A stretch of DNA of 64,000 nt. It comes from Chloroflexota bacterium. Lineage in GTDB: Bacteria; Chloroflexota; Limnocylindria; Limnocylindrales; CSP1-4. Made by a program: the position numbers and the translations under genes. Positions within the stretch are counted from its first letter, which is position 1, and each line of letters opens with the position of its first letter. Of the stretch, positions 1 to 64,000 are shown one piece after another. Location: assembly GCA_919901745.1 (NCBI GenBank), contig CAKKPP010000039.1, positions 39,426-103,425 on the forward strand, read 5' to 3'. The notes under the pieces were generated by a model. That model saw only the letters and a list, made by a program, of their open reading frames with translations, did no database searches and had not been told where the DNA came from.

Positions 1-78
1 CACACTAAGGCGCCGCGCCTATCGGCGCGGCTCCCTGGTCCCCCGCAGCGAACGGATCGGTGTCGACCGACCCAGCGA

Positions 79-1746
79 CTATTGGCCCAGGCGCGGCTCG
101 AGCAGCACGGGGGTTGTAGAGTCCGGTCCGTCGTATGTCTGGAAGATCTGCGACCCACCCGTGAACTGCGCGGTCCAGGCAACCAGCTGCCCGATGTTGT
201 TGTGTGTCGGCTGCCCGGCCATCTTGACGTTGTCAAACGGGGCGTAGATCAGCCCTCGGTAGTCAATCCCGGATCCGGAGGTCATCTGCAGAATATTCGT
301 CGACGGTCCTCCTCCGGAGCCACACGACGCTGCACTCTTGCAGACATATACGGCCATGCCCTTCATGAAGGGGTCGCTCGGTGGCGTGTAGGCAACCGTT
401 GTTCCAGCGGCCCAGGTAGTAACCCCGGCTGCGCCCGACTTTACTGCCCAGGCCCCGTACTTGCAGGTTGTGTCGCCCCCTAAGGCGGTCCCACCGCAGG
501 CAGTGGCCAGCGGATTGAGCGTCGCATTGCCGCTGTTCAGTGAAATGGTCGCCCCAGCATTCATGTCGAGGTCGCCACCCCGAGCGAAGACGAGGGTCAC
601 CCCATCACCGATGACGAGGCCAGAGTTGTTGATGTCGAGCGTGCCCGTGATGTAAAAGATCCCGTTCGTCTTGCCACTCACGAGACTGTACGTCGGGTCG
701 AGGACGAGGCACCGGCCGTTGGGCACCGTGATGTCGTCGTATCGCCCGGCCGGCAGCCGATCAACATTCCCGACGATCGGGCAGCTATCCCCCGTCCGGT
801 TTGTCGATGCATCGGGTGGAAAGGCACCGATGTCCCGATTCTCGAGACACCCACTGCCGACACCGACGCCGTACGTGAGGCACGGCGCCGGATACGCCGG
901 GTCCGCAACCTCCGCGAGGTACTGCGGCGTGACGGGGTTATTCGCAGCATCGACGATCTGGCTCGGTGTCCAGCCATTGCCGCCCGCAGGAACGTACTCA
1001 GTGAGGAAGACTCCGTAGGTATCAGGTGTCGAACCCGTGAACCTGATTCCTGAGGTCACGCCATTCACGCTGAGTCCCCAGTTCCCCCCCAGGTCGCCGT
1101 CGATCACATTCAGGATCGTCCCACCGTTGACGTCCAGGTCCGTGGGGTTCCCATTTGTCGGTTGACCGTTCTTTCGAAGGGTGATGACGGCAAATCTGTT
1201 CGGGAACGATCCGGCGGAAGCCCAGCTGCTGATGGTCGGGTTCCCCAGGCCGTAGATGCGCCCCAGGAAGGCTTCGCTGTTTCGCTCGACCCATGCGTAC
1301 GCCACGCGATTGCTGCCGGAATAGGCCCCTGCGTAGGCGGCCTGAGCACCGAGCGGCGGCGTACTGACCCACATTCGGTAGCCGCCTGCGGTGATCGGAG
1401 CTCCGATCGCGGTGTTGGCGTTCCACAGCGGCTGCCCGAAATTTGGTCCTGGGTTCGGGTCCGTCACGGGCAGCGTGACACTCAGAGAGGCCGCGAGGGA
1501 CGTCCACACAGCTTGCCGGGCCGCGACCTGCTTGGCCACGGTCACCGGGCGACTCAGGAGCACGGATCCCTGCAACACGGCGGCGTCGACGGCGTTCTGG
1601 TAGTCGCGCCGAACCTTCAGCCACGAACCGTAGTCAATGACAAGCGCGGCCGACAGGAGCAGGACGAAGGTCAGGAACAGGGCGAAGATTGCGAGCGCCT
1701 GGCCACCTTGCGGGGAGTTGGTCACGTGCCGCTTGAAACTCAGCAT
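79..1746 (-). CDS. TadG-like Flp pilus assembly protein
   Basis: This is a 555-residue protein whose N-terminus carries the TadE/TadG signature. A GGQALAIFALF motif is followed by a hydrophobic helix (about residues 17-38) and a YQNAVDAAVLQGSVLL stretch, as in the putative Flp pilus-assembly TadG-like N-terminal domain. The remainder is a Gly/Asn/Thr-rich secreted region. Its repeated short beta segments at about residues 365-410 (ITGTLDINNSG, DGVTLVFARGGD) resemble a beta-helix of the kind found in surface adhesin or pilus-tip-like proteins. It overlaps the upstream TadE gene by 7 bp, so it belongs to the same operon. It probably acts at the cell envelope in Flp pilus assembly or anchoring. 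The role of the large C-terminal region is not known. Confidence 0.8.
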   Translation of the reverse strand: MLSFKRHVTNSPQGGQALAIFALFLTFVLLLSAALVIDYGSWLKVRRDYQNAVDAAVLQGSVLLSRPVTVAKQVAARQAVWTSLAASLSVTLPVTDPNPGPNFGQPLWNANTAIGAPITAGGYRMWVSTPPLGAQAAYAGAYSGSNRVAYAWVERNSEAFLGRIYGLGNPTISSWASAGSFPNRFAVITLRKNGQPTNGNPTDLDVNGGTILNVIDGDLGGNWGLSVNGVTSGIRFTGSTPDTYGVFLTEYVPAGGNGWTPSQIVDAANNPVTPQYLAEVADPAYPAPCLTYGVGVGSGCLENRDIGAFPPDASTNRTGDSCPIVGNVDRLPAGRYDDITVPNGRCLVLDPTYSLVSGKTNGIFYITGTLDINNSGLVIGDGVTLVFARGGDLDMNAGATISLNSGNATLNPLATACGGTALGGDTTCKYGAWAVKSGAAGVTTWAAGTTVAYTPPSDPFMKGMAVYVCKSAASCGSGGGPSTNILQMTSGSGIDYRGLIYAPFDNVKMAGQPTHNNIGQLVAWTAQFTGGSQIFQTYDGPDSTTPVLLEPRLGQ

Positions 1747-2261
1747 GACGGAAGGCTCCCGGTAGAGGTAAGGCGCGGATTCTCCACGCGCATTTCTTCA
1801 ACGACTCGACTGGTGAGTGCGTTATCGGTGGACCCATCAAGCGCATCAACGATCCCGCCGACGAGCGGGATCAACAGGGGATGCCGGTAGACGGCAATCA
1901 CCCTGACGCGGATGGCGTAGCTCGGATACCCAGCATTGTTGTTGGGATTTGCCGCGCCGCAGTAGGCGATCGTCGACCCGCCCGCCCCAAGGACCACATT
2001 GCCGGGTCGAAAACCCAGGATTGCCTTCGGCAACTGCCTCGCGGTCAGTTCGGTCAAGACCTGTGCGCTCGTGGCTGTGGGGACCGTCGCCGCGTACCTG
2101 GCGGTTTCGCGGGCAGCGTTGCTCATGCCGATGTAGCCGCCCAGTGTGAAACCGAACTGGATCACCGCAAACAGCATGAGGAACAGGACCGGCGCGAGCA
2201 GCGCGAACTCAGGTAGCGCCTGCCCACGATCGCCGGATCGCCCGGGGAGCCGCGCTTTCAC
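1740..2261 (-). CDS. TadE-like pseudopilin
   Basis: A 173-residue TadE-family minor pseudopilin. The RGQALPEFALLAPVLFLMLF motif (about residues 12-31) has the prepilin-like conserved E in the hydrophobic helix, and AARETARYAATVP follows. Such proteins are processed at the membrane and support Flp/Tad pilus biogenesis. The GTG start (2261) overlaps the TGA of the upstream TadE gene (GTGA), and the 3' end overlaps the TadG-like gene. The three genes therefore look translationally coupled. Confidence 0.85.
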   Translation of the reverse strand: MKARLPGRSGDRGQALPEFALLAPVLFLMLFAVIQFGFTLGGYIGMSNAARETARYAATVPTATSAQVLTELTARQLPKAILGFRPGNVVLGAGGSTIAYCGAANPNNNAGYPSYAIRVRVIAVYRHPLLIPLVGGIVDALDGSTDNALTSRVVEEMRVENPRLTSTGSLPSC

Positions 2262-2827
2262 GGGTTGTAGCAGGATGGCGTTGCCGTCAACCCGCCCCCA
2301 TAAGGAAGCACGATCTGATCGTTCTCCACGCGCATCTCCTGGCTTGCTCCCACCCTCAGCCCTCCATCGCCTGAGTTCCCATCAATCCCAATGAGGATGG
2401 GCCCCAGGAGGGGAACGAACACGGGATGAACGTATGACGCGTCAATACGGACAACGACGATCAGGTTTCCCGAGGCGTCTGTTTCGGTTCTGTAGCAGAC
2501 CATCGTGTCGCCCGGCCCGGACGTCACAAGGCCGCTGGCCGAGTATGCAAAGACATTCTTCTTCAGGAAGCCGCTCGACGGATTGGCCAGGGCGTCGTAC
2601 ACACCTTGGCCATTGCCGGTCGCGGCAGCCGTCGTTGTCGTTGGGGTGGTGGTCGCCGCGAGGCGACCAGCCTCGCGAACAGCATTCGTAATGCCGACCT
2701 GCGCCGCCAGGATGAAGGCGAATTGAATCACCGAAAGCAGCAGGACCGCGAGCACTGGAAGGATCAACGCGAACTCGACGAGCGACTGACCGCCATCACG
2801 CTGGATGCTCGTGCTTCGATGATCCAC
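2258..2827 (-). CDS. TadE-like pseudopilin, first gene of the tad segment
   Basis: TadE-family protein of 189 residues with DGGQSLVEFALILPVLAVLL near the N-terminus and the NAVREAGRLAATTTPT segment after the helix. The open frame extends much further upstream to 3328, but that extension is basic and low in complexity. A GTG at 2827 preceded by GAGGG at 5-nt spacing places the start about 12 residues before the TadE motif, as is usual. A possible -10 (TATTGT, minus strand, 2883-2888) lies about 56 nt upstream. The C-terminus shares the HPVFVPLLGPI...EMRVEN pattern with the next TadE (HPLLIPLVGGI...EMRVEN), so the two are tandem duplicates. Confidence 0.82.
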   Translation of the reverse strand: MDHRSTSIQRDGGQSLVEFALILPVLAVLLLSVIQFAFILAAQVGITNAVREAGRLAATTTPTTTTAAATGNGQGVYDALANPSSGFLKKNVFAYSASGLVTSGPGDTMVCYRTETDASGNLIVVVRIDASYVHPVFVPLLGPILIGIDGNSGDGGLRVGASQEMRVENDQIVLPYGGGLTATPSCYNP

Positions 2828-3010
2828 GCCAGCCCTCAGTTGCCATCCGGGCACAACATCGCCGCGCACCTTTGTTCGCGGGACAATAGCGAGGAAACCT
2901 GTCAGACCGCCTTGCGACGGGGCGAGTCCGGCACGGCCCCTATTCAGCCTTGCGGCCCCAGTACGAATGACGCCTAGCGTCTGTGCTCGGGGCCGGAGTA
3001 ACTTCCCTGC

Positions 3011-3178
3011 ATGAAGAGACCCGCTCTCGCCGCTGCCCTCTGGGCTTACGTCGGCTGGACAGCCGGCTCCCTCGCTGTCTGGTTCTTCGGAGCCCCGGAA
3101 CTTGTCGGTCCGCTGGCCGGGCTCGCTGCCATGGGAGCCTGCGTCGGACTGCACCCGGCGTTTCGTCGCGCCGCCTGA
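3011..3178 (+). CDS. small membrane protein (paralogue of the 3448 gene)
   Basis: A 55-residue reading frame starting MKRPALAAALWAYVGWTAG, with two hydrophobic segments (about residues 5-27 and 31-48) and a short basic tail. It is too short to score as a gene alone. However, its start is closely matched by the second small frame 440 bp downstream (MKRLFAAALWAYAFWYLGAF), which argues that both are real. A weak GGAG lies 14 nt upstream of the ATG. No family is recognised; it may be a small integral membrane protein. Confidence 0.5.
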   Translation: MKRPALAAALWAYVGWTAGSLAVWFFGAPELVGPLAGLAAMGACVGLHPAFRRAA

Positions 3179-3354
3179 TAGGCCTCGACCGCGGACGAGC
3201 CCGAGCGCCGTCCTCTCCCACGAGCAGTCTGGGCCGTAGCCCGCTCGCAGCGGGCCCGAACGTATGATCACTGGGCCGACCGTCGAACCATGAGCGTGAT
3301 CACGGGCGGGGGTTCCATGGTTCCGCATGATGACCGGCAGACCTTGCAGCCGAC

Positions 3355-3372
3355 CTTACGTCGGTGCGTAAG
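3355..3372. promoter_or_regulatory. inverted repeat upstream of small membrane gene
   Basis: CTTACG-TCGGTG-CGTAAG is a perfect 6-bp-arm palindrome 75 bp before the 3448 start. It could be an operator or a small hairpin. No cognate regulator is evident. Confidence 0.3.
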
Positions 3373-3447
3373 CGCGCCAAGAGTCCCATCGTCTCACGGT
3401 ACGGATGAGCCATGTGCTGGTCGGGCCGCGGGGATCAGGATGAAGCC

Positions 3448-3663
3448 ATGAAACGACTCTTCGCCGCCGCCCTCTGGGCGTACGCCTTCTGGTACCTCGG
3501 TGCGTTCATCGCGCTCACGATCGGGATTTCCGACCTGTTCGGCCTCATCCTCGGCACGTCCGCGGGAGTCCTGATCGCGGTCGATCCGCGACGGGTCGTC
3601 TTCCGCCCGGCGATGCCCCGGATCGCGTTGCCGGTCTCGCGATCGGCCGGCGAGCCCGCCTGA
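3448..3663 (+). CDS. small membrane protein (paralogue of the 3011 gene)
   Basis: A 71-residue protein, MKRLFAAALWAYAFWYLGAF..., with two predicted transmembrane segments (about residues 5-27 and 31-46) and a basic, Pro-rich cytoplasmic tail. The ATG at 3448 is preceded by AGGATGAAGCC, a good ribosome site. The N-terminal 20 residues closely match the 55-residue frame at 3011, so the pair is a tandem duplication. Function unknown. It converges on the histidine kinase gene 30 bp away. Confidence 0.6.
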   Translation: MKRLFAAALWAYAFWYLGAFIALTIGISDLFGLILGTSAGVLIAVDPRRVVFRPAMPRIALPVSRSAGEPA

Positions 3664-3692
3664 GCCGTCTCGAGACCCCACGACTCGAGACC

Positions 3693-5159
3693 CTAGGACT
3701 CGCTCGGGGTTTCACCCGGCAGGAGCACGCTGAATACGGCGCCCCCGCCTTCCTGCCGCGGCGCCAACACGAGGTCGCCACCCATCGCGCGGCACAGCTC
3801 GCGCGACACGTACAGGCCCAGGCCGCTGCCCTCGTGGTGCGCCTGGCGGCCGCCCCGCTCGAATCGCCCGAACAGTCGGTCTCGATCGGCGTCCGCGACG
3901 CCGGGTCCCCGGTCTTCCACGCGCAACCGCAGCCGTCCCGCGCGCTCATCGGTGTCGATCGCCACGGAGACGGCCGTCCCGCCACCGTACTTCACGGCGT
4001 TGTCGAGCAGCGCCCACAGCACCTGGTCGAGCTGGTCCCCGTCGACCACGGCCAGCCAACCGGACGAGCGATCGTCGAGGACAAACGGTGTCTCACTCCC
4101 GCCCAGCGCCTCCCAGGTGCGACGAACCCTCGGAGCGAGCGCAACCACCTCCGTGCGCGGCCGGAGGGCCCCCGATTCGAGGCGGGTCACCGTCAGGAGC
4201 TGGCGGACCATTCGCGACAGGCGCTCCGACTGCTCGGCGATGATCGTGAGGCGCCGGTCCGGCTGCGCCGCGGCCAGCTGATCGGCGTACGCCCGGATGC
4301 TCGTGAGCGGTGTCTGGAGGTTGTGGCTCACACCCCGCAGGAAGTCGTCCTTCGCCGCGTCCAGTTCGAGCAGCTGGCGATTCTGGGCTTCCACTCGGGT
4401 GAACAGCTGGGCATTCCGGATGGCCACGGCGATGCCGCTGGCGAAGACCGCAAGCAATTCCTGGTCTGCGCGCTCCCAGGCTCGTGTCGCGGGGAGTCGT
4501 CCGATCAGGATCCCGAGCTCCTCGTGGCCGACACGCAGGATGGCCCGGGCCGGTCGTGGCTCGCCCGGAACGTCCTCCTGGATTGGGGCGAGGTCGGGGT
4601 CGCCGAGCAGGATCGTTGCGTCGATCATGCCGAACGCCGCCCGGGCATCGTCGGCGGCACGGTTGACCAGCCACTCGACCCCCTCGCGCGGCGTCGCCGA
4701 CTCGAGCGCGGCCAGGATCCGGCTCAGTTCTTGATCGCGGCGGCCGAGGTCGTCGGCGAGTCGATTGTGGCTCTCGGCGAGTCGGGCGAGTTCGTCATCG
4801 CCGTACACGACGATCGGCGTGGAGAGATCGCCGGCCGACACACGGTCGACGGCTGCCGCGATGGCCCGCAGGGGCCGGGTCAGGTCGGCCGCCAGCACGT
4901 ACGCGATCAAAACGCCGAGAACAGCTGCGACGGCGATCGCGAAGAGGACCAGCGGCCCGAACGTCGGGTCCAGGTTTCCACTGGCCGCCTCGATTGCGAG
5001 GACCGCGATTCCGAAGCCCGTCAATGGCAGGACGGCAGCCGCCACGAGGCCGGCCGTGAGCCGCGTCCGGAAGGAGAGCGGCGGCCCGATTCGCTCCGGC
5101 TCGGGCGGTGCATCGATCGACTCGAACGGATCTCGAAGTCGGCGCTCCGGTTGGGTCAC
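3693..5159 (-). CDS. sensor histidine kinase (HAMP-GAF-HisKA-HATPase)
   Basis: A 488-residue membrane histidine kinase. Two transmembrane helices (about residues 32-54 and 66-90) bracket a very short external loop. A HAMP linker follows (DLTRPLRAIAAAVDRVSAGD), then a GAF-like domain (about 150-280), the HisKA helix with the phospho-acceptor His in RGVSHNLQTPLTSIRAYADQ, and a complete HATPase (DNAVKYGGG, EDRGPGV, GSGLGLYVSRELCRAMGG). The GTG start at 5159 overlaps the TGA of the response regulator (GTGA); the open frame beyond it lies inside that gene. The minimal sensor loop suggests that the ligand is sensed in the membrane or by the cytoplasmic GAF. It presumably phosphorylates its operon partner. 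Confidence 0.9.
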   Translation of the reverse strand: MTQPERRLRDPFESIDAPPEPERIGPPLSFRTRLTAGLVAAAVLPLTGFGIAVLAIEAASGNLDPTFGPLVLFAIAVAAVLGVLIAYVLAADLTRPLRAIAAAVDRVSAGDLSTPIVVYGDDELARLAESHNRLADDLGRRDQELSRILAALESATPREGVEWLVNRAADDARAAFGMIDATILLGDPDLAPIQEDVPGEPRPARAILRVGHEELGILIGRLPATRAWERADQELLAVFASGIAVAIRNAQLFTRVEAQNRQLLELDAAKDDFLRGVSHNLQTPLTSIRAYADQLAAAQPDRRLTIIAEQSERLSRMVRQLLTVTRLESGALRPRTEVVALAPRVRRTWEALGGSETPFVLDDRSSGWLAVVDGDQLDQVLWALLDNAVKYGGGTAVSVAIDTDERAGRLRLRVEDRGPGVADADRDRLFGRFERGGRQAHHEGSGLGLYVSRELCRAMGGDLVLAPRQEGGGAVFSVLLPGETPSES

Positions 5160-5908
5160 CGGTCGTGCGCCGGCCGAGCTTCGTCGCCATCCGCGGCGAC
5201 CAAGCGGTAGCCGATTCCGCGAACGGTCTGGACGTGGATCGGATGGTTCGGATCTACCTCCACCTTCTGGCGGAGCCGGCGCATCGTGACCCACACGTAC
5301 GTCCGGTCGGCGTCCTCGGTATCGGCCCAGCCACGGGCCAGGAGCGTGTCGGTGGTGACCGTCCGCCCGAGATTGGCGGCCAGTGCGTAGAGCAGCCGCG
5401 ACTCGGTCGGCGTCAACTGGACGGTCGCTCCACCGACGGTCGCCTCGCGGCGGTGCAGCTCCAGGCTCAACTTCGGACCCAGGACGAGCCGCTGACGGGG
5501 AACCTTGTCACCGAGCCGGCGCAGAACCCGGTTGATCCGCGCCCGGAGCTCAGGGTAGTGGTAGGGCTTGGTGATGTAATCCTCGGCAACCTCCTCGAGG
5601 AGATCCGCCTTGGAATCGCCGGCGTCGATCGCCGACAGGACGATGATCGGCAGGTCCGCCTTGGCCTTGATCTCGCGGGCCATCGAGAGGCCGTCCATCC
5701 GCGGCATCATCATGTCGATGATGAGCAGGTCGGGCCACGAGATCTCGAGCCGTCGGAGGGCCTCGTCGCCGGCGCGTGCGGTCGAAACCTCGTAGCCATC
5801 GGAGCGGAGCTGCTCGGCAAGGACCACGAGAAGATTCGGGTCGTCGTCGACGATCATGATCCGCGGTGCGACTCCGGCGGCCGGACCGCCGCCCCCGCTG
5901 CTCATCAT
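5156..5908 (-). CDS. OmpR/PhoB-family response regulator
   Basis: Receiver domain with acidic pocket D21-D22 and phospho-acceptor D65 in LLIIDMMMPRMDG, and the conserved Lys in DYITKPYHYPELRARI. It is followed by a winged-helix Trans_reg_C domain (VQLTPTESRLLYALAAN ... RRLRQKVEVDPNHP ... TVRGIGYRL). 250 residues, normal for the family. First gene of the two-component pair: the kinase GTG overlaps its stop. TATCCT lies 7 nt before the ATG, suggesting a leaderless transcript. Target genes unknown; the adjacent small membrane proteins are candidates by position only. Confidence 0.92.
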   Translation of the reverse strand: MMSSGGGGPAAGVAPRIMIVDDDPNLLVVLAEQLRSDGYEVSTARAGDEALRRLEISWPDLLIIDMMMPRMDGLSMAREIKAKADLPIIVLSAIDAGDSKADLLEEVAEDYITKPYHYPELRARINRVLRRLGDKVPRQRLVLGPKLSLELHRREATVGGATVQLTPTESRLLYALAANLGRTVTTDTLLARGWADTEDADRTYVWVTMRRLRQKVEVDPNHPIHVQTVRGIGYRLVAADGDEARPAHDR

Positions 5909-5915
5909 GGCGTCG

Positions 5916-5921
5916 AGGATA
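5916..5921 (-). promoter_or_regulatory. -10-like hexamer, response regulator
   Basis: TATCCT on the minus strand with 7 nt to the ATG at 5908. Transcription would start at or next to the start codon. Confidence 0.45.
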
Positions 5922-5987
5922 GCAGCGGGGCCGAAGCTCGCTCCGGACCGTGTGAGTGCTCAGGACCGTCAGGGCGCGCACTGACGA

Positions 5988-6089
5988 CCCCGAGTAATGA
6001 GATCCGGCCTCGACGAGCTTGGCGGGACAGGAAATCCGACGATCTGGGTGGACCGCCACCCACGCTCAGCTCGATTCCGATTACCGGGG
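5988..6089 (+). repeat. ~100-bp palindromic repeat, copy A
   Basis: Left end CCCCGAGTAATGAGATCC and right end CGATTACCGGGG are inverted repeats. Inner arms (CGAGCTTGGCGGGA / ACCGCCACCCACGCTCAGC) also pair, so the whole unit can fold into one long hairpin. The centre contains GACGATCTGGGTGG. It is related to copies at 7116, 22212, 38262 (inverted) and 61400, and lies between the response regulator and the HTH/nuclease-like gene. Confidence 0.75.
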
Positions 6090-6120
6090 CTAATCTCAGG
6101 CGCGGGGACGGCGGTGTCGA

Positions 6121-6205
6121 GGCGATTCCCGGACGCGGCCGCGCGGCGTGGCGATTCCCGGACGCGGCAGCGCGGCCTGGCGATGCCTGGCGCGGCGCGT
6201 GGTGA
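6121..6205 (+). repeat. 29-bp tandem repeat, about 2.7 copies
   Basis: Unit beginning GGCGATTCCCGGACGCGG. Two near-identical 29-bp copies (6121, 6150) and a degenerate third (6179) sit between palindromic copy A and the HTH gene. Confidence 0.7.
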
Positions 6206-6249
6206 TGTGATCATTGCCCGGTAAGTGCGTTCCGCTATGAATCGCACCG

Positions 6250-7110
6250 ATGTCGCAACGGGGCCGAGCGGCGACGGAGATCGGCGCGGACGTGCGTCGG
6301 CTTCGAGCCGAGGTCGGCTGGACGCAACGAGAGCTGGCCGGCCGAGCGCGCGTCTCACAGGGGTGGATCTCCCTGGTGGAGCGGGGCCACGCGGGCGGTC
6401 TGTCGATCGCCGCCGCGGAGCGGATCATCGACGCGATCGGCGCCCGGCTCGTCGTCACAGTCGACGCCCCGTACCTGGGAGATCGCGTCCGGCAGCGAGA
6501 TCCGGCGCACGCGAGGATGAGCGCGTACGTCGGCGATCGAATGCATGCGCAGGGCTGGCTCGTGAACGCGGAGGTTGAGGTCGGTGGCGACCGGTCGCGC
6601 GGCTGGATCGACCTCCTCGCGTTCCACGCAGGTTCCGGTGTGGTCCTGGTCATCGAACTCAAGACTGAGATCCACGACCTGGGGAGGATCGAGCGGTCCC
6701 TGGACTGGTACGCCCGCGAGGCGTGGGCAGCCGCCCGACGCTGCGGCTGGCGGCCACGGACGATCGCGAGCTGCCTCCTCCTCCTGTTGACCAAGGCGAG
6801 TGATGCCCGCGCGCAGGCGAATCGGGTCGCGCTCGACGCGGGGTTCCCGCTGCGTGCGAGGCATCTGGCTTCCCTGGCGGACGGACTGTCCGACGTTCAA
6901 CGCGGCGCGCGGGCGGTCGCGATGGTCGATCCGCGGTCGCGCCGCTCGGCCTGGATCAGGCCGCTGCGCATCGATGGCCGCCGGACCGCCGCGCCGTACG
7001 AGGACTACGCGGGCTTCCTCCGCACCGCGCAGCGTGTGCGGCGCCGGAGGGTCGGGAACGCGCCGGACGCCCGTCCGCGGACCGCAGATGAGTCCGGGCG
7101 TGGACCGTAG
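6250..7110 (+). CDS. XRE-type HTH protein with PD-(D/E)XK-like core
   Basis: A 286-residue two-domain protein. Residues about 10-65 form a Cro/C1-type helix-turn-helix (LRAEVGWTQRELAGRARVSQ, then WISLVERG). Residues about 85-200 contain GWIDLLAF (D121) followed by VVLVIELKTE (E136-x-K138). This D...ExK strand pair is the hallmark of PD-(D/E)XK restriction-endonuclease-like folds, so a DNA-binding nuclease or nuclease-derived regulator is plausible. TATGAA lies 8 nt before the ATG. The gene is flanked on both sides by same-orientation copies of the ~100-bp palindromic repeat. No methyltransferase or toxin partner is adjacent. The fold assignment is inferred from motif spacing only. Confidence 0.75.
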   Translation: MSQRGRAATEIGADVRRLRAEVGWTQRELAGRARVSQGWISLVERGHAGGLSIAAAERIIDAIGARLVVTVDAPYLGDRVRQRDPAHARMSAYVGDRMHAQGWLVNAEVEVGGDRSRGWIDLLAFHAGSGVVLVIELKTEIHDLGRIERSLDWYAREAWAAARRCGWRPRTIASCLLLLLTKASDARAQANRVALDAGFPLRARHLASLADGLSDVQRGARAVAMVDPRSRRSAWIRPLRIDGRRTAAPYEDYAGFLRTAQRVRRRRVGNAPDARPRTADESGRGP

Positions 7111-7115
7111 ATGAG

Positions 7116-7215
7116 CCCGGGTAATCAGAATTGGCCTGAGCACGCTTGGCGCCACGAGGAAACCGACGGATTCGTTGCGCCGCCACGCTCGATGAAGCTC
7201 GCTTTGATTACCGGG
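7116..7215 (+). repeat. ~100-bp palindromic repeat, copy B
   Basis: Begins CCCGGGTAATCAGAATTGG and ends TTTGATTACCGGG, with inner GCACGCTTGGCGCCACG / GCCGCCACGCTCGATG. It starts 6 bp after the HTH/nuclease-like gene stop and ends 58 bp before the endonuclease III stop on the other strand. Same orientation as copy A. Confidence 0.8.
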
Positions 7216-7272
7216 ATTCGTCAGCTCGCCGGGCAAGGGCCGGGAAGCGCCGGCAAGCGCCGGCAAGCCGTA

Positions 7273-8121
7273 TCAGGGCGCCTTCGGGTCGACGTGGCGA
7301 CAGCGGGGGCGAATGGGGCAGCCATCGCAGGCGGGCCGAAGGGCGTGGCAGACCAGTCGGCCGTGGCGAATGAGATTGACGTGCGCCTCATGGATGTCGG
7401 CCGGCTCAAGGAGCGCCAGGAACAGTTCGTGGGCGTCATCGGCGCTGGCCTTTGGTGGGATGAGGCCGATCCGCTTCGAGACCCGCTCGACATGGCGGTC
7501 CACCGGCATCAGTGGGTGATCGAACGAGAACAGTTGCAGCACCGAGGCCGTCTTGCGGCCGATCCCGTCGATCGAGGTGAGCCAGTCGCGGGCGTCCAGC
7601 GGCGCCATCGTTCCGAGGAACTCGAGTGAGTAATCGCCGCGCTCGGCGTGAATTCGGCGAAGGGTCGCCTGGATCCGTGGCGCCTTCTGGGGTGCCAGCC
7701 CGCCCGGGCGGATCACGTCCACGAGTTCGTCGAGCGGTGCGCCGGCAACGGCCGCCCAGTCCGGCGGCGGAGCCTCGCTCAAGCCGATGCCGCCCCAGCC
7801 TCCGCCGGGAAGGTGGGCCTCGGACGGCAGGTCGGACGGGTACCGGAGGCGGAGCGCCTCGAACGCCTTCTCGGCGTTCACGTCGGCGCTGTTCTGGGTG
7901 AGGATCGTCAGGATCAGCTCACTCGTCGGGTCGAAGCGTCGTTGCCACACCGGATGGCCGTGCAGTCCGGCGAGGAGGTCGAGCGTGTCGCGGACGAGAC
8001 CCGGACGGGTTCGGTCGAGACGACGCACCCAGGTCCGGATCGGGTCTGGCTTGCGGCGTCGGGTCGGCCTCGGACGCCGGGCCGCCGTGCGGATGGCTGC
8101 GGCCGCGCGGGACGAGCTCAT
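7273..8121 (-). CDS. endonuclease III-like DNA glycosylase/AP lyase
   Basis: A 282-residue Nth/HhH-GPD protein. It shows the helix-hairpin-helix LTSIDGIGRKTASVLQLF with the catalytic Lys, the catalytic Asp in MPVDRHVERVSKRIGL, and a C-terminal four-cysteine loop with exact C-x6-C-x2-C-x5-C spacing (CHALRPACDGCPIRPRC) for a 4Fe-4S cluster. It would remove oxidised pyrimidines in base excision repair. The first ~60 residues are Arg/Pro-rich and unlike E. coli Nth. The ATG at 8121 overlaps the TGA of glycerate kinase (ATGA). The longer open frame to 8310 is inside that gene. Confidence 0.88.
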   Translation of the reverse strand: MSSSRAAAAIRTAARRPRPTRRRKPDPIRTWVRRLDRTRPGLVRDTLDLLAGLHGHPVWQRRFDPTSELILTILTQNSADVNAEKAFEALRLRYPSDLPSEAHLPGGGWGGIGLSEAPPPDWAAVAGAPLDELVDVIRPGGLAPQKAPRIQATLRRIHAERGDYSLEFLGTMAPLDARDWLTSIDGIGRKTASVLQLFSFDHPLMPVDRHVERVSKRIGLIPPKASADDAHELFLALLEPADIHEAHVNLIRHGRLVCHALRPACDGCPIRPRCRHVDPKAP

Positions 8122-9251
8122 CGGCGGAGCGCCGCGCCGAGGTCGATGAGCCGGGCGATCCGCTCGCCGCAGCGCGCCACAGGCTCGCTGCCGCCGGCCA
8201 TGGCCTCGGCGATCGACTGCGGACGCTCGACGACGGGGACGACGGTGACGCCGAGTGGATGGAGTACGGCGATGCCGTCGGGTTCGACCCCTCCGCCCAC
8301 GGCGATGCACGTCACGCCACGTTCTCGCGCTCGCTGGGCGACGCCGAGCGCGGTCTTGCCGAATGCCGTTTGAGCGTCGATGCGGCCCTCGCCCGTCACG
8401 ACGAGGTCGGCACCATCGAGCTTGGACGCAAGGTCCGTTTCCTCCGCCACGAGGTCCAGCCCGGGTACGAGCACGACCGAGTGGAACGAACCCGCCACTG
8501 ACAGCAGCCCGAAGGCCGTCCCGCCCGCGGCACCCGCGCCGGATGTCACGCGCTCGTCCCGGCCCGTGGCCGCGATCATTCGTTCGGCAAAGGCACCCAG
8601 GCGCCGGTCCAGTTCCTCGACCTGGGCCGGCGTCGCCCCCTTCTGTGGCCCGTAGGTGGCGGCCGCCCCGGTCGGACCGAGGAGGGGATTCGACACGTCG
8701 CAGGCAATCCGCAGGTCCACAGCTGCGAGGCGCGGGTCGAGCCCGCCGATGTCCACCCGGTCCGGCTCGACGATGGCTCCGAGTGCGCGCAGGATCCCCG
8801 CCCCGCCGTCGTTCGTGGCACTCCCCCCGATCCCGAGCGTGATCCGATTCACCCGCGCGTCGAGAACGGCTCGCAGGACCTCGCCGGTCCCGAGGGTCGT
8901 CGCCCCCATTGGATCGCGTTCCTCAGGCGTGAGGCGCGACAGGCCGGAGGCCTCGGCCAGCTCGACGAACGCCCGCTTGCCGTCGGTGGAGATCAGCCAT
9001 GCCGCTTCCACCGGCCGCCCGATCGGATCGGAGACGGTGCACGTGCGGCGCTCCCATCCGCCGGCAAACTCGATCGCCGTCAGCGTGCCTTCGCCGCCAT
9101 CGGCGAGGGGGGCATAGGTGAGATCGTCATCGGGCCGAGCGCGACGCCAACCCTCGGCGAGCGCCCGGGCCACCTCCACCGAGGTCAGGGAGCCCTTGAA
9201 CGAATCGGGCGCGAACACCACCCGGAACCGCGAGCCACCCACCGATCCCAC
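8118..9251 (-). CDS. glycerate kinase (GlxK/GarK family)
   Basis: A 377-residue glycerate kinase of the bacterial type-1 family. Visible are FAPDSFKGSLTSVEVARAL at the N-terminus, PLADGGEGT, GIGGSATNDGGAG and VVTGEGRIDAQT. It phosphorylates D-glycerate, in E. coli relatives giving 2-phosphoglycerate. It lies in an operon with the GpgS fusion (8 bp upstream) and overlaps endonuclease III downstream. The context suggests it salvages or supplies glycerate/phosphoglycerate for glucosylglycerate metabolism. Start is GTG at 9251; GTGs a few codons downstream are alternatives. Confidence 0.9.
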   Translation of the reverse strand: MGSVGGSRFRVVFAPDSFKGSLTSVEVARALAEGWRRARPDDDLTYAPLADGGEGTLTAIEFAGGWERRTCTVSDPIGRPVEAAWLISTDGKRAFVELAEASGLSRLTPEERDPMGATTLGTGEVLRAVLDARVNRITLGIGGSATNDGGAGILRALGAIVEPDRVDIGGLDPRLAAVDLRIACDVSNPLLGPTGAAATYGPQKGATPAQVEELDRRLGAFAERMIAATGRDERVTSGAGAAGGTAFGLLSVAGSFHSVVLVPGLDLVAEETDLASKLDGADLVVTGEGRIDAQTAFGKTALGVAQRARERGVTCIAVGGGVEPDGIAVLHPLGVTVVPVVERPQSIAEAMAGGSEPVARCGERIARLIDLGAALRR

Positions 9252-9259
9252 GGCGGTCC

Positions 9260-11197
9260 CTAGCGCAGCGACGTTTCGAGGACCGGGCTGCCCGCCGCCT
9301 GGCGGCGCTCGAGGTACTCGGGGATCCGGATCATCGGCGGTCGCTCGACGTCGGCAAGTTCGATGACCTCGAGCGACAGTCGCCCCCGTCCGGAGCGCGG
9401 CAGCTTCATCGTGGAGCCGAGTTCCGCGAATAGGCGCGCCTTGCGTCGCTCCTCGAGCCGCTTCATGACTGCCTGGAGGATCACGAACGACATGCGCGAC
9501 AGGCCCTCGAGCTCCTGGTTACGGTGGACGCGTCGCTCCAGGTCGACCTGGCCGAGGCCCTCCACGCCGACGCGCTCGGCGGCGTCGATGAGGTGGCCGA
9601 TCTCGACGGCGTAGCCGGTGAAGAACGGGATCGATTCGAGGAGCGAACGGCGTCCGGCATACTCGCCGGCGAGCGGCTGGATGAGGCCGGACAGCTCGGG
9701 GAAGAACAGGTTGAGCAGCGGCCGCGCGACAAGCTCGGTGACCCGTCCCCCGCCGCCCTCCTTGAGGATCCCGTCCTCGACGATGGGGCGCTGGTAGTAG
9801 CCCTTGACGTACTGCAATCGCGGCTCGTGGAGCAACGGCCCGAGCGTCCCGTAGGCCATCCGCGGATGCCAGCTCTTCACGTCCGTGTCGGCCCACACGA
9901 TGATGTCCCCGGTTGCTTCGTAGAGCGACTTCCACAGCGCCTCGCCCTTGCCGTGGAACGATCCGTAGCGCGGCAGGATGTCCTTGTGGAGGACCACTCG
10001 AGCGCCCTCGGCCTCGGCGATGTCTCGGGTCCGGTCCGTCGAATCCGAGTCGATCACAAGGACCTCGTCGAAGAGCGGGATCCGCTCGACCATGTCCCGG
10101 ATCGCCCGGCGGACGATCGGGCCGATCGTGTCCTGCTCGTTGAGCGTGGGCAAGACCAGGCTGACCGTGACCTTCTGCTTCTCCTTCAGATGGACGAGAC
10201 GGTGCAGGTCGCTGAACTCCGCGTGGTGGAAGTTGGCCTCGCCGAACCAGCGTTCGACGCGGGCCGGGATGGACCGCGACGCCTCGGCGGCGCGATCGGC
10301 CGCGGCCAGCGTTTCGGCGCGCTGAGCGAGTTGCTCGAATGTCTGGCGACCAATCGGCTCGCGCGTCTTGACCACGACCACGGCCGCCTTGGCCCGCGCG
10401 GCAATGGCCTCGGGCATGGCCCCGAACAGGTGCGTCGAGCCGTCCTGCGACGTGGATGCGGCGGCCGCGCCCATCACCACGAGGTCCACCTTGTCGGCCT
10501 CGCGGAGGATGGCGCTGCGCACGTTGGCTGCCTCGCGCACGATCCCCTCGGCGCGTCCACCGGTGTGCTGCTTGATGAAGGCATTGAGGGCCCGCTCGGC
10601 CTGGGCTCGGACCGCGACGGTGATCCCGGGTGGGACCAGGTGCAGGACCGACAGCTCCGCGCCGTGTCGCTGGGCGATGGCGTGGGCGAACCGGATTGCC
10701 AGCTCCGCGTGGGGGCCGCCGCGGACCGGCACGAGGACACGCTTGATGTCGCGCGAGCCGCGCTGCTTGACGACGGCGATGTCGCACGGGGTGTCGCGCA
10801 CGACCTCGTCGATGGTCGGCGAGAACACGAGGGGTCCGTTGCCGTTGCGACCCGCCGGCGTCTTGCCGCCCCAGCCGAAGACGATGAGATCAGCCTCGAG
10901 TTCGGCCGCGGCCTCGACGATCCCCTCGGCCGCATGACGGCCGATCCGCACGATCGGATGGATCGTCGTCCCATCCGGGACGAAGTCGAGCACTTTCTGG
11001 ATCAGGCGGCGGGCGTGACGAGCCCGGGACGCGCCCTCGGACAGCGCCATGCCCTCGGGCACCTCGACGATGCCGAGGGCGGTCAGCTCGCCGGTCCGCG
11101 GCTCCAGCAGGTCCGCGCCGAGGCCGATCAACTCCTCCGCGGTGGCCGGGTTGGCGACCGGGATCAGGATCCGCGCGGGGAGAGGCTCGTGACTCAT
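9260..11197 (-). CDS. double universal-stress-protein / GpgS-type glycosyltransferase fusion
   Basis: A 645-residue fusion. Residues about 8-145 and 150-280 are two Usp-like domains (ILIPVANPATAEELIGLG; VLVPVRGGPHAELAIRFAHA; VVMGAAAAST). Residues about 340-600 match glucosyl-3-phosphoglycerate synthase (GT81): VSLVLPTLNEQDTIG, DSDSTDRT, GKGEALWKSL, WADTDVKSWHPRM, GGRVTELVARPLLNLFFPEL, QPLAGEYAGRRSLL and GYAVEIGHLIDA. GpgS transfers glucose from NDP-glucose to 3-phosphoglycerate, the first step to glucosylglycerate or methylglucose lipopolysaccharides. The ATG at 11197 overlaps the stop of the upstream glycosyltransferase. A GpgP phosphatase is not seen in the window. Fusion to two stress domains is unusual for GpgS. 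Confidence 0.88.
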   Translation of the reverse strand: MSHEPLPARILIPVANPATAEELIGLGADLLEPRTGELTALGIVEVPEGMALSEGASRARHARRLIQKVLDFVPDGTTIHPIVRIGRHAAEGIVEAAAELEADLIVFGWGGKTPAGRNGNGPLVFSPTIDEVVRDTPCDIAVVKQRGSRDIKRVLVPVRGGPHAELAIRFAHAIAQRHGAELSVLHLVPPGITVAVRAQAERALNAFIKQHTGGRAEGIVREAANVRSAILREADKVDLVVMGAAAASTSQDGSTHLFGAMPEAIAARAKAAVVVVKTREPIGRQTFEQLAQRAETLAAADRAAEASRSIPARVERWFGEANFHHAEFSDLHRLVHLKEKQKVTVSLVLPTLNEQDTIGPIVRRAIRDMVERIPLFDEVLVIDSDSTDRTRDIAEAEGARVVLHKDILPRYGSFHGKGEALWKSLYEATGDIIVWADTDVKSWHPRMAYGTLGPLLHEPRLQYVKGYYQRPIVEDGILKEGGGGRVTELVARPLLNLFFPELSGLIQPLAGEYAGRRSLLESIPFFTGYAVEIGHLIDAAERVGVEGLGQVDLERRVHRNQELEGLSRMSFVILQAVMKRLEERRKARLFAELGSTMKLPRSGRGRLSLEVIELADVERPPMIRIPEYLERRQAAGSPVLETSLR

Positions 11198-12624
11198 TCG
11201 GCCCCGACGGGCGCGGCCCTCGGCGGCGTCACCGCGCCGGCGTCGGCTGCGTCCGCGGCCTCAGCTGCGTTCCATGCCTCGATCAGGTAGGGCTTCAACA
11301 GCTCGAACTCGCGCGCCTGGCGCATCACCCGCTCCTCTGCCTGGTCCGTGGTCAGGTCGCGGTTCTCGACGATGAAGCTCGCCACGCGCCCGAAGTAGAC
11401 CGGAACGAACGACGCGACCATGCGGTCGACGCCGTCGGGATCGTTTCGGGCGACCACGATCAGGTCGTAGACCGCGCGCGCCCACAGGTCGTCGGGAAAG
11501 TGGTAGCCGGCCAGCGCTTCGGCCATCTGCGCCGTCGTCGGCGTGGCGGCACCCGGCGCATCCATGTCCAGCCTCACCCGAGCGGCCTCGCCCATGCGGC
11601 CGGCCTCCGCCGCGAGCTCGAGGATTGCTTCGGCGTTGGCGGGGGCGAACATGCCCCGCCAGGTGGCGGCGAGGGTCAGCGCGCCAGTGTGAAATTCGGA
11701 CACGAGGCGCACGGTATTGACGTCGAGTGGCGGCGGCTCGGCGATCCGCTCGAAGCCGTAAGCGGGCACCTCGTGACTGCCGCTGATTCCCTGCCAGCGG
11801 TCCCTGTGTCGAACGGCGAGGCGCAGGATTGTCCCGACGACCTGGCGGAACATCGGCCCGAGGTCGGACCCGGGGTCCTTCGGGTCATGCACCTTGGACC
11901 CGAGGCGCGTCTGGCAGATCGCGAACCCGCCCGCGAGCGCCGTCGTCGTCATCCAGATGTCGATGCCGAACTTGCTGATGTCGTCGGTCCAGTCCTCGGC
12001 CGCGAGGTACGCCTTGACCAGGTCGCCGCTCACGCCGAAGTCGCCCCCGATCGGCTGTCGGATGCGATGCCCGTACAGGCTTCGGGTCAGCGGGTAGGTC
12101 ACGGTGTTCGTGATCGTGCCGTCGTACTTGTAGCGCGAGTAGAGCGGCGCCACGAAGTCGTAGCCGCCCTTCAGGATGGGTCCCGCCAGCAACTCGACCC
12201 ACTCGGGCAGGATCGAGCGCAGGTCCGAGTCCACGACGACCAGCGCCTGGACCTCGAGGGCGTCGGCAATCTCGAAGATCGTACGCAACGCGGCGCCCTT
12301 GCCGCCGACCCCGTCGATCTCGGGATACGTCAACGACACGCGTGACAGCTTGTTGGTGGGCCGGACGAGGAGGATCTCCTCGACGTAGTCGGGTGGTTCG
12401 GTCTCGACGACCACACGCTGGGTCCCGTCGGGTGAGCCGGCGTCCGAGTTGACCACGACCGGGCGAAGGTCGGGAAAGTACTGGACGAGCCCGGCTTGTG
12501 CGGCATGGACCACGTAACCGATCGTCGCGGCGTTCTTGAAGCTGGGGATCCCCACCATGATGTCGGCCCGTCCGAGGCGGGCAATCTCGTCCTTGATGGC
12601 GGGGGTCAGCACACTGGGGGGCAT
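11194..12624 (-). CDS. GT-A fold glycosyltransferase, first gene of the glucosylglycerate-like operon
   Basis: A 476-residue glycosyltransferase. An N-terminal nucleotide-sugar domain has DIMVGIPSFKNAATIGYVVH, VVVNSDAGSPDGTQ, GGKGAALRTIFE, a DSD metal motif (ALVVVDSDLRSILPEW) and GVSGDLVKAYLA. The C-terminal ~170 residues are helical and unassigned. Coupling to GpgS and glycerate kinase suggests action on glycerate or phosphoglycerate glycosides: a one-step glucosylglycerate synthase or a second sugar transferase. This is inference. ATG 12624 is preferred over GTG 12633 because TACGGT sits 7 nt before it. Confidence 0.75.
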   Translation of the reverse strand: MPPSVLTPAIKDEIARLGRADIMVGIPSFKNAATIGYVVHAAQAGLVQYFPDLRPVVVNSDAGSPDGTQRVVVETEPPDYVEEILLVRPTNKLSRVSLTYPEIDGVGGKGAALRTIFEIADALEVQALVVVDSDLRSILPEWVELLAGPILKGGYDFVAPLYSRYKYDGTITNTVTYPLTRSLYGHRIRQPIGGDFGVSGDLVKAYLAAEDWTDDISKFGIDIWMTTTALAGGFAICQTRLGSKVHDPKDPGSDLGPMFRQVVGTILRLAVRHRDRWQGISGSHEVPAYGFERIAEPPPLDVNTVRLVSEFHTGALTLAATWRGMFAPANAEAILELAAEAGRMGEAARVRLDMDAPGAATPTTAQMAEALAGYHFPDDLWARAVYDLIVVARNDPDGVDRMVASFVPVYFGRVASFIVENRDLTTDQAEERVMRQAREFELLKPYLIEAWNAAEAADAADAGAVTPPRAAPVGAE

Positions 12625-12631
12625 CCAGCCC

Positions 12632-12637
12632 ACCGTA
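12632..12637 (-). promoter_or_regulatory. -10-like hexamer, glycosyltransferase operon
   Basis: TACGGT on the minus strand ends 7 nt before ATG 12624. It overlaps the alternative GTG at 12633, which would be untranscribed if this is the promoter. Confidence 0.4.
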
Positions 12638-12685
12638 CCATCCCCCGACCGAGGTTGCCATGCGGCCGTCCGCCGCGGGCCGGGT

Positions 12686-13408
12686 TCAGCGACGTGGAAT
12701 CAGCGCCGTCGCCCAGTCGTCGGCCCGTTCCCCGGGACGGTAGCGGCCATTGGCGTCGCGAACGGCGACCTCGTGGAATCCGAAGGCGCGCCATTGCCCA
12801 TACCAGGCCTCGAGAGGCGGCCGAACATGCACGCTGGTGCGCACAGGCTCGGACTCGGCGAGGACGGACTCGAGGAGCCGCTTGCGCTCGAGCAGCGGTA
12901 CGTCGACGAGCGGGGTGTCGTCGATCCACAGGAGGTCGATGGCGACGAAGGCGAGCGGCCCCTCGGCGGGTATCGGCGCGCGCCGGGCGAGGTCCGCCTC
13001 CAGCCGATCGCGGCGGCGATCCCGCCGGTTGCTCCCGCCGAGCAGAAGCTGGCGGCCCATGTCGGCGGGATGCACGCCGTCTAGCGCCTCGAGGCCGACG
13101 CCCACCCCGACCGTGCCGCGCATCGGGGCGGCCGTGAGGTGGCCGTCGAGGATCGCGGTTTCGGTCCCGGTTACCGCGACCGCAGCGGCGATGGCCTGAG
13201 CGAGGTCGACCGCGACAGCTGGGCGGTCCCCCCGCTCGTCGCGGATGTCGACGGTTGACCCGGTCACGAGGACGAGGACGCGCGGGCCGTTCCAGGCCGG
13301 CTCGACGATCGGGTTGCGGACGTCGCGAGCCGGTCGGGATCCGAACTCCATCGGCCGCCAGGCCAGGGCGGCGTCGAGCGCGTTGCGGGGGAGGGTGGTC
13401 GCGCCCAT
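12686..13408 (-). CDS. ATP-dependent DNA ligase-like protein lacking the catalytic lysine
   Basis: A 240-residue protein aligning by eye with the adenylation domain of ATP-dependent (LigC/LigD-type) ligases. Motif I, normally EPKWDGFR, reads EPAWNGPR, so the AMP-accepting Lys is Ala. Motif III, normally LDGEL, reads LDGHL. The FVAIDLLWID...LLERKRLLE segment is well kept. Motif IV, normally EGVVAK, reads HEVAVR before YRPGERADDW. Motif V lysines are absent. A pseudoenzyme is likely; it might bind DNA or a partner. It is about 100 residues shorter than a full ligase (no OB-fold). TACGAT lies 6 nt before the ATG. It diverges from the MFS gene. Confidence 0.72.
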   Translation of the reverse strand: MGATTLPRNALDAALAWRPMEFGSRPARDVRNPIVEPAWNGPRVLVLVTGSTVDIRDERGDRPAVAVDLAQAIAAAVAVTGTETAILDGHLTAAPMRGTVGVGVGLEALDGVHPADMGRQLLLGGSNRRDRRRDRLEADLARRAPIPAEGPLAFVAIDLLWIDDTPLVDVPLLERKRLLESVLAESEPVRTSVHVRPPLEAWYGQWRAFGFHEVAVRDANGRYRPGERADDWATALIPRR

Positions 13409-13414
13409 GGGCCG

Positions 13415-13420
13415 ATCGTA
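13415..13420 (-). promoter_or_regulatory. -10-like hexamer, ligase-like gene
   Basis: TACGAT on the minus strand, 6 nt before ATG 13408. Confidence 0.42.
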
Positions 13421-13489
13421 CACCGGCAGCCGGGACGGCTCGACGGGAACCCTCCCTGAACCGGACCAACACGGCGCCCGAGCGGAGAC

Positions 13490-13495
13490 TATCAT
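13490..13495 (+). promoter_or_regulatory. -10-like hexamer, MFS gene
   Basis: TATCAT, 6 nt before the GTG at 13502. Together with the hexamer at 13415 it marks a compact 93-bp divergent promoter region. Confidence 0.45.
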
Positions 13496-13501
13496 CGCCC
13501 C

Positions 13502-14884
13502 GTGGCGACCGCCGACGGCCGATCGACCTCCGCGTCCCCGGGGCGAGGCCTCGGTGGGATGACACCGTCCGGCCGCGCGATTGTCCCCATCGCCTGGTCG
13601 CTCTACGACTTCGCCAACACGATCTTCAGCTTCGTCGTGGTGTCGAGCGCGATCGGCCTGTGGCTGACCGCACCCGGACAGTTCGGCGAGCGTGACGGCA
13701 ATTTCCTCGTCAGCGTCGCGATCGTCGCGAGTGTCGGGCTGAACGCGCTGGTCTCCCCGATTCTTGGCGCCCTGTCCGACATCGGCGGGCGGCGCCTGCC
13801 GTTCCTGCTGGCGTTCACGCTGGCGTGTGTCGCTGCGACCGCGTTCATCACTTCGGGATCCGCGACGACGGGCCTGCTCCTGTTCATCGTCGCCAACTTC
13901 TCCTACCAGGCTGCGCTCATCTACTACGACGCGACACTGCGCATCGTCAGCCGCCCCCAATCGCGCGGCCGCCTGTCGGGGATCGGCGTCGCGATCGGCT
14001 ATCTCGGGACGATCGTCTCGGGCCTGCTCATCGTGCTCCTCGATGTGGAGCTCGCGGATCGCTTCCGTTTCGCGGCAATCCTCTTCGCGATCTTCGCCGT
14101 GCCGATCTTCCTGATCGTGCGCGAGGGGCCCGCGGGACGCCAGGTGAACCGCACCGACGTGACCGGATCCTGGAACCAGCTCTTCCGGACGGTGGCCCAT
14201 GCTCGCGAGGTGCCGGGCCTGTTCCGGTTCCTGGTCGGTCGATTCTTTTACTCCGACGCCGTGAACACGGTCATCGTCGTGATGAGCATCGTCGCGGTTC
14301 GAGCGATCGGCCTGACCGAGGAGACGGCGCTCCTCGTCCTCCTCGGGCTGACGGTCGTGGCCGTCGTGGCGAGCTTCGGCTGGGGCCGTCTCGTCGACCG
14401 CTGGGGCCCGCGGCGAACCCTCATGGTGATCCTCTGGTCGTGGGCGATCGGTCTCCTCCTCGGCGGGGCCGCGCTGGGGTTCGGGGCGTCTCCGATCGGC
14501 CTGGCGATGTTCCTCGTGGCCGGGGGGATCCTGGGCAGCGGCCTCGGGGGCGTCCAGGTGGCAGATCGCGTGTTCATGATGCGGCTGTCTCCGCCGGAAC
14601 GGCTCGGTGAGTTCTTCGGGCTGTACGGGCTCGCCGGCAAGGGCGCGCAGGTCATCGGCCAGCTCCTCTACGGCCTGATTCTCCTGCTGTTCTTCGACAC
14701 GCTGGGCGTCGGCGCGTACCAGCTGGCGGTGCTGAGCCTGCTGGTCACGATGCTCATCGGCGTCTGGTTGATCCGCCCCGTGTCCGATCTCTGGTCGGGA
14801 TCTGGCGAGCTCGGACCGGACGAGGGCGCGGCGCCACCGCCGCCCAGCCTGATGCCGTCGCAGTCGCCGCTCGAGCCACGCTGA
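13502..14884 (+). CDS. UMF1-type MFS permease
   Basis: A 460-residue permease with 12 hydrophobic segments. The first helix, IVPIAWSLYDFANTIFSFVV, carries the W-x-LYDFANT motif of the UMF1/Atg22-like branch of the major facilitator superfamily. GALSDIGGRRLPFLLAF is the loop 2-3 motif. The C-terminus is a Pro/Glu tail. GTG 13502 follows a -10-like hexamer by 6 nt; an in-frame ATG at 13559, just before the first helix, is the alternative start. The substrate is unknown; fungal Atg22 relatives export amino acids. Confidence 0.85.
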   Translation: MATADGRSTSASPGRGLGGMTPSGRAIVPIAWSLYDFANTIFSFVVVSSAIGLWLTAPGQFGERDGNFLVSVAIVASVGLNALVSPILGALSDIGGRRLPFLLAFTLACVAATAFITSGSATTGLLLFIVANFSYQAALIYYDATLRIVSRPQSRGRLSGIGVAIGYLGTIVSGLLIVLLDVELADRFRFAAILFAIFAVPIFLIVREGPAGRQVNRTDVTGSWNQLFRTVAHAREVPGLFRFLVGRFFYSDAVNTVIVVMSIVAVRAIGLTEETALLVLLGLTVVAVVASFGWGRLVDRWGPRRTLMVILWSWAIGLLLGGAALGFGASPIGLAMFLVAGGILGSGLGGVQVADRVFMMRLSPPERLGEFFGLYGLAGKGAQVIGQLLYGLILLLFFDTLGVGAYQLAVLSLLVTMLIGVWLIRPVSDLWSGSGELGPDEGAAPPPPSLMPSQSPLEPR

Positions 14885-14923
14885 GCCGTCGCCCCCACCG
14901 TGCCGTCGCATCGGCGCGGGCCC

Positions 14924-15113
14924 GAACCTCGGCGGGCTCCGAACCTCGGCGGGCGTGAGAACCTCGGCGGGCGCGAGAACCTCGGCGGGCTCCGAACCTC
15001 GGCGGGCGCGAGAACCTCGGCGGGCGTGAGAACCTCGGCGGGCGCGAGAACCTCGGCGGGCTCCGAACCTCGGCGCGCTCCGAACCTCGGCGGGCGCGAG
15101 AACCTCGGCGGGC
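14924..15113 (+). repeat. tandem array, 11 copies of GAACCTCGGCGGGC
   Basis: A 14-bp core GAACCTCGGCGGGC repeats at 14924, 14941, 14959, 14977, 14994, 15012, 15030, 15048, 15065, 15082 and 15100. Spacers alternate between TCC (17-bp period) and GTGA/GCGA (18-bp period). The copy at 15065 has one changed base. No spacer diversity of CRISPR type. It runs directly into the inverted 16-mer element. Confidence 0.9.
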
Positions 15114-15296
15114 GTGACTGCAGGTCAACACCAGAGCCTCGAAGCCGATCGATGCAGACGCCCGCGACGTCGGCAGACCTCTTGAGTCCGTTTCCCGTGA
15201 CCGGGAGACAGCACGGAGGTCCGGGCATGGAGTCTGAGCGGGTGTCGGACGTGCTCGGACCCCGGCTGTTGACTACGAGTCACGGTATCGGTTGAG
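15114..15296 (+). repeat. inverted 16-mer pair element, copy 1
   Basis: GTGACTGCAGGTCAAC (15114-15129) starts where the tandem array ends. Its inverse, GTTGACTACGAGTCAC, is at 15268-15283 and is followed by GGTATCGGTTGAG. The 138 bp between them contain no convincing gene. The same layout and flanks recur at 59012-59202. Confidence 0.7.
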
Positions 15297-15316
15297 ACTA
15301 CGGCGTGGATCCGACC

Positions 15317-16309
15317 TCAGGCCCCGTAGCCGTCCGGGTTGCGCCGCCGCCACGTCCAGGCCGCCCCGATCATGCCCTCGAGCTGTGACCGTCTCGGGGT
15401 CCACCCGAGGACCTCGCCTGCCCGCGCGGCCGACGCGACGAGGACGGGCGGATCACCGGCCCGCCGCTTCGCGACCTCGTGCGGGATCGGCCGCCCGACG
15501 ACGGCCTCGGCAGCCGCCAGCACCTCCCGCACGCTGAAACCAGCGCCGCTGCCCAGGTTGCAGATGAGCGGCACATCCGTCCGCGGGTCGTCGGGCGCGG
15601 TGGCCTCGATGGCCGCGAGGTGTGCGTCGGCCAGGTCGGCCACGTGGATGTAATCGCGAACCGCCGTGCCGTCCGGGGTCGGGTAGTCGTCGCCGAACAA
15701 GGAGAGCTCCGGGCCGCCATCCGCGGCACGGAGGACATTCGGGATCAGATGCGTCTCCGGATCATGCCGCTCCCCGACGCGCTCGGTCGCTCCGGCCACG
15801 TTGAAGTAGCGCAGGCTCACGCTGCGCATCCCGTGCGACACGCCGTAGCCGGCAAGTGCCCGTTCGAAGGTGGCCTTCGTCTCGCCGTACGGGTTGATCG
15901 GCCGGATCGGGTCGTCTTCCTGGATCGGCGTTCGGTCCGGCAGGCCGTAGACCGCGGCGGTCGAGCTGAAGACGAACCGCCGGACACCAGCCGCGCGTGC
16001 GGCCTCGAGCAGTGCGATCCCGCCGGCCACATTGGCTTGCCAGTAGCGCGCCGGGTCGGCCACGGATTCACCGACCAGGGAGCGCGCCGCGCAGTGCAGG
16101 ATGGCCTCGATCCGCTCTTCCTCGAGGATCGACGACGTGAAGTCGGCGTCACCATAGGAGCCGACTCGGACGGCGACGGATGGCGCCACAGCCGAACGAT
16201 GGCCGGTCGACAGATCGTCGAGCACGACAACGTCGTGGCCCGCCGCCAGCAACGCGTCGACGGATGCCGCGCCGACATAGCCTGCTCCACCGGTGACGAG
16301 GATCCGCAT
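15317..16309 (-). CDS. galE: UDP-glucose 4-epimerase
   Basis: A 330-residue extended short-chain dehydrogenase. It shows NAD-binding ILVTGGAGYVGAASVDALLA, LDDLSTGH, HCAARSLVGESVADPARYWQ, catalytic SSTAAVYG with YGETK, and RDYIHVADLADAHL, all characteristic of GalE. It interconverts UDP-glucose and UDP-galactose for envelope polysaccharides. The ATG at 16309 overlaps the stop of the TPR gene by one base, making it the last gene of the HNH/CCA/TPR/galE run. Other UDP-sugar 4-epimerase specificities cannot be excluded from sequence. Confidence 0.92.
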   Translation of the reverse strand: MRILVTGGAGYVGAASVDALLAAGHDVVVLDDLSTGHRSAVAPSVAVRVGSYGDADFTSSILEEERIEAILHCAARSLVGESVADPARYWQANVAGGIALLEAARAAGVRRFVFSSTAAVYGLPDRTPIQEDDPIRPINPYGETKATFERALAGYGVSHGMRSVSLRYFNVAGATERVGERHDPETHLIPNVLRAADGGPELSLFGDDYPTPDGTAVRDYIHVADLADAHLAAIEATAPDDPRTDVPLICNLGSGAGFSVREVLAAAEAVVGRPIPHEVAKRRAGDPPVLVASAARAGEVLGWTPRRSQLEGMIGAAWTWRRRNPDGYGA

Positions 16310-16734
16310 CAGCGACGCCCGAACAGGCGGGGCACGAGACCCCGCGGGTGTTGATCGTCGCTGCCAGGCATCGGCCCAGACGATATCCGGTCGGCAGCGA
16401 CGCCCGCATCGTTCGGGGCGTTCGGGGCGTTCGGGGCGTTCGGGGCGTTCGGGGCGTTCGGGGCGACCGGGTCGACCGGGTCAACCGGGTCGGCGGTCGC
16501 CAGCAACGCGGCGTGGCTGCGCGCGGCGGCGTTGTTGGGATCGATCGCAAGGGCTCGATCGATCAGCTGCCAGGCAGCCGGCACGTCCTCGCGGGCCAGT
16601 GCGATCCTGGCCAGGCCGACCACCGCGATGGCATTGCGGACGTCGGACGCGACGGCCTGGCGATATCGGCGCTCGGCTTCGTCGAGGCGTCCCTCGGCGA
16701 GAGCCCGATCGGCTTCGAGCAGCCACTCGATCAC
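16309..16734 (-). CDS. small TPR-like protein with Ala-Pro-Asn repeat tail
   Basis: A 141-residue protein. Residues about 3-75 form two TPR-like helical hairpins (EADRALAEGRLDEAERRYRQ; AWQLIDRALAIDPNNAAARS). Then comes DPVDPVDPVAP and a run of six APN tripeptides (about residues 90-108), followed by a basic tail. The repeat is encoded by a perfect 9-bp tandem array and is probably variable. GTG at 16734 overlaps the CCA-adding enzyme stop (GTGA). Likely a protein-interaction module; function unknown. Confidence 0.72.
   Translation of the reverse strand: MIEWLLEADRALAEGRLDEAERRYRQAVASDVRNAIAVVGLARIALAREDVPAAWQLIDRALAIDPNNAAARSHAALLATADPVDPVDPVAPNAPNAPNAPNAPNAPNDAGVAADRISSGPMPGSDDQHPRGLVPRLFGRR
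16411..16464 (-). repeat. 9-bp coding microsatellite (6 copies)
   Basis: GTTCGGGGC repeated six times (plus strand) within the TPR gene, encoding (Ala-Pro-Asn)n. A related GACCGGGTC run follows and encodes DPV repeats. Being in multiples of 3, slippage would change length without shifting frame. Confidence 0.9.
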
Positions 16735-18203
16735 GGCTCGTCGTCCATCAACCTGCGCGCCAGCAGGAGGAGCGTCGGTCGATCGTTGAGCGCCGGATCC
16801 TCCACGACTCGCTCGAGGAGCGCGTCCAGCAGTGCGCCGATCGATGGTCCCTGGACAAGTCCGAGCTGTTCGATGAGGTCGCCGCCGTCGATGGCGAGGT
16901 CGGCAAGGTCGAGCGCGACCTGCGCCTGGAGTTCGCGCACGATCCGGACTCGCAACTCGGCGAGGCGGCCGGCGTCGGGATCCTGGCCGCTCCCGACGTT
17001 GTCGGCCGTACGAAGGTCGAGCAGGTCATCGAGGGCGTCCCGACCGACCGTGCCGATGAACCGTCGAACGGCGACGTCACTCCACGCGGGCTCATAGCCG
17101 AACATGTGCTGCCGAACGAGGTGAACGACGCGGTCCACGACCGACCGTGGATAGCGGAGTCGCTCGAGGAAGGTCCGGGCCATTTCGGCACCCACCGTTT
17201 CATGCCCATGAAAGTGGCCATCGGCGGCCGACGACGGCTTCCCGATGTCGTGAAGCAGAGCGGCGAGCCGAACGGTCGGCCGCTCGATCGGGGCCGCGTC
17301 CACGCTTCTCAGGGTGTGGTCCCAGAGATCCTCGCCGGGCGTCTTGTTCTGGGGCACGCCCCGCTGGATCGCGAGGTCAGGCCAGAGCACCTCGAGCAGG
17401 CCCGTCTCGGCCATCAGGCGCAGCCCGACCGACGGCCGCGACGCGCCCAGCAGGCGATCCAGCTCGGCAGCGACGCGCTCCTTTGACAGGTGAGCGGCCA
17501 GCCCCGCGTTCTCGCGGATCGCGCCAAGTGTGGCCGGCTCGATCTCGGCCGGCAGCGTCGCGGCCAGACGGATCGCCCTGACCATGCGCAGGGCGTCCTC
17601 GCGGAAGCGCAGGCCTGGGTCGCCCACGGCGCGGAGGATCCGAGCCGCCGCATCGGCCCGGCCGTTGAACGGATCGACGAGCACGGGAGCGGGGTCGGGC
17701 GGCGCGTCCGCCGCCGAGCCGTCCGCCGCGGAACCGTCCGCCACCGAGCCGTCCGCCGCGGAACCGTCCGCCACCGAGCCGTCCGCCGCGGAACCGTCCC
17801 CCAGGGACACGGGCGCCGGGGCGCCCCAGGCCATCGCGTTCATGGTGAAATCCCGGCGGGCCAGGTCGTCCTCGACGGCATCCCCAAACTCGATCCGGTG
17901 CGGGCGTCGGAAGTCTGCGTACTCGTGGTCGATCCGGTACGTGGTGATTTCGTGAACCGCGCCGCCCTCGCGGACAGCCACCGTCCCGAATCGGTTCTCG
18001 TAGGCGGCGCCGGGGAAGATCTCCAGCATACGGTCGGGACGCGCCTCGGTGGTTAGGTCCCAGTCGGCGGCCGGTCGCCCGAGGACCACGTCACGCAGCG
18101 CGCCGCCCACGACGTACGCCTCGTGCCCGTTCGCCCATAACCGGCGCAGGAGCGCCCAGACGGGTAGCGGTATGGCCGACGCGAACTCGTCGGAGCTCGA
18201 CAC
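16731..18203 (-). CDS. cca: CCA tRNA nucleotidyltransferase with HD domain
   Basis: A 490-residue class II CCA-adding enzyme. The head domain has VVGGALRDVVLGRPAADWDL (G-G and D-x-D motifs), ENRFGTVAV and RRDFTMNAMA. The RNA-binding region has RFREDALRMVRAIRLAATL. An HD domain follows (LAALLHDIGKP, GHETVGAEMA). It adds or repairs the 3' CCA of tRNAs. Residues about 133-163 are an insertion of alternating GSAAD/GSVAD pentapeptides, right after RRDFTMNAMAWGAPAPVSLGD. GTG 18203 is chosen because the open frame beyond it lies inside the HNH gene; no strong ribosome site is visible. Confidence 0.9.
   Translation of the reverse strand: MSSSDEFASAIPLPVWALLRRLWANGHEAYVVGGALRDVVLGRPAADWDLTTEARPDRMLEIFPGAAYENRFGTVAVREGGAVHEITTYRIDHEYADFRRPHRIEFGDAVEDDLARRDFTMNAMAWGAPAPVSLGDGSAADGSVADGSAADGSVADGSAADGSAADAPPDPAPVLVDPFNGRADAAARILRAVGDPGLRFREDALRMVRAIRLAATLPAEIEPATLGAIRENAGLAAHLSKERVAAELDRLLGASRPSVGLRLMAETGLLEVLWPDLAIQRGVPQNKTPGEDLWDHTLRSVDAAPIERPTVRLAALLHDIGKPSSAADGHFHGHETVGAEMARTFLERLRYPRSVVDRVVHLVRQHMFGYEPAWSDVAVRRFIGTVGRDALDDLLDLRTADNVGSGQDPDAGRLAELRVRIVRELQAQVALDLADLAIDGGDLIEQLGLVQGPSIGALLDALLERVVEDPALNDRPTLLLLARRLMDDEP
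17716..17805 (-). repeat. 15/30-bp coding tandem repeat in cca
   Basis: Six 15-bp units alternating GAGCCGTCCGCCGCG and GAACCGTCCGCCACC (plus strand), i.e. three 30-bp units, the last diverging. It encodes the Gly-Ser-Ala-Ala-Asp/Gly-Ser-Val-Ala-Asp insertion of the CCA-adding enzyme. Confidence 0.9.
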
Positions 18204-18220
18204 CAAGCCCGCCGGCCCGA

Positions 18221-18745
18221 TCAGTTCCGGCCGAGGAACAGGTAGGTCCGCCAGGCCTCGTTGCGTTCGTCGGCGAGATATGGCGCGAACAACGAGTAGA
18301 GATCGGCGCGCGGCTCGAACGGCTCGCGGACCAGCGGCAGGTGGACCTCTGCGAGGGATTTGCCGCCCTTCCGATGGTTGCACGCCTTGCACGCGGTCAC
18401 GAGGTTGTCCCAGGAATGGGTTCCGCCGCGATGGCGCGGGACCACGTGATCGAGCGTCAGGTCGTTGGTCTGGCGACCACAGTACTGGCAGGTGTGGCGA
18501 TCGCGTGCGAACACCTCGCGCCGCGTCAAGCGAACGCGGGGTCGAGGTCGCCGGACGTGGTGCTGGAGGCGGATCACCGAAGGAGCCCGGAACTCCCGGC
18601 TGGGGGTGTGGATGACCTGGTGATTGAATTCGATGATCTCGGCTTTCTCGCCGAAGAGGAGCCGGAACGCACGCGGAAGGTTCGTGACGTTCAACGGCTC
18701 GTAGTTCTGGTTCAGGACGAGCACCACCCCATTCATGCGCGGCAT
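18221..18745 (-). CDS. HNH endonuclease family protein
   Basis: A 174-residue protein. The N-terminal part (VLVLNQNYEPLNVTNLPRAF, LLFGEKAEIIEF) is typical of a widespread bacterial HNH family. Zinc cysteines are in CQYCGRQ and CKACNHRKGGKSL, and the HNH core is LTLDHVVPRHRGG...SWDNLVTACKACNHRKGG. It is probably a metal-dependent nuclease; its cellular role is unknown. ATG 18745 has GGAG about 11 nt upstream; ATG 18736 is the alternative. The longer open frame upstream is not coding-like. It is 17 bp upstream of cca. Confidence 0.87.
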   Translation of the reverse strand: MPRMNGVVLVLNQNYEPLNVTNLPRAFRLLFGEKAEIIEFNHQVIHTPSREFRAPSVIRLQHHVRRPRPRVRLTRREVFARDRHTCQYCGRQTNDLTLDHVVPRHRGGTHSWDNLVTACKACNHRKGGKSLAEVHLPLVREPFEPRADLYSLFAPYLADERNEAWRTYLFLGRN

Positions 18746-18776
18746 GCTAGCAAACGCTCCAGATCGCGCTCGGCGT

Positions 18777-19703
18777 TCAGCCTCGCCCGATCGCCGCTCC
18801 GGTGGCCGAGTCCCAGCCACCAGCCTGGCCAACCTTGGACGCAACCGGACGCCCAAGGGCTCCAGCGATGAACCGCCCGGCCTCCAGCACGCCGGCGAGA
18901 TCGACGCCGTGGTCCCAGCCCGAGGCATCGAGGTAGTAGATCAGATCCTCGGTGGCGAGGTTGCCGGCCGCACCGGGAGCGTACGGGCAACCACCCGTGC
19001 CGCCCGTCGACGCGTCGAACGTCCTGATGCCTGTGTCAAGACCGGCGGCCACATTCGCGAGGGCAGTGCCTCGCGTGTCGTGGAAGTGATAGGCCATGCG
19101 CTCGATGGGGATCCCGGCCGCAACCGCCCGATTCGTGAGCGTCGCGACCTGGCGTGGCACGGCCACCCCGATCGTATCCCCGAAACAGACCTCGTCCACG
19201 CCAAGGTCCAGCAATCGCTGCGCGACGTCGATCGCGTCGTCCGGATCCACGGCGCCGGTATAGGGACACCCGAATGCGGTCGACACATAGGCCCGCCGCC
19301 ACCAGCCCCGGGCCTCGGCCCGGCGCAGCACCGGCCCGAATGCCGCGAGCGACGCCGCCACCGTCATCCCGATGTTGTGCTCGGTGAACGCGTCGGTCGT
19401 TGCGCTGAACACGGCGATCGCATCGGCGCCGGCAGCCTCGGCCCGGTCCATGCCACGCTCGTTCGGGATGAGGACCGGGTAGCGCAACCCGGCTCGACGC
19501 GGGAGCGACGGGAGGAGCACGTCCGCGTCGGCCAGTTGGGGGATCGCGCCCGGCGAGACGAAGCTGGTCGCCTCGATCTCCCTGAGGCCGGCGGCGGCGA
19601 GGAGCTCGATGAACCGCCGTTTGTCATCCGTGGTGACGACGCCGGCCTCGTTCTGGAGACCGTCGCGAGGGCCCACCTCGTAGACACGGACTCGGTCGGG
19701 CAT
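18777..19703 (-). CDS. hydroxymethylglutaryl-CoA lyase
   Basis: A 308-residue DRE-TIM metallolyase. RVYEVGPRDGLQNEAGVV carries the metal-binding D and substrate R, YHFHDTRGTALANV the metal His pair, and GTGGCPYAPGAAGNLATEDL the signature cysteine loop of HMG-CoA lyases. It cleaves HMG-CoA to acetoacetate and acetyl-CoA, the last step of leucine degradation. It lies 41 bp after the small protein that follows the carboxylase alpha subunit, so it fits the methylcrotonyl-CoA pathway encoded around it. Confidence 0.93.
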   Translation of the reverse strand: MPDRVRVYEVGPRDGLQNEAGVVTTDDKRRFIELLAAAGLREIEATSFVSPGAIPQLADADVLLPSLPRRAGLRYPVLIPNERGMDRAEAAGADAIAVFSATTDAFTEHNIGMTVAASLAAFGPVLRRAEARGWWRRAYVSTAFGCPYTGAVDPDDAIDVAQRLLDLGVDEVCFGDTIGVAVPRQVATLTNRAVAAGIPIERMAYHFHDTRGTALANVAAGLDTGIRTFDASTGGTGGCPYAPGAAGNLATEDLIYYLDASGWDHGVDLAGVLEAGRFIAGALGRPVASKVGQAGGWDSATGAAIGRG

Positions 19704-19744
19704 CGGGCTCTCGGCGGACGCGGCGTGCCGCCCGGACGTCCCGG

Positions 19745-19939
19745 TCAGACCCGTGGTGGCGTCATCGCCCGTTCGATCCGGGCGATCTCCACTTCGATCT
19801 GTCCCAGCTCCTCGACGGCGTCGCGGAAGGCCTCGCTGCCGAGCTCGGCCGCGGAGCGCGCACGACGCGCTTCGGCATGGCGCTGGAGCAGCGCCTCGCG
19901 TGTGCCGGGGAGCCTGGGCCTGGCCGGGCGCTCGGACAT
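19745..19939 (-). CDS. small carboxylase-operon protein
   Basis: A 64-residue charged, helical protein (LPGTREALLQRHAEARRARS ... ELGQIEVEIARIERAMT). ATG 19939 has a strong AGGAGG 9 nt upstream; earlier in-frame codons lie in the carboxylase 3' region. It sits between methylcrotonyl-CoA carboxylase alpha and HMG-CoA lyase. By position it may be an accessory subunit, as small epsilon-like subunits are in some acyl-CoA carboxylases, but no sequence match is claimed. Coiled-coil likely. Confidence 0.7.
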   Translation of the reverse strand: MSERPARPRLPGTREALLQRHAEARRARSAAELGSEAFRDAVEELGQIEVEIARIERAMTPPRV

Positions 19940-19988
19940 GGGATCGAGCCTCCTCATCGTGGTTCGCGAGAGCGTAGCGCGAATTCTG

Positions 19989-22055
19989 TCACGACGGGGT
20001 GATGAGGGCGAGGATCTGGCCACGACCGACCTGATCGGTGGCACGCACGGCGATGTCGCCAATCAAGCCCGAAACCGGCGCCGCGACAACATGCTCCATC
20101 TTCATGGCCTCGATCGTGACGATGGGTTGGCCCATCTCGACGGAGTCGCCGTTCGAGACGTGCACCGCGAGGACGGAGCCGGGCATCGGCGCGACCACGT
20201 CACCACCGGCTCCGCCACGGGCGTGGGCGAGCGCCGACCGCGCGGCACGATCGACATCGGGCGGCGATGCCAGTCGGAACGCAACGCTTCGGCCACCGAC
20301 ATCGACGTGGACCTCGTCAGCGGTCGGGACGGCCTCGCGGGCCACGGCGGCCGAAGGATCGAGCCGAACGACGCGGACAACATCGTCGACGGAGACCGAT
20401 ACGGCGGAGACCGATACCGCTGCCGGTGCATTCGTTCGCCAGCCGCCCGTCCACGGGGTCGCAGCCGCGCTGCCTGTTGCGGCCGCCCTGCCGGTCGTCC
20501 CCGCCAGCAGGCGCGCGGCCCGCTGCCACGCCGCATCCGGGGCGGCAGCCCGGTCTTCCCAGCCGTCGGGCGGCCAGATCCGTTCCAGCGTGTCGATCCG
20601 CGCCTGGCCTGAGAGCACTGCGGGTTCCCGGACAAGCCAGCGCAGGAAGCGAAGGTTCGTGGTCAGCCCCAGGACCAGGGTGTCGTCGAGGGCGCCCGCC
20701 AGCCGGGCGAGTGCTTCGTCCCGATCCTTCCCGTGGGCGATGATCTTGGCCAGCATGGGGTCGAACCGGCTCGAGATCTCCGTGCCGAGCTCCACCCCCG
20801 CGTCCACCCGGATGCCCGGACCCTCCGGCCAGCGCAGGGCGGCGATCCTGCCGGTCGCCGGGAGGAATCCCGCTTCCGCGTCCTCGGCGTAGAGGCGCAC
20901 CTCCACGGCATGCCCGGTGTGTCGTACATCCTCACGGTCGAAACCGAGCGCCTCACCGGCGGCGATCCGGAGCTGATCGGCGACGAGGTCGCGGCCGGTC
21001 ACCGCCTCCGTGACCGGGTGCTCCACCTGGAGACGCGTGTTCATTTCGAGGAACCACGCACGGTCGCGATCGTCCACGAGGAACTCGCAGGTCCCGGCAC
21101 CGACATACCCCACGGCGCGGGCAAGGGCAAGGGCGTAGCCACCCAACCGATCGAGGACGGCAGGGGTGAGGCTCGGGGAGGGCGACTCCTCGAGGATCTT
21201 CTGGTGGCGGCGCTGGATGGAGCAATCGCGTTCACCCAGGTGGACTCCGTTCCCGTGGGCGTCGAACAGGATCTGGATCTCGACATGGCGCGGCCCCTCG
21301 AGGAGCCTCTCGAGAATCAATCGATCATCGCCGAACGCGGCTCGCGCCTCGCGCCGCGCAGCGGCAAGCGCGTCGGCCAACCGCGCCCGGTCGCGGACGG
21401 CGTGCATTCCCTTGCCACCGCCCCCGGCGGCAGGCTTGACGAGGAGCGGGAGGCCGATCCGATCTGCTTCCATCGTGAGTCGTGCGTTGTCCTGATCGTT
21501 GTCGTCATAGCCGGGGATCACCGGCACGTCGAGCGAGATCGCCAGCCGACGCGCCGCGCCCTTGTCGCCCATCGTCCGGATCGCGGCCGCGGGTGGGCCC
21601 ACCCAGATGAGGCCGGCAGCATCGACCGCCTCCGCGAACGCGGGGCTCTCGGCCAGGAAACCGAACCCGGGATGGACCGCGTCGGCGCCCGCGGCACGCG
21701 CCGCCTCCACGACGCGGCCGACGTCCAGGAGGTTCAATCCTCCCGGGCCGTCGGTTTGCGGCACGATCGCGAGGATCCCGAGGCGGGCACACGTGCGCGA
21801 GATGCGCGCTGCGATCTCGCCCCGGTTGGCCACGAACAGGCGATGGATCTCTCCCAATCCGGTCGAAGCAGGCGGGGCTCCGGCTCGCGGCGCTGAATCC
21901 GATGTCCCCAGCGCGTCAATCGCGTCAATCGCGACACGCCAACGCCCCCCAACGCGTCGAGCAGGTAGCCGACCCGTCACGATCCAGCGCTGCACGGACC
22001 GCGTCGTTGCCCCGATCCGATCCGCTGCCTGCCGTGGCGTGAGTTCATCGGGCAT
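19989..22055 (-). CDS. methylcrotonyl/acyl-CoA carboxylase alpha (biotin carboxylase + BCCP) with N-terminal HTH
   Basis: A 688-residue protein. Residues about 1-45 look like an excisionase/MerR-like helix-turn-helix (ELTPRQAADRIGATTRSVQR, then WIVTGRLPARRVGGRWRV). Biotin carboxylase follows: RLFVANRGEIAARI, ATP-grasp KPAAGGGGKGM, RDCSIQRRHQKILEESPS and EMNTRLQVEHPVTE. It ends in a biotinyl domain with the acceptor Lys in IEAMKMEHVVAAP. The usual segment between the first strand and the ADAVHPG motif is about 20 residues shorter (TDGPGGLNLLDVGRVVEA). With the beta subunit at 27.6 kb it would carboxylate 3-methylcrotonyl-CoA. ATG 22055 starts the HTH; a TTG at 21857 would give a conventional start. 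Palindromic copy C lies upstream. Confidence 0.87.
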   Translation of the reverse strand: MPDELTPRQAADRIGATTRSVQRWIVTGRLPARRVGGRWRVAIDAIDALGTSDSAPRAGAPPASTGLGEIHRLFVANRGEIAARISRTCARLGILAIVPQTDGPGGLNLLDVGRVVEAARAAGADAVHPGFGFLAESPAFAEAVDAAGLIWVGPPAAAIRTMGDKGAARRLAISLDVPVIPGYDDNDQDNARLTMEADRIGLPLLVKPAAGGGGKGMHAVRDRARLADALAAARREARAAFGDDRLILERLLEGPRHVEIQILFDAHGNGVHLGERDCSIQRRHQKILEESPSPSLTPAVLDRLGGYALALARAVGYVGAGTCEFLVDDRDRAWFLEMNTRLQVEHPVTEAVTGRDLVADQLRIAAGEALGFDREDVRHTGHAVEVRLYAEDAEAGFLPATGRIAALRWPEGPGIRVDAGVELGTEISSRFDPMLAKIIAHGKDRDEALARLAGALDDTLVLGLTTNLRFLRWLVREPAVLSGQARIDTLERIWPPDGWEDRAAAPDAAWQRAARLLAGTTGRAAATGSAAATPWTGGWRTNAPAAVSVSAVSVSVDDVVRVVRLDPSAAVAREAVPTADEVHVDVGGRSVAFRLASPPDVDRAARSALAHARGGAGGDVVAPMPGSVLAVHVSNGDSVEMGQPIVTIEAMKMEHVVAAPVSGLIGDIAVRATDQVGRGQILALITPS

Positions 22056-22211
22056 GAGTGGCGCGATTGTCGCATAGTCCGCGTCGCCTGCCGGTGCCAC
22101 AATCGGATCGATGCCGAAGCTCGTCCCATGAAGCTCGTTCCACCTCGACCCGCCCCGCATGTCGCGGTGCTCTTCGGGTCGGGCTCGGAGCCACCGAACT
22201 CCGGTGATGCG

Positions 22212-22312
22212 TCCTGGTAATGAGATCGGGCGTTGGCAAGCGTGGCGCTACACGGATTCTGACGTTCTGGGCGCAGTGCCAAGCTCGCTGATGCCGAATC
22301 TGATTACCCGGG
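22212..22312 (+). repeat. ~100-bp palindromic repeat, copy C
   Basis: Left TCCTGGTAATGAGATCGGG and right GAATCTGATTACCCGGG ends are inverted. Inner GGCAAGCGTGGCGC pairs with GTGCCAAGCTCGC, and the centre reads TGACGTTCTGGGCGC. It occupies the 296-bp gap between the enoyl-CoA hydratase stop and the carboxylase alpha start, both on the minus strand. No other feature is seen in that gap. Confidence 0.85.
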
Positions 22313-22351
22313 TGCATCAACGGGCGAGCGGATCGGTTTCGGCCTCGGGGC

Positions 22352-23176
22352 CTAGCCGGCTCCGGTGTCCCGGTCGTCGTCTCGCGCCCAGGCGGGAGGA
22401 CGTTTCTCCGAGAACGCCCGGAACCCTTCCTGCGCCTCATCTGAGATGCGCTGCCGGGCGATCACCCGGGCGGTATGCCATTTCGACGAACCGTGGCCGA
22501 GGCCGCGCACCTCGCGCACGATCGCCTTTGCTGCACGGGTCGCGGTCGGCCCGGCGTCCAGCACGTCGGCGACGGCCATCTCGACGGCGGCGTCGAGGGC
22601 CGCCTCGCCCTCGACGACCTCGTGAACCAGACCGATCCGCTGGGCCCGGATCGCGTCGAACCGGCGGCCGCCGGGGAAGAGGGCGCGTGCGTGGGACTCG
22701 CCGATCTTGGCGACGACAAACGGTGAAATGACCGCAGGCAGGATCCCAAGGCGCGTTTCGGTGAATCCGAACCGTGTCCCCGACTCGGCGATGACGACGT
22801 CTGACACCGCGCAAATGCCCATCCCACCGCCGAGTGCAGCGCCGTGAACCCGCGCGATGATGGGGACCGGGCACGTGTCGAGGGTCTCGAACATGTCGGC
22901 CATCGCCATCGCATCTTGTTCGTTGCCTTCGACATCGAGCGCCATCGCCGCCCGCATCCACGCGATGTCCGCCCCGGCGCAGAACGACGGCCCGTCACCG
23001 GCCAGAATGACGACCCGGAGCTGGTCCGGCGCCTCCCGCGCAAACCCACCGAACGCCGCGCGCAGCTCGGCGATGAGCGACGCGTCGAATGCGTTATGGC
23101 GGTCCGCCCGCGTCAGCGTCACTCGCGCCACGACCTGGCCACGGCCGGTCCGCTCGATTCGCAGCGCCTGCGTCAT
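22352..23176 (-). CDS. enoyl-CoA hydratase, probably methylglutaconyl-CoA hydratase
   Basis: A 274-residue crotonase. The oxyanion-hole segments are FCAGADIAWMRAA and HGAALGGGMGICAVSDVVIA, followed by FGFTETRLGILPAVISPFVV. This GGGMGI.A..D..IA...FGFTE.RLGI.PA.ISP pattern is typical of LiuC-type hydratases. It would hydrate 3-methylglutaconyl-CoA to HMG-CoA, linking the carboxylase and the lyase encoded nearby. TAGGAT ends 6 nt before the ATG, so it probably heads a transcript running into the carboxylase alpha gene. Specificity is inferred from context. Confidence 0.87.
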   Translation of the reverse strand: MTQALRIERTGRGQVVARVTLTRADRHNAFDASLIAELRAAFGGFAREAPDQLRVVILAGDGPSFCAGADIAWMRAAMALDVEGNEQDAMAMADMFETLDTCPVPIIARVHGAALGGGMGICAVSDVVIAESGTRFGFTETRLGILPAVISPFVVAKIGESHARALFPGGRRFDAIRAQRIGLVHEVVEGEAALDAAVEMAVADVLDAGPTATRAAKAIVREVRGLGHGSSKWHTARVIARQRISDEAQEGFRAFSEKRPPAWARDDDRDTGAG

Positions 23177-23182
23177 GCGCCC

Positions 23183-23188
23183 ATCCTA
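23183..23188 (-). promoter_or_regulatory. -10-like hexamer, enoyl-CoA hydratase
   Basis: TAGGAT on the minus strand, 6 nt before ATG 23176. Confidence 0.45.
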
Positions 23189-23309
23189 GCGGCCCGTGGC
23201 GGCCTTCGAGCGCGGTTGCTCTCCGGGCGCGGTTGCTCTCCCCAGGCGCCGACGTTCGGTGTTGCCGACCGACGCCCGAACGCCGACCCGGGGTTTGCTT
23301 GCCGGCGGC

Positions 23310-26093
23310 CTACGGACCGAGGTAGGCGGCCAGCGCCGTTGCGACACCCGCCGAGATGACGCCGGTCCCACCGAGGACCACGATCCGACCCGGCTTCAGG
23401 CGTGTCAATTCGGCAGCCACCGAGGCTGGAATCGTATCCCTGGTCACGAGCAGAATCGGTCCCAGCTGATCGCCGGCAGGGGGCGTCCCGGCGAGGGCGT
23501 CGGGGAAGTTCGCTCCGGTCGCCACGAAAACGACAGGCACATTGGGCGCGTAGTTTGCCTGCGAGATCGCGACGGCCGTCGCGTACCGGTCGGCACCCGA
23601 GAGGCGGCTGACCTTGCCGGACCCGAACATGCCCACCAACTGAGCCTCCACGGCCCCGCTGACGGCACCCGTCCCGCCGAGGATGACCACCTTCGCCGGA
23701 TTCAGTCGCACCAGCTCGGCCTGGACCGCCGCCGGGATGGCGGTCGGCTGGACCAGCAGGACCGGTCCGCCGAATTTGCCGCCGGGAGGTCCGCCGGCCA
23801 GCGCGTCGGGGAAGTTGGTTCCGGTTGCCAGGTAGGCCACCGGGACGCCGGGGCTGAAGTACGCCTGCGAGATCGCCACGGCCGTGGTATAGCGGTTGGC
23901 ACCCGCGAGGCGGCTGACCTTGCCGGACCCGAACATGCCCACCAGCTGGGATTCGACGCCCCCGCTGACAGCACCGGTCCCGCCGAGGATGACCACCTTG
24001 GCCGGATTCAATCGCTGGAGCTCGGCCTGGACGACTGCCGGGATCGCCGTCGGCTGGACGAGCAGAATGGGACCGCCGAGGATGCCGCCCGGAGGTCCGC
24101 CGGCCAGCGCGTCGGGGAAGTTCGTCCCGGTCGCGATGAAGGCGACGGGGACCCCGGGGGCGAAGTTTGCGGCCGAGACGGCCACTGCGGTGGCATAGCG
24201 ATCGGCGCCCGACTGCCGGACGACGGCGCCGGCAACGGTAATGTACGCCACGCGGGTCAATGTGTTCGGACCCGTACCGTTGGAGGCCGTCAGGGCGACG
24301 GTGTAGGTGCCGTTAAGCGCGTATGTATGGCTCGGGTTCTGGAGCGTCGAAGTCCCTCCGTCCCCGAACGTCCACGCCCAGCCGGTGGGTCCGTTGGTCG
24401 AGAGGTCGGTGAAGGCCACCGTCAACGGCATCGCTCCCGACGTCGGCGTGCCTGAGAAGTTCGCGACGGGCGCCGGTGGCGGGCTGACCGTGATCAGGCT
24501 CGCCTTGGTGACCGGGTCGGATCCGGCGGCGTTCGTGGCCGTGAGCGCCACGGTGTAGGTGCCCGCCCCGGTGTACGTGAAGAGCGGGTTCTGGGCGGTC
24601 GAATCGGTTGACCCGTTGTTATCAAAGTCCCAGGCCCACGAGGTCGGGCTATTCGTGGAGGTGTCGGTGAACTGGACGGCGAGGGGGGCCTGGCCGGACG
24701 TCGTGTCCGTGGTGAAGTTCGCCACCGGCGTCACGGGGCACGGGTCTCCGATGCAGGCGTGCAGGTAGGCGCGGGTCGGGATATTGGCCGCCAGTACGAG
24801 CATCCCGCTCGGGGCGGTGCTCGCCTGCTTGGTCGAGGTCGCGTCGTTGATGGCGAGTTCGGTGGCGCTCTGGATGACGGGCGTGCCGATCGAGGCCGAA
24901 CCAAAGTTCAGGGTCGTAAGGGAGGCCGTCCGGCGATAGATGGCCTGCACCCCATCGGAAGCAAGGGTGGGGTCGGTGAGGAACACGTTGGCCTGGCTGT
25001 TCTGGCCGTCGATCACGAGCATCGGGCGGGTGCCCTCGACCGCAACCGTCGTCACCGTGTGAACCGTCCACGCGCCAACGGCGTCGGCCGCTCCGGTGCG
25101 ACGGACCACCGCGATGAGCGGATCGCCGCCGTTCGGGGCCAGGTTCTCGTTCCGGCCGGTCTTGATCGCGGCGATCGCCTTGCCGTCGGGGTCGGTCTTG
25201 AGGCTGATGTGGTCGTCGGCGGTATAGGTACCAATCCCGCCGATGACGGTTTCGCGCGCCCCCCAGGTTCCGACCGGATCGCCGTCCTTGTGGGCCTGGT
25301 AGTAGAAGGCATCGTCAGTGAGCGATTGGTTGCTCCACATGACACCGACGCCGCCGGTGATCGGGGCGATCGCCGAAATGACGTCGTCGGTCGCGTTGTT
25401 GCCCATACCCGGGATGTCCACCCCCGCCGCCCAGGTCGCCCCGTTGTCGGTCGAACTCGAGACTTTGACCCGCCACAAGAGCGGTTCGGGGTCGAGGACG
25501 TCATTGATCTGCGTGTAGGCGACCCACAGGAGGCCGGCCCCGTCCTTCGCGATCGTGGCGTTCCTTGTCCCGACCGTCTCCGTGCCCGGGATGACCTTCG
25601 GGTAGCCCGCGACCAGGGCGTAGACCTTGGTGGTCGTGTTGTACGTGTACTTGTAAATACGGAGGTGCGTGGCCGTGAGTGACGGAGTGACGTACCAGGA
25701 CGAGGCCACGTAAAGGTTGTTGCCGTCCGACAGGGCGTCGGCGTGCGAACGGTTGCGTGGATCGACCGCGACGCCCGTCGACGTCCAGTCCTGGGTCGTC
25801 ATGTTGAACTTGTAGATCCGGTACGTCTCGGTCAAGTTGTCGAGCATCAGGGCGAACCAGGTGCCGTCATTGAACCACAGCTTGCTCTGGTTCCGTGGCG
25901 CGGTCACGTCGTCGCCGCCGGCGACGTTCGGGTTGCCGTACAGGTGGTCGCGGTAGCCGGCCGTGACCGGGGTCGCGGCGTGGATGGTCAGCGCGGCGCC
26001 CAGTGACGCGGCCATGATGAGCCCGACACCGGCGAGCGAGACGAGGGCATGCCTGCGACGCGGACGTCGATCGACGCGAAGTGGAGAAGACAC
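23310..26093 (-). CDS. secreted surface protein: propeller-like region, two PKD domains, three CWB2 repeats
   Basis: A 927-residue exported protein. The signal peptide is RRRHALVSLAGVGLIMAASL, ending near AATPVTAG. Residues about 45-450 contain repeated Asp/Gly-bounded beta segments (STDNGATWAAG, DPDGKAIAAIKTGR) like sialidase-type propellers. Two PKD domains follow (about 453-533 and 538-619; SWAWDFDNNGS, GWAWTFGDGG). Three cell-wall-binding repeats complete it (about 625-927; SGADRYATAVAVS, TNFPDALAGGPPGG, KVVILGGTGAVS), the triplet that anchors proteins to clostridial walls. GTG 26093 is placed just before the signal peptide with GGGGG 12 nt upstream. It sits inside the leucine-degradation cluster but is probably functionally separate: an adhesin or wall-bound binding protein. 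Confidence 0.88.
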   Translation of the reverse strand: MSSPLRVDRRPRRRHALVSLAGVGLIMAASLGAALTIHAATPVTAGYRDHLYGNPNVAGGDDVTAPRNQSKLWFNDGTWFALMLDNLTETYRIYKFNMTTQDWTSTGVAVDPRNRSHADALSDGNNLYVASSWYVTPSLTATHLRIYKYTYNTTTKVYALVAGYPKVIPGTETVGTRNATIAKDGAGLLWVAYTQINDVLDPEPLLWRVKVSSSTDNGATWAAGVDIPGMGNNATDDVISAIAPITGGVGVMWSNQSLTDDAFYYQAHKDGDPVGTWGARETVIGGIGTYTADDHISLKTDPDGKAIAAIKTGRNENLAPNGGDPLIAVVRRTGAADAVGAWTVHTVTTVAVEGTRPMLVIDGQNSQANVFLTDPTLASDGVQAIYRRTASLTTLNFGSASIGTPVIQSATELAINDATSTKQASTAPSGMLVLAANIPTRAYLHACIGDPCPVTPVANFTTDTTSGQAPLAVQFTDTSTNSPTSWAWDFDNNGSTDSTAQNPLFTYTGAGTYTVALTATNAAGSDPVTKASLITVSPPPAPVANFSGTPTSGAMPLTVAFTDLSTNGPTGWAWTFGDGGTSTLQNPSHTYALNGTYTVALTASNGTGPNTLTRVAYITVAGAVVRQSGADRYATAVAVSAANFAPGVPVAFIATGTNFPDALAGGPPGGILGGPILLVQPTAIPAVVQAELQRLNPAKVVILGGTGAVSGGVESQLVGMFGSGKVSRLAGANRYTTAVAISQAYFSPGVPVAYLATGTNFPDALAGGPPGGKFGGPVLLVQPTAIPAAVQAELVRLNPAKVVILGGTGAVSGAVEAQLVGMFGSGKVSRLSGADRYATAVAISQANYAPNVPVVFVATGANFPDALAGTPPAGDQLGPILLVTRDTIPASVAAELTRLKPGRIVVLGGTGVISAGVATALAAYLGP

Positions 26094-26149
26094 GGCGGAG
26101 TGACCCCCATGATGGATGATGGCTGCGATAGATGAGTGATGAAGTCCGG

Positions 26150-26177
26150 ATCTTAGTCGAGATGGGACGAAAGTCCT
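26150..26177 (-). promoter_or_regulatory. promoter with DosR-box-like palindrome upstream of the CWB2 protein
   Basis: On the minus strand AGGACTTTCGTCCC (26164-26177) is an imperfect palindrome, GGAC-TTTC-GTCC. A TAAGAT -10-like hexamer follows at 26150-26155. The palindrome covers the -35 position. Its shape resembles the actinobacterial DosR/DevR box (GGGACT..AGTCCC), but no DosR-like NarL regulator is present in this window. Confidence 0.4.
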
Positions 26178-26241
26178 ACCACCGTGCGCGAATTGCCGGT
26201 GCCGGCTGGCAACCCTGCGGCGCTCGCGGCGGCCAAGGCTG

Positions 26242-26814
26242 GTGCCGCCGCATGCGGGTCGAGTCAGACGGCGCCTGGGCCGGCGGACCGGCGCGCTGAC
26301 CGTGGGTCCGTGGAGTCCCGACTGGCTCCCCGACCTCAGCGGTCGGCGGCTCACCGCGATCCGCGCCGCCCGCCGCGGCGCCGTGGCCGCCGCCGCCATC
26401 TTCGGGACGGCTGCCGCGATCGCCGTGATGCTCAACCCTGCCGTCGCGCTGGATCAGCCCGTCTTGCGCGTCGGATCCGCGCTGCTCGTGGCCGCGGGCA
26501 GCATCCCGGGCCTTGCCCTGCTCGGCGCCGCGCTCACGTCGTCGGCGCTCGATTCGCGGCCGACGGCACTGGTCGCCGCGCTGGCGATGGGCCTTGCAGC
26601 GCCGACAGCCGCAGCCGTCTCGGCCATGATCGGCGTGTTCGTGATCGTCGGCCTGGTGCGCGGGATCGGGCCCGGGTTCGAGATCGCGGGTCAGACCCTG
26701 GAGGCCGGCGTCGAGGCGGCCCTCGGTATCGCGCCGTTGCTCGTGCTCGCGTCGTCGGCCTGGGTGCTCGTCGTGCGCCGCTGGGCGCCGCACGCGGCGA
26801 TCCCCTCGGCGTAG
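26242..26814 (+). CDS. integral membrane protein of unknown function
   Basis: A 190-residue protein with four hydrophobic segments (RGAVAAAAIFGTAAAIAVML; VGSALLVAAGSIPGLALLGA; ALVAALAMGLAAPTAAAVSA continuing into an MIGVFVIVGLV stretch; ALGIAPLLVLASSAWVLVVR) and a short basic N-terminus. Start uncertain: GTG 26242 (longest) or GTG 26302 (170 residues). It converges on the MOSC gene with 3 bp between stops. No family is recognised. Confidence 0.55.
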   Translation: MPPHAGRVRRRLGRRTGALTVGPWSPDWLPDLSGRRLTAIRAARRGAVAAAAIFGTAAAIAVMLNPAVALDQPVLRVGSALLVAAGSIPGLALLGAALTSSALDSRPTALVAALAMGLAAPTAAAVSAMIGVFVIVGLVRGIGPGFEIAGQTLEAGVEAALGIAPLLVLASSAWVLVVRRWAPHAAIPSA

Positions 26815-26817
26815 GCC

Positions 26818-27582
26818 TCAGTCGAGCAGCGCGACCTCGTCGCCGACCCGGATCGTGCCCGGGCGTTCGACTTCGCCCCAGACCCCGAAGTCGATGTCCT
26901 TGTCGTTGCGCAGTCCGCGGTAGGCAATGATCGTTCTGAGCGTGTCGAGATCGCGGACGCCCGTGTCCGGATCCTGGGTCGTGATGGCGCAGCGCGGCAC
27001 CGGCTTCGAGATCCGGAGGATGGTCCCGCCGATCGCCACGCGCCGGTCGCACCAGGTGTCCTCCTCGTGGGGCGCTCCCCCGACGAGTTCGATGAGCATC
27101 CGGAATCGCCGCGGATCGACCGATGGAACCCCGAGATGCCGGGCAAGCTGGTCCAGCGATCCATCGCCGATGAGGGTCGCGGGATGATCGGTTCGGGTCC
27201 GACCCGGTTCATCGACGCGGACGAGCCGCAGTGGCCGACCCGCGATCGGCTCAAGGACCGCGGCCCACGGGCCGTCGACCACGTGCCCCACCGCGGTCCG
27301 CCCGTACATCGCCGTCTCGATGGGATCGGTCACGCGCACGTCGTCTTCGACGACAAGGCCGTTCGGAAACGTGAGGCGAAGCCGCTCGCCGCCCGGATCG
27401 GTCCACGCGGCGACCTGGACGAGAGGACCGGCGATCAACCCGTCGACGAGCCTCCCGGTCGGGTCCACGAGATAGAACCGGCGGTCCTCGGCGACGCCCC
27501 ATGGTTCCAGCCGGATCTCCGGGCGCGATTCAAGCGCGAGACCCTTGACGGGCGCGATGTTCAGGCGGCTGACGGTAGGCAT
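26818..27582 (-). CDS. MOSC domain protein
   Basis: A 254-residue protein. It has an N-terminal MOSC_N beta-barrel-like region (VSRLNIAPVKGLALESRPEI, RRFYLVDPTGRLVDG) and a MOSC core (DPRRFRMLIEL, ISKPVPRCAITTQDPDTG), with the conserved cysteine in RCAITT. MOSC proteins handle sulfur for, or are themselves, molybdenum-cofactor enzymes such as amidoxime/N-hydroxylamine reductases. No Mo-cofactor gene is nearby. TAGGGT lies 6 nt before the ATG. Confidence 0.88.
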   Translation of the reverse strand: MPTVSRLNIAPVKGLALESRPEIRLEPWGVAEDRRFYLVDPTGRLVDGLIAGPLVQVAAWTDPGGERLRLTFPNGLVVEDDVRVTDPIETAMYGRTAVGHVVDGPWAAVLEPIAGRPLRLVRVDEPGRTRTDHPATLIGDGSLDQLARHLGVPSVDPRRFRMLIELVGGAPHEEDTWCDRRVAIGGTILRISKPVPRCAITTQDPDTGVRDLDTLRTIIAYRGLRNDKDIDFGVWGEVERPGTIRVGDEVALLD

Positions 27583-27588
27583 GCGGGC

Positions 27589-27594
27589 ACCCTA
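27589..27594 (-). promoter_or_regulatory. -10-like hexamer, MOSC gene
   Basis: TAGGGT on the minus strand, 6 nt before ATG 27582. It overlaps the stop codon of the upstream carboxylase beta gene. Confidence 0.42.
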
Positions 27595-29229
27595 CATTCG
27601 GAACACGCCGAAACGTGTCTCGGGGATCGGGGCGTGAAGCGCGATCTCGATGCCCATCGCCAGGACCCGGCGCGTGTCGAGGGGATCGATGACCCCGTCG
27701 TCCCACAGCCGCGCCGTCGCGAAGTAGGGGGAGCCCTCGCGCTCGTAGGTCTCGAGGATCGGCGCCTCGAAGGCATCGCGTTCGGCTTCGGACGCCCAGG
27801 CGCCACCCGGCGCGGACGCCTCGCCGACCGTCGACAACACGCGCGCCGCCTGCTGGCCGCCCATGACGCTGATTCGTGAGTTCGGCCAGGTCCAGAGAAA
27901 GCGCGGCTGGTAGGCGCGTCCGGCCATCCCGTAATTGCCGGCGCCGAAGCTGCCGCCGATGAGCACCGTGAACTTGGGCACCTCGGCACTGGCGACCGCG
28001 GTGACGAGCTTCGCGCCGTCCTTGGCGATGCCCCCTGCCTCGTACTCGCGGCCGACCATGAACCCGGTGATGTTCTGGAGGAAGACAAGCGGGATCTTGC
28101 GCTGGCAGGCGAGTTCGATGAAGTGGGCGCCCTTCAGCGCGGACTGGCTGAACAGGATCCCATCGTTGGCCAGGACTGCCACCGGGTAGCCCTCGATGTG
28201 GGCGAAGCCGCAGACGAGCGTCTCACCGTACAGCGGCTTGAACTCGTGGAGGCGCGAGCCGTCGACGAGGCGGGCGATGATCTCGCGGACGGGGACCGCG
28301 CGACGCGAGTCGGCTGAAACGGCGGCATACAGGTGGGCACTCCCGCCGTCCCGCCCTGCGGGGTCGACGGCGGGAGGTTCGGGCGTTCGACGATCCCACG
28401 GAGCCGGCGGCGGACGGCGATTGAGGTTCGCCACGATCGATCGACCAAGGGCCAGCGCGTGCTCGTCGTCGAGCGCCTCGTGGTCGGCGACGCCCGAGAT
28501 CCGGGTGTGCACCTCCGCCCCACCGAGGTCCTCGGCACTGACCTCCTCGCCGGTCGCGGCCTTCACCAGCGGAGGGCCACCGAGGAAGATCGTTCCGGTC
28601 CCGCGGACGATGACCGTTTCGTCGCTCATCGCGGGTACGTAGGCGCCGCCGGCGGTCGACGAACCCATGACCAGCGCCACCTGCGGGATCCCCGAAGCCG
28701 ACATCCGCGCCTGGTTGTAGAAGATTCGCCCAAAGTGGTCGCGATCGGGGAAGACCTCGGCCTGGAGTGGCAGGAAGGCGCCGCCGCTATCGACGAGATA
28801 CACGCAAGGGAGCTGGTTTTCGAGCGCGATCTCCTGGGCCCGGAGGTGCTTCTTGACCGTCATCGGGTAGTAGGTGCCGCCCTTGACCGTGGCGTCGTTG
28901 GCGACGATCACGCAGGTGGTGCCCTCGACCTTGCCGATCCCGGTGACGATGCCCGCGCTCGGTGCGTCGTCCTCGTAGAGGCCGCTCGCGGCGAGCGGGG
29001 AGAGCTCCAGGAACGCGCTGCCCGGGTCGATGAGGCGGTCGATCCGTTCCCGGACGGGGATCTTGCCCCGTTCCCGGTGTCGGGCGATGGACCGATCGTC
29101 GCCGCCGGCGCCTCGCCCGGCAACCTGCGCCTGGCGGGCTCGGAGGTCCTCGACGAGCGCGGCCATCGCGGCATGGTTCGCGCGCGCATCCTCAGCCGCG
29201 GGATCGATCCGACTGCGAAGGACGGCCAT
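27592..29229 (-). CDS. methylcrotonyl-CoA carboxylase beta (carboxyltransferase)
   Basis: A 545-residue carboxyltransferase. The N-terminal half has [56 protein letters not shown] and [16 protein letters not shown]. The C-terminal half has [20 protein letters not shown] and [20 protein letters not shown]. The GNYGM and [16 protein letters not shown] segments are typical of methylcrotonyl-CoA beta subunits rather than propionyl-CoA ones. ATG 29229 is chosen because TACACT lies 7 nt before it; the upstream extension is not conserved in character. Its alpha partner is 5.5 kb downstream. Confidence 0.9.
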
Positions 29230-29236
29230 GCCGCGA

Positions 29237-29242
29237 AGTGTA
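29237..29242 (-). promoter_or_regulatory. -10-like hexamer, carboxylase beta
   Basis: TACACT on the minus strand, 7 nt before ATG 29229. Confidence 0.45.
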
Positions 29243-29366
29243 TGACCGGGGGTCATTGCCGGTGACGAAGCGTGCGAGATCGTGTCGCGACGCTCGCGCC
29301 ACGAAGGCGGATTGACGTCTGAGCCCGCGGACGTGATGATGTTCTCGTCATCAGGAGGGTGAAGCG

Positions 29367-29693
29367 ATGGGTATGGCCGCACGGATGCTCCGTCACGCGA
29401 GGCGGTCCGCCGGTCTCACGCAGCGGGGCCTCGCGGCGCGGGCGGGTGTGCCGCAGGAGACGATTGCGCGGGTCGAGGCCGGACGCTCGGATCCGCGCGT
29501 CACGACCCTGGACCGGCTGCTCGAGGGTTGCGGATTCGGCCTCGAGCACCTGCCGCGACTGGGGATCGGCATCGATCGGGCGCAGATTCGGGAGCGGCTC
29601 GCGATGAGTCCGAGTGAGCGGTTGGCAAGAGCGATCGCTGAAGATCGGAACATGCTGGAGCTCCGAGCCAATCTCAAGCGGATCGCCGAGTGA
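29367..29693 (+). CDS. XRE-family HTH protein, probable antitoxin
   Basis: A 108-residue protein. Residues about 5-60 are a Cro/C1 helix-turn-helix ([20 protein letters not shown], then [17 protein letters not shown]). The tail is helical ([20 protein letters not shown]). AGGAGGG lies 8 nt before the ATG. Its TGA overlaps the GTG of the nucleotidyltransferase-like gene (GTGA). The short HTH-plus-partner layout resembles toxin-antitoxin operons with an autoregulatory antitoxin. Confidence 0.82.
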
Positions 29694-30208
29694 GCGAAAC
29701 GTCGGTCTTCCAGCCCGCCGAACTCATGCGACGGCTGAATGCGGGTCGAGTTCACTTCGTCGTCATCGGTGGTCTCGCTGCCCAGGCACACGGGTCGCCT
29801 TCGGCCACGTTCGACCTTGACATCGTGCCGTCGTGGGACTCGGCCAACCTGGTCCGGCTCGAGCATGTCCTCACCGAGATCGCAGCCGTTCGGAGCGGAC
29901 TGCCGGAGGATGCGCCACCGATGCCGCCACTCGACGCACGAACCCTGCTCGCCGGTGCGGTCTTCACGCTCACGTCGCGCCTGGGGCGGCTGGACGTACT
30001 GGCGAACCCCGACCCCGGGCTCGACTTCGATCGGCTGATGCAGTCGGCGGAGGCGCGGGAACTCTTCGGCGATCACGTCCACGTCGCGTCGCTGGACGAC
30101 CTCATCGCCATGAAGCGCGCGGCGGGACGCCCAAAGGACCGCGTCGAACTCGAGATCCTCGGGGCCCTCCGAGAGGAGATCGATCGCGGCAACGCGTCGC
30201 GCCGTTAG
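29690..30208 (+). CDS. nucleotidyltransferase-fold protein, probable toxin partner
   Basis: A 172-residue protein. VHFVVIGGLAAQAHGSPSAT followed by FDLDIVPS gives the GG...D-x-D arrangement of minimal nucleotidyltransferases (DUF6036/AbiEii-like). A C-terminal segment VASLDDLIAMKRAAGRPKDR supplies the conserved LIAMK...GRPKD motif common in such proteins. Paired with an HTH gene by a 4-bp overlap, it could be the toxin of a type IV/MenT-like module that modifies tRNA or another nucleotide-containing target. The target is inference. Confidence 0.8.
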   Translation: MSETSVFQPAELMRRLNAGRVHFVVIGGLAAQAHGSPSATFDLDIVPSWDSANLVRLEHVLTEIAAVRSGLPEDAPPMPPLDARTLLAGAVFTLTSRLGRLDVLANPDPGLDFDRLMQSAEARELFGDHVHVASLDDLIAMKRAAGRPKDRVELEILGALREEIDRGNASRR

Positions 30209-30259
30209 CGACCTTGCGCCTCCAGGAACCGGCGCGGCCTCCAGGTCGTCTGCCGGACC

Positions 30260-30727
30260 ATGACGATCAACAAGGCCTCGATCCTGCCGTCGCTGCGCCT
30301 CGCTTTTCTCGCGGCGCTCGCGTTCGTCGCCGTCGCCTGTTCAGCGCTTCCGGTCCCTGGCGTCGTCGGCACGCTTGTCGTGGTCGAGACCCGCGGCGGC
30401 CATTGCATCAACCCACCGTGCGGTTCCCGGATCGCCATTGAATCCGATGGGCGCGTCCACGAGGTCGCCCCTGAGACCGCGGAGCTCGGGACTGCCCCGT
30501 CCGACGTCATGGCCGCGCTGTCCGCGGCCATTCGAGCCGCGGACTTCGCCGCGATCAGGAGCCACCCGTTCACCGGCGAATGCCCGGTCAACTTCGACGG
30601 ACAGGAGGTCGTCTACGAGTTCTCCAGGCTCGGTAGCACCGAGACGATCGCGTCGTGCACGGTCGAGGTCGACCCTACCGTGCCGGTCTTCGCCGCGGTC
30701 GAGGCCGCACTGGCCGCCGCCCGCTAG
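30260..30727 (+). CDS. putative lipoprotein
   Basis: A 155-residue protein with a signal peptide ending in a lipobox, LAALAFVAVACSALP (Cys about residue 27), so probably membrane-anchored outside the cell. The mature part has two Cys pairs (GHCINPPCG; GECPVNF and ASCTVEV) and no recognised domain. It converges on the epimerase gene with 11 bp between stops. Confidence 0.7.
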   Translation: MTINKASILPSLRLAFLAALAFVAVACSALPVPGVVGTLVVVETRGGHCINPPCGSRIAIESDGRVHEVAPETAELGTAPSDVMAALSAAIRAADFAAIRSHPFTGECPVNFDGQEVVYEFSRLGSTETIASCTVEVDPTVPVFAAVEAALAAAR

Positions 30728-30738
30728 CGCCAACGCGG

Positions 30739-31707
30739 TCATGGCGCGCGTCGAGCGGACCCTTCGATGTCGATCAGCGCGGCGTCGAGTGTCGGAAACC
30801 GGTGGCGATAGCCCAGTTCAATTGCGCGTGCGGGGGCAACACGCCGCGAGTCGACGATCAGCGTCGCCTGTTCGCGCATCGCCAGACGGAGCAGGAGCGC
30901 CGGGACCGGGAACCACGCCGGGCGGCGCATCGCCCGCCCCAATGCCCGGGCAAACTCCCCCTGGCGGATCGGGTCCGGCGACGCCGCGATGATCGGGCCG
31001 TGGACCCGTTCGTCATCGATCGCCAGCCGGTAGATCCCGACAAGGTCCTCGATGTGCACCCAGCTGAACCACTGCCGCCCGCTGCCGAGGCGGCCGCCCA
31101 CGAACAACCGGAAGGGCAGCCGAAGGAGGCCAAAGAGGGGAGCCTCGGTCGCGAGGACGAATGCCGTCCGGACGAAGGCGACCCTGGTCCCGAGCTCCTC
31201 GGCGGCGATTGCAGCCGCCTCCCAGGCGATCCCCAGCTCCGCGAGGAACCCGCCAACCTCGGGCGTGGTCTCGGTCGCCGGTTCGGCCTCGAGGCCCGTG
31301 TAGACGTCCGTCCCTGAGGCATTGACCAGGACCCGCGGCCGGTGATCCTCCGGCAGCCGGCGAATCGCCTCGACGAGTGCCTCCGTGGCCCGAAGCCGGC
31401 TGTCGATGAGCGTCTTCTTGCGGCCGAGGATCCACGGCCGCGGGCCGATCGCCTCGCCGGCGAGGTTCACGACGGCATCGACACCATCCAGCGTGGCAAC
31501 CAGCGCGTCGTCGACACGCGCCGACCAGCGGATCGCGACCGCGCCGCCAGGCAGCCGTGCGCCGTTCCGCTCGGGCGAGCGAGTCAGCACCGCCACAGCA
31601 TGGCCATCTGCGAGGAGCGATCGGGCGATCCGGCGCCCGATGAGCCCGGACCCCCCTGCGATGACGACCTTCAGCGGGTCAGACGCGTTCAGTCGCGATC
31701 CCCTCAT
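30739..31707 (-). CDS. TIGR01777-family epimerase (SDR39U1-like)
   Basis: A 322-residue atypical short-chain dehydrogenase. It shows KVVIAGGSGLIGRRIARSLL, VNLAGEAIG, KKTLIDSRLRATEALVEAI, VNASGTDVYTG, QWFSWVHIEDLVGIYRLAI and a C-terminal DUF1731-like segment (PAWFPVPALLLRLAMREQ). Substrate unknown for the family. It shares a 23-bp divergent region and a palindrome with the GbsR-type regulator, which probably controls it. Confidence 0.88.
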   Translation of the reverse strand: MRGSRLNASDPLKVVIAGGSGLIGRRIARSLLADGHAVAVLTRSPERNGARLPGGAVAIRWSARVDDALVATLDGVDAVVNLAGEAIGPRPWILGRKKTLIDSRLRATEALVEAIRRLPEDHRPRVLVNASGTDVYTGLEAEPATETTPEVGGFLAELGIAWEAAAIAAEELGTRVAFVRTAFVLATEAPLFGLLRLPFRLFVGGRLGSGRQWFSWVHIEDLVGIYRLAIDDERVHGPIIAASPDPIRQGEFARALGRAMRRPAWFPVPALLLRLAMREQATLIVDSRRVAPARAIELGYRHRFPTLDAALIDIEGSARRAP

Positions 31708-31708
31708 G

Positions 31709-31726
31709 TGCTACTGTGACATAGCA
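31709..31726. promoter_or_regulatory. palindromic operator in divergent epimerase/GbsR region
   Basis: TGCTA-CTGTGACA-TAGCA has 5-bp perfect arms and sits between the two start codons (31707 and 31731). A second GCTACTGT occurs at 31746-31753, 36 bp after the first. A likely autoregulatory binding site of the GbsR-type protein. Confidence 0.5.
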
Positions 31727-31730
31727 AGTT

Positions 31731-32498
31731 ATGAACGATAAACGCGCTACTGTCAAGACGCAGGTTTCTGGTGCCGAAACCGGCGGCGGCCCGCCTCCGA
31801 GTATTGGGGCAGAGGCGATCCGGCTGAAGCTGGCCGAGGCATGGGGCGAAATGGGCGCAGCCTGGGGGGTGGCTCCGGCGATCGCGCGCGTGCACGCGTA
31901 CCTGATGGCCCGCCAGCAGCCGTTGACCGAGCGCGAGGTTCGCGAGGCGCTGGGGCTGTCTCACCGCGCCGCCAGCCTCGCCCTGGCCGAGGCGGAATCG
32001 TGGGGGATCGTCGAGCGGGTGCAGGAACCACGACGGGTCGGGCGCCGCGGTCCGGCCGGCGCCGCCTACCTTGCCGTCGGCGACCACTGGCGCTGGTTCG
32101 GCCGAGTCGTGGCCGAACGGAAGGTCCGCGAAGGCGACCCGATCATCGGTGTCATCGAACGGACCGCGGCCGAGGCGAGCGCAGCATCCGCAGCGGCCCC
32201 CGACGATCCCGAGTTGGCCGGCTTGAGCGAGTGGCTCGCTGCATTCCTGGTGTTCGTGCGCCTGTTCGATCGGGCCGTGGGCCTCGTTCCCCAGCTCGAG
32301 CCCCGCGAACTCGAGCGTAGCCTCCAGCTTCTCGGTCGAATCCCGGACGAGACCATCCTTCGGCTCTTTGACCTCCTCGGCGCCCTGCCCGATGACGATG
32401 TCCTGGGGCTTGTCGACGCCGTCAGTCGCCTCTCGCCGACGGCTGCGCGGCGCGCCACGAAGCTGATGTCGGGGGTCGTCCGAACGGTCTCGCGCTAG
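31731..32498 (+). CDS. GbsR/MarR-family transcriptional regulator
   Basis: A 255-residue regulator. The winged HTH lies at about residues 45-120 (IARVHAYLMARQQPLTEREV, ALGLSHRAASLALAEAESWG, VGRRGPAGAAYLAVGDHWRW), as in the GbsR branch, where the last motif resembles (K)GR.Y....D.W..F. The C-terminal ~100 residues are helical. In Bacillus GbsR responds to choline; here the only divergent neighbour is an epimerase, so the ligand is unknown. The palindrome immediately upstream suggests autorepression. Confidence 0.85.
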   Translation: MNDKRATVKTQVSGAETGGGPPPSIGAEAIRLKLAEAWGEMGAAWGVAPAIARVHAYLMARQQPLTEREVREALGLSHRAASLALAEAESWGIVERVQEPRRVGRRGPAGAAYLAVGDHWRWFGRVVAERKVREGDPIIGVIERTAAEASAASAAAPDDPELAGLSEWLAAFLVFVRLFDRAVGLVPQLEPRELERSLQLLGRIPDETILRLFDLLGALPDDDVLGLVDAVSRLSPTAARRATKLMSGVVRTVSR

Positions 32499-32542
32499 AC
32501 GCGTGAGACATCAGCCCCGGCACCGGCGCACGACAAAGGGAA

Positions 32543-32569
32543 CGACCCCGGGTCGTAGACCCGGGGTCG
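32543..32569. terminator. bidirectional terminator-like hairpin
   Basis: Perfect 12-bp stem, CGACCCCGGGTC / GACCCGGGGTCG, with a 3-nt loop. It lies between the convergent regulator (ends 32498) and secreted-protein gene (ends 32593). No U-tract on either strand. Confidence 0.65.
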
Positions 32570-32592
32570 CACGAGCGGAGAACGCGTGACTC

Positions 32593-33222
32593 CTACCCGT
32601 TGTAGTGGTCGCGCCAGGTTACCTTGCCGATACCGCCGTCCACCGACATCGGAGCGCCGTCGATCGTCGCCGTACCGGATGCCATGCGGTAGGTGCTGCT
32701 GTACGACGAGTGGCCGTTGAACTGCGACGGGATCTGGAAGGACCAGGTCCCGCGCTCCATGACCTTCGGTCCGGTTGCCGTCAACGCGAGTGAGACCTGG
32801 ACACCCGACTTGGACGTGTCGGTCCAGGTGTCCGCGCACTGGTCGACGTCGGCGCCATAGACGTCGACGGTGGCCGTGGCACTCGCCGACCCATAGTTCT
32901 TGCCGATGGCGAGGGTGGCATCGCCGTAGCCATACTGGTATGAGCCCACGAAGCCGTAGAACTCATCTGTCGGATCGCCCGGCGTGCAGTCGACCCAGTT
33001 TCCCGTCTCGGTGTACAGCTCCAAGAACGGTGAGGACGAACCCTGCTGGCTCCAGGCCGCGACGTAACCGAACGTGTAGCCGTCGGTTCCCTCGGTGTAC
33101 CACGAGCCCTGAGCCGTCAGCGCCGAGCCGCTCGAGTTGGACACGTTTGCGCCCGCGGAGACAGGCGCGGCGAGGGCCAAGGCCATGATCCCGGCCATGA
33201 CGACGATGGCGAATCTGCGCAT
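32593..33222 (-). CDS. secreted protein of unknown function
   Basis: A 209-residue protein with signal peptide MRRFAIVVMAGIMALALAAP ending near VSAGA. The mature region is Ser/Thr/Tyr/Gly-rich with repeated beta-like strands and one Cys pair (VDCTPGD, DQCADTW). ATG 33222 is preceded by GGAAGGGG at a good distance; the longer frame upstream is rejected. No domain recognised. Probably an extracellular beta-sandwich protein. Confidence 0.72.
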   Translation of the reverse strand: MRRFAIVVMAGIMALALAAPVSAGANVSNSSGSALTAQGSWYTEGTDGYTFGYVAAWSQQGSSSPFLELYTETGNWVDCTPGDPTDEFYGFVGSYQYGYGDATLAIGKNYGSASATATVDVYGADVDQCADTWTDTSKSGVQVSLALTATGPKVMERGTWSFQIPSQFNGHSSYSSTYRMASGTATIDGAPMSVDGGIGKVTWRDHYNG

Positions 33223-33327
33223 CGAATCCCCTTCCAGAGAGACCACTGGTGCGGACGGGGCCCAGGCTGATCGGCTGTCCGCCACCGATCACATGACGCT
33301 GGGCGCGGCCAACGTGTTGCCGGGGTC

Positions 33328-33349
33328 CGCTGTCGGCTTTCCGACAGCG
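33328..33349. promoter_or_regulatory. perfect hairpin in divergent region before pdxS
   Basis: CGCTGTCGG-CTTT-CCGACAGCG, a 9-bp perfect stem with a 4-nt loop. It lies 106 bp before the secreted-protein start and 194 bp before pdxS, in a 320-bp divergent gap (33223-33542) that otherwise shows no gene. Operator or small-RNA hairpin. Confidence 0.4.
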
Positions 33350-33437
33350 CGGTCGATCCCGTGTCCATGCTGCCTCGAGTGATCTCCGTGCTCGGCCTCG
33401 CCAGCCTGGACGCCGACGCAGGGATCGTGCACTGCCA

Positions 33438-33446
33438 TGCGATAAT
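33438..33446 (+). promoter_or_regulatory. extended -10 upstream of pdxS
   Basis: TGCGATAAT matches an extended -10 (TGnTATAAT). It would give a leader of about 90 nt before pdxS. No -35 or riboswitch fold is obvious. Confidence 0.4.
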
Positions 33447-33542
33447 CGCGGAGCGCGAGGCGGGCCGGTTGACCCGAACGGGCGAGGACCCCGCGGCAGG
33501 CGACCGGCAGACCGAGCGCAGTGACCGGAGAACCAGGGGCAG

Positions 33543-34430
33543 ATGACAGTCGAGACATCAACCTGGGCGACCAAGAAGGGTCTGGCCCAGATGCTCAAAG
33601 GCGGCGTCATCATGGACGTCGTCACTCCCGACCAGGCAAGGATCGCCGAGGACGCGGGCGCCGTGGCCGTCATGGCCCTCGAGCGCGTGCCCGCCGACAT
33701 CCGGGCGTCCGGCGGCGTGGCTCGCATGAGCGACCCACAGATGATCGTCGGGATCATGGACGCGGTGTCGATTCCCGTGATGGCGAAGGCCCGGATCGGC
33801 CACTTCGTGGAGGCGCAGATCCTCGAGGCGCTCGGCGTCGACTACATCGACGAATCGGAGGTTCTGACACCCGCCGACGAGACGAACCACATCGACAAGC
33901 ACGCCTTCAAGGTCCCGTTCGTGTGCGGCTGCCGCAACCTCGGCGAGGCCATCCGCCGGATCAACGAGGGTGCGGCGATGATGCGGACCAAGGGCGAGGC
34001 CGGCACCGGCAACATCGTCGAGGCGGTGCGCCAGCTGCGCGACGTCCTCGCCGGCATTCGTCGGCTCCAGGGGATGCGCGAAGACGAGCTGTTCGTTGCC
34101 GCGAAGGAGCTCCAGGCGCCGTATGAACTCGTCAGACAGGTCGCGGCGGACGGCAAGCTCCCGGTCGTGAACTTCGTCGCTGGTGGGATCTCCACGCCCG
34201 CCGACGCCGCGCTCGTCATGCAGCTTGGTGCCGAGGGCGTCTTCGTCGGGTCCGGCATCTTCAAGAGCGAGGATCCGGCGCGGATGGCCAATGCGATCGT
34301 CCAGGCCACGACCCACTTCGACGATCCGACGATCATCGCCGAGGTCTCGAAGGGTCTCGGAGCGCCGATGCGCGGCCTGACGATGGAAACGATCCCCGAC
34401 GCCGAGCGACTCGCCGCGAGGGGCTGGTAG
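33543..34430 (+). CDS. pdxS: pyridoxal 5'-phosphate synthase subunit PdxS
   Basis: A 295-residue TIM-barrel PLP synthase. It has [20 protein letters not shown] (catalytic Asp), [31 protein letters not shown] (Schiff-base Lys), [15 protein letters not shown] (second Lys) and [20 protein letters not shown]. It makes PLP from ribose 5-phosphate, glyceraldehyde 3-phosphate and ammonia delivered by PdxT. 24 bp upstream of pdxT. One of the best-conserved proteins in the window. Confidence 0.98.
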
Positions 34431-34454
34431 CGCGCGTCGCGCCGGAGCCTCGCC

Positions 34455-35093
34455 ATGAAGATCGGTGTCCTCGCCCTCCAGGGGGCATATCGCGAGCATG
34501 TCGACACGCTGCACGCCATCGGCGTGGAGGCGGTCGAGGTACGCCTGCCGGCGCACCTCGCGCTCGTGGACGGGCTCATCCTGCCCGGCGGTGAGAGCAC
34601 CACGATGCGCAAGCTCATCGATCGCTGGGGTCTGCGTGAACCCATGCTCCGTCTCGCACATTCCGGCGCACCGATCTTTGGCACCTGTGCCGGGATGATC
34701 GTCCTTGCACGCGAGATCGACGGCGACGAGCCGCCGATCGTGCCCGTCCTGGACGTGACCGTCGAGCGGAATGCCTTCGGTCGACAGCTGGATTCGTTTG
34801 AAGCCGAGCTGGTGGTGCCCGTACTCGGTTCCACGCCGGTTCACGGCGTCTTCATCCGCGCGCCCGTGATCAGCCGGACCGGCCCCGACGTGGACGTGCT
34901 CGCACGGCTCGACGATGGGCGGATCGTCGCCGTCCGCGAGCGCAACGTGATTGCCACGGCCTTCCATCCCGAACTCGCGGGCGAGACACGCTTCCACCGC
35001 CTCGTCGCGACGATGGCCGCCGAACACGCCGATCCGGGCGAGGGATCCGGGCGACGCCATCATCCCACCCGTCGGGCGGGCCGGGCTCCATGA
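34455..35093 (+). CDS. pdxT: PLP synthase glutaminase subunit PdxT
   Basis: A 212-residue class I glutamine amidotransferase. It has KIGVLALQGAYREHVDTL, the LPGGESTTMRKLI loop, nucleophile Cys in FGTCAGMIVLA, and His/Glu in TAFHPELAGETRFH. It hydrolyses glutamine and channels ammonia to PdxS. Its TGA overlaps the ATG of the following GNAT-like gene. Confidence 0.97.
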   Translation: MKIGVLALQGAYREHVDTLHAIGVEAVEVRLPAHLALVDGLILPGGESTTMRKLIDRWGLREPMLRLAHSGAPIFGTCAGMIVLAREIDGDEPPIVPVLDVTVERNAFGRQLDSFEAELVVPVLGSTPVHGVFIRAPVISRTGPDVDVLARLDDGRIVAVRERNVIATAFHPELAGETRFHRLVATMAAEHADPGEGSGRRHHPTRRAGRAP

Positions 35094-36154
35094 CGGGCCC
35101 GCGTGCAAGCCGGACCGGCGGCAAGGTTCGTGCCGCTCGACTCACCGACCTGGCCGCTCTCGGGGAGCTCTCACGGCTGTGCCAGGCGAGCAACAGCGAT
35201 ACCCGGTCGCTCGGCCTACCCGTCAGCGGCCCGCCGATCGGCATGTTCAACCTGTTCCGGTTGCCGCTGGGAGCCTTCCGCCCGAACGATCTCCTGTTCG
35301 TCCACGAAGACGGCGGACGGCTCGGCGGACTGATCCGCGTGGAGCGCGAGGCGTCGCGGGACGAGTGGACGATCGTCGAGCTCGATGCCATCGGGGCCAG
35401 CGAGGCCGGGGACATCCGTTTTCGGCTGGTGCAGCACCTCATGCGCGAAGGCGCCAAGCGCGCCGCGGCGCGCTTCCACGTGGCCTGCGCCGACGCCGAC
35501 GGCAATGTCGAACTGTTCATGCAGGCAGGATTCGCGCGGTACGGCGACGAGCAGGTCCTCTTCCGTGCGCCGACCGCCGCGCTGCCGTCTCCGTGGTCGC
35601 CGGCCCGGGCCGCCGAGGCGGGAATCCGGCCGGCAACGCCCCTCGACGCCGTGGCCCTGCTGCGTCTCTGGAGCGCGGTCACGCCGCAGCCGGTCCAGCG
35701 CCTCGAGATGGTCCGGCTCGTGGACTGGGAGCGCCAGGGGATGCACTGGCGCGTGCCGCGGAGCAGCCTCGCTCCGATCCTTCGATTCGCCGAGGTGGAA
35801 GCACATGTCCTCGAGCGGCCCTCCGGCGGGAAGGACGGCACGGAACTGGCCGCGGTGGCGCAGATCGGTGTCGCTCGCGAGGATCAGCCCCACTATCTCA
35901 AGGTCCTGGCGCGGCCCGAGGCCGACGTGGCGAGCCTCATCGACTTTGCGCTCGGCGTCGTCGCGGCCCGGACCAGGGCCGGGGATCATCGTCACGAGCA
36001 CGGCGTGATCGCGCCCGTGCGAACCTATGAGTCGCCCATCGACCGGCGCCTGGAGGACGCTGGCTTCGATGCCGTGTCGACCGTCACACTGCTCATGAAG
36101 GAAACGCTCGTCCGAGTTGCCGAACCGGCCCTCGTGCCGGCCGGCGTCCGCTAG
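35090..36154 (+). CDS. GNAT-like acetyltransferase-fold protein
   Basis: A 354-residue protein with two GNAT-like halves. The first (about 10-165) ends in FRLVQHLMREGAKRAAARFH and NVELFMQAGFARYG, the usual GNAT C-terminal pattern of a neighbour-in-fold 'GF..yg'. The second (about 180-345) ends in SPIDRRLEDAGFDAVSTVTL. Acetyl-CoA-binding residues are not clear. It is coupled to pdxT (ATGA) and 12 bp before the R3H ATPase, so expressed with PLP synthesis. Function unknown. Confidence 0.72.
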   Translation: MTGPRASRTGGKVRAARLTDLAALGELSRLCQASNSDTRSLGLPVSGPPIGMFNLFRLPLGAFRPNDLLFVHEDGGRLGGLIRVEREASRDEWTIVELDAIGASEAGDIRFRLVQHLMREGAKRAAARFHVACADADGNVELFMQAGFARYGDEQVLFRAPTAALPSPWSPARAAEAGIRPATPLDAVALLRLWSAVTPQPVQRLEMVRLVDWERQGMHWRVPRSSLAPILRFAEVEAHVLERPSGGKDGTELAAVAQIGVAREDQPHYLKVLARPEADVASLIDFALGVVAARTRAGDHRHEHGVIAPVRTYESPIDRRLEDAGFDAVSTVTLLMKETLVRVAEPALVPAGVR

Positions 36155-36166
36155 TGGAGGTCACCC

Positions 36167-38182
36167 GTGACTTCTGAGGAACCGCGCCGGGAGTCCATCG
36201 ACGATCTTGATGCGCTGCTGGCCTCCCTCCCGCCCGAGATCGTCGCCGCCGTCCGTGCCCTCCCGGAAGTGGAACACGTGATCGAGGTCGTCATGGACCT
36301 GGGGCGTCGGCCCGAGGCACGCTTTCCCGATTCCGAGATCCTGCTTCTCGAACGCGAGATCAACGACGCCGACATCGCCTACGTCGTCGATCACATCGGG
36401 ACATTCGGCGATGACAACCGGGCCGGGATCGAGCGGACGCTCCATCGCATCAGCGCCATTCGGAACCGGGCCGGCAAGATCGTGGGGTTGACCTGCCGGA
36501 TCGGCCGAGCCGTCTACGGCACGATCGACATCATTGCGGACTTCGTCCAGACCGGAAAGTCGACCCTGATCATGGGTCGCCCCGGGATCGGCAAGACGAC
36601 GATGCTGCGCGAGGCTGCGCGGGTACTTGCCGACGATATGGGCAAGCGCGTCGTCGTGGTGGATACCTCGAACGAGATCGCCGGAGACGGCGACATCCCG
36701 CATCCGGCCATCGGCAAGGCGCGCCGAATGCAGGTCCGCACGCCCTCGATGCAGCACGAAGTCATGATCGAGGCGGTCGAGAACCACATGCCGCAGGTCA
36801 TCGTCATCGACGAGATCGGAACCGAGCTGGAGGCCCAGGCCGCCCGGACGATTGCCGAGCGCGGGGTCCAGCTCATCGGGACCGCGCACGGCAACAACCT
36901 TGACAACCTGATGCTCAACCCGACGCTATCCGATCTGATCGGCGGCATTCAGAGCGTGACCCTTGGCGACGACGAGGCTCGCCGGCGGCGGACCCAGAAG
37001 AGCGTCCTCGAACGCAAGGCTCCGCCCACCTTCGACGTCATCGTCGAGATCCAGGATCGGGATCGCGTCGCCGTGCACAGCGACGTTGCCGACACGATCG
37101 ATGCGCTGCTGCGCGGCGATGCCGTCGCGCCCGAGCTGCGTTGGCGCGATGAAGAGGGCGTGCACCGATCGCAGGGACGGCCGCGGCCCTCGCCGAGGGA
37201 GCAGCTCGGCGCGGAGCGGTTTGCCGGGCTCGTCGGGTCTGGACAGCCGTGGCGAATGGAGCCCGGATGGCGCGGCGAGACCACCTATCGCGCTGCCGGA
37301 TACCGTGATGCCGAACGCGGCGGGTTCAGGGCCGGGTACCGTCCGGGAGCGTCCGGAGGTTGGCGGCAGACGCGAGGCGGATCGGGACGGGAGGCCCCGC
37401 CGCGATCGTCCGAACCCAGTGCCCGGGGAGAGGTTCCGTTCGTTGCCGGCGATATCGCCGATCGCGGTCCGCTCGAGCGGGGCGCCGCCCCCGCGCCTGA
37501 GCCGCGTGCCCGGGATGCTCGCGAATTCGAGCGCCAACAGGCGTGGCGGGATCAGGCCGCGCGGGCACTGACGACGCTCCACGCAGACGAAGGGACCGGG
37601 CCCGTCAATGGGCCCGATCTGGGTGCCGATGATGAGCTCCTGCTCGACCGGGCGATCGCCGACGGGATCGAAGAAGATGGGCCGGCCCTCCGAGTGGCCG
37701 ATGCCGGATCGCTGCCCACCCTTCGACTGGTATCCCAGGGGATCAGCCGCAAGCGCCTGGAACAGGCGATTCGCGAACTGCAGCTCCCCGTCGTGATCGC
37801 TCGCGATCTCGACGACGCGGACGTGGTGATGACGCTCAAGAACGATTACCGCCAGAAGACCCCGATGATCCGCGAGGCGGAGGAGCGGGCCCTGCCGATC
37901 TATGTCCTGAAGAGCAACACGATCCTCCAGATCCAGGCGAGCCTCACGTCCATCTTCTCGCTCGAGGTGGATCCCCGCGAGGCGGCCCTGCGTGAGACGG
38001 AAGAGGCAATCGGCCTCGTCCTGCACCAGGCCGAACCGGTGGAGCTGTCTCCCCAGAACGCCTACATCCGCCGGCTCCAGCACCAGATGGCGGAGCGGGC
38101 GAACCTCGTGTCGCGCTCGCGCGGGCGCGAGCCATACCGACGCGTGCGCCTGTACCCGGATCAAGCGAGGGCCTGGCGGTAG
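36167..38182 (+). CDS. AAA ATPase with R3H domain (Ycf45/SpoIIIAA-like)
   Basis: A 671-residue protein. The N-terminal ATPase (about 20-320) has Walker [21 protein letters not shown] and Walker [18 protein letters not shown], then [20 protein letters not shown], as in SpoIIIAA/Ycf45. A low-complexity Arg/Gly/Pro-rich linker follows (about 325-480). The C-terminal part (about 500-671) has [20 protein letters not shown] and ends in an R3H single-strand nucleic-acid-binding motif ([20 protein letters not shown]). GTG 36167 is preceded by GGAGG. Likely a nucleic-acid-associated ATPase; its role in Chloroflexota is not established. Confidence 0.87.
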
Positions 38183-38261
38183 GGCTCCGGCGCCCCTGAC
38201 CGGCGTCGCCTCGCCCGGGCATCCGCGCACTCTCGCCGGGGCATCGGCGCACTGTTATTCA

Positions 38262-38361
38262 CCCGGGTAATCCGATTCGACCTGGACAAGCGGGGCACTA
38301 CGCCCAGAACGTCAGGATCGGTGACCCGTCACGCTTGCTGACGCCCGATTTCATTACCGGG
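38262..38361 (-). repeat. ~100-bp palindromic repeat, copy D (inverted)
   Basis: Read on the minus strand: it starts at the TTACCGGGC end as TAATGAAATCGGGCGTCAGC, with centre CTGACGTTCTGGGCG, and ends ATCGGATTACCCGGG. This matches copies C and E, so this copy is inverted. It lies between the convergent R3H ATPase and FAD oxidoreductase genes. A nearby 19-bp imperfect direct repeat (CATCCGCGCACTCTCGCCG) precedes it. Confidence 0.83.
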
Positions 38362-38431
38362 CGCAATCTCGCTGGCGGTCGCGCTGGAGGTCGCGGTCGA
38401 GGTTGGCTCGCGCAACCGACCTCCCGATGGA

Positions 38432-39871
38432 TCAGGCCAGGTCGCGACGGAGCGCTGAGCGGGCTGCGTGCCAGCCCGACATCCCGTGGACACCACCCCC
38501 CGGCGGGGTAGAGGACGAACACAGGTAGAGCCCGCGGCCCAGGTGATACGGATCCAGGGATGGTGACGGGCGGAAGATGAGCTGGCGCCAGTCCTGGATC
38601 CCGCCGTTGATGTCGCCACCGACGTAGTTCTCGTCGTAGCGCTCCATGTCGCTCGGCGACCAGGCCCGGCGCGCCAGAATCAGGTCGCGAAACCCGGGGG
38701 CAAAGCGCTCCACCTGATCTTCGATACGGTTGGTCATGTCGATGGCCGAACCGTTCGGCACGTGGCAGTACGCCCAGGCCGTGTGCTTGCCCGTCGGTGC
38801 CCGGGTGGGATCGAACAGCGTTGGCTGGACGAGCAGCACATACGGTCGCTCCGGGTGGCGGCCGGCGTTGACCTCGGCCTCGGACGCCGCGATCTCATCG
38901 AGCGTGCCGCCGAGGTGGACGGTGGCGGCGCGGCCGACATCGGGAGCCGTCCAGGGGATGGGGCCGTCGAGCGCCCAATCGAGTTTGAACACGCCCGGGC
39001 CGTAACGGAAGCCTTCGAGCCGTCGGCGCGGCCCGGTCGCGAGCCGATCGCCGGCGATCGACACGACCTGCCTCGGGGTCAGCGCGAACAGCACGGCCCG
39101 GGCCGGAGGCAGGTCGCTCATCGCACGGACGGGGTGGTCCGTGACGATCTCGACACCCAGGTCGGTTGCCTCGGCGATGAGCGCATCCGCCACCGCCTGC
39201 GAGCCGCTGCGGGCCAGTGGCCATCCGTGGGCATGGGCGACCATCGCCAGCACCAGCCCGAAACTCGCCGACAGCGGCGCCGTCAGCGGAAGCATCGAGT
39301 GCGCGGCGATCCCCGCGAACAGCGCCCGGGCCTCCTCGCTATCGAAGCGCGAGCGTGCCAAGCCACGGGTCGACCGCAGGGCGGGCAGACCGAAGCGAGC
39401 GAGCGCGAGCGGGTGGCGCGGCAGGTGGGCGACGGGGCCCAGCAACTCCGGCATGAGGCGCTCCGCATCGCGGACGAGGGGACCGAACAGGCGTCGCCAG
39501 GCACGGCCATCGGGTCCCAGTGCGTCTGCCGTGGTCTGGACCGATCGTTCGAGGATCGCGGAACGATCGCCGCCGAGGGGATGGGCCACCGGCACGGCGG
39601 GATGGACCCACTCCACGCCGCGTGCCGCGAGGTCCACCGTGCGCAGGAACGGCGACGCCAGCGCCACCCCGTGGATCGCGGAGCAGGGATCGTGGATGAA
39701 GCCGGGCAGCGTCAGTTCCGCCGAGCGCGACCCGCCGCCCGCGGCCGGCGTAGCCTCCAGGATCGTCACGGAACGGCCGGCGCGGGCCAGGGTGATCGCC
39801 GCGGCGAGGCCGTTTGGCCCGGCCCCGACGACGATTGCATCAAGGTCCGCGGGCCGCGCCGGCGCGCTCAT
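38432..39871 (-). CDS. phytoene-desaturase-like FAD oxidoreductase
   Basis: A 479-residue flavoprotein. It has N-terminal dinucleotide motif DAIVVGAGPNGLAAAITLAR, LEATPAAGGGSRSAELTLPG and C-terminal GLYLCSSSTPPGGGVHGMSG, the pattern of carotenoid-desaturase-related NAD(P)/FAD oxidoreductases. 13 bp separate it from the upstream gene, so it may be the last gene of the membrane-sensor/SpoIIE operon. Substrate unknown; no carotenoid genes are nearby. Confidence 0.85.
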   Translation of the reverse strand: MSAPARPADLDAIVVGAGPNGLAAAITLARAGRSVTILEATPAAGGGSRSAELTLPGFIHDPCSAIHGVALASPFLRTVDLAARGVEWVHPAVPVAHPLGGDRSAILERSVQTTADALGPDGRAWRRLFGPLVRDAERLMPELLGPVAHLPRHPLALARFGLPALRSTRGLARSRFDSEEARALFAGIAAHSMLPLTAPLSASFGLVLAMVAHAHGWPLARSGSQAVADALIAEATDLGVEIVTDHPVRAMSDLPPARAVLFALTPRQVVSIAGDRLATGPRRRLEGFRYGPGVFKLDWALDGPIPWTAPDVGRAATVHLGGTLDEIAASEAEVNAGRHPERPYVLLVQPTLFDPTRAPTGKHTAWAYCHVPNGSAIDMTNRIEDQVERFAPGFRDLILARRAWSPSDMERYDENYVGGDINGGIQDWRQLIFRPSPSLDPYHLGRGLYLCSSSTPPGGGVHGMSGWHAARSALRRDLA

Positions 39872-39884
39872 CGAAGCCTGGGCC

Positions 39885-40646
39885 TCACCCCCGGCCGGTG
39901 AGCTTGCGCAATGGCGCGGTCAGGGTCCGCCGCGCGGACCGGATGGTCGCACTGTTGCGGACGTTGCGCCAGTAGCGCCACTGCCGGTTGCGATCGATGC
40001 ACACGACCTGCGTGTCGACGGCCGGCGAGGCGACCCCGACCGCGGCCGCGAGGTTGCGCAGGGTCGCCTCCCAGAACCGGTCGTTCTGGCGGTTGCCGCC
40101 CAGCATGTAGGCCAGCTCGTCGAACGGGTCGGATGGTCGCTCCAGGGCCTGCGCCTGAGCGACGGTCACGTCCCCGTCGCGCCGTGCGGAGAAGGTGATC
40201 CACGCCGACAGGATATGGCCTTCGGGGGACATGAACGTGAACGACTCGTCGTCCGCATAGAGGACGAGCACGCCGGTTGAGAACCTGACCGGCGCCCCGG
40301 GCAACGGCTCGATCTCGAGCAGGGCGACTTCGCCCGGCGCGATGCCCGACAAGGGGGCGTAGAACCGCTGGCCCTTCGGCCAGAACGTCGGGAACCGCTC
40401 CTTCCAGAGGGCGATGAGGTCGGTCGGGGAGATGTCGACGCCGTCGAGGCGGACCGTGAAGGTCTTCTGCCACAGCTGGCCGAAGCCCTGCAACGGCCCG
40501 GACACGCGCCTCCCGGTCACCGCATCGTCCGTTGCGCCTGCCACCCCGGCCGCCGACAGGCGGTCGACCGGTTGGGCCCAGTTTGCCGCGTCGCGATTGG
40601 TCGCGGCGTCGTGGTTCGGCGGCGGCTTGACGTTCAGCTCGGTCAT
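39885..40646 (-). CDS. conserved hypothetical protein of the SpoIIE/STAS operon
   Basis: A 253-residue soluble protein. The middle (about 55-200) has FTVRLDGVDISPTDLIALWK, RFYAPLSGIAPGEVALLEIE and ESFTFMSPEGHILSAWITFS, suggesting a ligand-binding beta-barrel/helix-grip-like fold. No catalytic motif. ATG 40646 has GAGGAGACC 4 nt upstream. It lies 34 bp after the second STAS gene. Possibly a ligand-binding partner of the signalling proteins; function unknown. Confidence 0.68.
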   Translation of the reverse strand: MTELNVKPPPNHDAATNRDAANWAQPVDRLSAAGVAGATDDAVTGRRVSGPLQGFGQLWQKTFTVRLDGVDISPTDLIALWKERFPTFWPKGQRFYAPLSGIAPGEVALLEIEPLPGAPVRFSTGVLVLYADDESFTFMSPEGHILSAWITFSARRDGDVTVAQAQALERPSDPFDELAYMLGGNRQNDRFWEATLRNLAAAVGVASPAVDTQVVCIDRNRQWRYWRNVRNSATIRSARRTLTAPLRKLTGRG

Positions 40647-40680
40647 CGCAGGTCTCCTCGATCCCCCGGTCGCGGCCGGG

Positions 40681-41028
40681 TCAGGCCGTCGCGGCCACCA
40701 TGGCCGCGGCATCGTCGTCGTAGATCTCGATCGCCTCATCGAGGCGGGTCAGCGAGAAGATCTGGCGGTAGTGCTCGGACAGGCCGGTTGCGACGAGCCT
40801 CCCACCGCCGCGCCGGGCGCGGACGAGGAGCGTCACGAGGAGCCCGATGCCACCGCTGTTCATGTACTCGAGCTTGCTGAAATCGAGGATGACGGCCGTC
40901 GCCCCGTTCGCCGCGGCGAGGCCGTAGGCGGCCATGAGGTCGGCTTCGCTGGCGGAGGTGACGTCACCTTCGATCCGCAGGATGGCCGCGGGTCCGTCCT
41001 GGTCCAGCTCGATGACGGTGGCGGTCAT
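40681..41028 (-). CDS. STAS-domain anti-sigma-factor antagonist
   Basis: A 115-residue single STAS domain. AAILRIEGDVTSASEADLMA and ATAVILDFSKLEYMNSGGIGLL place the phosphorylatable Ser in MNSGGIG. ATG 41028 overlaps the stop of the other STAS gene (ATGA). Expected to be phosphorylated by a HATPase kinase and dephosphorylated by the SpoIIE phosphatase encoded upstream. Confidence 0.9.
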   Translation of the reverse strand: MTATVIELDQDGPAAILRIEGDVTSASEADLMAAYGLAAANGATAVILDFSKLEYMNSGGIGLLVTLLVRARRGGGRLVATGLSEHYRQIFSLTRLDEAIEIYDDDAAAMVAATA

Positions 41029-41357
41029 GCGGCGTCTCCTTCCACGATCTCCATGAAGTCGGACAGGCGCGTGATCCGGAAGATCTCGCGGTAGTGCTCG
41101 GTCAGGCCGATGGCCCGGACTGCGCGACCGTCGCGGCGCGCCTGGGCCAGAAGCCGCACGACGAGCGCGATGCCGGTGCTGTTGATGTAGCCGACGTGCG
41201 CGAAGTCGAGGCTCACGCGCCGCGGGCCGAGGGCCGCGACCTGCGCGTAGGCGCTGGCCAGCGCCTCGTCGGCACGGCCGTTGAGATCGCCGCTGAGCCG
41301 GAGCCGGATCTCTTCCGGAACCTCCGTGATCTCTGCGCCGAATTGCCGCTCATCCAT
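41025..41357 (-). CDS. STAS-domain anti-sigma-factor antagonist
   Basis: A 110-residue STAS protein with RLRLSGDLNGRADEALASAY and VSLDFAHVGYINSTGIALVV (Ser in INSTGIA). It is homologous to the neighbouring STAS protein (both end in GLxEHYRxIFxxTRLxxxxEI). It overlaps the SpoIIE fusion gene by 8 bp upstream. Two antagonists for one kinase/phosphatase imply branched output. Confidence 0.9.
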   Translation of the reverse strand: MDERQFGAEITEVPEEIRLRLSGDLNGRADEALASAYAQVAALGPRRVSLDFAHVGYINSTGIALVVRLLAQARRDGRAVRAIGLTEHYREIFRITRLSDFMEIVEGDAA

Positions 41358-42984
41358 TGGTCCGCTCCTCGCGCGCCATCGTCAGGGTCACCGTCTGGGT
41401 TGACCCGTCGCTGGTCACGTCCATCGAATCCACCATGTTCTTGATCAGGAAGAGGCCCCAGCCACGCGGCTTCTGCGCACCGGCGAGTTTGAGCTCGATG
41501 TCCGGCGCTTCGGCGTCGGTCGGGACGGCGCCGGACAGCGCGCGGTCCGTGATCCGGACGACGATCGCGTCCGCGGTCGTCTCCACGGCGATGTCGACGG
41601 GGACGTCCGGATTGCCCTGGCTGCCGTACTCGATGGCGTTCATCGTCGCCTCGCTGACGGCCGTCTTGAGGCGCTCGAGGCGCGCCGGAGGCAGCCCCAG
41701 GCCGCCGGCGGCCGCCGCGACGCGGTCCATCGCCAGGCGCTCGTTGCCCTCCTCGCCCGGGATGGAGAAGGCCGTGATGAGCGCCGGGCCGGCCTGCCCG
41801 TCGCTCGCCGGTTCATCGGCCACGCCGGAGGCCCGCCGGAGGGTCACGAGCGTGATGTCGTCCTCCTGCTCCCAATCGGGGCCGGTGAACCGGTGGAGCG
41901 TCTCGAGCAGGCGGTCGAGCAGTTCGCTCCCGGCGTCGTCGACGGCCATCTCCTGTCGAAGTCGTGGGAAGCCATACATCTGCTGGTTCGGGTCGTGGGC
42001 CTCCACGAGCCCGTCCGAGTAGAGCAGGACGCTGCTGGCGGGGGCGATGACGCCTTCGGTTTCCTCGTATCGGATGCCCGGCATGAGGCCGAGCGGCATG
42101 CCGGTCGCGCGCAGCTCGACGACGCCGTCGTCCGTGCGGATGTACGGGAGGTTGTGTCCCGCATTGGCAATGACGATCCGCCCCGTCTCGGGCTCGAGGA
42201 TCGCGAACAGGCAGGTCACGAACATCCGGGCCGGCATCTCCGGTTCGAGCAGGGCGTTCGCGCGGCGCAGGATCTCGCCCGGTGAATTGCTCCGGCTGGC
42301 TTCGGCACGGAGGATGGAGTGGGTCCGGGCCATGACCAGGGCCGCAGGCACACCCTTGTCTGTGACGTCGCCGACGGCGATCCCGATCCGGCCGTCGGGC
42401 ATGTCGATGAAGTCGTAGAAGTCGCCACCCACCGCGCGCGCCGGGCCGTAATAGGCGGCGATCTGCCACTGCGGCAGCTTGGGCAGCTCGCGCGGCAGGA
42501 ATTGCTGCTGGATAAGGGTCGCAACGCGCATCTCCTGCTCCAGGCGCTCGCGTTCTGCGGCTTCGTGTGCCTGCTCGCGGACGAGTTGGGCGACCCGGAT
42601 GGCGGGTGCGGCCTGGGCGGCCAGGGTGGTCAGAAGGCGCCGGTCATCGGTCGAGTATTCCTGCTCGGACAGGCGCGGACCCAGGTTGAGCGTGCCGATC
42701 AGTTCGCCCTGGGAGACCAATGGGACGACCAGGGCCACGCCGGCTTCGCGCATCGCCCGGACCGCAGGCGAGTCCAGTTCCAGCCGGGCGATCTCGATCG
42801 GCCCGGATGCCGACTGGAGATAGGCGAGCAACGGGTCCGACTCGGCGATGTCCACCGCGATCGACGGATCGTCGGTCAGGCGCGCCGGTTCGGTGACTGC
42901 CGGGGACTCGGGCACCGCATCCGGTTCCGGGGTGTCGGTGTGACGTCCGAGGAGGCGGCGGATCGGACGGGTCAGTTCGGTCAT
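41350..42984 (-). CDS. GAF-SpoIIE phosphatase-HATPase fusion (RsbU/RsbW in one chain)
   Basis: A 544-residue regulator. A GAF-like domain spans about 45-150 and a helix about 150-185 (LVREQAHEAAERERLEQEMR). The PP2C-type SpoIIE domain spans about 185-385 (AVGGDFYDFIDMPDGRIGIA, VGDVTDKGVPAALVMA, VLLYSDGLVEA, EQEDDITLVTLR: metal-binding Asps present). The C-terminal HATPase spans about 400-540 (LERLKTAVSEATMNAIEYGS, RGWGLFLIKNMVDSMD). It therefore joins the phosphatase and the kinase of a partner-switching module. ATG 42984 overlaps the stop of the fourth membrane protein. The longer frame upstream is not coding. Confidence 0.92.
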   Translation of the reverse strand: MTELTRPIRRLLGRHTDTPEPDAVPESPAVTEPARLTDDPSIAVDIAESDPLLAYLQSASGPIEIARLELDSPAVRAMREAGVALVVPLVSQGELIGTLNLGPRLSEQEYSTDDRRLLTTLAAQAAPAIRVAQLVREQAHEAAERERLEQEMRVATLIQQQFLPRELPKLPQWQIAAYYGPARAVGGDFYDFIDMPDGRIGIAVGDVTDKGVPAALVMARTHSILRAEASRSNSPGEILRRANALLEPEMPARMFVTCLFAILEPETGRIVIANAGHNLPYIRTDDGVVELRATGMPLGLMPGIRYEETEGVIAPASSVLLYSDGLVEAHDPNQQMYGFPRLRQEMAVDDAGSELLDRLLETLHRFTGPDWEQEDDITLVTLRRASGVADEPASDGQAGPALITAFSIPGEEGNERLAMDRVAAAAGGLGLPPARLERLKTAVSEATMNAIEYGSQGNPDVPVDIAVETTADAIVVRITDRALSGAVPTDAEAPDIELKLAGAQKPRGWGLFLIKNMVDSMDVTSDGSTQTVTLTMAREERTNG

Positions 42985-44288
42985 GTCGTGGTCACCTTCG
43001 CAGCGTGGTGTCCGGGAATCGTTACGGGGGAGCGCCGAACGGTCGTTTCGTAGCGCCGGAGCCAGAGCACGCTGGCCGTGGGATGAAACGTCCGACCGAC
43101 GACCCCCACGACATCGATTTCGATGCGCTCCAGGTCGATGTCGTCGCGCAGGCGGGCGGTCAGCGCCTGGACTGTGCGGGACGCGTCGTAATGGGAGCGG
43201 TCGAAACGCGCATCGACGGCCACCTGCGCCCGCCGCCGGAGTGGGCCGAATAGGGTGAAGACGAGGAGCGTCGAGGCGGCCACGGCTACCGTATCGCCCG
43301 CGGCAATCGAACCGAGGAGCGCGCTGAGACCGATGGCGCTCGTTGCGAACACGGCCGCCAATGCACCCGTGACGAGGGCGTATCCCAGGGTCCGGCTGAT
43401 GAGGCGATCGATGTCGTAGAGGTGATAGCGCAGGATCGCGATGCCGATGGCGACCGGGACGAGCGCCCCGGCGAACCCGAAGACGGCCAGGCCAATCTCC
43501 GGCGGATCGCCGGCGACAACGGCGCCAGCGCCCGAAAAGCCGAACGCTCCCGTCGCCACGACGAGCGCGAGCCCGAACCACTTCAGCTGCTGCCGCTCGA
43601 TGGACGCTGCGAGCCGGTAGCGCGAGACGAGCGACCACAGAAGGAGGGGGACGAAGATGACGCTGCTCGCGGCGGCCACAGGCGAGACCTCCATCCCGGG
43701 CGCCGACCGCAGGTCGGGGCCCAACCCGAACGGGTTCTCGATGGTCGGGAAGACACTCAGCGGTCCGGGTTGGAGGACGATCATCAGCCACGCCACCGGG
43801 CCACCGATCAAGAACAGGCGGACGAATCGATCCCATCGAGGGGTGTGCCCTCGACCGGTCGGGAAGATGAACCCGATGCCGAACAGAAAGCCTCCCATGG
43901 TGATGAAGAGGGTGGTCAGCCAGCCGGTGAGCTGGGCGGTTCGGAGAGCCTCCTGCGTGCCGACGGCGACCATGAAGTAGGTCGCCGCCGCGGCGAATAT
44001 GCCCACGGCGTGCCCGACGCCGATCAGGACCATGCCCCAGCCGATGGCGTTAAGCGGGCGCCGAACGACCAGTAGCGCCCCGACCGAGGCAAACGCGACT
44101 CCCATGACCCCGAACCCGACCAGCGCGACATCGCCAAACCCGAACGGGTTCCGGATGATCGGGACCGGGTCGACGATCCGGAGCGTGGTCGCTCCCACCG
44201 CGCCGACCAGCGCAGCGAGCCACCCCACGATCGCGTACGGCCGGGCCAACCTCCGCATCATCGCAGCGCGGCCAGCCTGACGACCCAT
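42981..44288 (-). CDS. tandem membrane sensor-like protein 4
   Basis: A 435-residue protein with about 8-10 hydrophobic segments. The shared C-terminal module reads AILRYHLYDIDRLISRTLGY, DTVAVAASTLLVFTLFGPLR and FDRSHYDASRTVQALTARLR, then ends in VLWLRRYETTVRRSP. It looks like the input half of a Chloroflexota/Actinobacteria sensor kinase but has no HisKA or HATPase. ATG 44288 has GAGGG 4 nt upstream and follows the previous stop by 13 bp; ATG 44261 is an alternative. The stop is coupled to the SpoIIE fusion, which may be its output. Confidence 0.8.
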   Translation of the reverse strand: MGRQAGRAAMMRRLARPYAIVGWLAALVGAVGATTLRIVDPVPIIRNPFGFGDVALVGFGVMGVAFASVGALLVVRRPLNAIGWGMVLIGVGHAVGIFAAAATYFMVAVGTQEALRTAQLTGWLTTLFITMGGFLFGIGFIFPTGRGHTPRWDRFVRLFLIGGPVAWLMIVLQPGPLSVFPTIENPFGLGPDLRSAPGMEVSPVAAASSVIFVPLLLWSLVSRYRLAASIERQQLKWFGLALVVATGAFGFSGAGAVVAGDPPEIGLAVFGFAGALVPVAIGIAILRYHLYDIDRLISRTLGYALVTGALAAVFATSAIGLSALLGSIAAGDTVAVAASTLLVFTLFGPLRRRAQVAVDARFDRSHYDASRTVQALTARLRDDIDLERIEIDVVGVVGRTFHPTASVLWLRRYETTVRRSPVTIPGHHAAKVTTT

Positions 44289-44301
44289 CTGGCCCTCGAG
44301 G

Positions 44302-45507
44302 TCATCGTGCCCGCCCGAGTCGGAGCCACAGGCTCGCGGCTGTGGGTTCGACGCTCTGCACGACCGCGTCGACGACGGCGCTGCTGACGATGGGAAGATC
44401 CATCTCGTCGCGAAGGCGTGCGGCGAGGGCATCGAGCGTTCGCTCCGAGTCGTAGCGTGCGCGGTTGAAGCGATGATCCACAGCTGCCTGCGTCCGGCGC
44501 CGAACGGGTTGGAAGAGCGCCGCCGCGACGAGCGTGGACGCGGCCACGGCGACCGTGTCGCCACCGGTGATCGCGCCAAGCGGACCCTGCAGGATCAGGA
44601 TCAAGCCGGCGTAGATGACCAGCAGCGTCGCGCTGATCACACCGTACGAGATCGTTCGACTGACGATCCGGTCGATCTCGTAGAGGCGGTAGCGCATGAT
44701 CGCGACCCCGATCGCGAGCGGCGCCAGAAGGGGCGACAAGATCCAGGCTCTCCACACGGTGTCATTGAGCGCCCCGTTACCGGTCGTCAGGAACATCAGG
44801 ACGAGCAGGGCGATGGAGGTCCCGATCGCCGCCCCGAACCAGCGGATCTGGGCGCGGACGACCGAGCTGCCACGGATGTATCGGCGGATGAGCCCGACGA
44901 ACGCGAGGATCGACGCCAGGCCATACGTGAAGAAAGCGACGGCGAAGACGTCGTCGGCACCGAGAACCGGGATCCCAGCGACCCCGAGCGGATTGTCGAC
45001 CGGCTCGATCCAGCCGTACTCGAGCGGCCCCGGTCGAAGGGCGCCGAGCAGCATGATTGCTGCCGAGAGGGCGAGCAGGACGTCCACGAGGACGGCCGAG
45101 CGGCTCGGCTCCCGTCCGTCCGGGAAACGGCTGATGAGGAGCGGGCCGCTCACCAGGACCACCACCCCGAAGATCGCGGAGCCGACGACGGCGAGCGCGG
45201 CGCCCAGCGGCGGCAGGCGTCCGGGCAGGGAATCGAGGGTGACCGTAGCGAGCTGGAGGATGCCGCTCACGATCAGGAGCACGCCGATCGTCAGGCAGAT
45301 CCGGCCGACGACCTGGCCGGGCCGCCGATCCTCGATCATCGCGCCGACAGTCGTGAACGCGACCATGCCGCCGATCCCCAGCCAAAGGTCCTCGGACAGC
45401 CGGTCGCCAGCCGCTGCCGAGACGGTCAACACGATTGCGACGCCGGCCGCCACGAGCGGCAGCGCGACCAGGACCCGATGTCGTCGCACGGATCGAGGGC
45501 CGCTCAC
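44302..45507 (-). CDS. tandem membrane sensor-like protein 3
   Basis: A 401-residue paralogue: multi-pass N-terminus (FPDGREPS in the middle, PGPLEYGWIEPVDNPLG in a loop), then AIMRYRLYEIDRIVSRTISY, DTVAVAASTLVAAALFQPVR and FNRARYDSERTLDALAARLR, ending in ASLWLRLGRAR. GTG 45507 overlaps the stop of protein 2 (GTGA) and gives a length equal to its paralogues; the GTG at 45528 is less likely. No kinase domain. Confidence 0.8.
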   Translation of the reverse strand: MSGPRSVRRHRVLVALPLVAAGVAIVLTVSAAAGDRLSEDLWLGIGGMVAFTTVGAMIEDRRPGQVVGRICLTIGVLLIVSGILQLATVTLDSLPGRLPPLGAALAVVGSAIFGVVVLVSGPLLISRFPDGREPSRSAVLVDVLLALSAAIMLLGALRPGPLEYGWIEPVDNPLGVAGIPVLGADDVFAVAFFTYGLASILAFVGLIRRYIRGSSVVRAQIRWFGAAIGTSIALLVLMFLTTGNGALNDTVWRAWILSPLLAPLAIGVAIMRYRLYEIDRIVSRTISYGVISATLLVIYAGLILILQGPLGAITGGDTVAVAASTLVAAALFQPVRRRTQAAVDHRFNRARYDSERTLDALAARLRDEMDLPIVSSAVVDAVVQSVEPTAASLWLRLGRAR

Positions 45508-46709
45508 CGACCGGATCCCCGAAGCCACAGCCCCAGGTGCGACGGAGCAATGGCGCGTCGCACCGTGGCGTCCAGGTCGTGGGCGACCGTCGGCAGGTCG
45601 GTCGCGTCGCGCATCCGGACGGAGAACGCGCCCGCCGTCCGTTCGCCGTCATAGCGGGCCCGATCGAAGCGTCGATCGACGATGCGCTGGACTCGCCGTC
45701 GGACGGGCGTGAACAGCGCTGCCGCCAACAGGGTGGACCCCGCGACGGCGAGCGAATTGCCCGATGTCACGGAACTGAGCAGCCCCTGCAGTCCGAGGTT
45801 CACGAGCAGGAAGACCGCCACCAGCAGCGCCGTGATCAGGCCGTAGGCGATCGTCCGACTCACGATGCGATCGATGTCGTACAGGCGGTAGCGCAGGATC
45901 CCAATGGCGACGGAGACGGCGACGATGGGCAGCGTCATCACGGTGAGGAGGTCGATGACGGGCAACGACGATAGGACCCCACTGACGCTCATGGTGATCA
46001 GGACGGCGGCGGGTGCCATCGCCGCCAGGAACCATTTGAGCTGCTGCTGTTGGTCGCCCTGGGAGCGCCGAAAGCGGACGATCATGGCCGCGACACCCAA
46101 CCCGGTCCCGAGCGGGAGCGACAGGCTGCCGATGGCAGCAAGCGCGCCCAGGGCCTCGAGCATGCCCGGCGAGACTGCGGGCAGCCAGGGCGTCAGGGGG
46201 TTGTCCGTCCCCGGGGCAGATATCGGACCCGGCCGGAACACGATGGCCAGCGTCCCGACCACGACCATCGCGGCAACGAGGCCGACCGGCCAGCGCCAGC
46301 GCGGACCGGGGAGGCTGCCCGTCGGGAACGTGAGTGCGACCGCGGGCAGGGTCAGGATGATGGCGGGGGGGAACAACAGCGCCGCGACAAGGCTGAGCCA
46401 TCCGCCCAGCGGGTCGGGCGGCAGACGTGAGGCGAGCATGTAGCCGAGGGAATTGCACCCGAACACCGAGGCCATCAGAGCGGCGGCGACCGCGAACAGC
46501 CAGCCAACGGCGTGCCCGTCGGCTCGCACCACGATGACCGCGCCCAGGCCCCAGTACAGCCAGAGCGCGGCGAAGAGGATCACGAGGAACCCCGAGTACC
46601 CGAGATCGAGTCCTTCTTCGCCTGGCGAGCTGAGCAGAACAATCGCCACGACGACCATGGCGATCAGCATGATCACGCCGAGCGCCGCGATCGCGAGAAG
46701 CCGCCTCAT
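45504..46709 (-). CDS. tandem membrane sensor-like protein 2
   Basis: A 401-residue paralogue with an N-terminal helix directly at MRRLLAIAALGVIMLIAMVV, FPTGSLPGPRW, then GILRYRLYDIDRIVSRTIAY, GNSLAVAGSTLLAAALFTPV and FDRARYDGERTAGAFSVRMR, ending in LGLWLRGSGR. ATG 46709 overlaps the stop of protein 1 (ATGA). The QQQQLKWFLAAMAP motif after the loop is shared with the others (QQLKW). Confidence 0.8.
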   Translation of the reverse strand: MRRLLAIAALGVIMLIAMVVVAIVLLSSPGEEGLDLGYSGFLVILFAALWLYWGLGAVIVVRADGHAVGWLFAVAAALMASVFGCNSLGYMLASRLPPDPLGGWLSLVAALLFPPAIILTLPAVALTFPTGSLPGPRWRWPVGLVAAMVVVGTLAIVFRPGPISAPGTDNPLTPWLPAVSPGMLEALGALAAIGSLSLPLGTGLGVAAMIVRFRRSQGDQQQQLKWFLAAMAPAAVLITMSVSGVLSSLPVIDLLTVMTLPIVAVSVAIGILRYRLYDIDRIVSRTIAYGLITALLVAVFLLVNLGLQGLLSSVTSGNSLAVAGSTLLAAALFTPVRRRVQRIVDRRFDRARYDGERTAGAFSVRMRDATDLPTVAHDLDATVRRAIAPSHLGLWLRGSGR

Positions 46710-47926
46710 CGCTGCCCCTCGCGTAGCCACAGGCCGACGCTCGATGGCTCGATGGCCCGCCGGACCGTCGCGTCGAGTTCGCTCGCGATGGTCGGCAGGT
46801 CCACCTCGTCGCGGAGTCGGGAGGCGAAACCGGCAACGGTCCGTTCCGCGTCGTATCGCGCTCGGTGGAAGCGGCGGTCGACGACCCGCTGGACCCGGAC
46901 GCGGACGGGATTGAAGAGCGCGGCGACGAGCAAGGTGGAAGCCGCGACGGCGATCCCCGAGTTGTTGACGAGGGGGCTCATGTTGGATACGAGCGTGAGA
47001 TTCACCGCGGCGAAGACACCGAACAGGACGAGCGACACGACGCCATAGCCGATCGCGTTGCTGATGATCCGGTCGACGGCGTAGAGCCGGTAGCGCAGGA
47101 TCGCCAGCCCGATGGCGAGCGGGATGAGTGGAAGCGTCAGGAAAAGACCGAAGTAGGAGATCTCGCCGATCGAATACAGGAGCGTACCTTCCGCCGCGGC
47201 GGCGACCTCGGTGAGCACCAGGCCGATCAGCGGGAGCATCAGCGCGCCACCGGCCAGGGCGAGCCACTTCAGCTGCTGACGCTCGTCGCCACGCGCCGTG
47301 CGGAAGCGGACGACGAGGAGGCCCAGGCTCAGGACCAGGGCTCCGATGATGGCCAGGCCCGGTACGTCACCCATGCCGCGGACCACCTCGCCGACGATCC
47401 CGGGGGCCCCGAGCGGGTTGTCCACTTGATCGAAGCCACCGAGCGGCCCGGGTCGGACGGCGGCGAGGGCCCACCCGGCGAGCGACGCACTCGCACACAG
47501 CAGACCCGGCAGGCGGACCCTTCCGGCCGGAAGGTGGCCACGCGGAAACGTCAGGAACACGATCGTCGTGCCGACCGGGATGATCCAAAAGGTCTGCGCG
47601 TTGAACCAGGCGGCCAGGAGCACGGCAGGAGAGCGGAAGCCGGATGCGAGCGAGGTGCTCGCGTACTCGTAGGCGAGGCTGCTGGCCGTGAAGGTGAGGC
47701 CCATGAGGAGCAGGATCCAGCCGATGACGTTCCCGGGACGTCGGATCGCGATGACCAACCCGACCAATGGGAACGTCAGGAAGAGGAGGAGAAAGGCGGC
47801 GGAGAGAAGGAACCCTTCGGGCGAAACTGGGCCGCTCAACACGGCAATCATGCTGATGATGAGGGTCGGGCCGACCGCAGCAAGCCACAAGGCCAGGGCG
47901 GCGAGGACGCGGATCGACCGGCGCAT
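46706..47926 (-). CDS. tandem membrane sensor-like protein 1 (first of the operon)
   Basis: A 406-residue paralogue: FPRGHLPAGRVRLPG, RPGPLGGFDQVDNPLGAPGI, ERQQLKWLALAGG, AILRYRLYAVDRIISNAIGY, GIAVAASTLLVAALFNPVRV and FHRARYDAERTVAGFASRLR, ending in SVGLWLREGQR. ATG 47926 has AGGATGG 5 nt upstream; ATG 47947 would add seven residues. It heads a run of coupled genes that continues through the SpoIIE fusion and STAS genes. The cytoplasmic tail without a kinase suggests signalling through another partner. Confidence 0.8.
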   Translation of the reverse strand: MRRSIRVLAALALWLAAVGPTLIISMIAVLSGPVSPEGFLLSAAFLLLFLTFPLVGLVIAIRRPGNVIGWILLLMGLTFTASSLAYEYASTSLASGFRSPAVLLAAWFNAQTFWIIPVGTTIVFLTFPRGHLPAGRVRLPGLLCASASLAGWALAAVRPGPLGGFDQVDNPLGAPGIVGEVVRGMGDVPGLAIIGALVLSLGLLVVRFRTARGDERQQLKWLALAGGALMLPLIGLVLTEVAAAAEGTLLYSIGEISYFGLFLTLPLIPLAIGLAILRYRLYAVDRIISNAIGYGVVSLVLFGVFAAVNLTLVSNMSPLVNNSGIAVAASTLLVAALFNPVRVRVQRVVDRRFHRARYDAERTVAGFASRLRDEVDLPTIASELDATVRRAIEPSSVGLWLREGQR

Positions 47927-47947
47927 GTAACCATCCTGGGGCACCAT

Positions 47948-47994
47948 CGTTCCCGGAACGTTACGGAGTGCGTCCCCTGTCGGGTACCGTTACG
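47948..47994. promoter_or_regulatory. divergent control region: palindrome and CGTTACG direct repeats
   Basis: CGTTCC-C-GGAACG (47948-47960) is a perfect palindrome. CGTTACG occurs at 47959-47965 and again at 47988-47994 (29 bp apart). TACCGT (47985-47990) is 6 nt before the activator ATG. A plausible binding region for the BTAD-type activator, controlling itself and the membrane-sensor operon. Confidence 0.45.
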
Positions 47995-47996
47995 CG

Positions 47997-50855
47997 ATGG
48001 CGCGCCCCGACCCCTCCCTTTCCATCAGGCTGCTCGGCCCGCTCGAGGTCGCGGTCGCCGGACGACCGATCGTGGTCGATACCCGCAAGGCGCTCGCCAT
48101 CGTCGCGCTCGTCGCCGCCGAGGGCCGGCCCTTCGCTCGCGATGAGCTGGCGGCGATCTTCTGGCCGGAGTCGCACGACGAGGCCGCTCGCGGCGCCCTC
48201 CGCCGAACGCTCTCGGCGCTCCGAACGGCGGTCGGTGGGGTGGGGATCGTCACCGGCCGGGCGCAGGTCGCGCTGGATCAGGCGGCATCGAACGTCGATC
48301 TTGCGGAGTTCGAGCGGCTGGCGGAATCGTCCCGGCCGGCCGACCTCGAGGCGGCGGCCGCCCTGGCGCGCGGGCCGTTCCTGGCCGGCTTCGCGCTCCG
48401 CGACAGCCCCGCCTTCGACGATTGGCAGGCGGCCCGCGCCATGCGCGTCGAGCGGACTGTCGGCGACGTGCTTGAACGTCTTGCGGCTGCCCGCCTTGAC
48501 AGCGGTGATCCCGGCGGGGCGGTTGAAGCAGCGCGACGTCGAGTGGACCTCGACCCACTCGACGAACCGGGGCAGCGGCGCCTGATCGAGCTGCTGGGGC
48601 AGACGGGCGATCGGGCTGGATCGATTCGTCAATACCGCTCGCTCGTCGCGCTCTTCGACCGCGAGCTGGGCGTGGCGCCGCTGCGCGAGACGACCGACGT
48701 GTACGACGCCATCCGTGAGGGTCGGCTGGGCCCGGGCCCGGCCGCGAGCGCGTCGCCGCCGGGTTTCGCGCCGGTCGAAGCCGCGGGTTTCAGCGATCCT
48801 GCCATGCCGCGGGCGGTGCCTCTCGTAGGGCGCGAGCGCGAGCTCGCGACAATCAGATCGGCCTGGCGGGGCTCGACCCCGGATGGCCGTGTGATCCTCC
48901 TCGAAGGCGAGGCCGGAATCGGCAAGACACGCTTGGCGGAGACCGTCGCCGCAACGATCCGCCTGGATGGCGGGGGCGTCCTCGCAGCGGGCGGCTACCC
49001 GGGCGAGGGTGCCATCGCGTACGGCCCGATCGCCGAGCTTCTCCGCGCCGGACTCGCGACACCCGACGGAGCCACCCGCCTGGAGGCCCTCGACGAGACG
49101 GCCCGGCACGAGATCGGCCGCCTCATCGACCTGCCGGCGCCGCTCCGGGTCGCTGGGCCCGCCGCTCCCGACGGCGCGAGCGCCAGGGTCCGCCTGCTCG
49201 ACGCCATCGCGAGCGCGTTGTCCGCCCTCGCAACCGGACCGGCGCCCGGGCTCATCTGGGTCGATGACCTCCACCTCGTCGACGACCCGACGCGGGAAGC
49301 GCTTGCCTACCTCGCCCGCCGCCTGGACGGTCGGCCGCTCCTCCTGCTTCTGGCCTGGCGACGAGAGGACCTGACGCCGAAGAGTGAGGCGATGTTGGAC
49401 GATCTTGCCCGGCTGCAGGCGGCGACGAGCCTCGCACTCGGGCGTCTCGATCGCGACGGGGTCGCCGCGATCGTCCGCGCCATGCGACCGTCCGGCGACT
49501 CCGACGACGCGCTCATCGACGCGTTCGCGGCCGATTCCGAAGGGTTGCCGCTGTACGTTGTCGCGGCTCTGGCCAGCGGCGAGCCACCGGGAACCGCGAT
49601 GCCACGTGGGGTGCACGCGTTGCTTCGTGAGCGGATCGCGTCGGTCGGCGAGACGACGGCGCAGATCCTCTCGGCCGCGGCCGTCATCGGTCGGTCGTTC
49701 GATCTCGTCACCGTCCGCCGGGCGAGTGGCCGATCTGAAGAGGAGACGGTCGACGCGATCGAGGAACTGCTCCGCCGCGGCATCGTGCGCGAGGTCCCCG
49801 GGGCGGTCGGACCATCGGTTCGATACGACTTCGCACACGGTCGGATGCGCGACGTCGCGTACGGGATCACGAGCCTCGCGCGTCGCCGTCTGCTCCACCG
49901 CCGGACGGCAGAGGCTCTGCGGCTCGACCCATCGACGGTCGGGCGCGACGATCTCACCAGGTTCGCGCTCATCGCCGGCCACGAGCGCGAGGCGGGTCGG
50001 CCCGCCGAGGCCGCCGAGGCCTTCCTCGAGGCAGCGGCTCGGGCAGAGTCCGTCTTCGCGAATCGCGAGGCGATCGACCAACTGGAGGCGTCGCTCACCC
50101 TGGGGATTCCCGACGCGGCGGCCGCCCACGCCCGGATCGGCGAGCTCCGGTCGCGCCTCGGCGAGTACCCCGCTGCGATCACCGCCCTGGAGATCGCCGC
50201 CGCGCTTGCCGGGCCGTCAGACCTTCCGGCGATCGAGATCGCGCTCGGTCGGGTGCATCGGCGCCGGGGCGACCTCGTCGCGGCCGCCAGCCACCTCGGG
50301 TCCGCCCTGGCGTCAACCGACCTGTCCGATGCGCTCCGGGCGCGCGCTCTCGTGGAATGGAGCGTCGTCGCGCTGCGGGCCGGCGACCTTGATGTCGCCG
50401 GGGCGGCAGCAGCAGAGGTCCGGGAGATGCAGGTACGCGTCGAAGACCCGCATCTCGCCGGTGTGGCGGAGCGTCTCGTCGGGCTCGTCGCCCACGCGCT
50501 TGGGGACCTCGCCGAGGCCCGCGAAGCGCTCGAGCGGAGCGTCGTTCTGGCCGCCAATGACCCCGATCCCACCGCATCGATCGCGGCGCTGACCGCCCTC
50601 GCCCTCGCCCTGGCGGCCGACGGCTCGGTCGATTCGGGGGTGGCGACCGCGACTGAGGCGATCGAGGCCTGCCGGCGGATCGGGGATCGTCACCTGGAGG
50701 CAGCCGTCGAGAACCACCTGGCCGACATGCTTCACGGCGCGGGCCGCCTGGACGATTCGATGGCCCACCTCAAACGGGCCGTCGCCCTCTTCGCGGCGAT
50801 CGGCGAGGGCGAGCTGGAGCGCGACCCCGGGATCTGGACGCTCGCCGCCTGGTGA
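47997..50855 (+). CDS. BTAD/AAA/TPR transcriptional activator (SARP-like)
   Basis: A 952-residue regulator. An OmpR-type winged helix spans about 8-95 (SIRLLGPLEVAVAGRPIVVD, FARDELAAIFWPESHDEAAR, ALRRTLSALRTAVG). The bacterial transcriptional activation domain spans about 100-245 (FLAGFALRDSPAFDDWQAAR, GQRRLIELLGQTGDRAGSIR). AAA ATPase with Walker A EGEAGIGKTRLAETVAA (about 303) and LIWVDDLHLVDDPTREAL (Walker B) follows. TPR-like repeats fill the C-terminus (about 640-950). Divergent from the sensor/SpoIIE operon and probably its regulator. Large SARP-like activators usually respond to small molecules through the ATPase/TPR part; the signal here is unknown. Confidence 0.9.
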   Translation: MARPDPSLSIRLLGPLEVAVAGRPIVVDTRKALAIVALVAAEGRPFARDELAAIFWPESHDEAARGALRRTLSALRTAVGGVGIVTGRAQVALDQAASNVDLAEFERLAESSRPADLEAAAALARGPFLAGFALRDSPAFDDWQAARAMRVERTVGDVLERLAAARLDSGDPGGAVEAARRRVDLDPLDEPGQRRLIELLGQTGDRAGSIRQYRSLVALFDRELGVAPLRETTDVYDAIREGRLGPGPAASASPPGFAPVEAAGFSDPAMPRAVPLVGRERELATIRSAWRGSTPDGRVILLEGEAGIGKTRLAETVAATIRLDGGGVLAAGGYPGEGAIAYGPIAELLRAGLATPDGATRLEALDETARHEIGRLIDLPAPLRVAGPAAPDGASARVRLLDAIASALSALATGPAPGLIWVDDLHLVDDPTREALAYLARRLDGRPLLLLLAWRREDLTPKSEAMLDDLARLQAATSLALGRLDRDGVAAIVRAMRPSGDSDDALIDAFAADSEGLPLYVVAALASGEPPGTAMPRGVHALLRERIASVGETTAQILSAAAVIGRSFDLVTVRRASGRSEEETVDAIEELLRRGIVREVPGAVGPSVRYDFAHGRMRDVAYGITSLARRRLLHRRTAEALRLDPSTVGRDDLTRFALIAGHEREAGRPAEAAEAFLEAAARAESVFANREAIDQLEASLTLGIPDAAAAHARIGELRSRLGEYPAAITALEIAAALAGPSDLPAIEIALGRVHRRRGDLVAAASHLGSALASTDLSDALRARALVEWSVVALRAGDLDVAGAAAAEVREMQVRVEDPHLAGVAERLVGLVAHALGDLAEAREALERSVVLAANDPDPTASIAALTALALALAADGSVDSGVATATEAIEACRRIGDRHLEAAVENHLADMLHGAGRLDDSMAHLKRAVALFAAIGEGELERDPGIWTLAAW

Positions 50856-50936
50856 ACCACGAATCGCTCACCCGCAGCCGGCCAGCACTTCGCTGAGTCG
50901 GTGCCGCCTGATCGGTTCGGAGGGACCGCGGCCAGG

Positions 50937-52301
50937 TCAGTGTTCGGTCGCGCCCGTGAACGTCCACGAGGCGATGCGCACCGACGGCACAACCACGGCG
51001 CCGAGGAAGCCGCGGAGCGTTCGCCGCTCGCGACCAACGGCCTCGACGCCCGCCAGCGCGTCGAGGTACGACTGGGTGAACCGCAGGTTACGCACCGGCG
51101 CGACGATCTGGCCGTCCTCCACGAGAAACGTCCCGTCGCGGGTCATCCCGGTGATGATGGCCAGCTTGGGATGGATCACGTTCGTGTAATGAAAGCGAGT
51201 GACGAGAAGCCCCCGAGCCAGGCCTCCGATCAGCTCCTCGCGCGACGCACTGCCCGGGGCCATGACCATGTTCAGCGGGAACGGCCCATACGGGTTCGGG
51301 GCCGGCAGCCCGTGGCCCGTTGAGCGCACCCCGTCACGTGCCGCCGTCTGCGAGTCGTACACCACATCGACGCATGCCCCGGCATCGACAAGGGTGATCG
51401 GGCGCTTCGCCACACCCTCATAGTCGAAGGCCATCGGCAGACCGGCCGGGTCGGTCGCGTCGTCGACCACGGTCACCAGATCACTCCCGATGCGCTTGCC
51501 GCGTTCGTAAAACGAGCGTCCCTCCTGGACGGCCAGCGCGGAAAAGCCCACGTACCCCAGCATGTCCATGATGTCGACGACGGCATACGGCTCGAGGACG
51601 ACGGGATAGTCGCCGGGATCCAGGCCCGTCGCGCGATCGGTCGCTCGGGCCTTGTCCGCGGCCTCGCGTCCGATCGCCGCCGGGTCGATCGTCGTCGCAT
51701 CCGTTGCCACCGCCTCGGCGTAGCCGGTGCCACCGTCGGGTGACATGCTCACCGTCAGGAGCTGCGAATTCGTCCGGACCTCGACCGAGCGGATTCCCCG
51801 CGAGTTGGCAACCACGATCGTCTCTTCCGTCGTCGCAAACGAGCCATAGGCGACCACGCCCTTCGCATCTGCCTCCGCGATCACCGCGCGCGCGCCCTCG
51901 GCGCGAAATTCGGGGGTTGCATCGGCCGTCCCGGCGGCACGTGCCTCGGCGCGTTGACCACCCGAATGACCCGCGTCGGCGGTGGGCAGACCTGACCAGT
52001 CTCCGAGCTCCTCCACGGAGCCGGCGATCGCCGCCGCCGTCTCGACGAGGCGCCGCAGGCCGTCGGCATCCCTGCGCCCGCTCGACGCCACCCCGATCCG
52101 CTTGCCGATCGCGAACCGCAGGTTGAGCGACGTCCCGGTTTCAGCGACGTTCTGGTGAATCTCGCTGTTGGCGAAGCGGGTCAGCGCCGAATCGCCGGCC
52201 GTGACCATCACCTCCGCCTCAGTCGCCCCGGCCCGTTCGGCCAACCGAAGGACCTGGTCGGCCAGCGCGAGACGGTCCGCCGGATCGCGCTCGGTCACCA
52301 C
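50937..52301 (-). CDS. TldE/PmbA-family protein
   Basis: A 454-residue TldD/PmbA-family protein without an HExxxH motif, so the non-catalytic partner of TldD. GASATREL-type C-terminal features (MVMAPGSASREELIGGLARG, LLVTRFHYTNVIHPKLAIIT, TFLVEDGQIVAPVRNLRFTQ) are typical. TldD/TldE cleave unfolded peptides and process some modified peptides. 13 bp after TldD. Confidence 0.92.
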   Translation of the reverse strand: MVTERDPADRLALADQVLRLAERAGATEAEVMVTAGDSALTRFANSEIHQNVAETGTSLNLRFAIGKRIGVASSGRRDADGLRRLVETAAAIAGSVEELGDWSGLPTADAGHSGGQRAEARAAGTADATPEFRAEGARAVIAEADAKGVVAYGSFATTEETIVVANSRGIRSVEVRTNSQLLTVSMSPDGGTGYAEAVATDATTIDPAAIGREAADKARATDRATGLDPGDYPVVLEPYAVVDIMDMLGYVGFSALAVQEGRSFYERGKRIGSDLVTVVDDATDPAGLPMAFDYEGVAKRPITLVDAGACVDVVYDSQTAARDGVRSTGHGLPAPNPYGPFPLNMVMAPGSASREELIGGLARGLLVTRFHYTNVIHPKLAIITGMTRDGTFLVEDGQIVAPVRNLRFTQSYLDALAGVEAVGRERRTLRGFLGAVVVPSVRIASWTFTGATEH

Positions 52302-52314
52302 GGATCGTGCTCGC

Positions 52315-53763
52315 TCACCACTTGCCGACCCCCACCTGGACGTCCCGGAAACGGGCCCCCGAGACGGCGTGACCGACGTGGCCGGTCTGCCCGGGTTCGC
52401 CCTTGCCGCAGTTCGGGGTGCCCAGCATCACGTAGCTGCGCTCGTCCCCGACGGCGTCGCACGACCGCCAGAAGTCGTAGGTGATCCCGGTGTACGTCGG
52501 GTTCTTGAGCAGCCGGCCCTTCTTTCCGCCCTTGATCTCGTAGGCGACCTCGGTGGCGAACTGGAAATTGAGCCGTCGATCGTCGATGGACCAGGACCGG
52601 TTGGAGGACAGATACAGCCCGTCGTCGGTGTCGGCCACGATCTCGTCCAGGCTCATTCCCGGCTTCGGCAGCAGGTTGATGTTCGTCATCCGGATGAGCG
52701 GAATCCGGTTCCAGCCGTCGGCGCGCATCGCCCCGCCACTCAGGCGGCCGATCCGCGGCGCGGTCTCACGACTGGACAGGTAGCCGACGAAGATCCCGTT
52801 CTTGACGAGCGGCACGGCCTGGGCCGCGACCCCTTCGTCATCCCATCCGAATGTGCCCATGCCGCCGGGAGTCGTCGCATCGGCCACGATGTCGACGAGA
52901 TCCGAGCCGTACCGAAAGCCTTCTTCGAGCTTGTCCGTTGTGAGGAAGCTCGTCCCCGCGTAGCTCGCCTCAGTCCCGAAGACGCGGTCCAGCTCGGTCG
53001 GGTGGCCGCAGGACTCGTGGATCTGGAGATAGAGCTGCGATGGATCGAGGACGATCGTGCGACGGCCGGGCGGGCACTGCGGCGCGCTCAACAGGGCGAC
53101 GGCCTCCTCGGCGTAGGGGCCAGCATGTCCGCTCAGCTCGAGGCCGCGGATGAACTCGTACCCGGCCGCCCGCCATCCGCCGCCCGCGTCCGGATAGCTC
53201 CTTCGCTGGTGCTCGTTGCCCTCGATGGCGTTGGTCTCCACGCCGGCGCCGACATGCGTGATGACCTGCTCGATGAAGCTGCCGGCCGAGTCCGCGAAGG
53301 TCTTCCACTCGCGCTGGGCCCCGTACGACGACTCAGTGAAGGCGACGCCCTTGACGGATCCGGCGGCGGTATCGGCCGCAAGCAGGTCACCGATCTTGCG
53401 CTCGAGCGGGATCGAAAACGGATCCTCCAGGACGGGTGTTTCGTAGCGCCCGAGTGCCGGCGCCCGATCGTCAAGCTGAACGCGGTTGCGGAGCGCCGTT
53501 GCCGATGCCCGGGCGATGCGCACCGCCTGGCCGGCGATGCGGTCCGCTTCGGCGGTTGTCAATTGATCGGACGACGCGAAGCCCCACGCGCCGTCGACGA
53601 GGACGCGCACGCCAAGCCCTTCGGTCTCTCCGGACGCCACGCCCTCGACCCGGCCGCTCTTGACGGCAATCGATTCTTCGAGTCGTCGAACGATGCGAAC
53701 ATCTGCGTACGTCGCGCCGAGGCTGGCGGCCGTGTCAAGCGCGCGGTCGGTGAGTTCTCGCAT
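52315..53763 (-). CDS. TldD metalloprotease
   Basis: A 482-residue protease. The zinc motif is HESCGH in YLQIHESCGHPTELDRVFG (HExxxH, as in TldD), with FRDVQVG near the C-terminus and VMLGTPNCGKGEPGQTGHVG supplying the late Cys. It degrades or processes peptides together with TldE downstream. A TAGGCT hexamer is 9 nt before the ATG, a little further than in the leaderless-type genes. No modified-peptide precursor or azole-forming enzyme is adjacent, so a general proteolytic role is likely. Confidence 0.93.
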   Translation of the reverse strand: MRELTDRALDTAASLGATYADVRIVRRLEESIAVKSGRVEGVASGETEGLGVRVLVDGAWGFASSDQLTTAEADRIAGQAVRIARASATALRNRVQLDDRAPALGRYETPVLEDPFSIPLERKIGDLLAADTAAGSVKGVAFTESSYGAQREWKTFADSAGSFIEQVITHVGAGVETNAIEGNEHQRRSYPDAGGGWRAAGYEFIRGLELSGHAGPYAEEAVALLSAPQCPPGRRTIVLDPSQLYLQIHESCGHPTELDRVFGTEASYAGTSFLTTDKLEEGFRYGSDLVDIVADATTPGGMGTFGWDDEGVAAQAVPLVKNGIFVGYLSSRETAPRIGRLSGGAMRADGWNRIPLIRMTNINLLPKPGMSLDEIVADTDDGLYLSSNRSWSIDDRRLNFQFATEVAYEIKGGKKGRLLKNPTYTGITYDFWRSCDAVGDERSYVMLGTPNCGKGEPGQTGHVGHAVSGARFRDVQVGVGKW

Positions 53764-53805
53764 CGGGGCGCCAGCCTAGCAGAGCAGGCACCGCCTTGGC
53801 GTCCC

Positions 53806-55461
53806 TCAAAAGACGGGGGCTCCAAAGAGTGCCTGCTGGGTGAGCCACAGACCGAGGCCGAAGACGAAGACGGCGGCGACCAGGGGCGCATGGACGGCCG
53901 CGCGACCGAGGCCCGAGGCGGCCGGCAGGCGGTCGAGCCGTGATCGGGCGAAGACCATGGCGAGCCCGACACCGGTCATGACCAGGGCCATGCCCAGTCC
54001 GAACGCGACGACCAGCACCACGCCGAAGGCGGCACGCCCGGCGGCGATCGTTCCCAGCAGGATCAGGAGGGCACTGACGGACGGGATCAGCCCCCCGGCA
54101 AGGCCCAGGGCGAACAGGCTTCGCCAGGTGATCGCCGTGCCGCTTGCCGGCACGTGGCTGTGGACAACCCCAGCGTGGCGATGGCTGCCATCGGGCAGGG
54201 CGTCGTCGTGTGTGTTCCCGTGTGGGTGGTCATGTGCGTGGGCGTGGTCATGTGCGTGACCGTGGTCATGGTCGTGAGCCGAGACGAGCGTCGTCATCGC
54301 GCGCCGCCGCCGGATCTCCCCCAGGAGCATCCAGCCGCCGATGGCCACGATCGTGGCGGCGGCAATCACCGGGGTCGCCCGCACCACCGCATCGGTCGGC
54401 AGCAGCTGCTCCGATCCAGCGACCAGGGCCGCCAGCACGAGGATCCCGAGCGTATGCGAGACGGTCACCGACAGGCCGAGCCCGATCGCGTGGAGCGGTG
54501 TCCCGCGGGTTCCCACGAGATAGGCGGCCATGAGCGTCTTGCCATGGCCCGGGGTCAGGGCGTGTCCGGCGCCGAGGGCGACGGCGGTCAGCAGGGCAAC
54601 GATCAGGAGCAGTGGCGACAGGTCGGCGGTCTGGAAGATTTCGGGGATCTCGGAGCCGACTCCGCCGGGCACGACGCTGCCGGGCACGCCGCCGCCCGGG
54701 GCCGCGTCCGTGGGCCGGGGCGATGGTTCGCCTCCTTCAGAAGCCGGCTCGCCACCCTCCACTGGCTGTGCATCGGGCGCGACGAAGGGCGCCCGGACGG
54801 GTCCTCCCGGTGCGACCGTCCATGCCAGTGCGCGGACATCCAGCGGCTGGGCGAGGAGACTCTGCGGATACGCGGTCAGTCGCTCCGATACGGTGTGTGC
54901 CGGAAGGTCGGTCCCATCGAGCGACCGGAGCGTGACGCGGTCGCCCGTCACGACCACCTCTCGCCAGCCGATCCGCTCGGCAAATGACGCGTCCTCGAAT
55001 CGGACCGTTGCGCCGTCCGCGATCGGGCCGGCGGGCCTCCCCTCGTAGGCGCACACCAGCCGGAGTGTGGGTAGCCCGCCGGCACCGTTCGGAAACGTCA
55101 GGCCGGCCGCCGTGATCCGGAGCCGGACCAGGTCGCCGTCCACGCTGAGCGTCAGCGACTCGGCCAGGGTCGCGCACTCCGCGCCGCGCGCCATGTCGGC
55201 CTCCGCGTCCGACACGTCGCCATCCTCGTCGGCATCCAGATGCAGGCGCTCCTGGAACGCCGGGATCTCCGCCTGGTCGATGACCACGTCGAGCGCGATG
55301 GCGTCGGGTGAGACATGGATTCCGGCGTAGTGGTTGATCGTGAAGTTGCCGAGTGGATGAGCCGCGGCCAGTGCCGGAACGAGGATGGCAAGGGCGAGGC
55401 CGATGATCGCGGCCAGGCGCGCGACCGGGTGTCGCCGTCGTCGAAGGGTGCGGTCGACCAT
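53806..55461 (-). CDS. NicO/RcnA-type nickel/cobalt exporter with extracellular domain
   Basis: A 551-residue protein. The signal/anchor (LAAIIGLALAILVPALAAAH) is followed by an external domain of about 230 residues carrying DADEDGDVSDAEAD, an EF-hand-like loop. A Gly/Pro linker leads to six membrane segments with the family motif GHALTPGHGKTLMAAYLVGT and GLAGGLIPSVSALLILLGTI. A His-rich cytoplasmic or periplasmic loop (HDHDHGHAHDHAHAHDHPHG, continuing) would bind metal. It probably exports Ni2+/Co2+ or similar. ATG 55461 precedes the anchor; earlier codons to 55533 are possible. Confidence 0.87.
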   Translation of the reverse strand: MVDRTLRRRRHPVARLAAIIGLALAILVPALAAAHPLGNFTINHYAGIHVSPDAIALDVVIDQAEIPAFQERLHLDADEDGDVSDAEADMARGAECATLAESLTLSVDGDLVRLRITAAGLTFPNGAGGLPTLRLVCAYEGRPAGPIADGATVRFEDASFAERIGWREVVVTGDRVTLRSLDGTDLPAHTVSERLTAYPQSLLAQPLDVRALAWTVAPGGPVRAPFVAPDAQPVEGGEPASEGGEPSPRPTDAAPGGGVPGSVVPGGVGSEIPEIFQTADLSPLLLIVALLTAVALGAGHALTPGHGKTLMAAYLVGTRGTPLHAIGLGLSVTVSHTLGILVLAALVAGSEQLLPTDAVVRATPVIAAATIVAIGGWMLLGEIRRRRAMTTLVSAHDHDHGHAHDHAHAHDHPHGNTHDDALPDGSHRHAGVVHSHVPASGTAITWRSLFALGLAGGLIPSVSALLILLGTIAAGRAAFGVVLVVAFGLGMALVMTGVGLAMVFARSRLDRLPAASGLGRAAVHAPLVAAVFVFGLGLWLTQQALFGAPVF

Positions 55462-55548
55462 CACGACGTGGGTACGCGCGCTCGTTGCGCACGGATGAGT
55501 CGCCGCGAACCGACATCTGCCACGAACCGACATCGGTCGACCGTCGGC

Positions 55549-55554
55549 TACACT
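55549..55554 (+). promoter_or_regulatory. -10-like hexamer, thymidylate kinase operon
   Basis: TACACT, 6 nt before GTG 55561. A direct repeat CGAACCGACATC (55506 and 55524) lies just upstream. Confidence 0.45.
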
Positions 55555-55560
55555 CGGACC

Positions 55561-56283
55561 GTGACTCGAGGGCGCCGTTCGCGCGGCTGGTTCATCACGA
55601 TCGAGGGACCCGACGGCTCGGGCAAGACCGATCAGGCGGCCCGTCTGCGCGCCCGCGCGCGTGCCGCCGGGATCCCGTTCGTGCTGGCCCGCGAGCCGGG
55701 TGGCACGGCGGCCGGCGAACGAATCCGCGACATCCTCTTTGGCTCAGGTGCCGTCTCGGCGGGGCTCGATCGGCGCACCGACGCACTGCTGTTCAACGCC
55801 TCGCGAGCCCAGCTCGTCGCCGAGGTCGTCGAGCCTGGCCTGGCCGACGGCGCCCTGGTCGTGGCGACGCGCTTCGCCGACTCGACCGTCGCCTACCAGG
55901 GCCACGGGAGCGGGTTGTCCGTCGAGGACCTGCGCACGATCGAGCGGTTCACGACGGCCGGACTCCGCCCCGACCTCACGATCCTCCTCGACCTGGAGCC
56001 GGAGATCGGCCTGGGCCGCAAGGCGGTCGACGACCACAACAAGTTCGAGACCCACTTCGATCTCGACTTTCATCGTCGCGTGCGCGCGGGCTACCTGGCG
56101 ATGGCCACCGACGAGCCGGAGCGGTTCGCGATCGTCGATGCAAATCGACCGGCCGGCGACGTTTTCGGCGATGTTCTCCGGGCGATCGGGCGCCTGCCCG
56201 ACGGCCCGGACCTGGGCGTCGCCGGGAGCGACTCCGACTCGCGAAGTGAACCGCGGGCGGCTCGCTCGCGCATACCCGGATGA
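55561..56283 (+). CDS. tmk: thymidylate kinase
   Basis: A 240-residue dTMP kinase. It has P-loop FITIEGPDGSGKTDQAARLR, LAREPGGTAAGERIRDIL and VVATRFADSTVAYQGHGSGL. In most homologues the last motif begins DR(F/Y); here it is TRF, so the Asp is replaced while the Arg is kept. It makes dTDP for DNA synthesis. The C-terminal 25 residues are an extra charged tail. The TGA overlaps the ECF sigma ATG (ATGA), so it heads a tmk-sigma-anti-sigma operon. In Firmicutes tmk neighbours the c-di-AMP receptor darA, as it does here at a distance of 3 kb. Confidence 0.92.
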   Translation: MTRGRRSRGWFITIEGPDGSGKTDQAARLRARARAAGIPFVLAREPGGTAAGERIRDILFGSGAVSAGLDRRTDALLFNASRAQLVAEVVEPGLADGALVVATRFADSTVAYQGHGSGLSVEDLRTIERFTTAGLRPDLTILLDLEPEIGLGRKAVDDHNKFETHFDLDFHRRVRAGYLAMATDEPERFAIVDANRPAGDVFGDVLRAIGRLPDGPDLGVAGSDSDSRSEPRAARSRIPG

Positions 56284-56888
56284 GCGACGGGATCGCGGAC
56301 CGCTCGGTTCGCAGCGCGTCTGCCGCCGACGACGTCGATCGAGCCGTCCTGGTTCGCATCGGCGCTGGACAACTTGATGCCCTCGATGAACTCTACGAGC
56401 GATACAAGACGATGGCCTATTCAATCGCCAACCGGATCACCGCCGACGCGGGGCTCGCCGAGGACGTCGTGCAGGATGCCTTCCTCGGCATCTGGCGCCA
56501 CGCATCGAGCTATGTCGCGGGCCGGGGCAGCGTGAAGACGTGGTTGCTCTCGATCGTCCACCATCGGGCAATCGACGCCGTGCGTCGGCGTCGCCCCACC
56601 TCCACCCTGCCCGACCCGGAACTCCCGCTGCCGCCGGTCCTCATGTCGCCCGACATCTGGCCGGAGGTGGCCGGGCGGCTCGACGCCGTGGAGGTCCGCG
56701 CGGCCCTGGCCACTCTCTCCGATGTCCAGCGGGAGGCGATCGAGTTGGCCTACTTCGGCGGTCTCACCCAGACCGAGGTGGCAGAGCGGACCGGGGCGCC
56801 GCTCGGGACCGTCAAGAGCCGGATGCGCCTGGGGCTCCTGGCGCTGCGTGACGCGCAACTCGCCGCGGAGCGGAGCACAGGGCCATGA
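56280..56888 (+). CDS. ECF-family RNA polymerase sigma factor
   Basis: A 202-residue sigma-70 family ECF factor. Region 2 is DALDELYERYKTMAYSIANR and AGLAEDVVQDAFLGIWRHAS; region 4 is LSDVQREAIELAYFGGLTQT and GAPLGTVKSRMRLGLLALRD. Related to the SigK/RskA group by its partner. It overlaps tmk upstream and the anti-sigma gene downstream (56885 ATG), so all three are co-translated. Confidence 0.92.
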   Translation: MSDGIADRSVRSASAADDVDRAVLVRIGAGQLDALDELYERYKTMAYSIANRITADAGLAEDVVQDAFLGIWRHASSYVAGRGSVKTWLLSIVHHRAIDAVRRRRPTSTLPDPELPLPPVLMSPDIWPEVAGRLDAVEVRAALATLSDVQREAIELAYFGGLTQTEVAERTGAPLGTVKSRMRLGLLALRDAQLAAERSTGP

Positions 56889-57778
56889 TCCTGACCTGCG
56901 CCGAAGCGCGTGACCTTGCCCCCGCGTTCGTCCTTGGTGCGCTCGATGACACCGAGGCCGCGGCCGTGCGCGAGCACCTGGCCGCGTGCTCGGACCTCCA
57001 CGAGGAATTCGCCACGTTCGGCGGCGTCGCCGGCTATCTCGCCGAATCGGTCGAGCCGGTCGAGCCGCCCGCGGGACTCAAGGGGAAGATCCTGGCTGCC
57101 GCAGCGGCGGATCTGACGGCCGTGGCAGAGGTGCCCGCCCCGGCGGGTGTGTTGCCGGCCGCGGGTGTGCGCGTCGCGGATGTGGGCGCCGCGGGTGTGC
57201 CCGACGTTGCCGAAGCGATGAGGCCGGTCTTGCCCGCGCCCTCGGCTCCGCCTCCGGCACTCCGCTTCCGTTTCGACGATGGCCGACGCCGTCCGGTCTC
57301 GACCAGCAGCTGGGCGATGCGGCTCGCCGCCGTCCTTGCCATCGTCGTGCTCGGCGGCTGGAGCCTCGTCCTCCAGGGTCGGCTCGATGCGTCCGAACGC
57401 TACGCCCAGGCCGTCGCCGCGGTGGTCGCGGCCGCGGCCCAGCCCGGCAGTCAGACGGCGATCATGTCGGGCGCCGCCGCCGGACCCACGGGCATCGCCG
57501 CAGTCGGAGCCGACGGTTCCATCGTCCTCGCGATGCGCGACCTGGCACCGACTGCCGGGGCGGAGGTCTATGAAGCGTGGGTGATCGTCGGCGACGGTGG
57601 GCCCGTGCCGGTGGGGAGCTTCACGGTCGCCGCCGATGGGACGGGAACATTCACGGCCTCCGGGACGGCGGCCGCGGCCGGTGCGACCCTCGCGCTCACG
57701 CGCGAACCCGGGCCGGGTGCGACGACACCGACCCTGCCGATCGTGTCCTCGGGCGTGGCCGTGGCGCCCCCCGGCTGA
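56885..57778 (+). CDS. RskA-type membrane anti-sigma factor
   Basis: A 297-residue protein. The N-terminal anti-sigma helix region is CAEARDLAPAFVLGALDDTE. The zinc-site remnant REHLAACSDLHEEF keeps H-x3-C but has Leu in place of the second Cys. A single transmembrane helix (LAAVLAIVVLGGWSLVL, about 142-158) and an extracytoplasmic RskA domain (MRDLAPTAGAEVYEAWVIVG) follow, with Ala/Gly-rich linkers. It would hold the co-encoded sigma factor at the membrane and release it on an envelope signal, in Mycobacterium by proteolysis. Confidence 0.88.
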   Translation: MILTCAEARDLAPAFVLGALDDTEAAAVREHLAACSDLHEEFATFGGVAGYLAESVEPVEPPAGLKGKILAAAAADLTAVAEVPAPAGVLPAAGVRVADVGAAGVPDVAEAMRPVLPAPSAPPPALRFRFDDGRRRPVSTSSWAMRLAAVLAIVVLGGWSLVLQGRLDASERYAQAVAAVVAAAAQPGSQTAIMSGAAAGPTGIAAVGADGSIVLAMRDLAPTAGAEVYEAWVIVGDGGPVPVGSFTVAADGTGTFTASGTAAAAGATLALTREPGPGATTPTLPIVSSGVAVAPPG

Positions 57779-57834
57779 GGGTCGCCTCGTAGCCGGTCAG
57801 GTGGTCCGCGGTCCGCGGTCCGCGGTTCGCCGGT

Positions 57835-58824
57835 TTAGCCGGTCGGCAGGATCGACGCCTCGGCGATCGACGCCTGGCCGCCGGCCTTGGCGCCGGCCAG
57901 GGCCTGCTCGGCGGCCGCCAGCAGGTCCTCGGAGGTCGACCCGTCGGCGGGGAATCGGGCGATTCCCGCAGAGACGCTGATCGACCGATCGGCCACCATC
58001 GGCAGGGCGGCGACGGCATCGAGGATGCGCCGCGCGACGGCGCCACCGCCCGCGCCCGGCGCCACGACGATGAATTCGTCGCCACCGTAGCGGGCGACCG
58101 TATCGACGAGACGAACCGATTCGGCGATGACCGCGGCGACCGAACGCAGGATGTCGTCGCCGACCGCGTGACCGCCGGCCTCGTTGGCCGCCCGAAAGTC
58201 GTCGACGTCGAACACCGCGAGCGCCACCTCGCCGCCCTGGCGCCCGGCCCGAACGAGCTCGAGTTCGAGCACCCGTGCGAAGGTGCGGCTGTTCGTCAGC
58301 CCGGTGAGCGGGTCGAGGTGCGCCATGCGCTCGAACCACTCGGACCGCTCGCTGGCCATCGACCCGAGGCGAGAGCGATCGATGGCCACGGCGAGTAGGT
58401 CGCGGAACGCCTCCACGACTCCGCGAGTCGCCGCGTCCGGCGGGGAGGTGTCTGCCCATGTGACCGAGACCGCGCCGATGACCGTCTCCGCCCCATCGAC
58501 GGACACCGTCAACGGGATTGCCGTCTCGCCGCCCCAGGTCGGGGCCCCCCCTCCCGCAGCCGCGACCAGCGGGTGTGCCGAGTCGCCGAGCGCCTCGACG
58601 AGGGCAGCGAGCGCGGCGGCGTCATAGCCGGCCGCCGCGGCCACGTCCAGGTCGCTGCGATCCGCGTCGGCAATGATCACGGCCGACGACGTGGCGCCGA
58701 CCGCGCCGACCAACGCGGTGGCCATCTCCGAGAGCGTCGCGTCCAGGGTCAGGCCGTGCGCGAGAGCGTGCGCCGCCTGCGACAGGGCGGTCCGAACGGC
58801 GTCGGCTTGGCTGGCGTCTGACAC
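57835..58824 (-). CDS. GAF-GGDEF diguanylate cyclase
   Basis: A 329-residue protein. A GAF-like sensor spans about residues 20-160. GGDEF spans about 170-320 with HLDPLTGLTNSRTFARVLEL, AVFDVDDFRAANEAGGHAVG, the intact active motif VARYGGDEFIVVAPGAGG, and SISVSAGIARFPADG. No transmembrane segment, so it is cytoplasmic. It makes c-di-GMP. No RxxD inhibitory site is evident before GGDEF. GTG 58824 has GAGGAG 8 nt upstream. Confidence 0.9.
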   Translation of the reverse strand: MSDASQADAVRTALSQAAHALAHGLTLDATLSEMATALVGAVGATSSAVIIADADRSDLDVAAAAGYDAAALAALVEALGDSAHPLVAAAGGGAPTWGGETAIPLTVSVDGAETVIGAVSVTWADTSPPDAATRGVVEAFRDLLAVAIDRSRLGSMASERSEWFERMAHLDPLTGLTNSRTFARVLELELVRAGRQGGEVALAVFDVDDFRAANEAGGHAVGDDILRSVAAVIAESVRLVDTVARYGGDEFIVVAPGAGGGAVARRILDAVAALPMVADRSISVSAGIARFPADGSTSEDLLAAAEQALAGAKAGGQASIAEASILPTG

Positions 58825-58939
58825 CCTGATCTCCTCGCTTCGGCTTGTCTCGCCGGGGCCAGCATCGTACACCGGCCGCGACGGGCCGCACCTCACCGTG
58901 GACATTCACCGCGGTCATTCACCGCGGATGTGGAGCGGT

Positions 58940-59015
58940 CGTCGCGCCCGGCCCGTGTCGTCGCGCCCGGCCCGTGTCGTCGCGCCCGGCCCGTGTCGTC
59001 GCCCCCGGCCCGTGT
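58940..59015 (+). repeat. 19-bp tandem array, 4 copies
   Basis: CGTCGCGCCCGGCCCGTGT repeated exactly three times plus a one-base variant. It begins 116 bp after the GGDEF start and flows directly into the inverted 16-mer element, as the 14.9-kb array does. The remainder of the 489-bp gap 58825-59313 holds only repeats. Confidence 0.88.
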
Positions 59016-59202
59016 CTGGGAGTCAACAGCGTGCCATCGAAGCCGGCGCCGACATCGTCTCCCAGCCGCTTCAGGATCGGCCCACGGCGCCTCCCGCCCA
59101 AGACGTTGACGGCGAGTCACGGAACAGGGTTGAGCGCCGGTGTTTTCGGCCCCATGCGTGAAGCGCCGACGACTCGGTCCTGTCCTGTTGACTCCGAGTC
59201 AC
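59012..59202 (+). repeat. inverted 16-mer element, copy 2 (three 16-mers)
   Basis: GTGTCTGGGAGTCAAC (59012-59027, inverse orientation), GTTGACGGCGAGTCAC (59106-59121, followed by GGAACAGGGTTGAG) and GTTGACTCCGAGTCAC (59187-59202). With the two at 15.1-15.3 kb they give the consensus GTTGACNNCGAGTCAC. TCGAAGCCG follows the first 16-mer in both loci. Confidence 0.72.
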
Positions 59203-59301
59203 TGCCACCCGCTGGAGACCCTCAACCCGCCGGAGACCCTCGCCGACGTACCCAAGCCGAAAGCCTCCCGAACCGGATTGACCGCCATTGCCTGCGACGC
59301 G

Positions 59302-59307
59302 GATACT
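59302..59307 (+). promoter_or_regulatory. -10-like hexamer, c-di-AMP receptor gene
   Basis: GATACT, 6 nt before ATG 59314. Confidence 0.4.
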
Positions 59308-59313
59308 CCACCC

Positions 59314-59643
59314 ATGAAGCTTGTCGTGGCGATCGTCCATCACGAGGATGCCGGCAGCCTGGTCGATGCGCTCCTTGAGCGCGAATACCGGGCGACCCGT
59401 CTCCAGTCGTCGGGCGGATTCCTGAAGCAATCGAATGCGACGATCATGGTCGGCGTCGAGGATGACAAGGTCGACGAGGTTCTCGGCATCGTGCGCGAGA
59501 CCTGCACGTCGCGAACCGAAATCGTCAACCCGATGCCTCCGATCATGGAACCCGGCGAGTTCTTCATGCCGTACCCGCTCGAGGTCGAAGTGGGCGGCGC
59601 GACCGTCTTCGTCGTTCCGGTCGAGCGCTTCGAGCGGCTCTAG
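59314..59643 (+). CDS. DarA/PstA-type cyclic-di-AMP receptor
   Basis: A 109-residue PII-like protein. MKLVVAIVHHEDAGSLVDAL, REYRATRLQSSGGFLKQSNA and TIMVGVEDDKVDEVLGIVRE match the DarA/YaaQ (DUF970) family, including the TGGFL-like loop (SSGGFL) that binds c-di-AMP in Firmicutes. It acts as a signal-transduction protein; the target is unknown. In Bacillus it is encoded beside tmk, which is 3 kb upstream here. A cyclase (DisA/CdaA) is not in the window. Confidence 0.92.
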   Translation: MKLVVAIVHHEDAGSLVDALLEREYRATRLQSSGGFLKQSNATIMVGVEDDKVDEVLGIVRETCTSRTEIVNPMPPIMEPGEFFMPYPLEVEVGGATVFVVPVERFERL

Positions 59644-59646
59644 GCT
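59641..59646 (+). promoter_or_regulatory. -10-like hexamer, MaoC gene
   Basis: TAGGCT, 7 nt before GTG 59654; overlaps the preceding TAG stop. Confidence 0.38.
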
Positions 59647-59653
59647 TCGTTTC

Positions 59654-60079
59654 GTGGCTGGCGCCGCAAATTGGGTGCCGCCTGCGCTGGGGGCTCGCGC
59701 GACCATCACACGACAGATCACAGCGTCCGACGTCGAGGCGTTTGCGCGTCTGACCGGCGATCGAAACCCGCTTCACTTCGATGCCTCCTTCGCCGCTTCC
59801 ACGCGGGTCGGGGCGCTCGTGGTGCAGGGTGGCCTGACGACCGGCCTCTTCAATGCGCTCGTCGCCATGGAGCTGCCCGGGCCGGGCAGCGTGTTCCTGC
59901 ACCAGGAGTGGGACTACCCGGCACCGGTGTTCGTCGGTGACACAGTCACCGCCGAGGTCGAGGTCGTGGAGGCACGCGCGGACAAGCCGATCACGACGCT
60001 CCGCTGTGTGGCCCGGCGCACGGACGGGACCGAGGTCCTGCGCGGAACCTGTGTCACGTGGACGATGCTTCCCGAGTGA
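59654..60079 (+). CDS. MaoC-family (R)-enoyl-CoA hydratase-like protein
   Basis: A 141-residue hot-dog protein with the hydratase-2 motif: VEAFARLTGDRNPLHFDASF, where D-x-N-PLH supplies the catalytic Asp and His, then GALVVQGGLTTGLFNALVA. It hydrates trans-2-enoyl-CoA to (R)-3-hydroxyacyl-CoA. The MFS gene start overlaps its stop (GTGA), so the two may be expressed together. Start GTG chosen for the 7-nt hexamer spacing. Confidence 0.87.
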   Translation: MAGAANWVPPALGARATITRQITASDVEAFARLTGDRNPLHFDASFAASTRVGALVVQGGLTTGLFNALVAMELPGPGSVFLHQEWDYPAPVFVGDTVTAEVEVVEARADKPITTLRCVARRTDGTEVLRGTCVTWTMLPE

Positions 60080-61317
60080 CCGCCGCGCCGCTGGCCGATC
60101 CTCCGGCGCGCTGGGGCCAGCTCGCGGTCCTCGCGGGCGGCATGCTGCTGGCGTTCGCGCCCTGGTTCAGCGCCTCGGCCGTCGCGCCGTCCCTCGCTGC
60201 GGAGTGGAGAACGAGCGGCCTGGACCTGCCTCTGCTGACCGTCGCGGTCCAGATGGGCTTCGCGGCCGCGGCGCTGCTGATGGCCGCGTCGGGTGCGACC
60301 GACGTCGTATCGGGCCGCGTCCTGTTTCTTGTCGGGACGGTCGTGGCGGGCGTGGCCAACCTGGGTTTCGCCGTCGTTCCGGGGGACGCGGGTGCTGCGC
60401 TTCCGTTTCGGGCACTGACCGGAGCCGCGTTCGCCCTCGTCTACCCGGTCGGGATGCGGATGATCGCCGGCTGGTTCCAGGGCGGTCGCGGCCTGGCGAT
60501 CGGTGTCCTCATCGGAGCGCTGACCGTGGGCTCCGCACTGCCCCACCTGCTTCGGGCCGTGGGTGTCGCGGCCGGGGCGGACTGGCGGCCGGTCGTCATC
60601 GCCGCGTCGGTCGTGGCCGTCGCGGGCGGCCTGCTCGTCGCGGGTTTCGCGCGCAAGGGCCCGTTCGAGACCGATGCCCCACGCTTCAGCCTCACGACCG
60701 CCGCGGCTGCGTTCCGCGACCCCGCCGTTCGCCTCGCGAACCTCGGCTATCTCGGCCACATGTGGGAGCTGTACGCGATGTGGACGTGGATCCCGCTGTT
60801 CATCGCCGCGTCGTTCGCGGCCGCGGGCAGCGCGGATCCGGCGTTCGCGGCACTCGCGGCGTTCGCGGTCGTCGCGGCGGGCGGCGCGGGCTGCGTCGTT
60901 GCCGGGTCGCTCGCCGATCGCCTGGGCCGGACGACCCTGACGATGGCGGCGATGGCGATCAGCGGCTCGTCGGCCATCGCAATCGGGTTCCTCTTCGGCG
61001 CCCCGCCCGCGCTGGTCCTCGCGCTGGCGCTCGTCTGGGGCGTCACCGTAGTCGCCGATTCCGCCCAGTTCTCGACCGCGGTGTCGGAGCTGTCGCCGCC
61101 GGGGACGGCCGGGTCCGCGCTCCAGCTGCAGGTCGCCGCCGGGTTCATCCTGACCGGGTTCACGATCGTCGGCGTCGGCCTGCTCGATCCGCTCGACGGC
61201 ACCGGATGGCGACTCGCCTTCGGATCGCTGGCCCTGGGCCCGATGATCGGGATCATTGCGATGTGGCGCTTGCGCCGGCGCCCGGAGTCGGTGCTCATGG
61301 CCGACGGCCACCGCTGA
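60076..61317 (+). CDS. MFS transporter
   Basis: A 413-residue permease with 12 hydrophobic segments, AEWRTSGLDLPLLTVAVQMG after helix 1, VYPVGMRMIAGWFQGGRGLA in helices 4-5, and SLADRLGRTTLTMAAMAISG between helices 8 and 9. Related to CynX/NreB-like or nitrate/nitrite-type MFS members by the GMRMIAGWF..GRGLAIG segment, but the substrate is unknown. GTG 60076 overlaps the MaoC stop; the GTG at 60058 would overlap more. Confidence 0.82.
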   Translation: MTAAPLADPPARWGQLAVLAGGMLLAFAPWFSASAVAPSLAAEWRTSGLDLPLLTVAVQMGFAAAALLMAASGATDVVSGRVLFLVGTVVAGVANLGFAVVPGDAGAALPFRALTGAAFALVYPVGMRMIAGWFQGGRGLAIGVLIGALTVGSALPHLLRAVGVAAGADWRPVVIAASVVAVAGGLLVAGFARKGPFETDAPRFSLTTAAAAFRDPAVRLANLGYLGHMWELYAMWTWIPLFIAASFAAAGSADPAFAALAAFAVVAAGGAGCVVAGSLADRLGRTTLTMAAMAISGSSAIAIGFLFGAPPALVLALALVWGVTVVADSAQFSTAVSELSPPGTAGSALQLQVAAGFILTGFTIVGVGLLDPLDGTGWRLAFGSLALGPMIGIIAMWRLRRRPESVLMADGHR

Positions 61318-61399
61318 CATTCCCGGGTACGTTGTTCGCGGAGCCGGGTCACATCCGCCCCCGCCCCCGCGTCCGCCCCTCCCGCGCCGGTGACTACTC

Positions 61400-61499
61400 C
61401 CGGTAATGAGATCGGCCGTCAGCGAGCGTGACGAGTCGGCGATTCCAACGTTCTGGGTGCACTGCCACGCTCGCCCAGCCCGGAACTGATTACCCGGGC
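61400..61499 (+). repeat. ~100-bp palindromic repeat, copy E
   Basis: CCCGGTAATGAGATCGGCCG at the left end and GGAACTGATTACCCGGG at the right. Inner GCGAGCGTGACGAG pairs with CTGCCACGCTCGCC, and the centre reads AACGTTCTGGGTGC. A 15-bp direct repeat (CGCAGAGGGGCACAT, 61514-61543) follows. It fills the 281-bp gap between the MFS and DinB-like genes. Confidence 0.85.
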
Positions 61500-61586
61500 G
61501 AATACCTGGTGGCGCAGAGGGGCACATCGCAGAGGGGCACATCCCTGGAAACAACGCGTCCGTCGTCACGGCCATTCGACGCCGCG

Positions 61587-61592
61587 TAGACT
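61587..61592 (+). promoter_or_regulatory. -10-like hexamer, DinB-like gene
   Basis: TAGACT, 6 nt before GTG 61599. Confidence 0.45.
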
Positions 61593-61598
61593 GGCACC

Positions 61599-62198
61599 GT
61601 GGCACCAGGGTGGCTCGACGCGCTCGAGGCAGATGCCCCGGATGTCGTGGCGGCATTCCGCGGGATCGAGGACGGGCGCTTCATCAGCGTGCGCCGCGAG
61701 GTCCGACGTCGAGCCGGCGCAGGATCGGCGGAGCGGATCGCGGCCGAGCTGAGGGCGGTCGCCGATGCGCTCGCCGCGATCATCCGCACGATGCCGGACG
61801 AGGCGTTCCGGATGCCCGGCGGTGAGGCGGACTGGAACGTTGCCCAGGCGCTCAACCACGATGCCTCCGCTCGTGCCGGCCTGGTCATGGCCGGTGCCCT
61901 CGCCGCCGCGGCGCGCTGGCCAGACGACGCCCCGCGCGTGCTCCCGTCCGTCCCCGGATCGCCGGAAGCGACGCGTGAGGATCTCCTGCGCAAGCTGGAA
62001 AAGAGCCAGCGGATCGTCGAGCGCTCAGCCGGGACGATCGCCGGTCACGAGACGGAGCCGTGCCCGCTGGACCACCCCCTCGTCGGACGGTTGCGCTGCG
62101 GTGAGTGGCTCCTGTTCGCCGGCGTGCACGACCTGATGCACCTGGAGCAGCTCCACCGGCTGGCCGGATCGATGACGAGTTCCGTCGCCGCCCGGTGA
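61599..62198 (+). CDS. DinB-like four-helix protein
   Basis: A 199-residue helical protein of the DinB/YfiT-like metalloenzyme superfamily. Likely metal histidines are in DWNVAQALNHDASARAGLVM and GVHDLMHLEQLHRL. Relatives include thiol-dependent S-transferases that use bacillithiol or mycothiol. The substrate is not evident. The stop is coupled to the Nudix gene (GTGA). Confidence 0.75.
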   Translation: MAPGWLDALEADAPDVVAAFRGIEDGRFISVRREVRRRAGAGSAERIAAELRAVADALAAIIRTMPDEAFRMPGGEADWNVAQALNHDASARAGLVMAGALAAAARWPDDAPRVLPSVPGSPEATREDLLRKLEKSQRIVERSAGTIAGHETEPCPLDHPLVGRLRCGEWLLFAGVHDLMHLEQLHRLAGSMTSSVAAR

Positions 62199-62683
62199 GC
62201 CCATTCCGCCCGGATCTCGTCGATTGCTGGATGTTCCGGGTCCGTGGCGGCCGGACCGAGGTGCTGCTGATCCGGCGTGCGCCGGGTCGGATCCTGCCCG
62301 GGTTGTGGCAATGCGTGTCCGGCAGCCTCGAAACCGGTGAGCGGGTGGCGCTCGGTGCGCTGCGCGAGCTCCAGGAGGAGACCGGGTTCGGACCGGACGC
62401 GATCGAGGCGTTCTTCGATCTCGACCTCGTCAACCAGTTCCACGAGCCTTCGGTCGATGGTGTGGTGACAGCCGCCGTCTTTGCGGTTCGGCTTGTGCCG
62501 GAGGCCGAGCCGACGATCTCCGCCGAGCACGATGCCGCTCGCTGGGTCCCGTTGAATACCGCGCACGTCGAGGTCGTCTGGCCCGGCTACCGCACGGCGC
62601 TGGAGCGGATCCGTGACGATCTCTCCGATCCGGGACGAGCGCCGTGGTTCGCGTTGACCCTCGGCGGGGAGCGGGCCGGGTAG
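62195..62683 (+). CDS. Nudix hydrolase
   Basis: A 162-residue protein with an intact Nudix box: GSLETGERVALGALRELQEE-TGF (G-x5-E-x7-RE-x2-EE-x-G). It hydrolyses nucleoside diphosphate derivatives; specificity unknown (dihydroneopterin triphosphate or NDP-sugar types are possible). GTG 62195 overlaps the DinB stop. Confidence 0.88.
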   Translation: MSPFRPDLVDCWMFRVRGGRTEVLLIRRAPGRILPGLWQCVSGSLETGERVALGALRELQEETGFGPDAIEAFFDLDLVNQFHEPSVDGVVTAAVFAVRLVPEAEPTISAEHDAARWVPLNTAHVEVVWPGYRTALERIRDDLSDPGRAPWFALTLGGERAG

Positions 62684-62687
62684 ACTT
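62682..62687 (+). promoter_or_regulatory. -10-like hexamer upstream of GuaB3
   Basis: TAGACT overlapping the Nudix stop codon. It would give a ~40-nt leader to GTG 62735, which has its own GAGGAGG 5 nt upstream. Confidence 0.35.
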
Positions 62688-62734
62688 GGCGCAGGTCGTC
62701 AGGCGGCGGCACGGCAGTCGGTGAGGAGGCGGCA

Positions 62735-63919
62735 GTGATCGAACGAGCGACCGCGGACCCCGGACAGGCGTCACGCCGAGCCTTCCGCTCCAAGGTCGAC
62801 TCGCTGCGGCCCACCTACGGCTTCGAGGACGTCTCGCTCGCACCGGGCACATCCACACTCGAGCCGGCCGACGTCGACCTCGCCCAGACGTTCTGTGGCA
62901 TCGATCTGACGATCCCGATCCTCGCCTCGGCCATGGATGCCGTGGTGGATGCCCGCCTGGGCGGAGAGCTCGCCCGGCTCGGCGGGCTGGCGATCCTCAA
63001 TCTCGAAGGGGTCCAGACTCGCTACGAGGACCCGTCCCGGGTCATCGCGCGGATCGCCGCTGCGCCAGATGCCGACGTTCAGGACCTCCTGGCTGAGGCC
63101 TATCTCGCGCCGATCCAGGAGGAACTCGTCGCTCGCCGGATCGAGGAGCTGCATGCCGTCGGGAGCCGCGCCGCCGTTGCGGCGACGCCCGGCGCCGCGC
63201 GCCGCTGGGGCCGGTTCGCGGCCGAACACGGCGCCGATCTCTTTCTCGTCCAGAGCCAGGTCTCCTCGGCACGTCATCTGGCCTCGGGCTACGACCCTCT
63301 CTCCCTGGAGGAGTTCACCCGGTTCATGACGATCCCCGTGGCCGTCGGGAACACCACGAATGCGGAGGCTGCCTTTGCGCTCATGGAGCAGGGGGCCGCG
63401 GCGGTGTTCGTGGGCGTGGGTCCCGGCGCGGCCTGCACGACCCGTGAGGTGCTCGGGATCGGGATCCCGCAGGTGACCGCGATCAGCGATGTCGCCGCGG
63501 CGCGCGACGCCTTCCTCGCGGAGACCGGTCGCTACGTTCCGGTGGTCGCGGACGGCGGGATGCGCCGTGGCGGCGAGCTGGCAAAGGCGATCGCCGCCGG
63601 CGCGGACCTCTGCATGCTGGGGAGCCCACTTGCGCGCGCCGAAGAAGCACCCGGTCTGGGCGTGAACTGGGGGATGGCGGCGCCCTCGCCGGTGCTGCCG
63701 CGCGGAACGCGGATCAAGGTCGGGACCGTCGGGCCGCTCGAGCGGATCCTGTTCGGTCCGGCCCATGTCACGGACGGCTCGGAGAACCTCGTCGGCGCGC
63801 TCCGCCAGTCGATGGCCGCCCTCGGCGCGGCCACGATCCGCGAGATGCAGCAGGTCGAGATGGTCTACGCGCCGTCGGTCCAGACCGAGGGCAAGTCGTG
63901 GCAGCGGGGAGCGCGCTGA
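62735..63919 (+). CDS. guaB3: GuaB3-family IMP dehydrogenase-related protein
   Basis: A 394-residue IMPDH/GMPR-fold barrel. It has YGFEDVSLAPGTSTLEPADV, PILASAMDAVVDARLGGELA, the GVGPGAACTTREVLGIGIPQ catalytic-loop Cys, VADGGMRRGGELAKAIAAGA and GVNWGMAAPSPVLPRGTR. The CBS domains of true GuaB are absent. This is the GuaB3 type known from Actinobacteria and related phyla, reported to have GMP reductase activity. GTG start with GAGGAGG. Confidence 0.93.
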   Translation: MIERATADPGQASRRAFRSKVDSLRPTYGFEDVSLAPGTSTLEPADVDLAQTFCGIDLTIPILASAMDAVVDARLGGELARLGGLAILNLEGVQTRYEDPSRVIARIAAAPDADVQDLLAEAYLAPIQEELVARRIEELHAVGSRAAVAATPGAARRWGRFAAEHGADLFLVQSQVSSARHLASGYDPLSLEEFTRFMTIPVAVGNTTNAEAAFALMEQGAAAVFVGVGPGAACTTREVLGIGIPQVTAISDVAAARDAFLAETGRYVPVVADGGMRRGGELAKAIAAGADLCMLGSPLARAEEAPGLGVNWGMAAPSPVLPRGTRIKVGTVGPLERILFGPAHVTDGSENLVGALRQSMAALGAATIREMQQVEMVYAPSVQTEGKSWQRGAR

Positions 63920-64000
63920 CGGACGAGGTCGGCGAGCAGCTCACCGCCTGGGGCAAGGTCGTCCGGATCGAGACGCGAGGCCGGGTCAGCGGTCGTGAAC
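63898..64000 (+). CDS. partial gene, possibly deazaflavin (F420)-type or FMN-binding split-barrel protein
   Basis: A GTG at 63898, overlapping the guaB3 3' end by 22 bp, opens a frame to the window edge. It reads ALTDEVGEQLTAWGKVVRIE, TRGRVSGRE. The W-GKVVRIETRGRVSGRE pattern is like the N-terminus of F420-dependent nitroreductase-family (DUF385) proteins. Only 34 residues are visible, so the assignment is weak. Confidence 0.4.
   Translation, partial: MAAGSALTDEVGEQLTAWGKVVRIETRGRVSGRE

Follow-up and report, generated by a model that had tools for sequence, protein, structure and literature searches.

By what route do signals reach a soluble protein that holds a phosphatase and a kinase-like domain in one chain? 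The question is raised by a cluster of nine genes on the minus strand of a 64,000-nucleotide stretch of a Chloroflexota genome (contig CAKKPP010000039.1), hereafter the window. Along that strand, the ORF list and locus comparison give four multi-pass membrane proteins (TM1, 46706-47947; TM2, 45504-46715; TM3, 44302-45528; TM4, 42981-44306), encoded just upstream of a 544-aa protein that we refer to as the hub (41350-42984), followed by STAS1 (110 aa, 41025-41357), STAS2 (115 aa, 40681-41028), ORF284 (39885-40739) and FADox (38432-39871). Neighbouring genes overlap by 4-59 nt, with the starts of TM2 and TM4 assumed (the frame of TM4 is open from 44579), the exception being a 13-nt gap before FADox, and the cluster from TM1 to FADox looks like one operon. 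Our analysis suggests that interchangeable membrane sensors plug into one shared switch.

The hub combines, according to the ORF call, Pfam and a predicted model, a half-GAF, a long helix, a SpoIIE/PP2C phosphatase and an HATPase_c_2 domain. The phosphatase domain (residues 196-384, 41833-42399, minus strand; Pfam E 2.7e-50) is nearly full-length, covering positions 1-191 of 192 of PF07228, and the RsbW/SpoIIAB-like HATPase domain occupies residues 415-535 (41380-41742, minus strand; HATPase_c_2, E 4.1e-21), in agreement with the sequence-only reading of this DNA, which had described SpoIIE and HATPase in a single 544-residue chain. Among PDB sequences, the phosphatase domain is closest to Rv1364c (best match 3ke6) and other phosphatases, and the HATPase to SpoIIAB. 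Pfam finds no receiver domain in the hub at E 0.1, and the N-terminal part is occupied by the half-GAF. We compared the catalytic residues in 45 distinct hub rows (46 minus L126, a second copy of the window; a few near-copies remain), from which rows containing X (masked stretches) or missing any of the three domains had been left out; L040-L042 were excluded from the hub profiles. There is no variation, in 45 of 45 rows, in the PP2C aspartate columns examined, those of the metal-binding residues, or in the Glu/Asn of the HATPase N-box and the Gly-x-Gly of the G2 box, which together with the D-x-G of the G1 box are the motifs of HATPase serine kinases. The third position of the G1 box is G in 39 rows and A in six, the window hub belonging to the latter group with a D-x-A that departs from the consensus. 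The sequence-only reading had made its proposal depend on HATPase motifs compatible with ATP binding; the N-box and the G2 box fit the kinase motifs, the G1 box departs from its consensus, and we judge the D-x-A of the window hub to be probably compatible with ATP binding, which the change from Gly to Ala may nevertheless weaken.

Both STAS proteins, identified by Pfam and alignment, carry a candidate phosphoserine (S60 in the INSTG motif of STAS1, S58 in the MNSGG motif of STAS2), and this serine is kept in 51/51 distinct STAS1 and 49/49 distinct STAS2 sequences. Their genes do adjoin that of the hub, as had been claimed, and overlap both it and each other. In the home genome, which is 92% complete, PF01740, a family that also bears on stressosome control (RsbR/RsbS/RsbT), has two matches, both of them these STAS proteins, and SpoIIE has one, in this cluster. 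For HATPase_c_2, the hub ranks at the top with 80.2 bits, the next match having 31.3, and two matches besides the hub lie above the cut-off, at C3:337831 and in a 419-aa frame on C17; the former, considered as a separate RsbW and rejected, looks by inspection like the end of a two-component kinase adjoining a response regulator. Since the catalytic motifs are kept and the genome's only PF01740 and SpoIIE proteins are found here, the natural reading is that the hub kinase and phosphatase are predicted to oppose each other on STAS1 and STAS2.

The sequence-only reading had taken SpoIIE and HATPase to stand normally on separate proteins, which does not hold: HsbR, CrsR, Rv1364c and SypE combine both, and because they are described with both activities, the phosphatase-kinase fusion is not novel. 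SypE differs from the window hub in its domain order and in its receiver domain. In Vibrio fischeri, SypE is described in excerpts of PMC8256260 as a dual serine kinase/phosphatase of the STAS protein SypA, whose target is there called unknown; it thus resembles the hub, for which both activities on a STAS protein are predicted, and differs from it in that these excerpts describe no split sensor. HsbR of Pseudomonas aeruginosa and CrsR of Shewanella oneidensis, in the portion of PMC6482189 available to us, join a receiver, a PP2C and a kinase/anti-sigma domain into a single chain that acts on the anti-sigma factor antagonists HsbA and CrsA, respectively, and sigma or FlgM targets are reported for these systems. 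The hub is of their type in that its PP2C and HATPase form a single chain encoded beside a STAS gene, and they are unlike it in having a receiver input and one antagonist each, as against a half-GAF and two STAS proteins. Rv1364c of Mycobacterium tuberculosis, a bifunctional kinase/phosphatase according to part of PMC9138534, has PAS, PP2C, kinase and STAS in one chain, and therefore differs from the hub by its PAS input and its fused STAS, the window having a half-GAF input and two separate STAS proteins. We rejected the idea that the fusion is unusual, given these published precedents; among the relatives of the hub, six loci (L105, L106, L169-L172) have the HATPase as an ORF of its own, placed after GAF-PP2C and before STAS1. 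A PP2C tree was made from 53 rows, and on it, although the backbone is poorly resolved, at least two changes are needed to account for the half-GAF and PP2C rows without a fused HATPase (starred branches; there are 7 rows without it, L040 among them). As to the literature, open-licence PMC searches for a split GAF domain, and for DUF1990 with STAS, SpoIIE or phytoene, gave nothing relevant among the matches listed, and those for PP2C-HATPase fusions in partner switching, or for Ktedonobacter with RsbU or STAS, gave nothing on this cluster among the matches listed.

We then considered the input end of the hub, where a GAF domain in front of SpoIIE had been proposed. GAF matches are indeed present, and the domain is incomplete: only the C-terminal part of three Pfam models is covered, residues 39-129 (42598-42870, minus strand) corresponding to positions 45-127 of 129 of GAF_3, residues 75-129 to 88-135 of 136 of GAF_2, and residues 78-129 to 82-133 of 133 of GAF. 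The predicted model agrees in that the hub has neither helix 1 nor strand 1 of a GAF domain, residues 1-38 having a pLDDT <50 and the first helix or strand appearing not before residue 51. After residue 38, the model contains short helices, strands at 85-91 and 94-101, and a helix at 112-162 that leads to the PP2C domain.

As judged from sequence, TM1-TM4 appear to end in these two missing elements. In TM4, they correspond to residues 378-418 (43053-43175, minus strand), which align with the leading half of the natural fusions described below, a half that is modelled in one of them (L094). TM1 ends in ...SVGLWLREGQR, TM2 in ...HLGLWLRGSGR, TM3 in ...AASLWLRLGRAR, and TM4 in ...SVLWLRR followed by a 23-residue tail. 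The same end point recurs in the loci of genomes that have a hub: of the 92 distinct free-standing sensor C-termini counted there, 91 lie no more than 30 residues from the end of the sensor model, near the ...SLWLR strand, and 61 no more than 5 residues from it, the model end lying near the sensor ends by construction since the sensors used to make the model came from hub loci and had been clipped close to their C-termini. C-termini were counted only where the match reaches model position 400, and a sensor was left out if it lay at the end of a contig, was fused to GAF or PP2C, or had a match falling short of that position; seven sensors have a match stopping earlier, three of them in hub-less genomes (G020, G024) and another at a hub locus (L175), where 116 residues follow the match. 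In genomes without a hub, 7 ends were comparable; 3 of them come to within 2 residues of where the model ends, and the other 4 continue for 77 to 302 residues.

Sensor copies on contigs other than that of the hub share this end point. One genome (G015) has 11 sensor matches (E 1e-10), and its sensors on contigs C15, C53, C62, C108 and C110 end as do those adjoining the hub on C109. We rejected a frameshift or assembly error as the origin of the split between sensor and hub, because sensors in other genomes and on these other G015 contigs stop at the same place, and because the sensors of L031, L036 and L037 lie downstream of the hub; L162 and L163 (G211), in which the hub frames are broken, were kept out of the evidence for the split. 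Over 57 sensors, residues 1-280 are divergent, with a mean pairwise identity of 0.21-0.36 per 40-residue block, and residues 281-408 are better conserved (0.44-0.57). Pfam assigns no family above cut-off to the four window sensors.

Natural fusions join the two GAF parts. L107 (G240) and L108 (G152) are single ORFs with the order sensor-GAF-PP2C-HATPase, and L094 (G304), L166 (G291), L167 (G240) and L168 (G152) have sensor-GAF-PP2C without the HATPase. In three of these proteins, the Pfam GAF match begins before the sensor model ends (GAF start/sensor end 378/405 in L107, 463/492 in L108 and 182/213 in L094), overlapping the sensor end by 27, 29 and 31 residues, respectively, and extends through the hub part; against a cut-off of 22.4 bits, the match is just over it in L107 (26.9) and L108 (23.8) and under it in L094 (18.0). 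In an alignment (A2), the sensor tails match the first half of L094 and the hubs match the second, with stray hub linker residues and short pieces of two tails. We modelled a 216-residue junction of L094 with AlphaFold2 (pLDDT 87.9) and found that the sensor part holds a helix (41-56) and a strand (61-65). Compared with the PDB, this model retrieves mostly GAF-bearing proteins (phytochromes, PDE2, PDE5; best Foldseek E 5.3e-6), and VIA-align matches it to 5nm3_B over 143 residues (Z 12.7, rmsd 3.1), a Z below about 13 with long helices being one that can reflect a common arrangement alone. Both GAF parts lie inside this match, since the matched range is 21-176. Taken together, the sensor tail and the hub part are predicted to form one GAF domain in the natural fusions. 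The stretch of L094 from the membrane part through the GAF (residues 132-315) also has a weak PrsK-like match (NCBIfam TIGR02916, E 5.1e-4, 18.7 bits, cut-off 300); PrsK-like membrane histidine kinases are contiguous proteins with a histidine-kinase output and no split.

We next looked at how hubs and sensors are distributed, scoring at most 4 or 5 candidates per genome in the two Chloroflexota searches. A hub relative (E 1e-90 or better) is found in 30 of 350 Chloroflexota genomes, the best match in any other genome being 4e-62. Sensor matches (E 1e-20) occur in 25 of the 30 hub genomes versus 28 of the 320 that have no hub (Fisher p 8e-19, with no correction for relatedness, the counts being phylogenetically non-independent), some hub genomes having one sensor match only. 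The five hub genomes without a sensor match include two with the fused form (G240, G152), two in which the hub has no half-GAF (G318 and G304, the latter also carrying the fusion L094), and one (G279) that is 84% complete and has its hub on a contig of 4.8 kb. Regions from 16 of the 28 non-hub genomes with sensor-like matches were opened, the other 12 being judged by frame length (625 to 1559 aa). Among those opened, sensors stop at the strand in G286 (two ends) and G210 (one), neither of which has a hub relative at E 1e-90, G286 having other SpoIIE proteins (1.1e-49); in a further 13, either the match breaks off before that point or the frame continues for 40 to 302 residues, and in G274 the sensor region is cut by the contig end. 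In Actinomycetota, the phylum of Blastococcus, a hub relative at E 1e-80, in some cases partial, is present in 34 of 396 genomes, and 16 hub-genome entries (G029 and G390 among them giving identical matches) have 2 to 14 sensor matches each (E 1e-8), some of them in longer frames.

The computed basis for a model thus consists of the domains, the conserved residues and serines, the two GAF parts, the fusions, one predicted fusion fold, the co-occurrence and the gene order. From it, we consider it probable that the cluster encodes a partner-switching hub with detachable membrane sensors, the tails of which complete the GAF domain of the hub. The membrane sensors, four in the window, would end in GAF helix 1 and strand 1, the soluble hub would start with the remainder, and a sensor would dock onto the hub by completing the fold. 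Its state could then travel along the hub helix at 112-162 and alter the PP2C activity relative to that of the resident HATPase kinase, the direction of control being presumed. The RsbW-like domain would phosphorylate STAS1 S60 and STAS2 S58, PP2C would reverse this, and STAS phosphorylation would be the read-out, with unphosphorylated STAS binding a putative target. The proposal that a GAF domain of the hub sets the phosphorylation balance therefore needs revision: the hub does have a GAF part, and the remainder comes apparently from the membrane sensors. RsbU and its partner RsbT offer a comparison; RsbT is not a membrane protein, and for the hub its place would be taken by any of several membrane proteins, each giving a piece of the fold. 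Excerpts of PMC12143880 describe RsbT, freed from sequestration upon stress, as binding the N-terminal region and linker of the PP2C phosphatase RsbU and activating it via a dimeric helix, and report control of RsbU-type phosphatases through a helical linker.

The wider proposal, to which we would give an even chance, is that a GAF fold is split between proteins such that divergent membrane receptors, scattered over contigs in some genomes, each supply the same helix-strand plug to a shared phosphatase/kinase, bringing many signals onto one STAS switch in a system that is present in Chloroflexota and Actinomycetota at the least and may work without a SigB/SigF-type sigma factor. If true, a cell could add membrane receptors to an existing switch by giving each of them just a short plug, no receptor needing its own kinase. 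Partner switching would then have a simple way of integrating signals and, beside the stressosome, another means of gathering many inputs at a single phosphatase. The newness would lie in the split sensory input to partner switching, the phosphatase-kinase fusion by itself being ordinary, and a function would be suggested for a multi-gene cluster common to both phyla, whose four membrane proteins in the window have no Pfam assignment above cut-off.

A different view of the input would be that the hub acts alone, its short GAF-like part sufficing by itself for dimerisation or ligand binding and the membrane proteins being independent neighbours. The half-GAF of the hub is modelled confidently by itself (block pLDDT 80-93, residues 41-130), so that it may manage without a partner; moreover, Pfam finds no match, GAF included, in the four isolated window sensor tails, and such sensors occur in G286 and G210, where no hub relative reaches the threshold used. 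We nevertheless regard this view as unlikely, and favour the split GAF, because of the natural fusions, the common sensor end point, the co-occurrence, and the GAF helix and strand missing from the hub. The activity of the hub could also be read otherwise, with the HATPase a pseudokinase or scaffold, the hub in practice a sensor-controlled phosphatase, and the STAS proteins phosphorylated by another kinase. This would fit the G1 D-x-A that the window hub has in common with five other rows and, for an analogous protein, a paper on Rv1364c whose title reportedly announces a loss of kinase activity. Against it stand the invariant N-box and G2 motifs, the G in the G1 box of most rows, the persistence of the HATPase where it is split off as an ORF of its own, and the resemblance of the other HATPase_c_2 match opened (C3:337831) to the end of a two-component kinase, and we hold it to be distinctly improbable.

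The output raises a separate alternative, compatible with a split-GAF input, namely a classical anti-sigma switch of the CrsR/HsbR kind in which the HATPase sequesters a sigma factor that unphosphorylated STAS sets free. The domain pair and STAS are as in HsbR and CrsR, for which such a mechanism is described in the accessible part of the source cited above, and the home genome has 30 matches to sigma region 2, not counting the presumed primary sigma factor. On the other side, no SigB/SigF-type sigma factor was detected in this genome, at 92% completeness, where sigma region 3 (Sigma70_r3) has a single match, in a 580-aa frame that we take as the primary sigma; a SigB/SigF target is not supported, since this frame holds the sole region-3 match. 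None of the nine cluster proteins has a sigma match in Pfam either, and the frequent neighbours are instead a weakly DUF1990-like protein and an oxidoreductase. We therefore regard an anti-sigma output as doubtful, and the label "anti-sigma" kinase, given in the sequence-only reading, is unsupported. For the split-GAF hub that we favour, an ECF sigma factor, ORF284, FADox or an unlinked protein are possible outputs.

Both frequent neighbours are thus candidates. FADox, a FAD-dependent CrtO/CrtI-like (carotenoid-desaturase-like) oxidoreductase according to NCBIfam and Pfam, matches NCBIfam BCarotKetCrtO (E 3.3e-31) with 108.5 bits, far under the cut-off of 1000. For ORF284, the family search gives a DUF1990 match in 8 of 20 members (best E 7.6e-5), the window member being without one, and its profile has no match among PDB sequences. 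We examined gene order in 48 loci besides the window, chosen by us with short loci and some duplicates omitted and some representing identical or nearly identical species; downstream of the hub, STAS1 is present in 44, STAS2 in 43, ORF284 in 42 and FADox in 31, with early contig ends in several cases. STAS1 is absent from all four intact-frame loci in which the hub is fused to a sensor or has no GAF part (L107, L108, L113, L161), and the genomes of these loci have a single match to the STAS1 query, at the place of STAS2.

In some relatives the hub is either fused to a sensor (loci L107 in genome G240 and L108 in G152) or devoid of the half-GAF (L113 and L161, in G318 and G304). STAS1, the first of the two small STAS proteins encoded after the hub, is missing from all four loci, and each of these genomes has one STAS match, which occupies the place of STAS2. 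STAS1 may be a component of the design in which the sensor is detached from the hub. A single 941-aa frame combining a sensor-like part, GAF and SpoIIE, with a PDZ match, is found in a Desulfotignum MAG (L043:1792-4614, + strand), which falls outside the two main phyla.

Hub N-termini frequently carry a short basic stretch (RR..R) within residues 1-15, followed by a variable linker, as at window 42940-42984 (- strand); this stretch is possibly a membrane-contact helix. The broken hub frames in G211 (L162, L163) and the oxidoreductase divided over two consecutive ORFs at L110 (G112) reflect decay or assembly errors.

Around the cluster, we found a convergent gene (36167-38182, +) for a 671-aa protein with SpoIIIAA-like ATPase, PF25516 ("PTPase" in Pfam) and R3H domains. 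A gene for a 952-aa BTAD/AAA/TPR regulator (47997-50855, +) is divergent from the sensor gene TM1, about 50 bp away, and is followed by two paired TldD/PmbA-like metallopeptidase genes (50937-53763, -). About 8 kb past the 5′ end of the cluster lies a gene for a 202-aa sigma factor (56280-56888, +) with a region-2 match (G000:C39:95816-96019, home genome), which is ECF-like, judging by its size.
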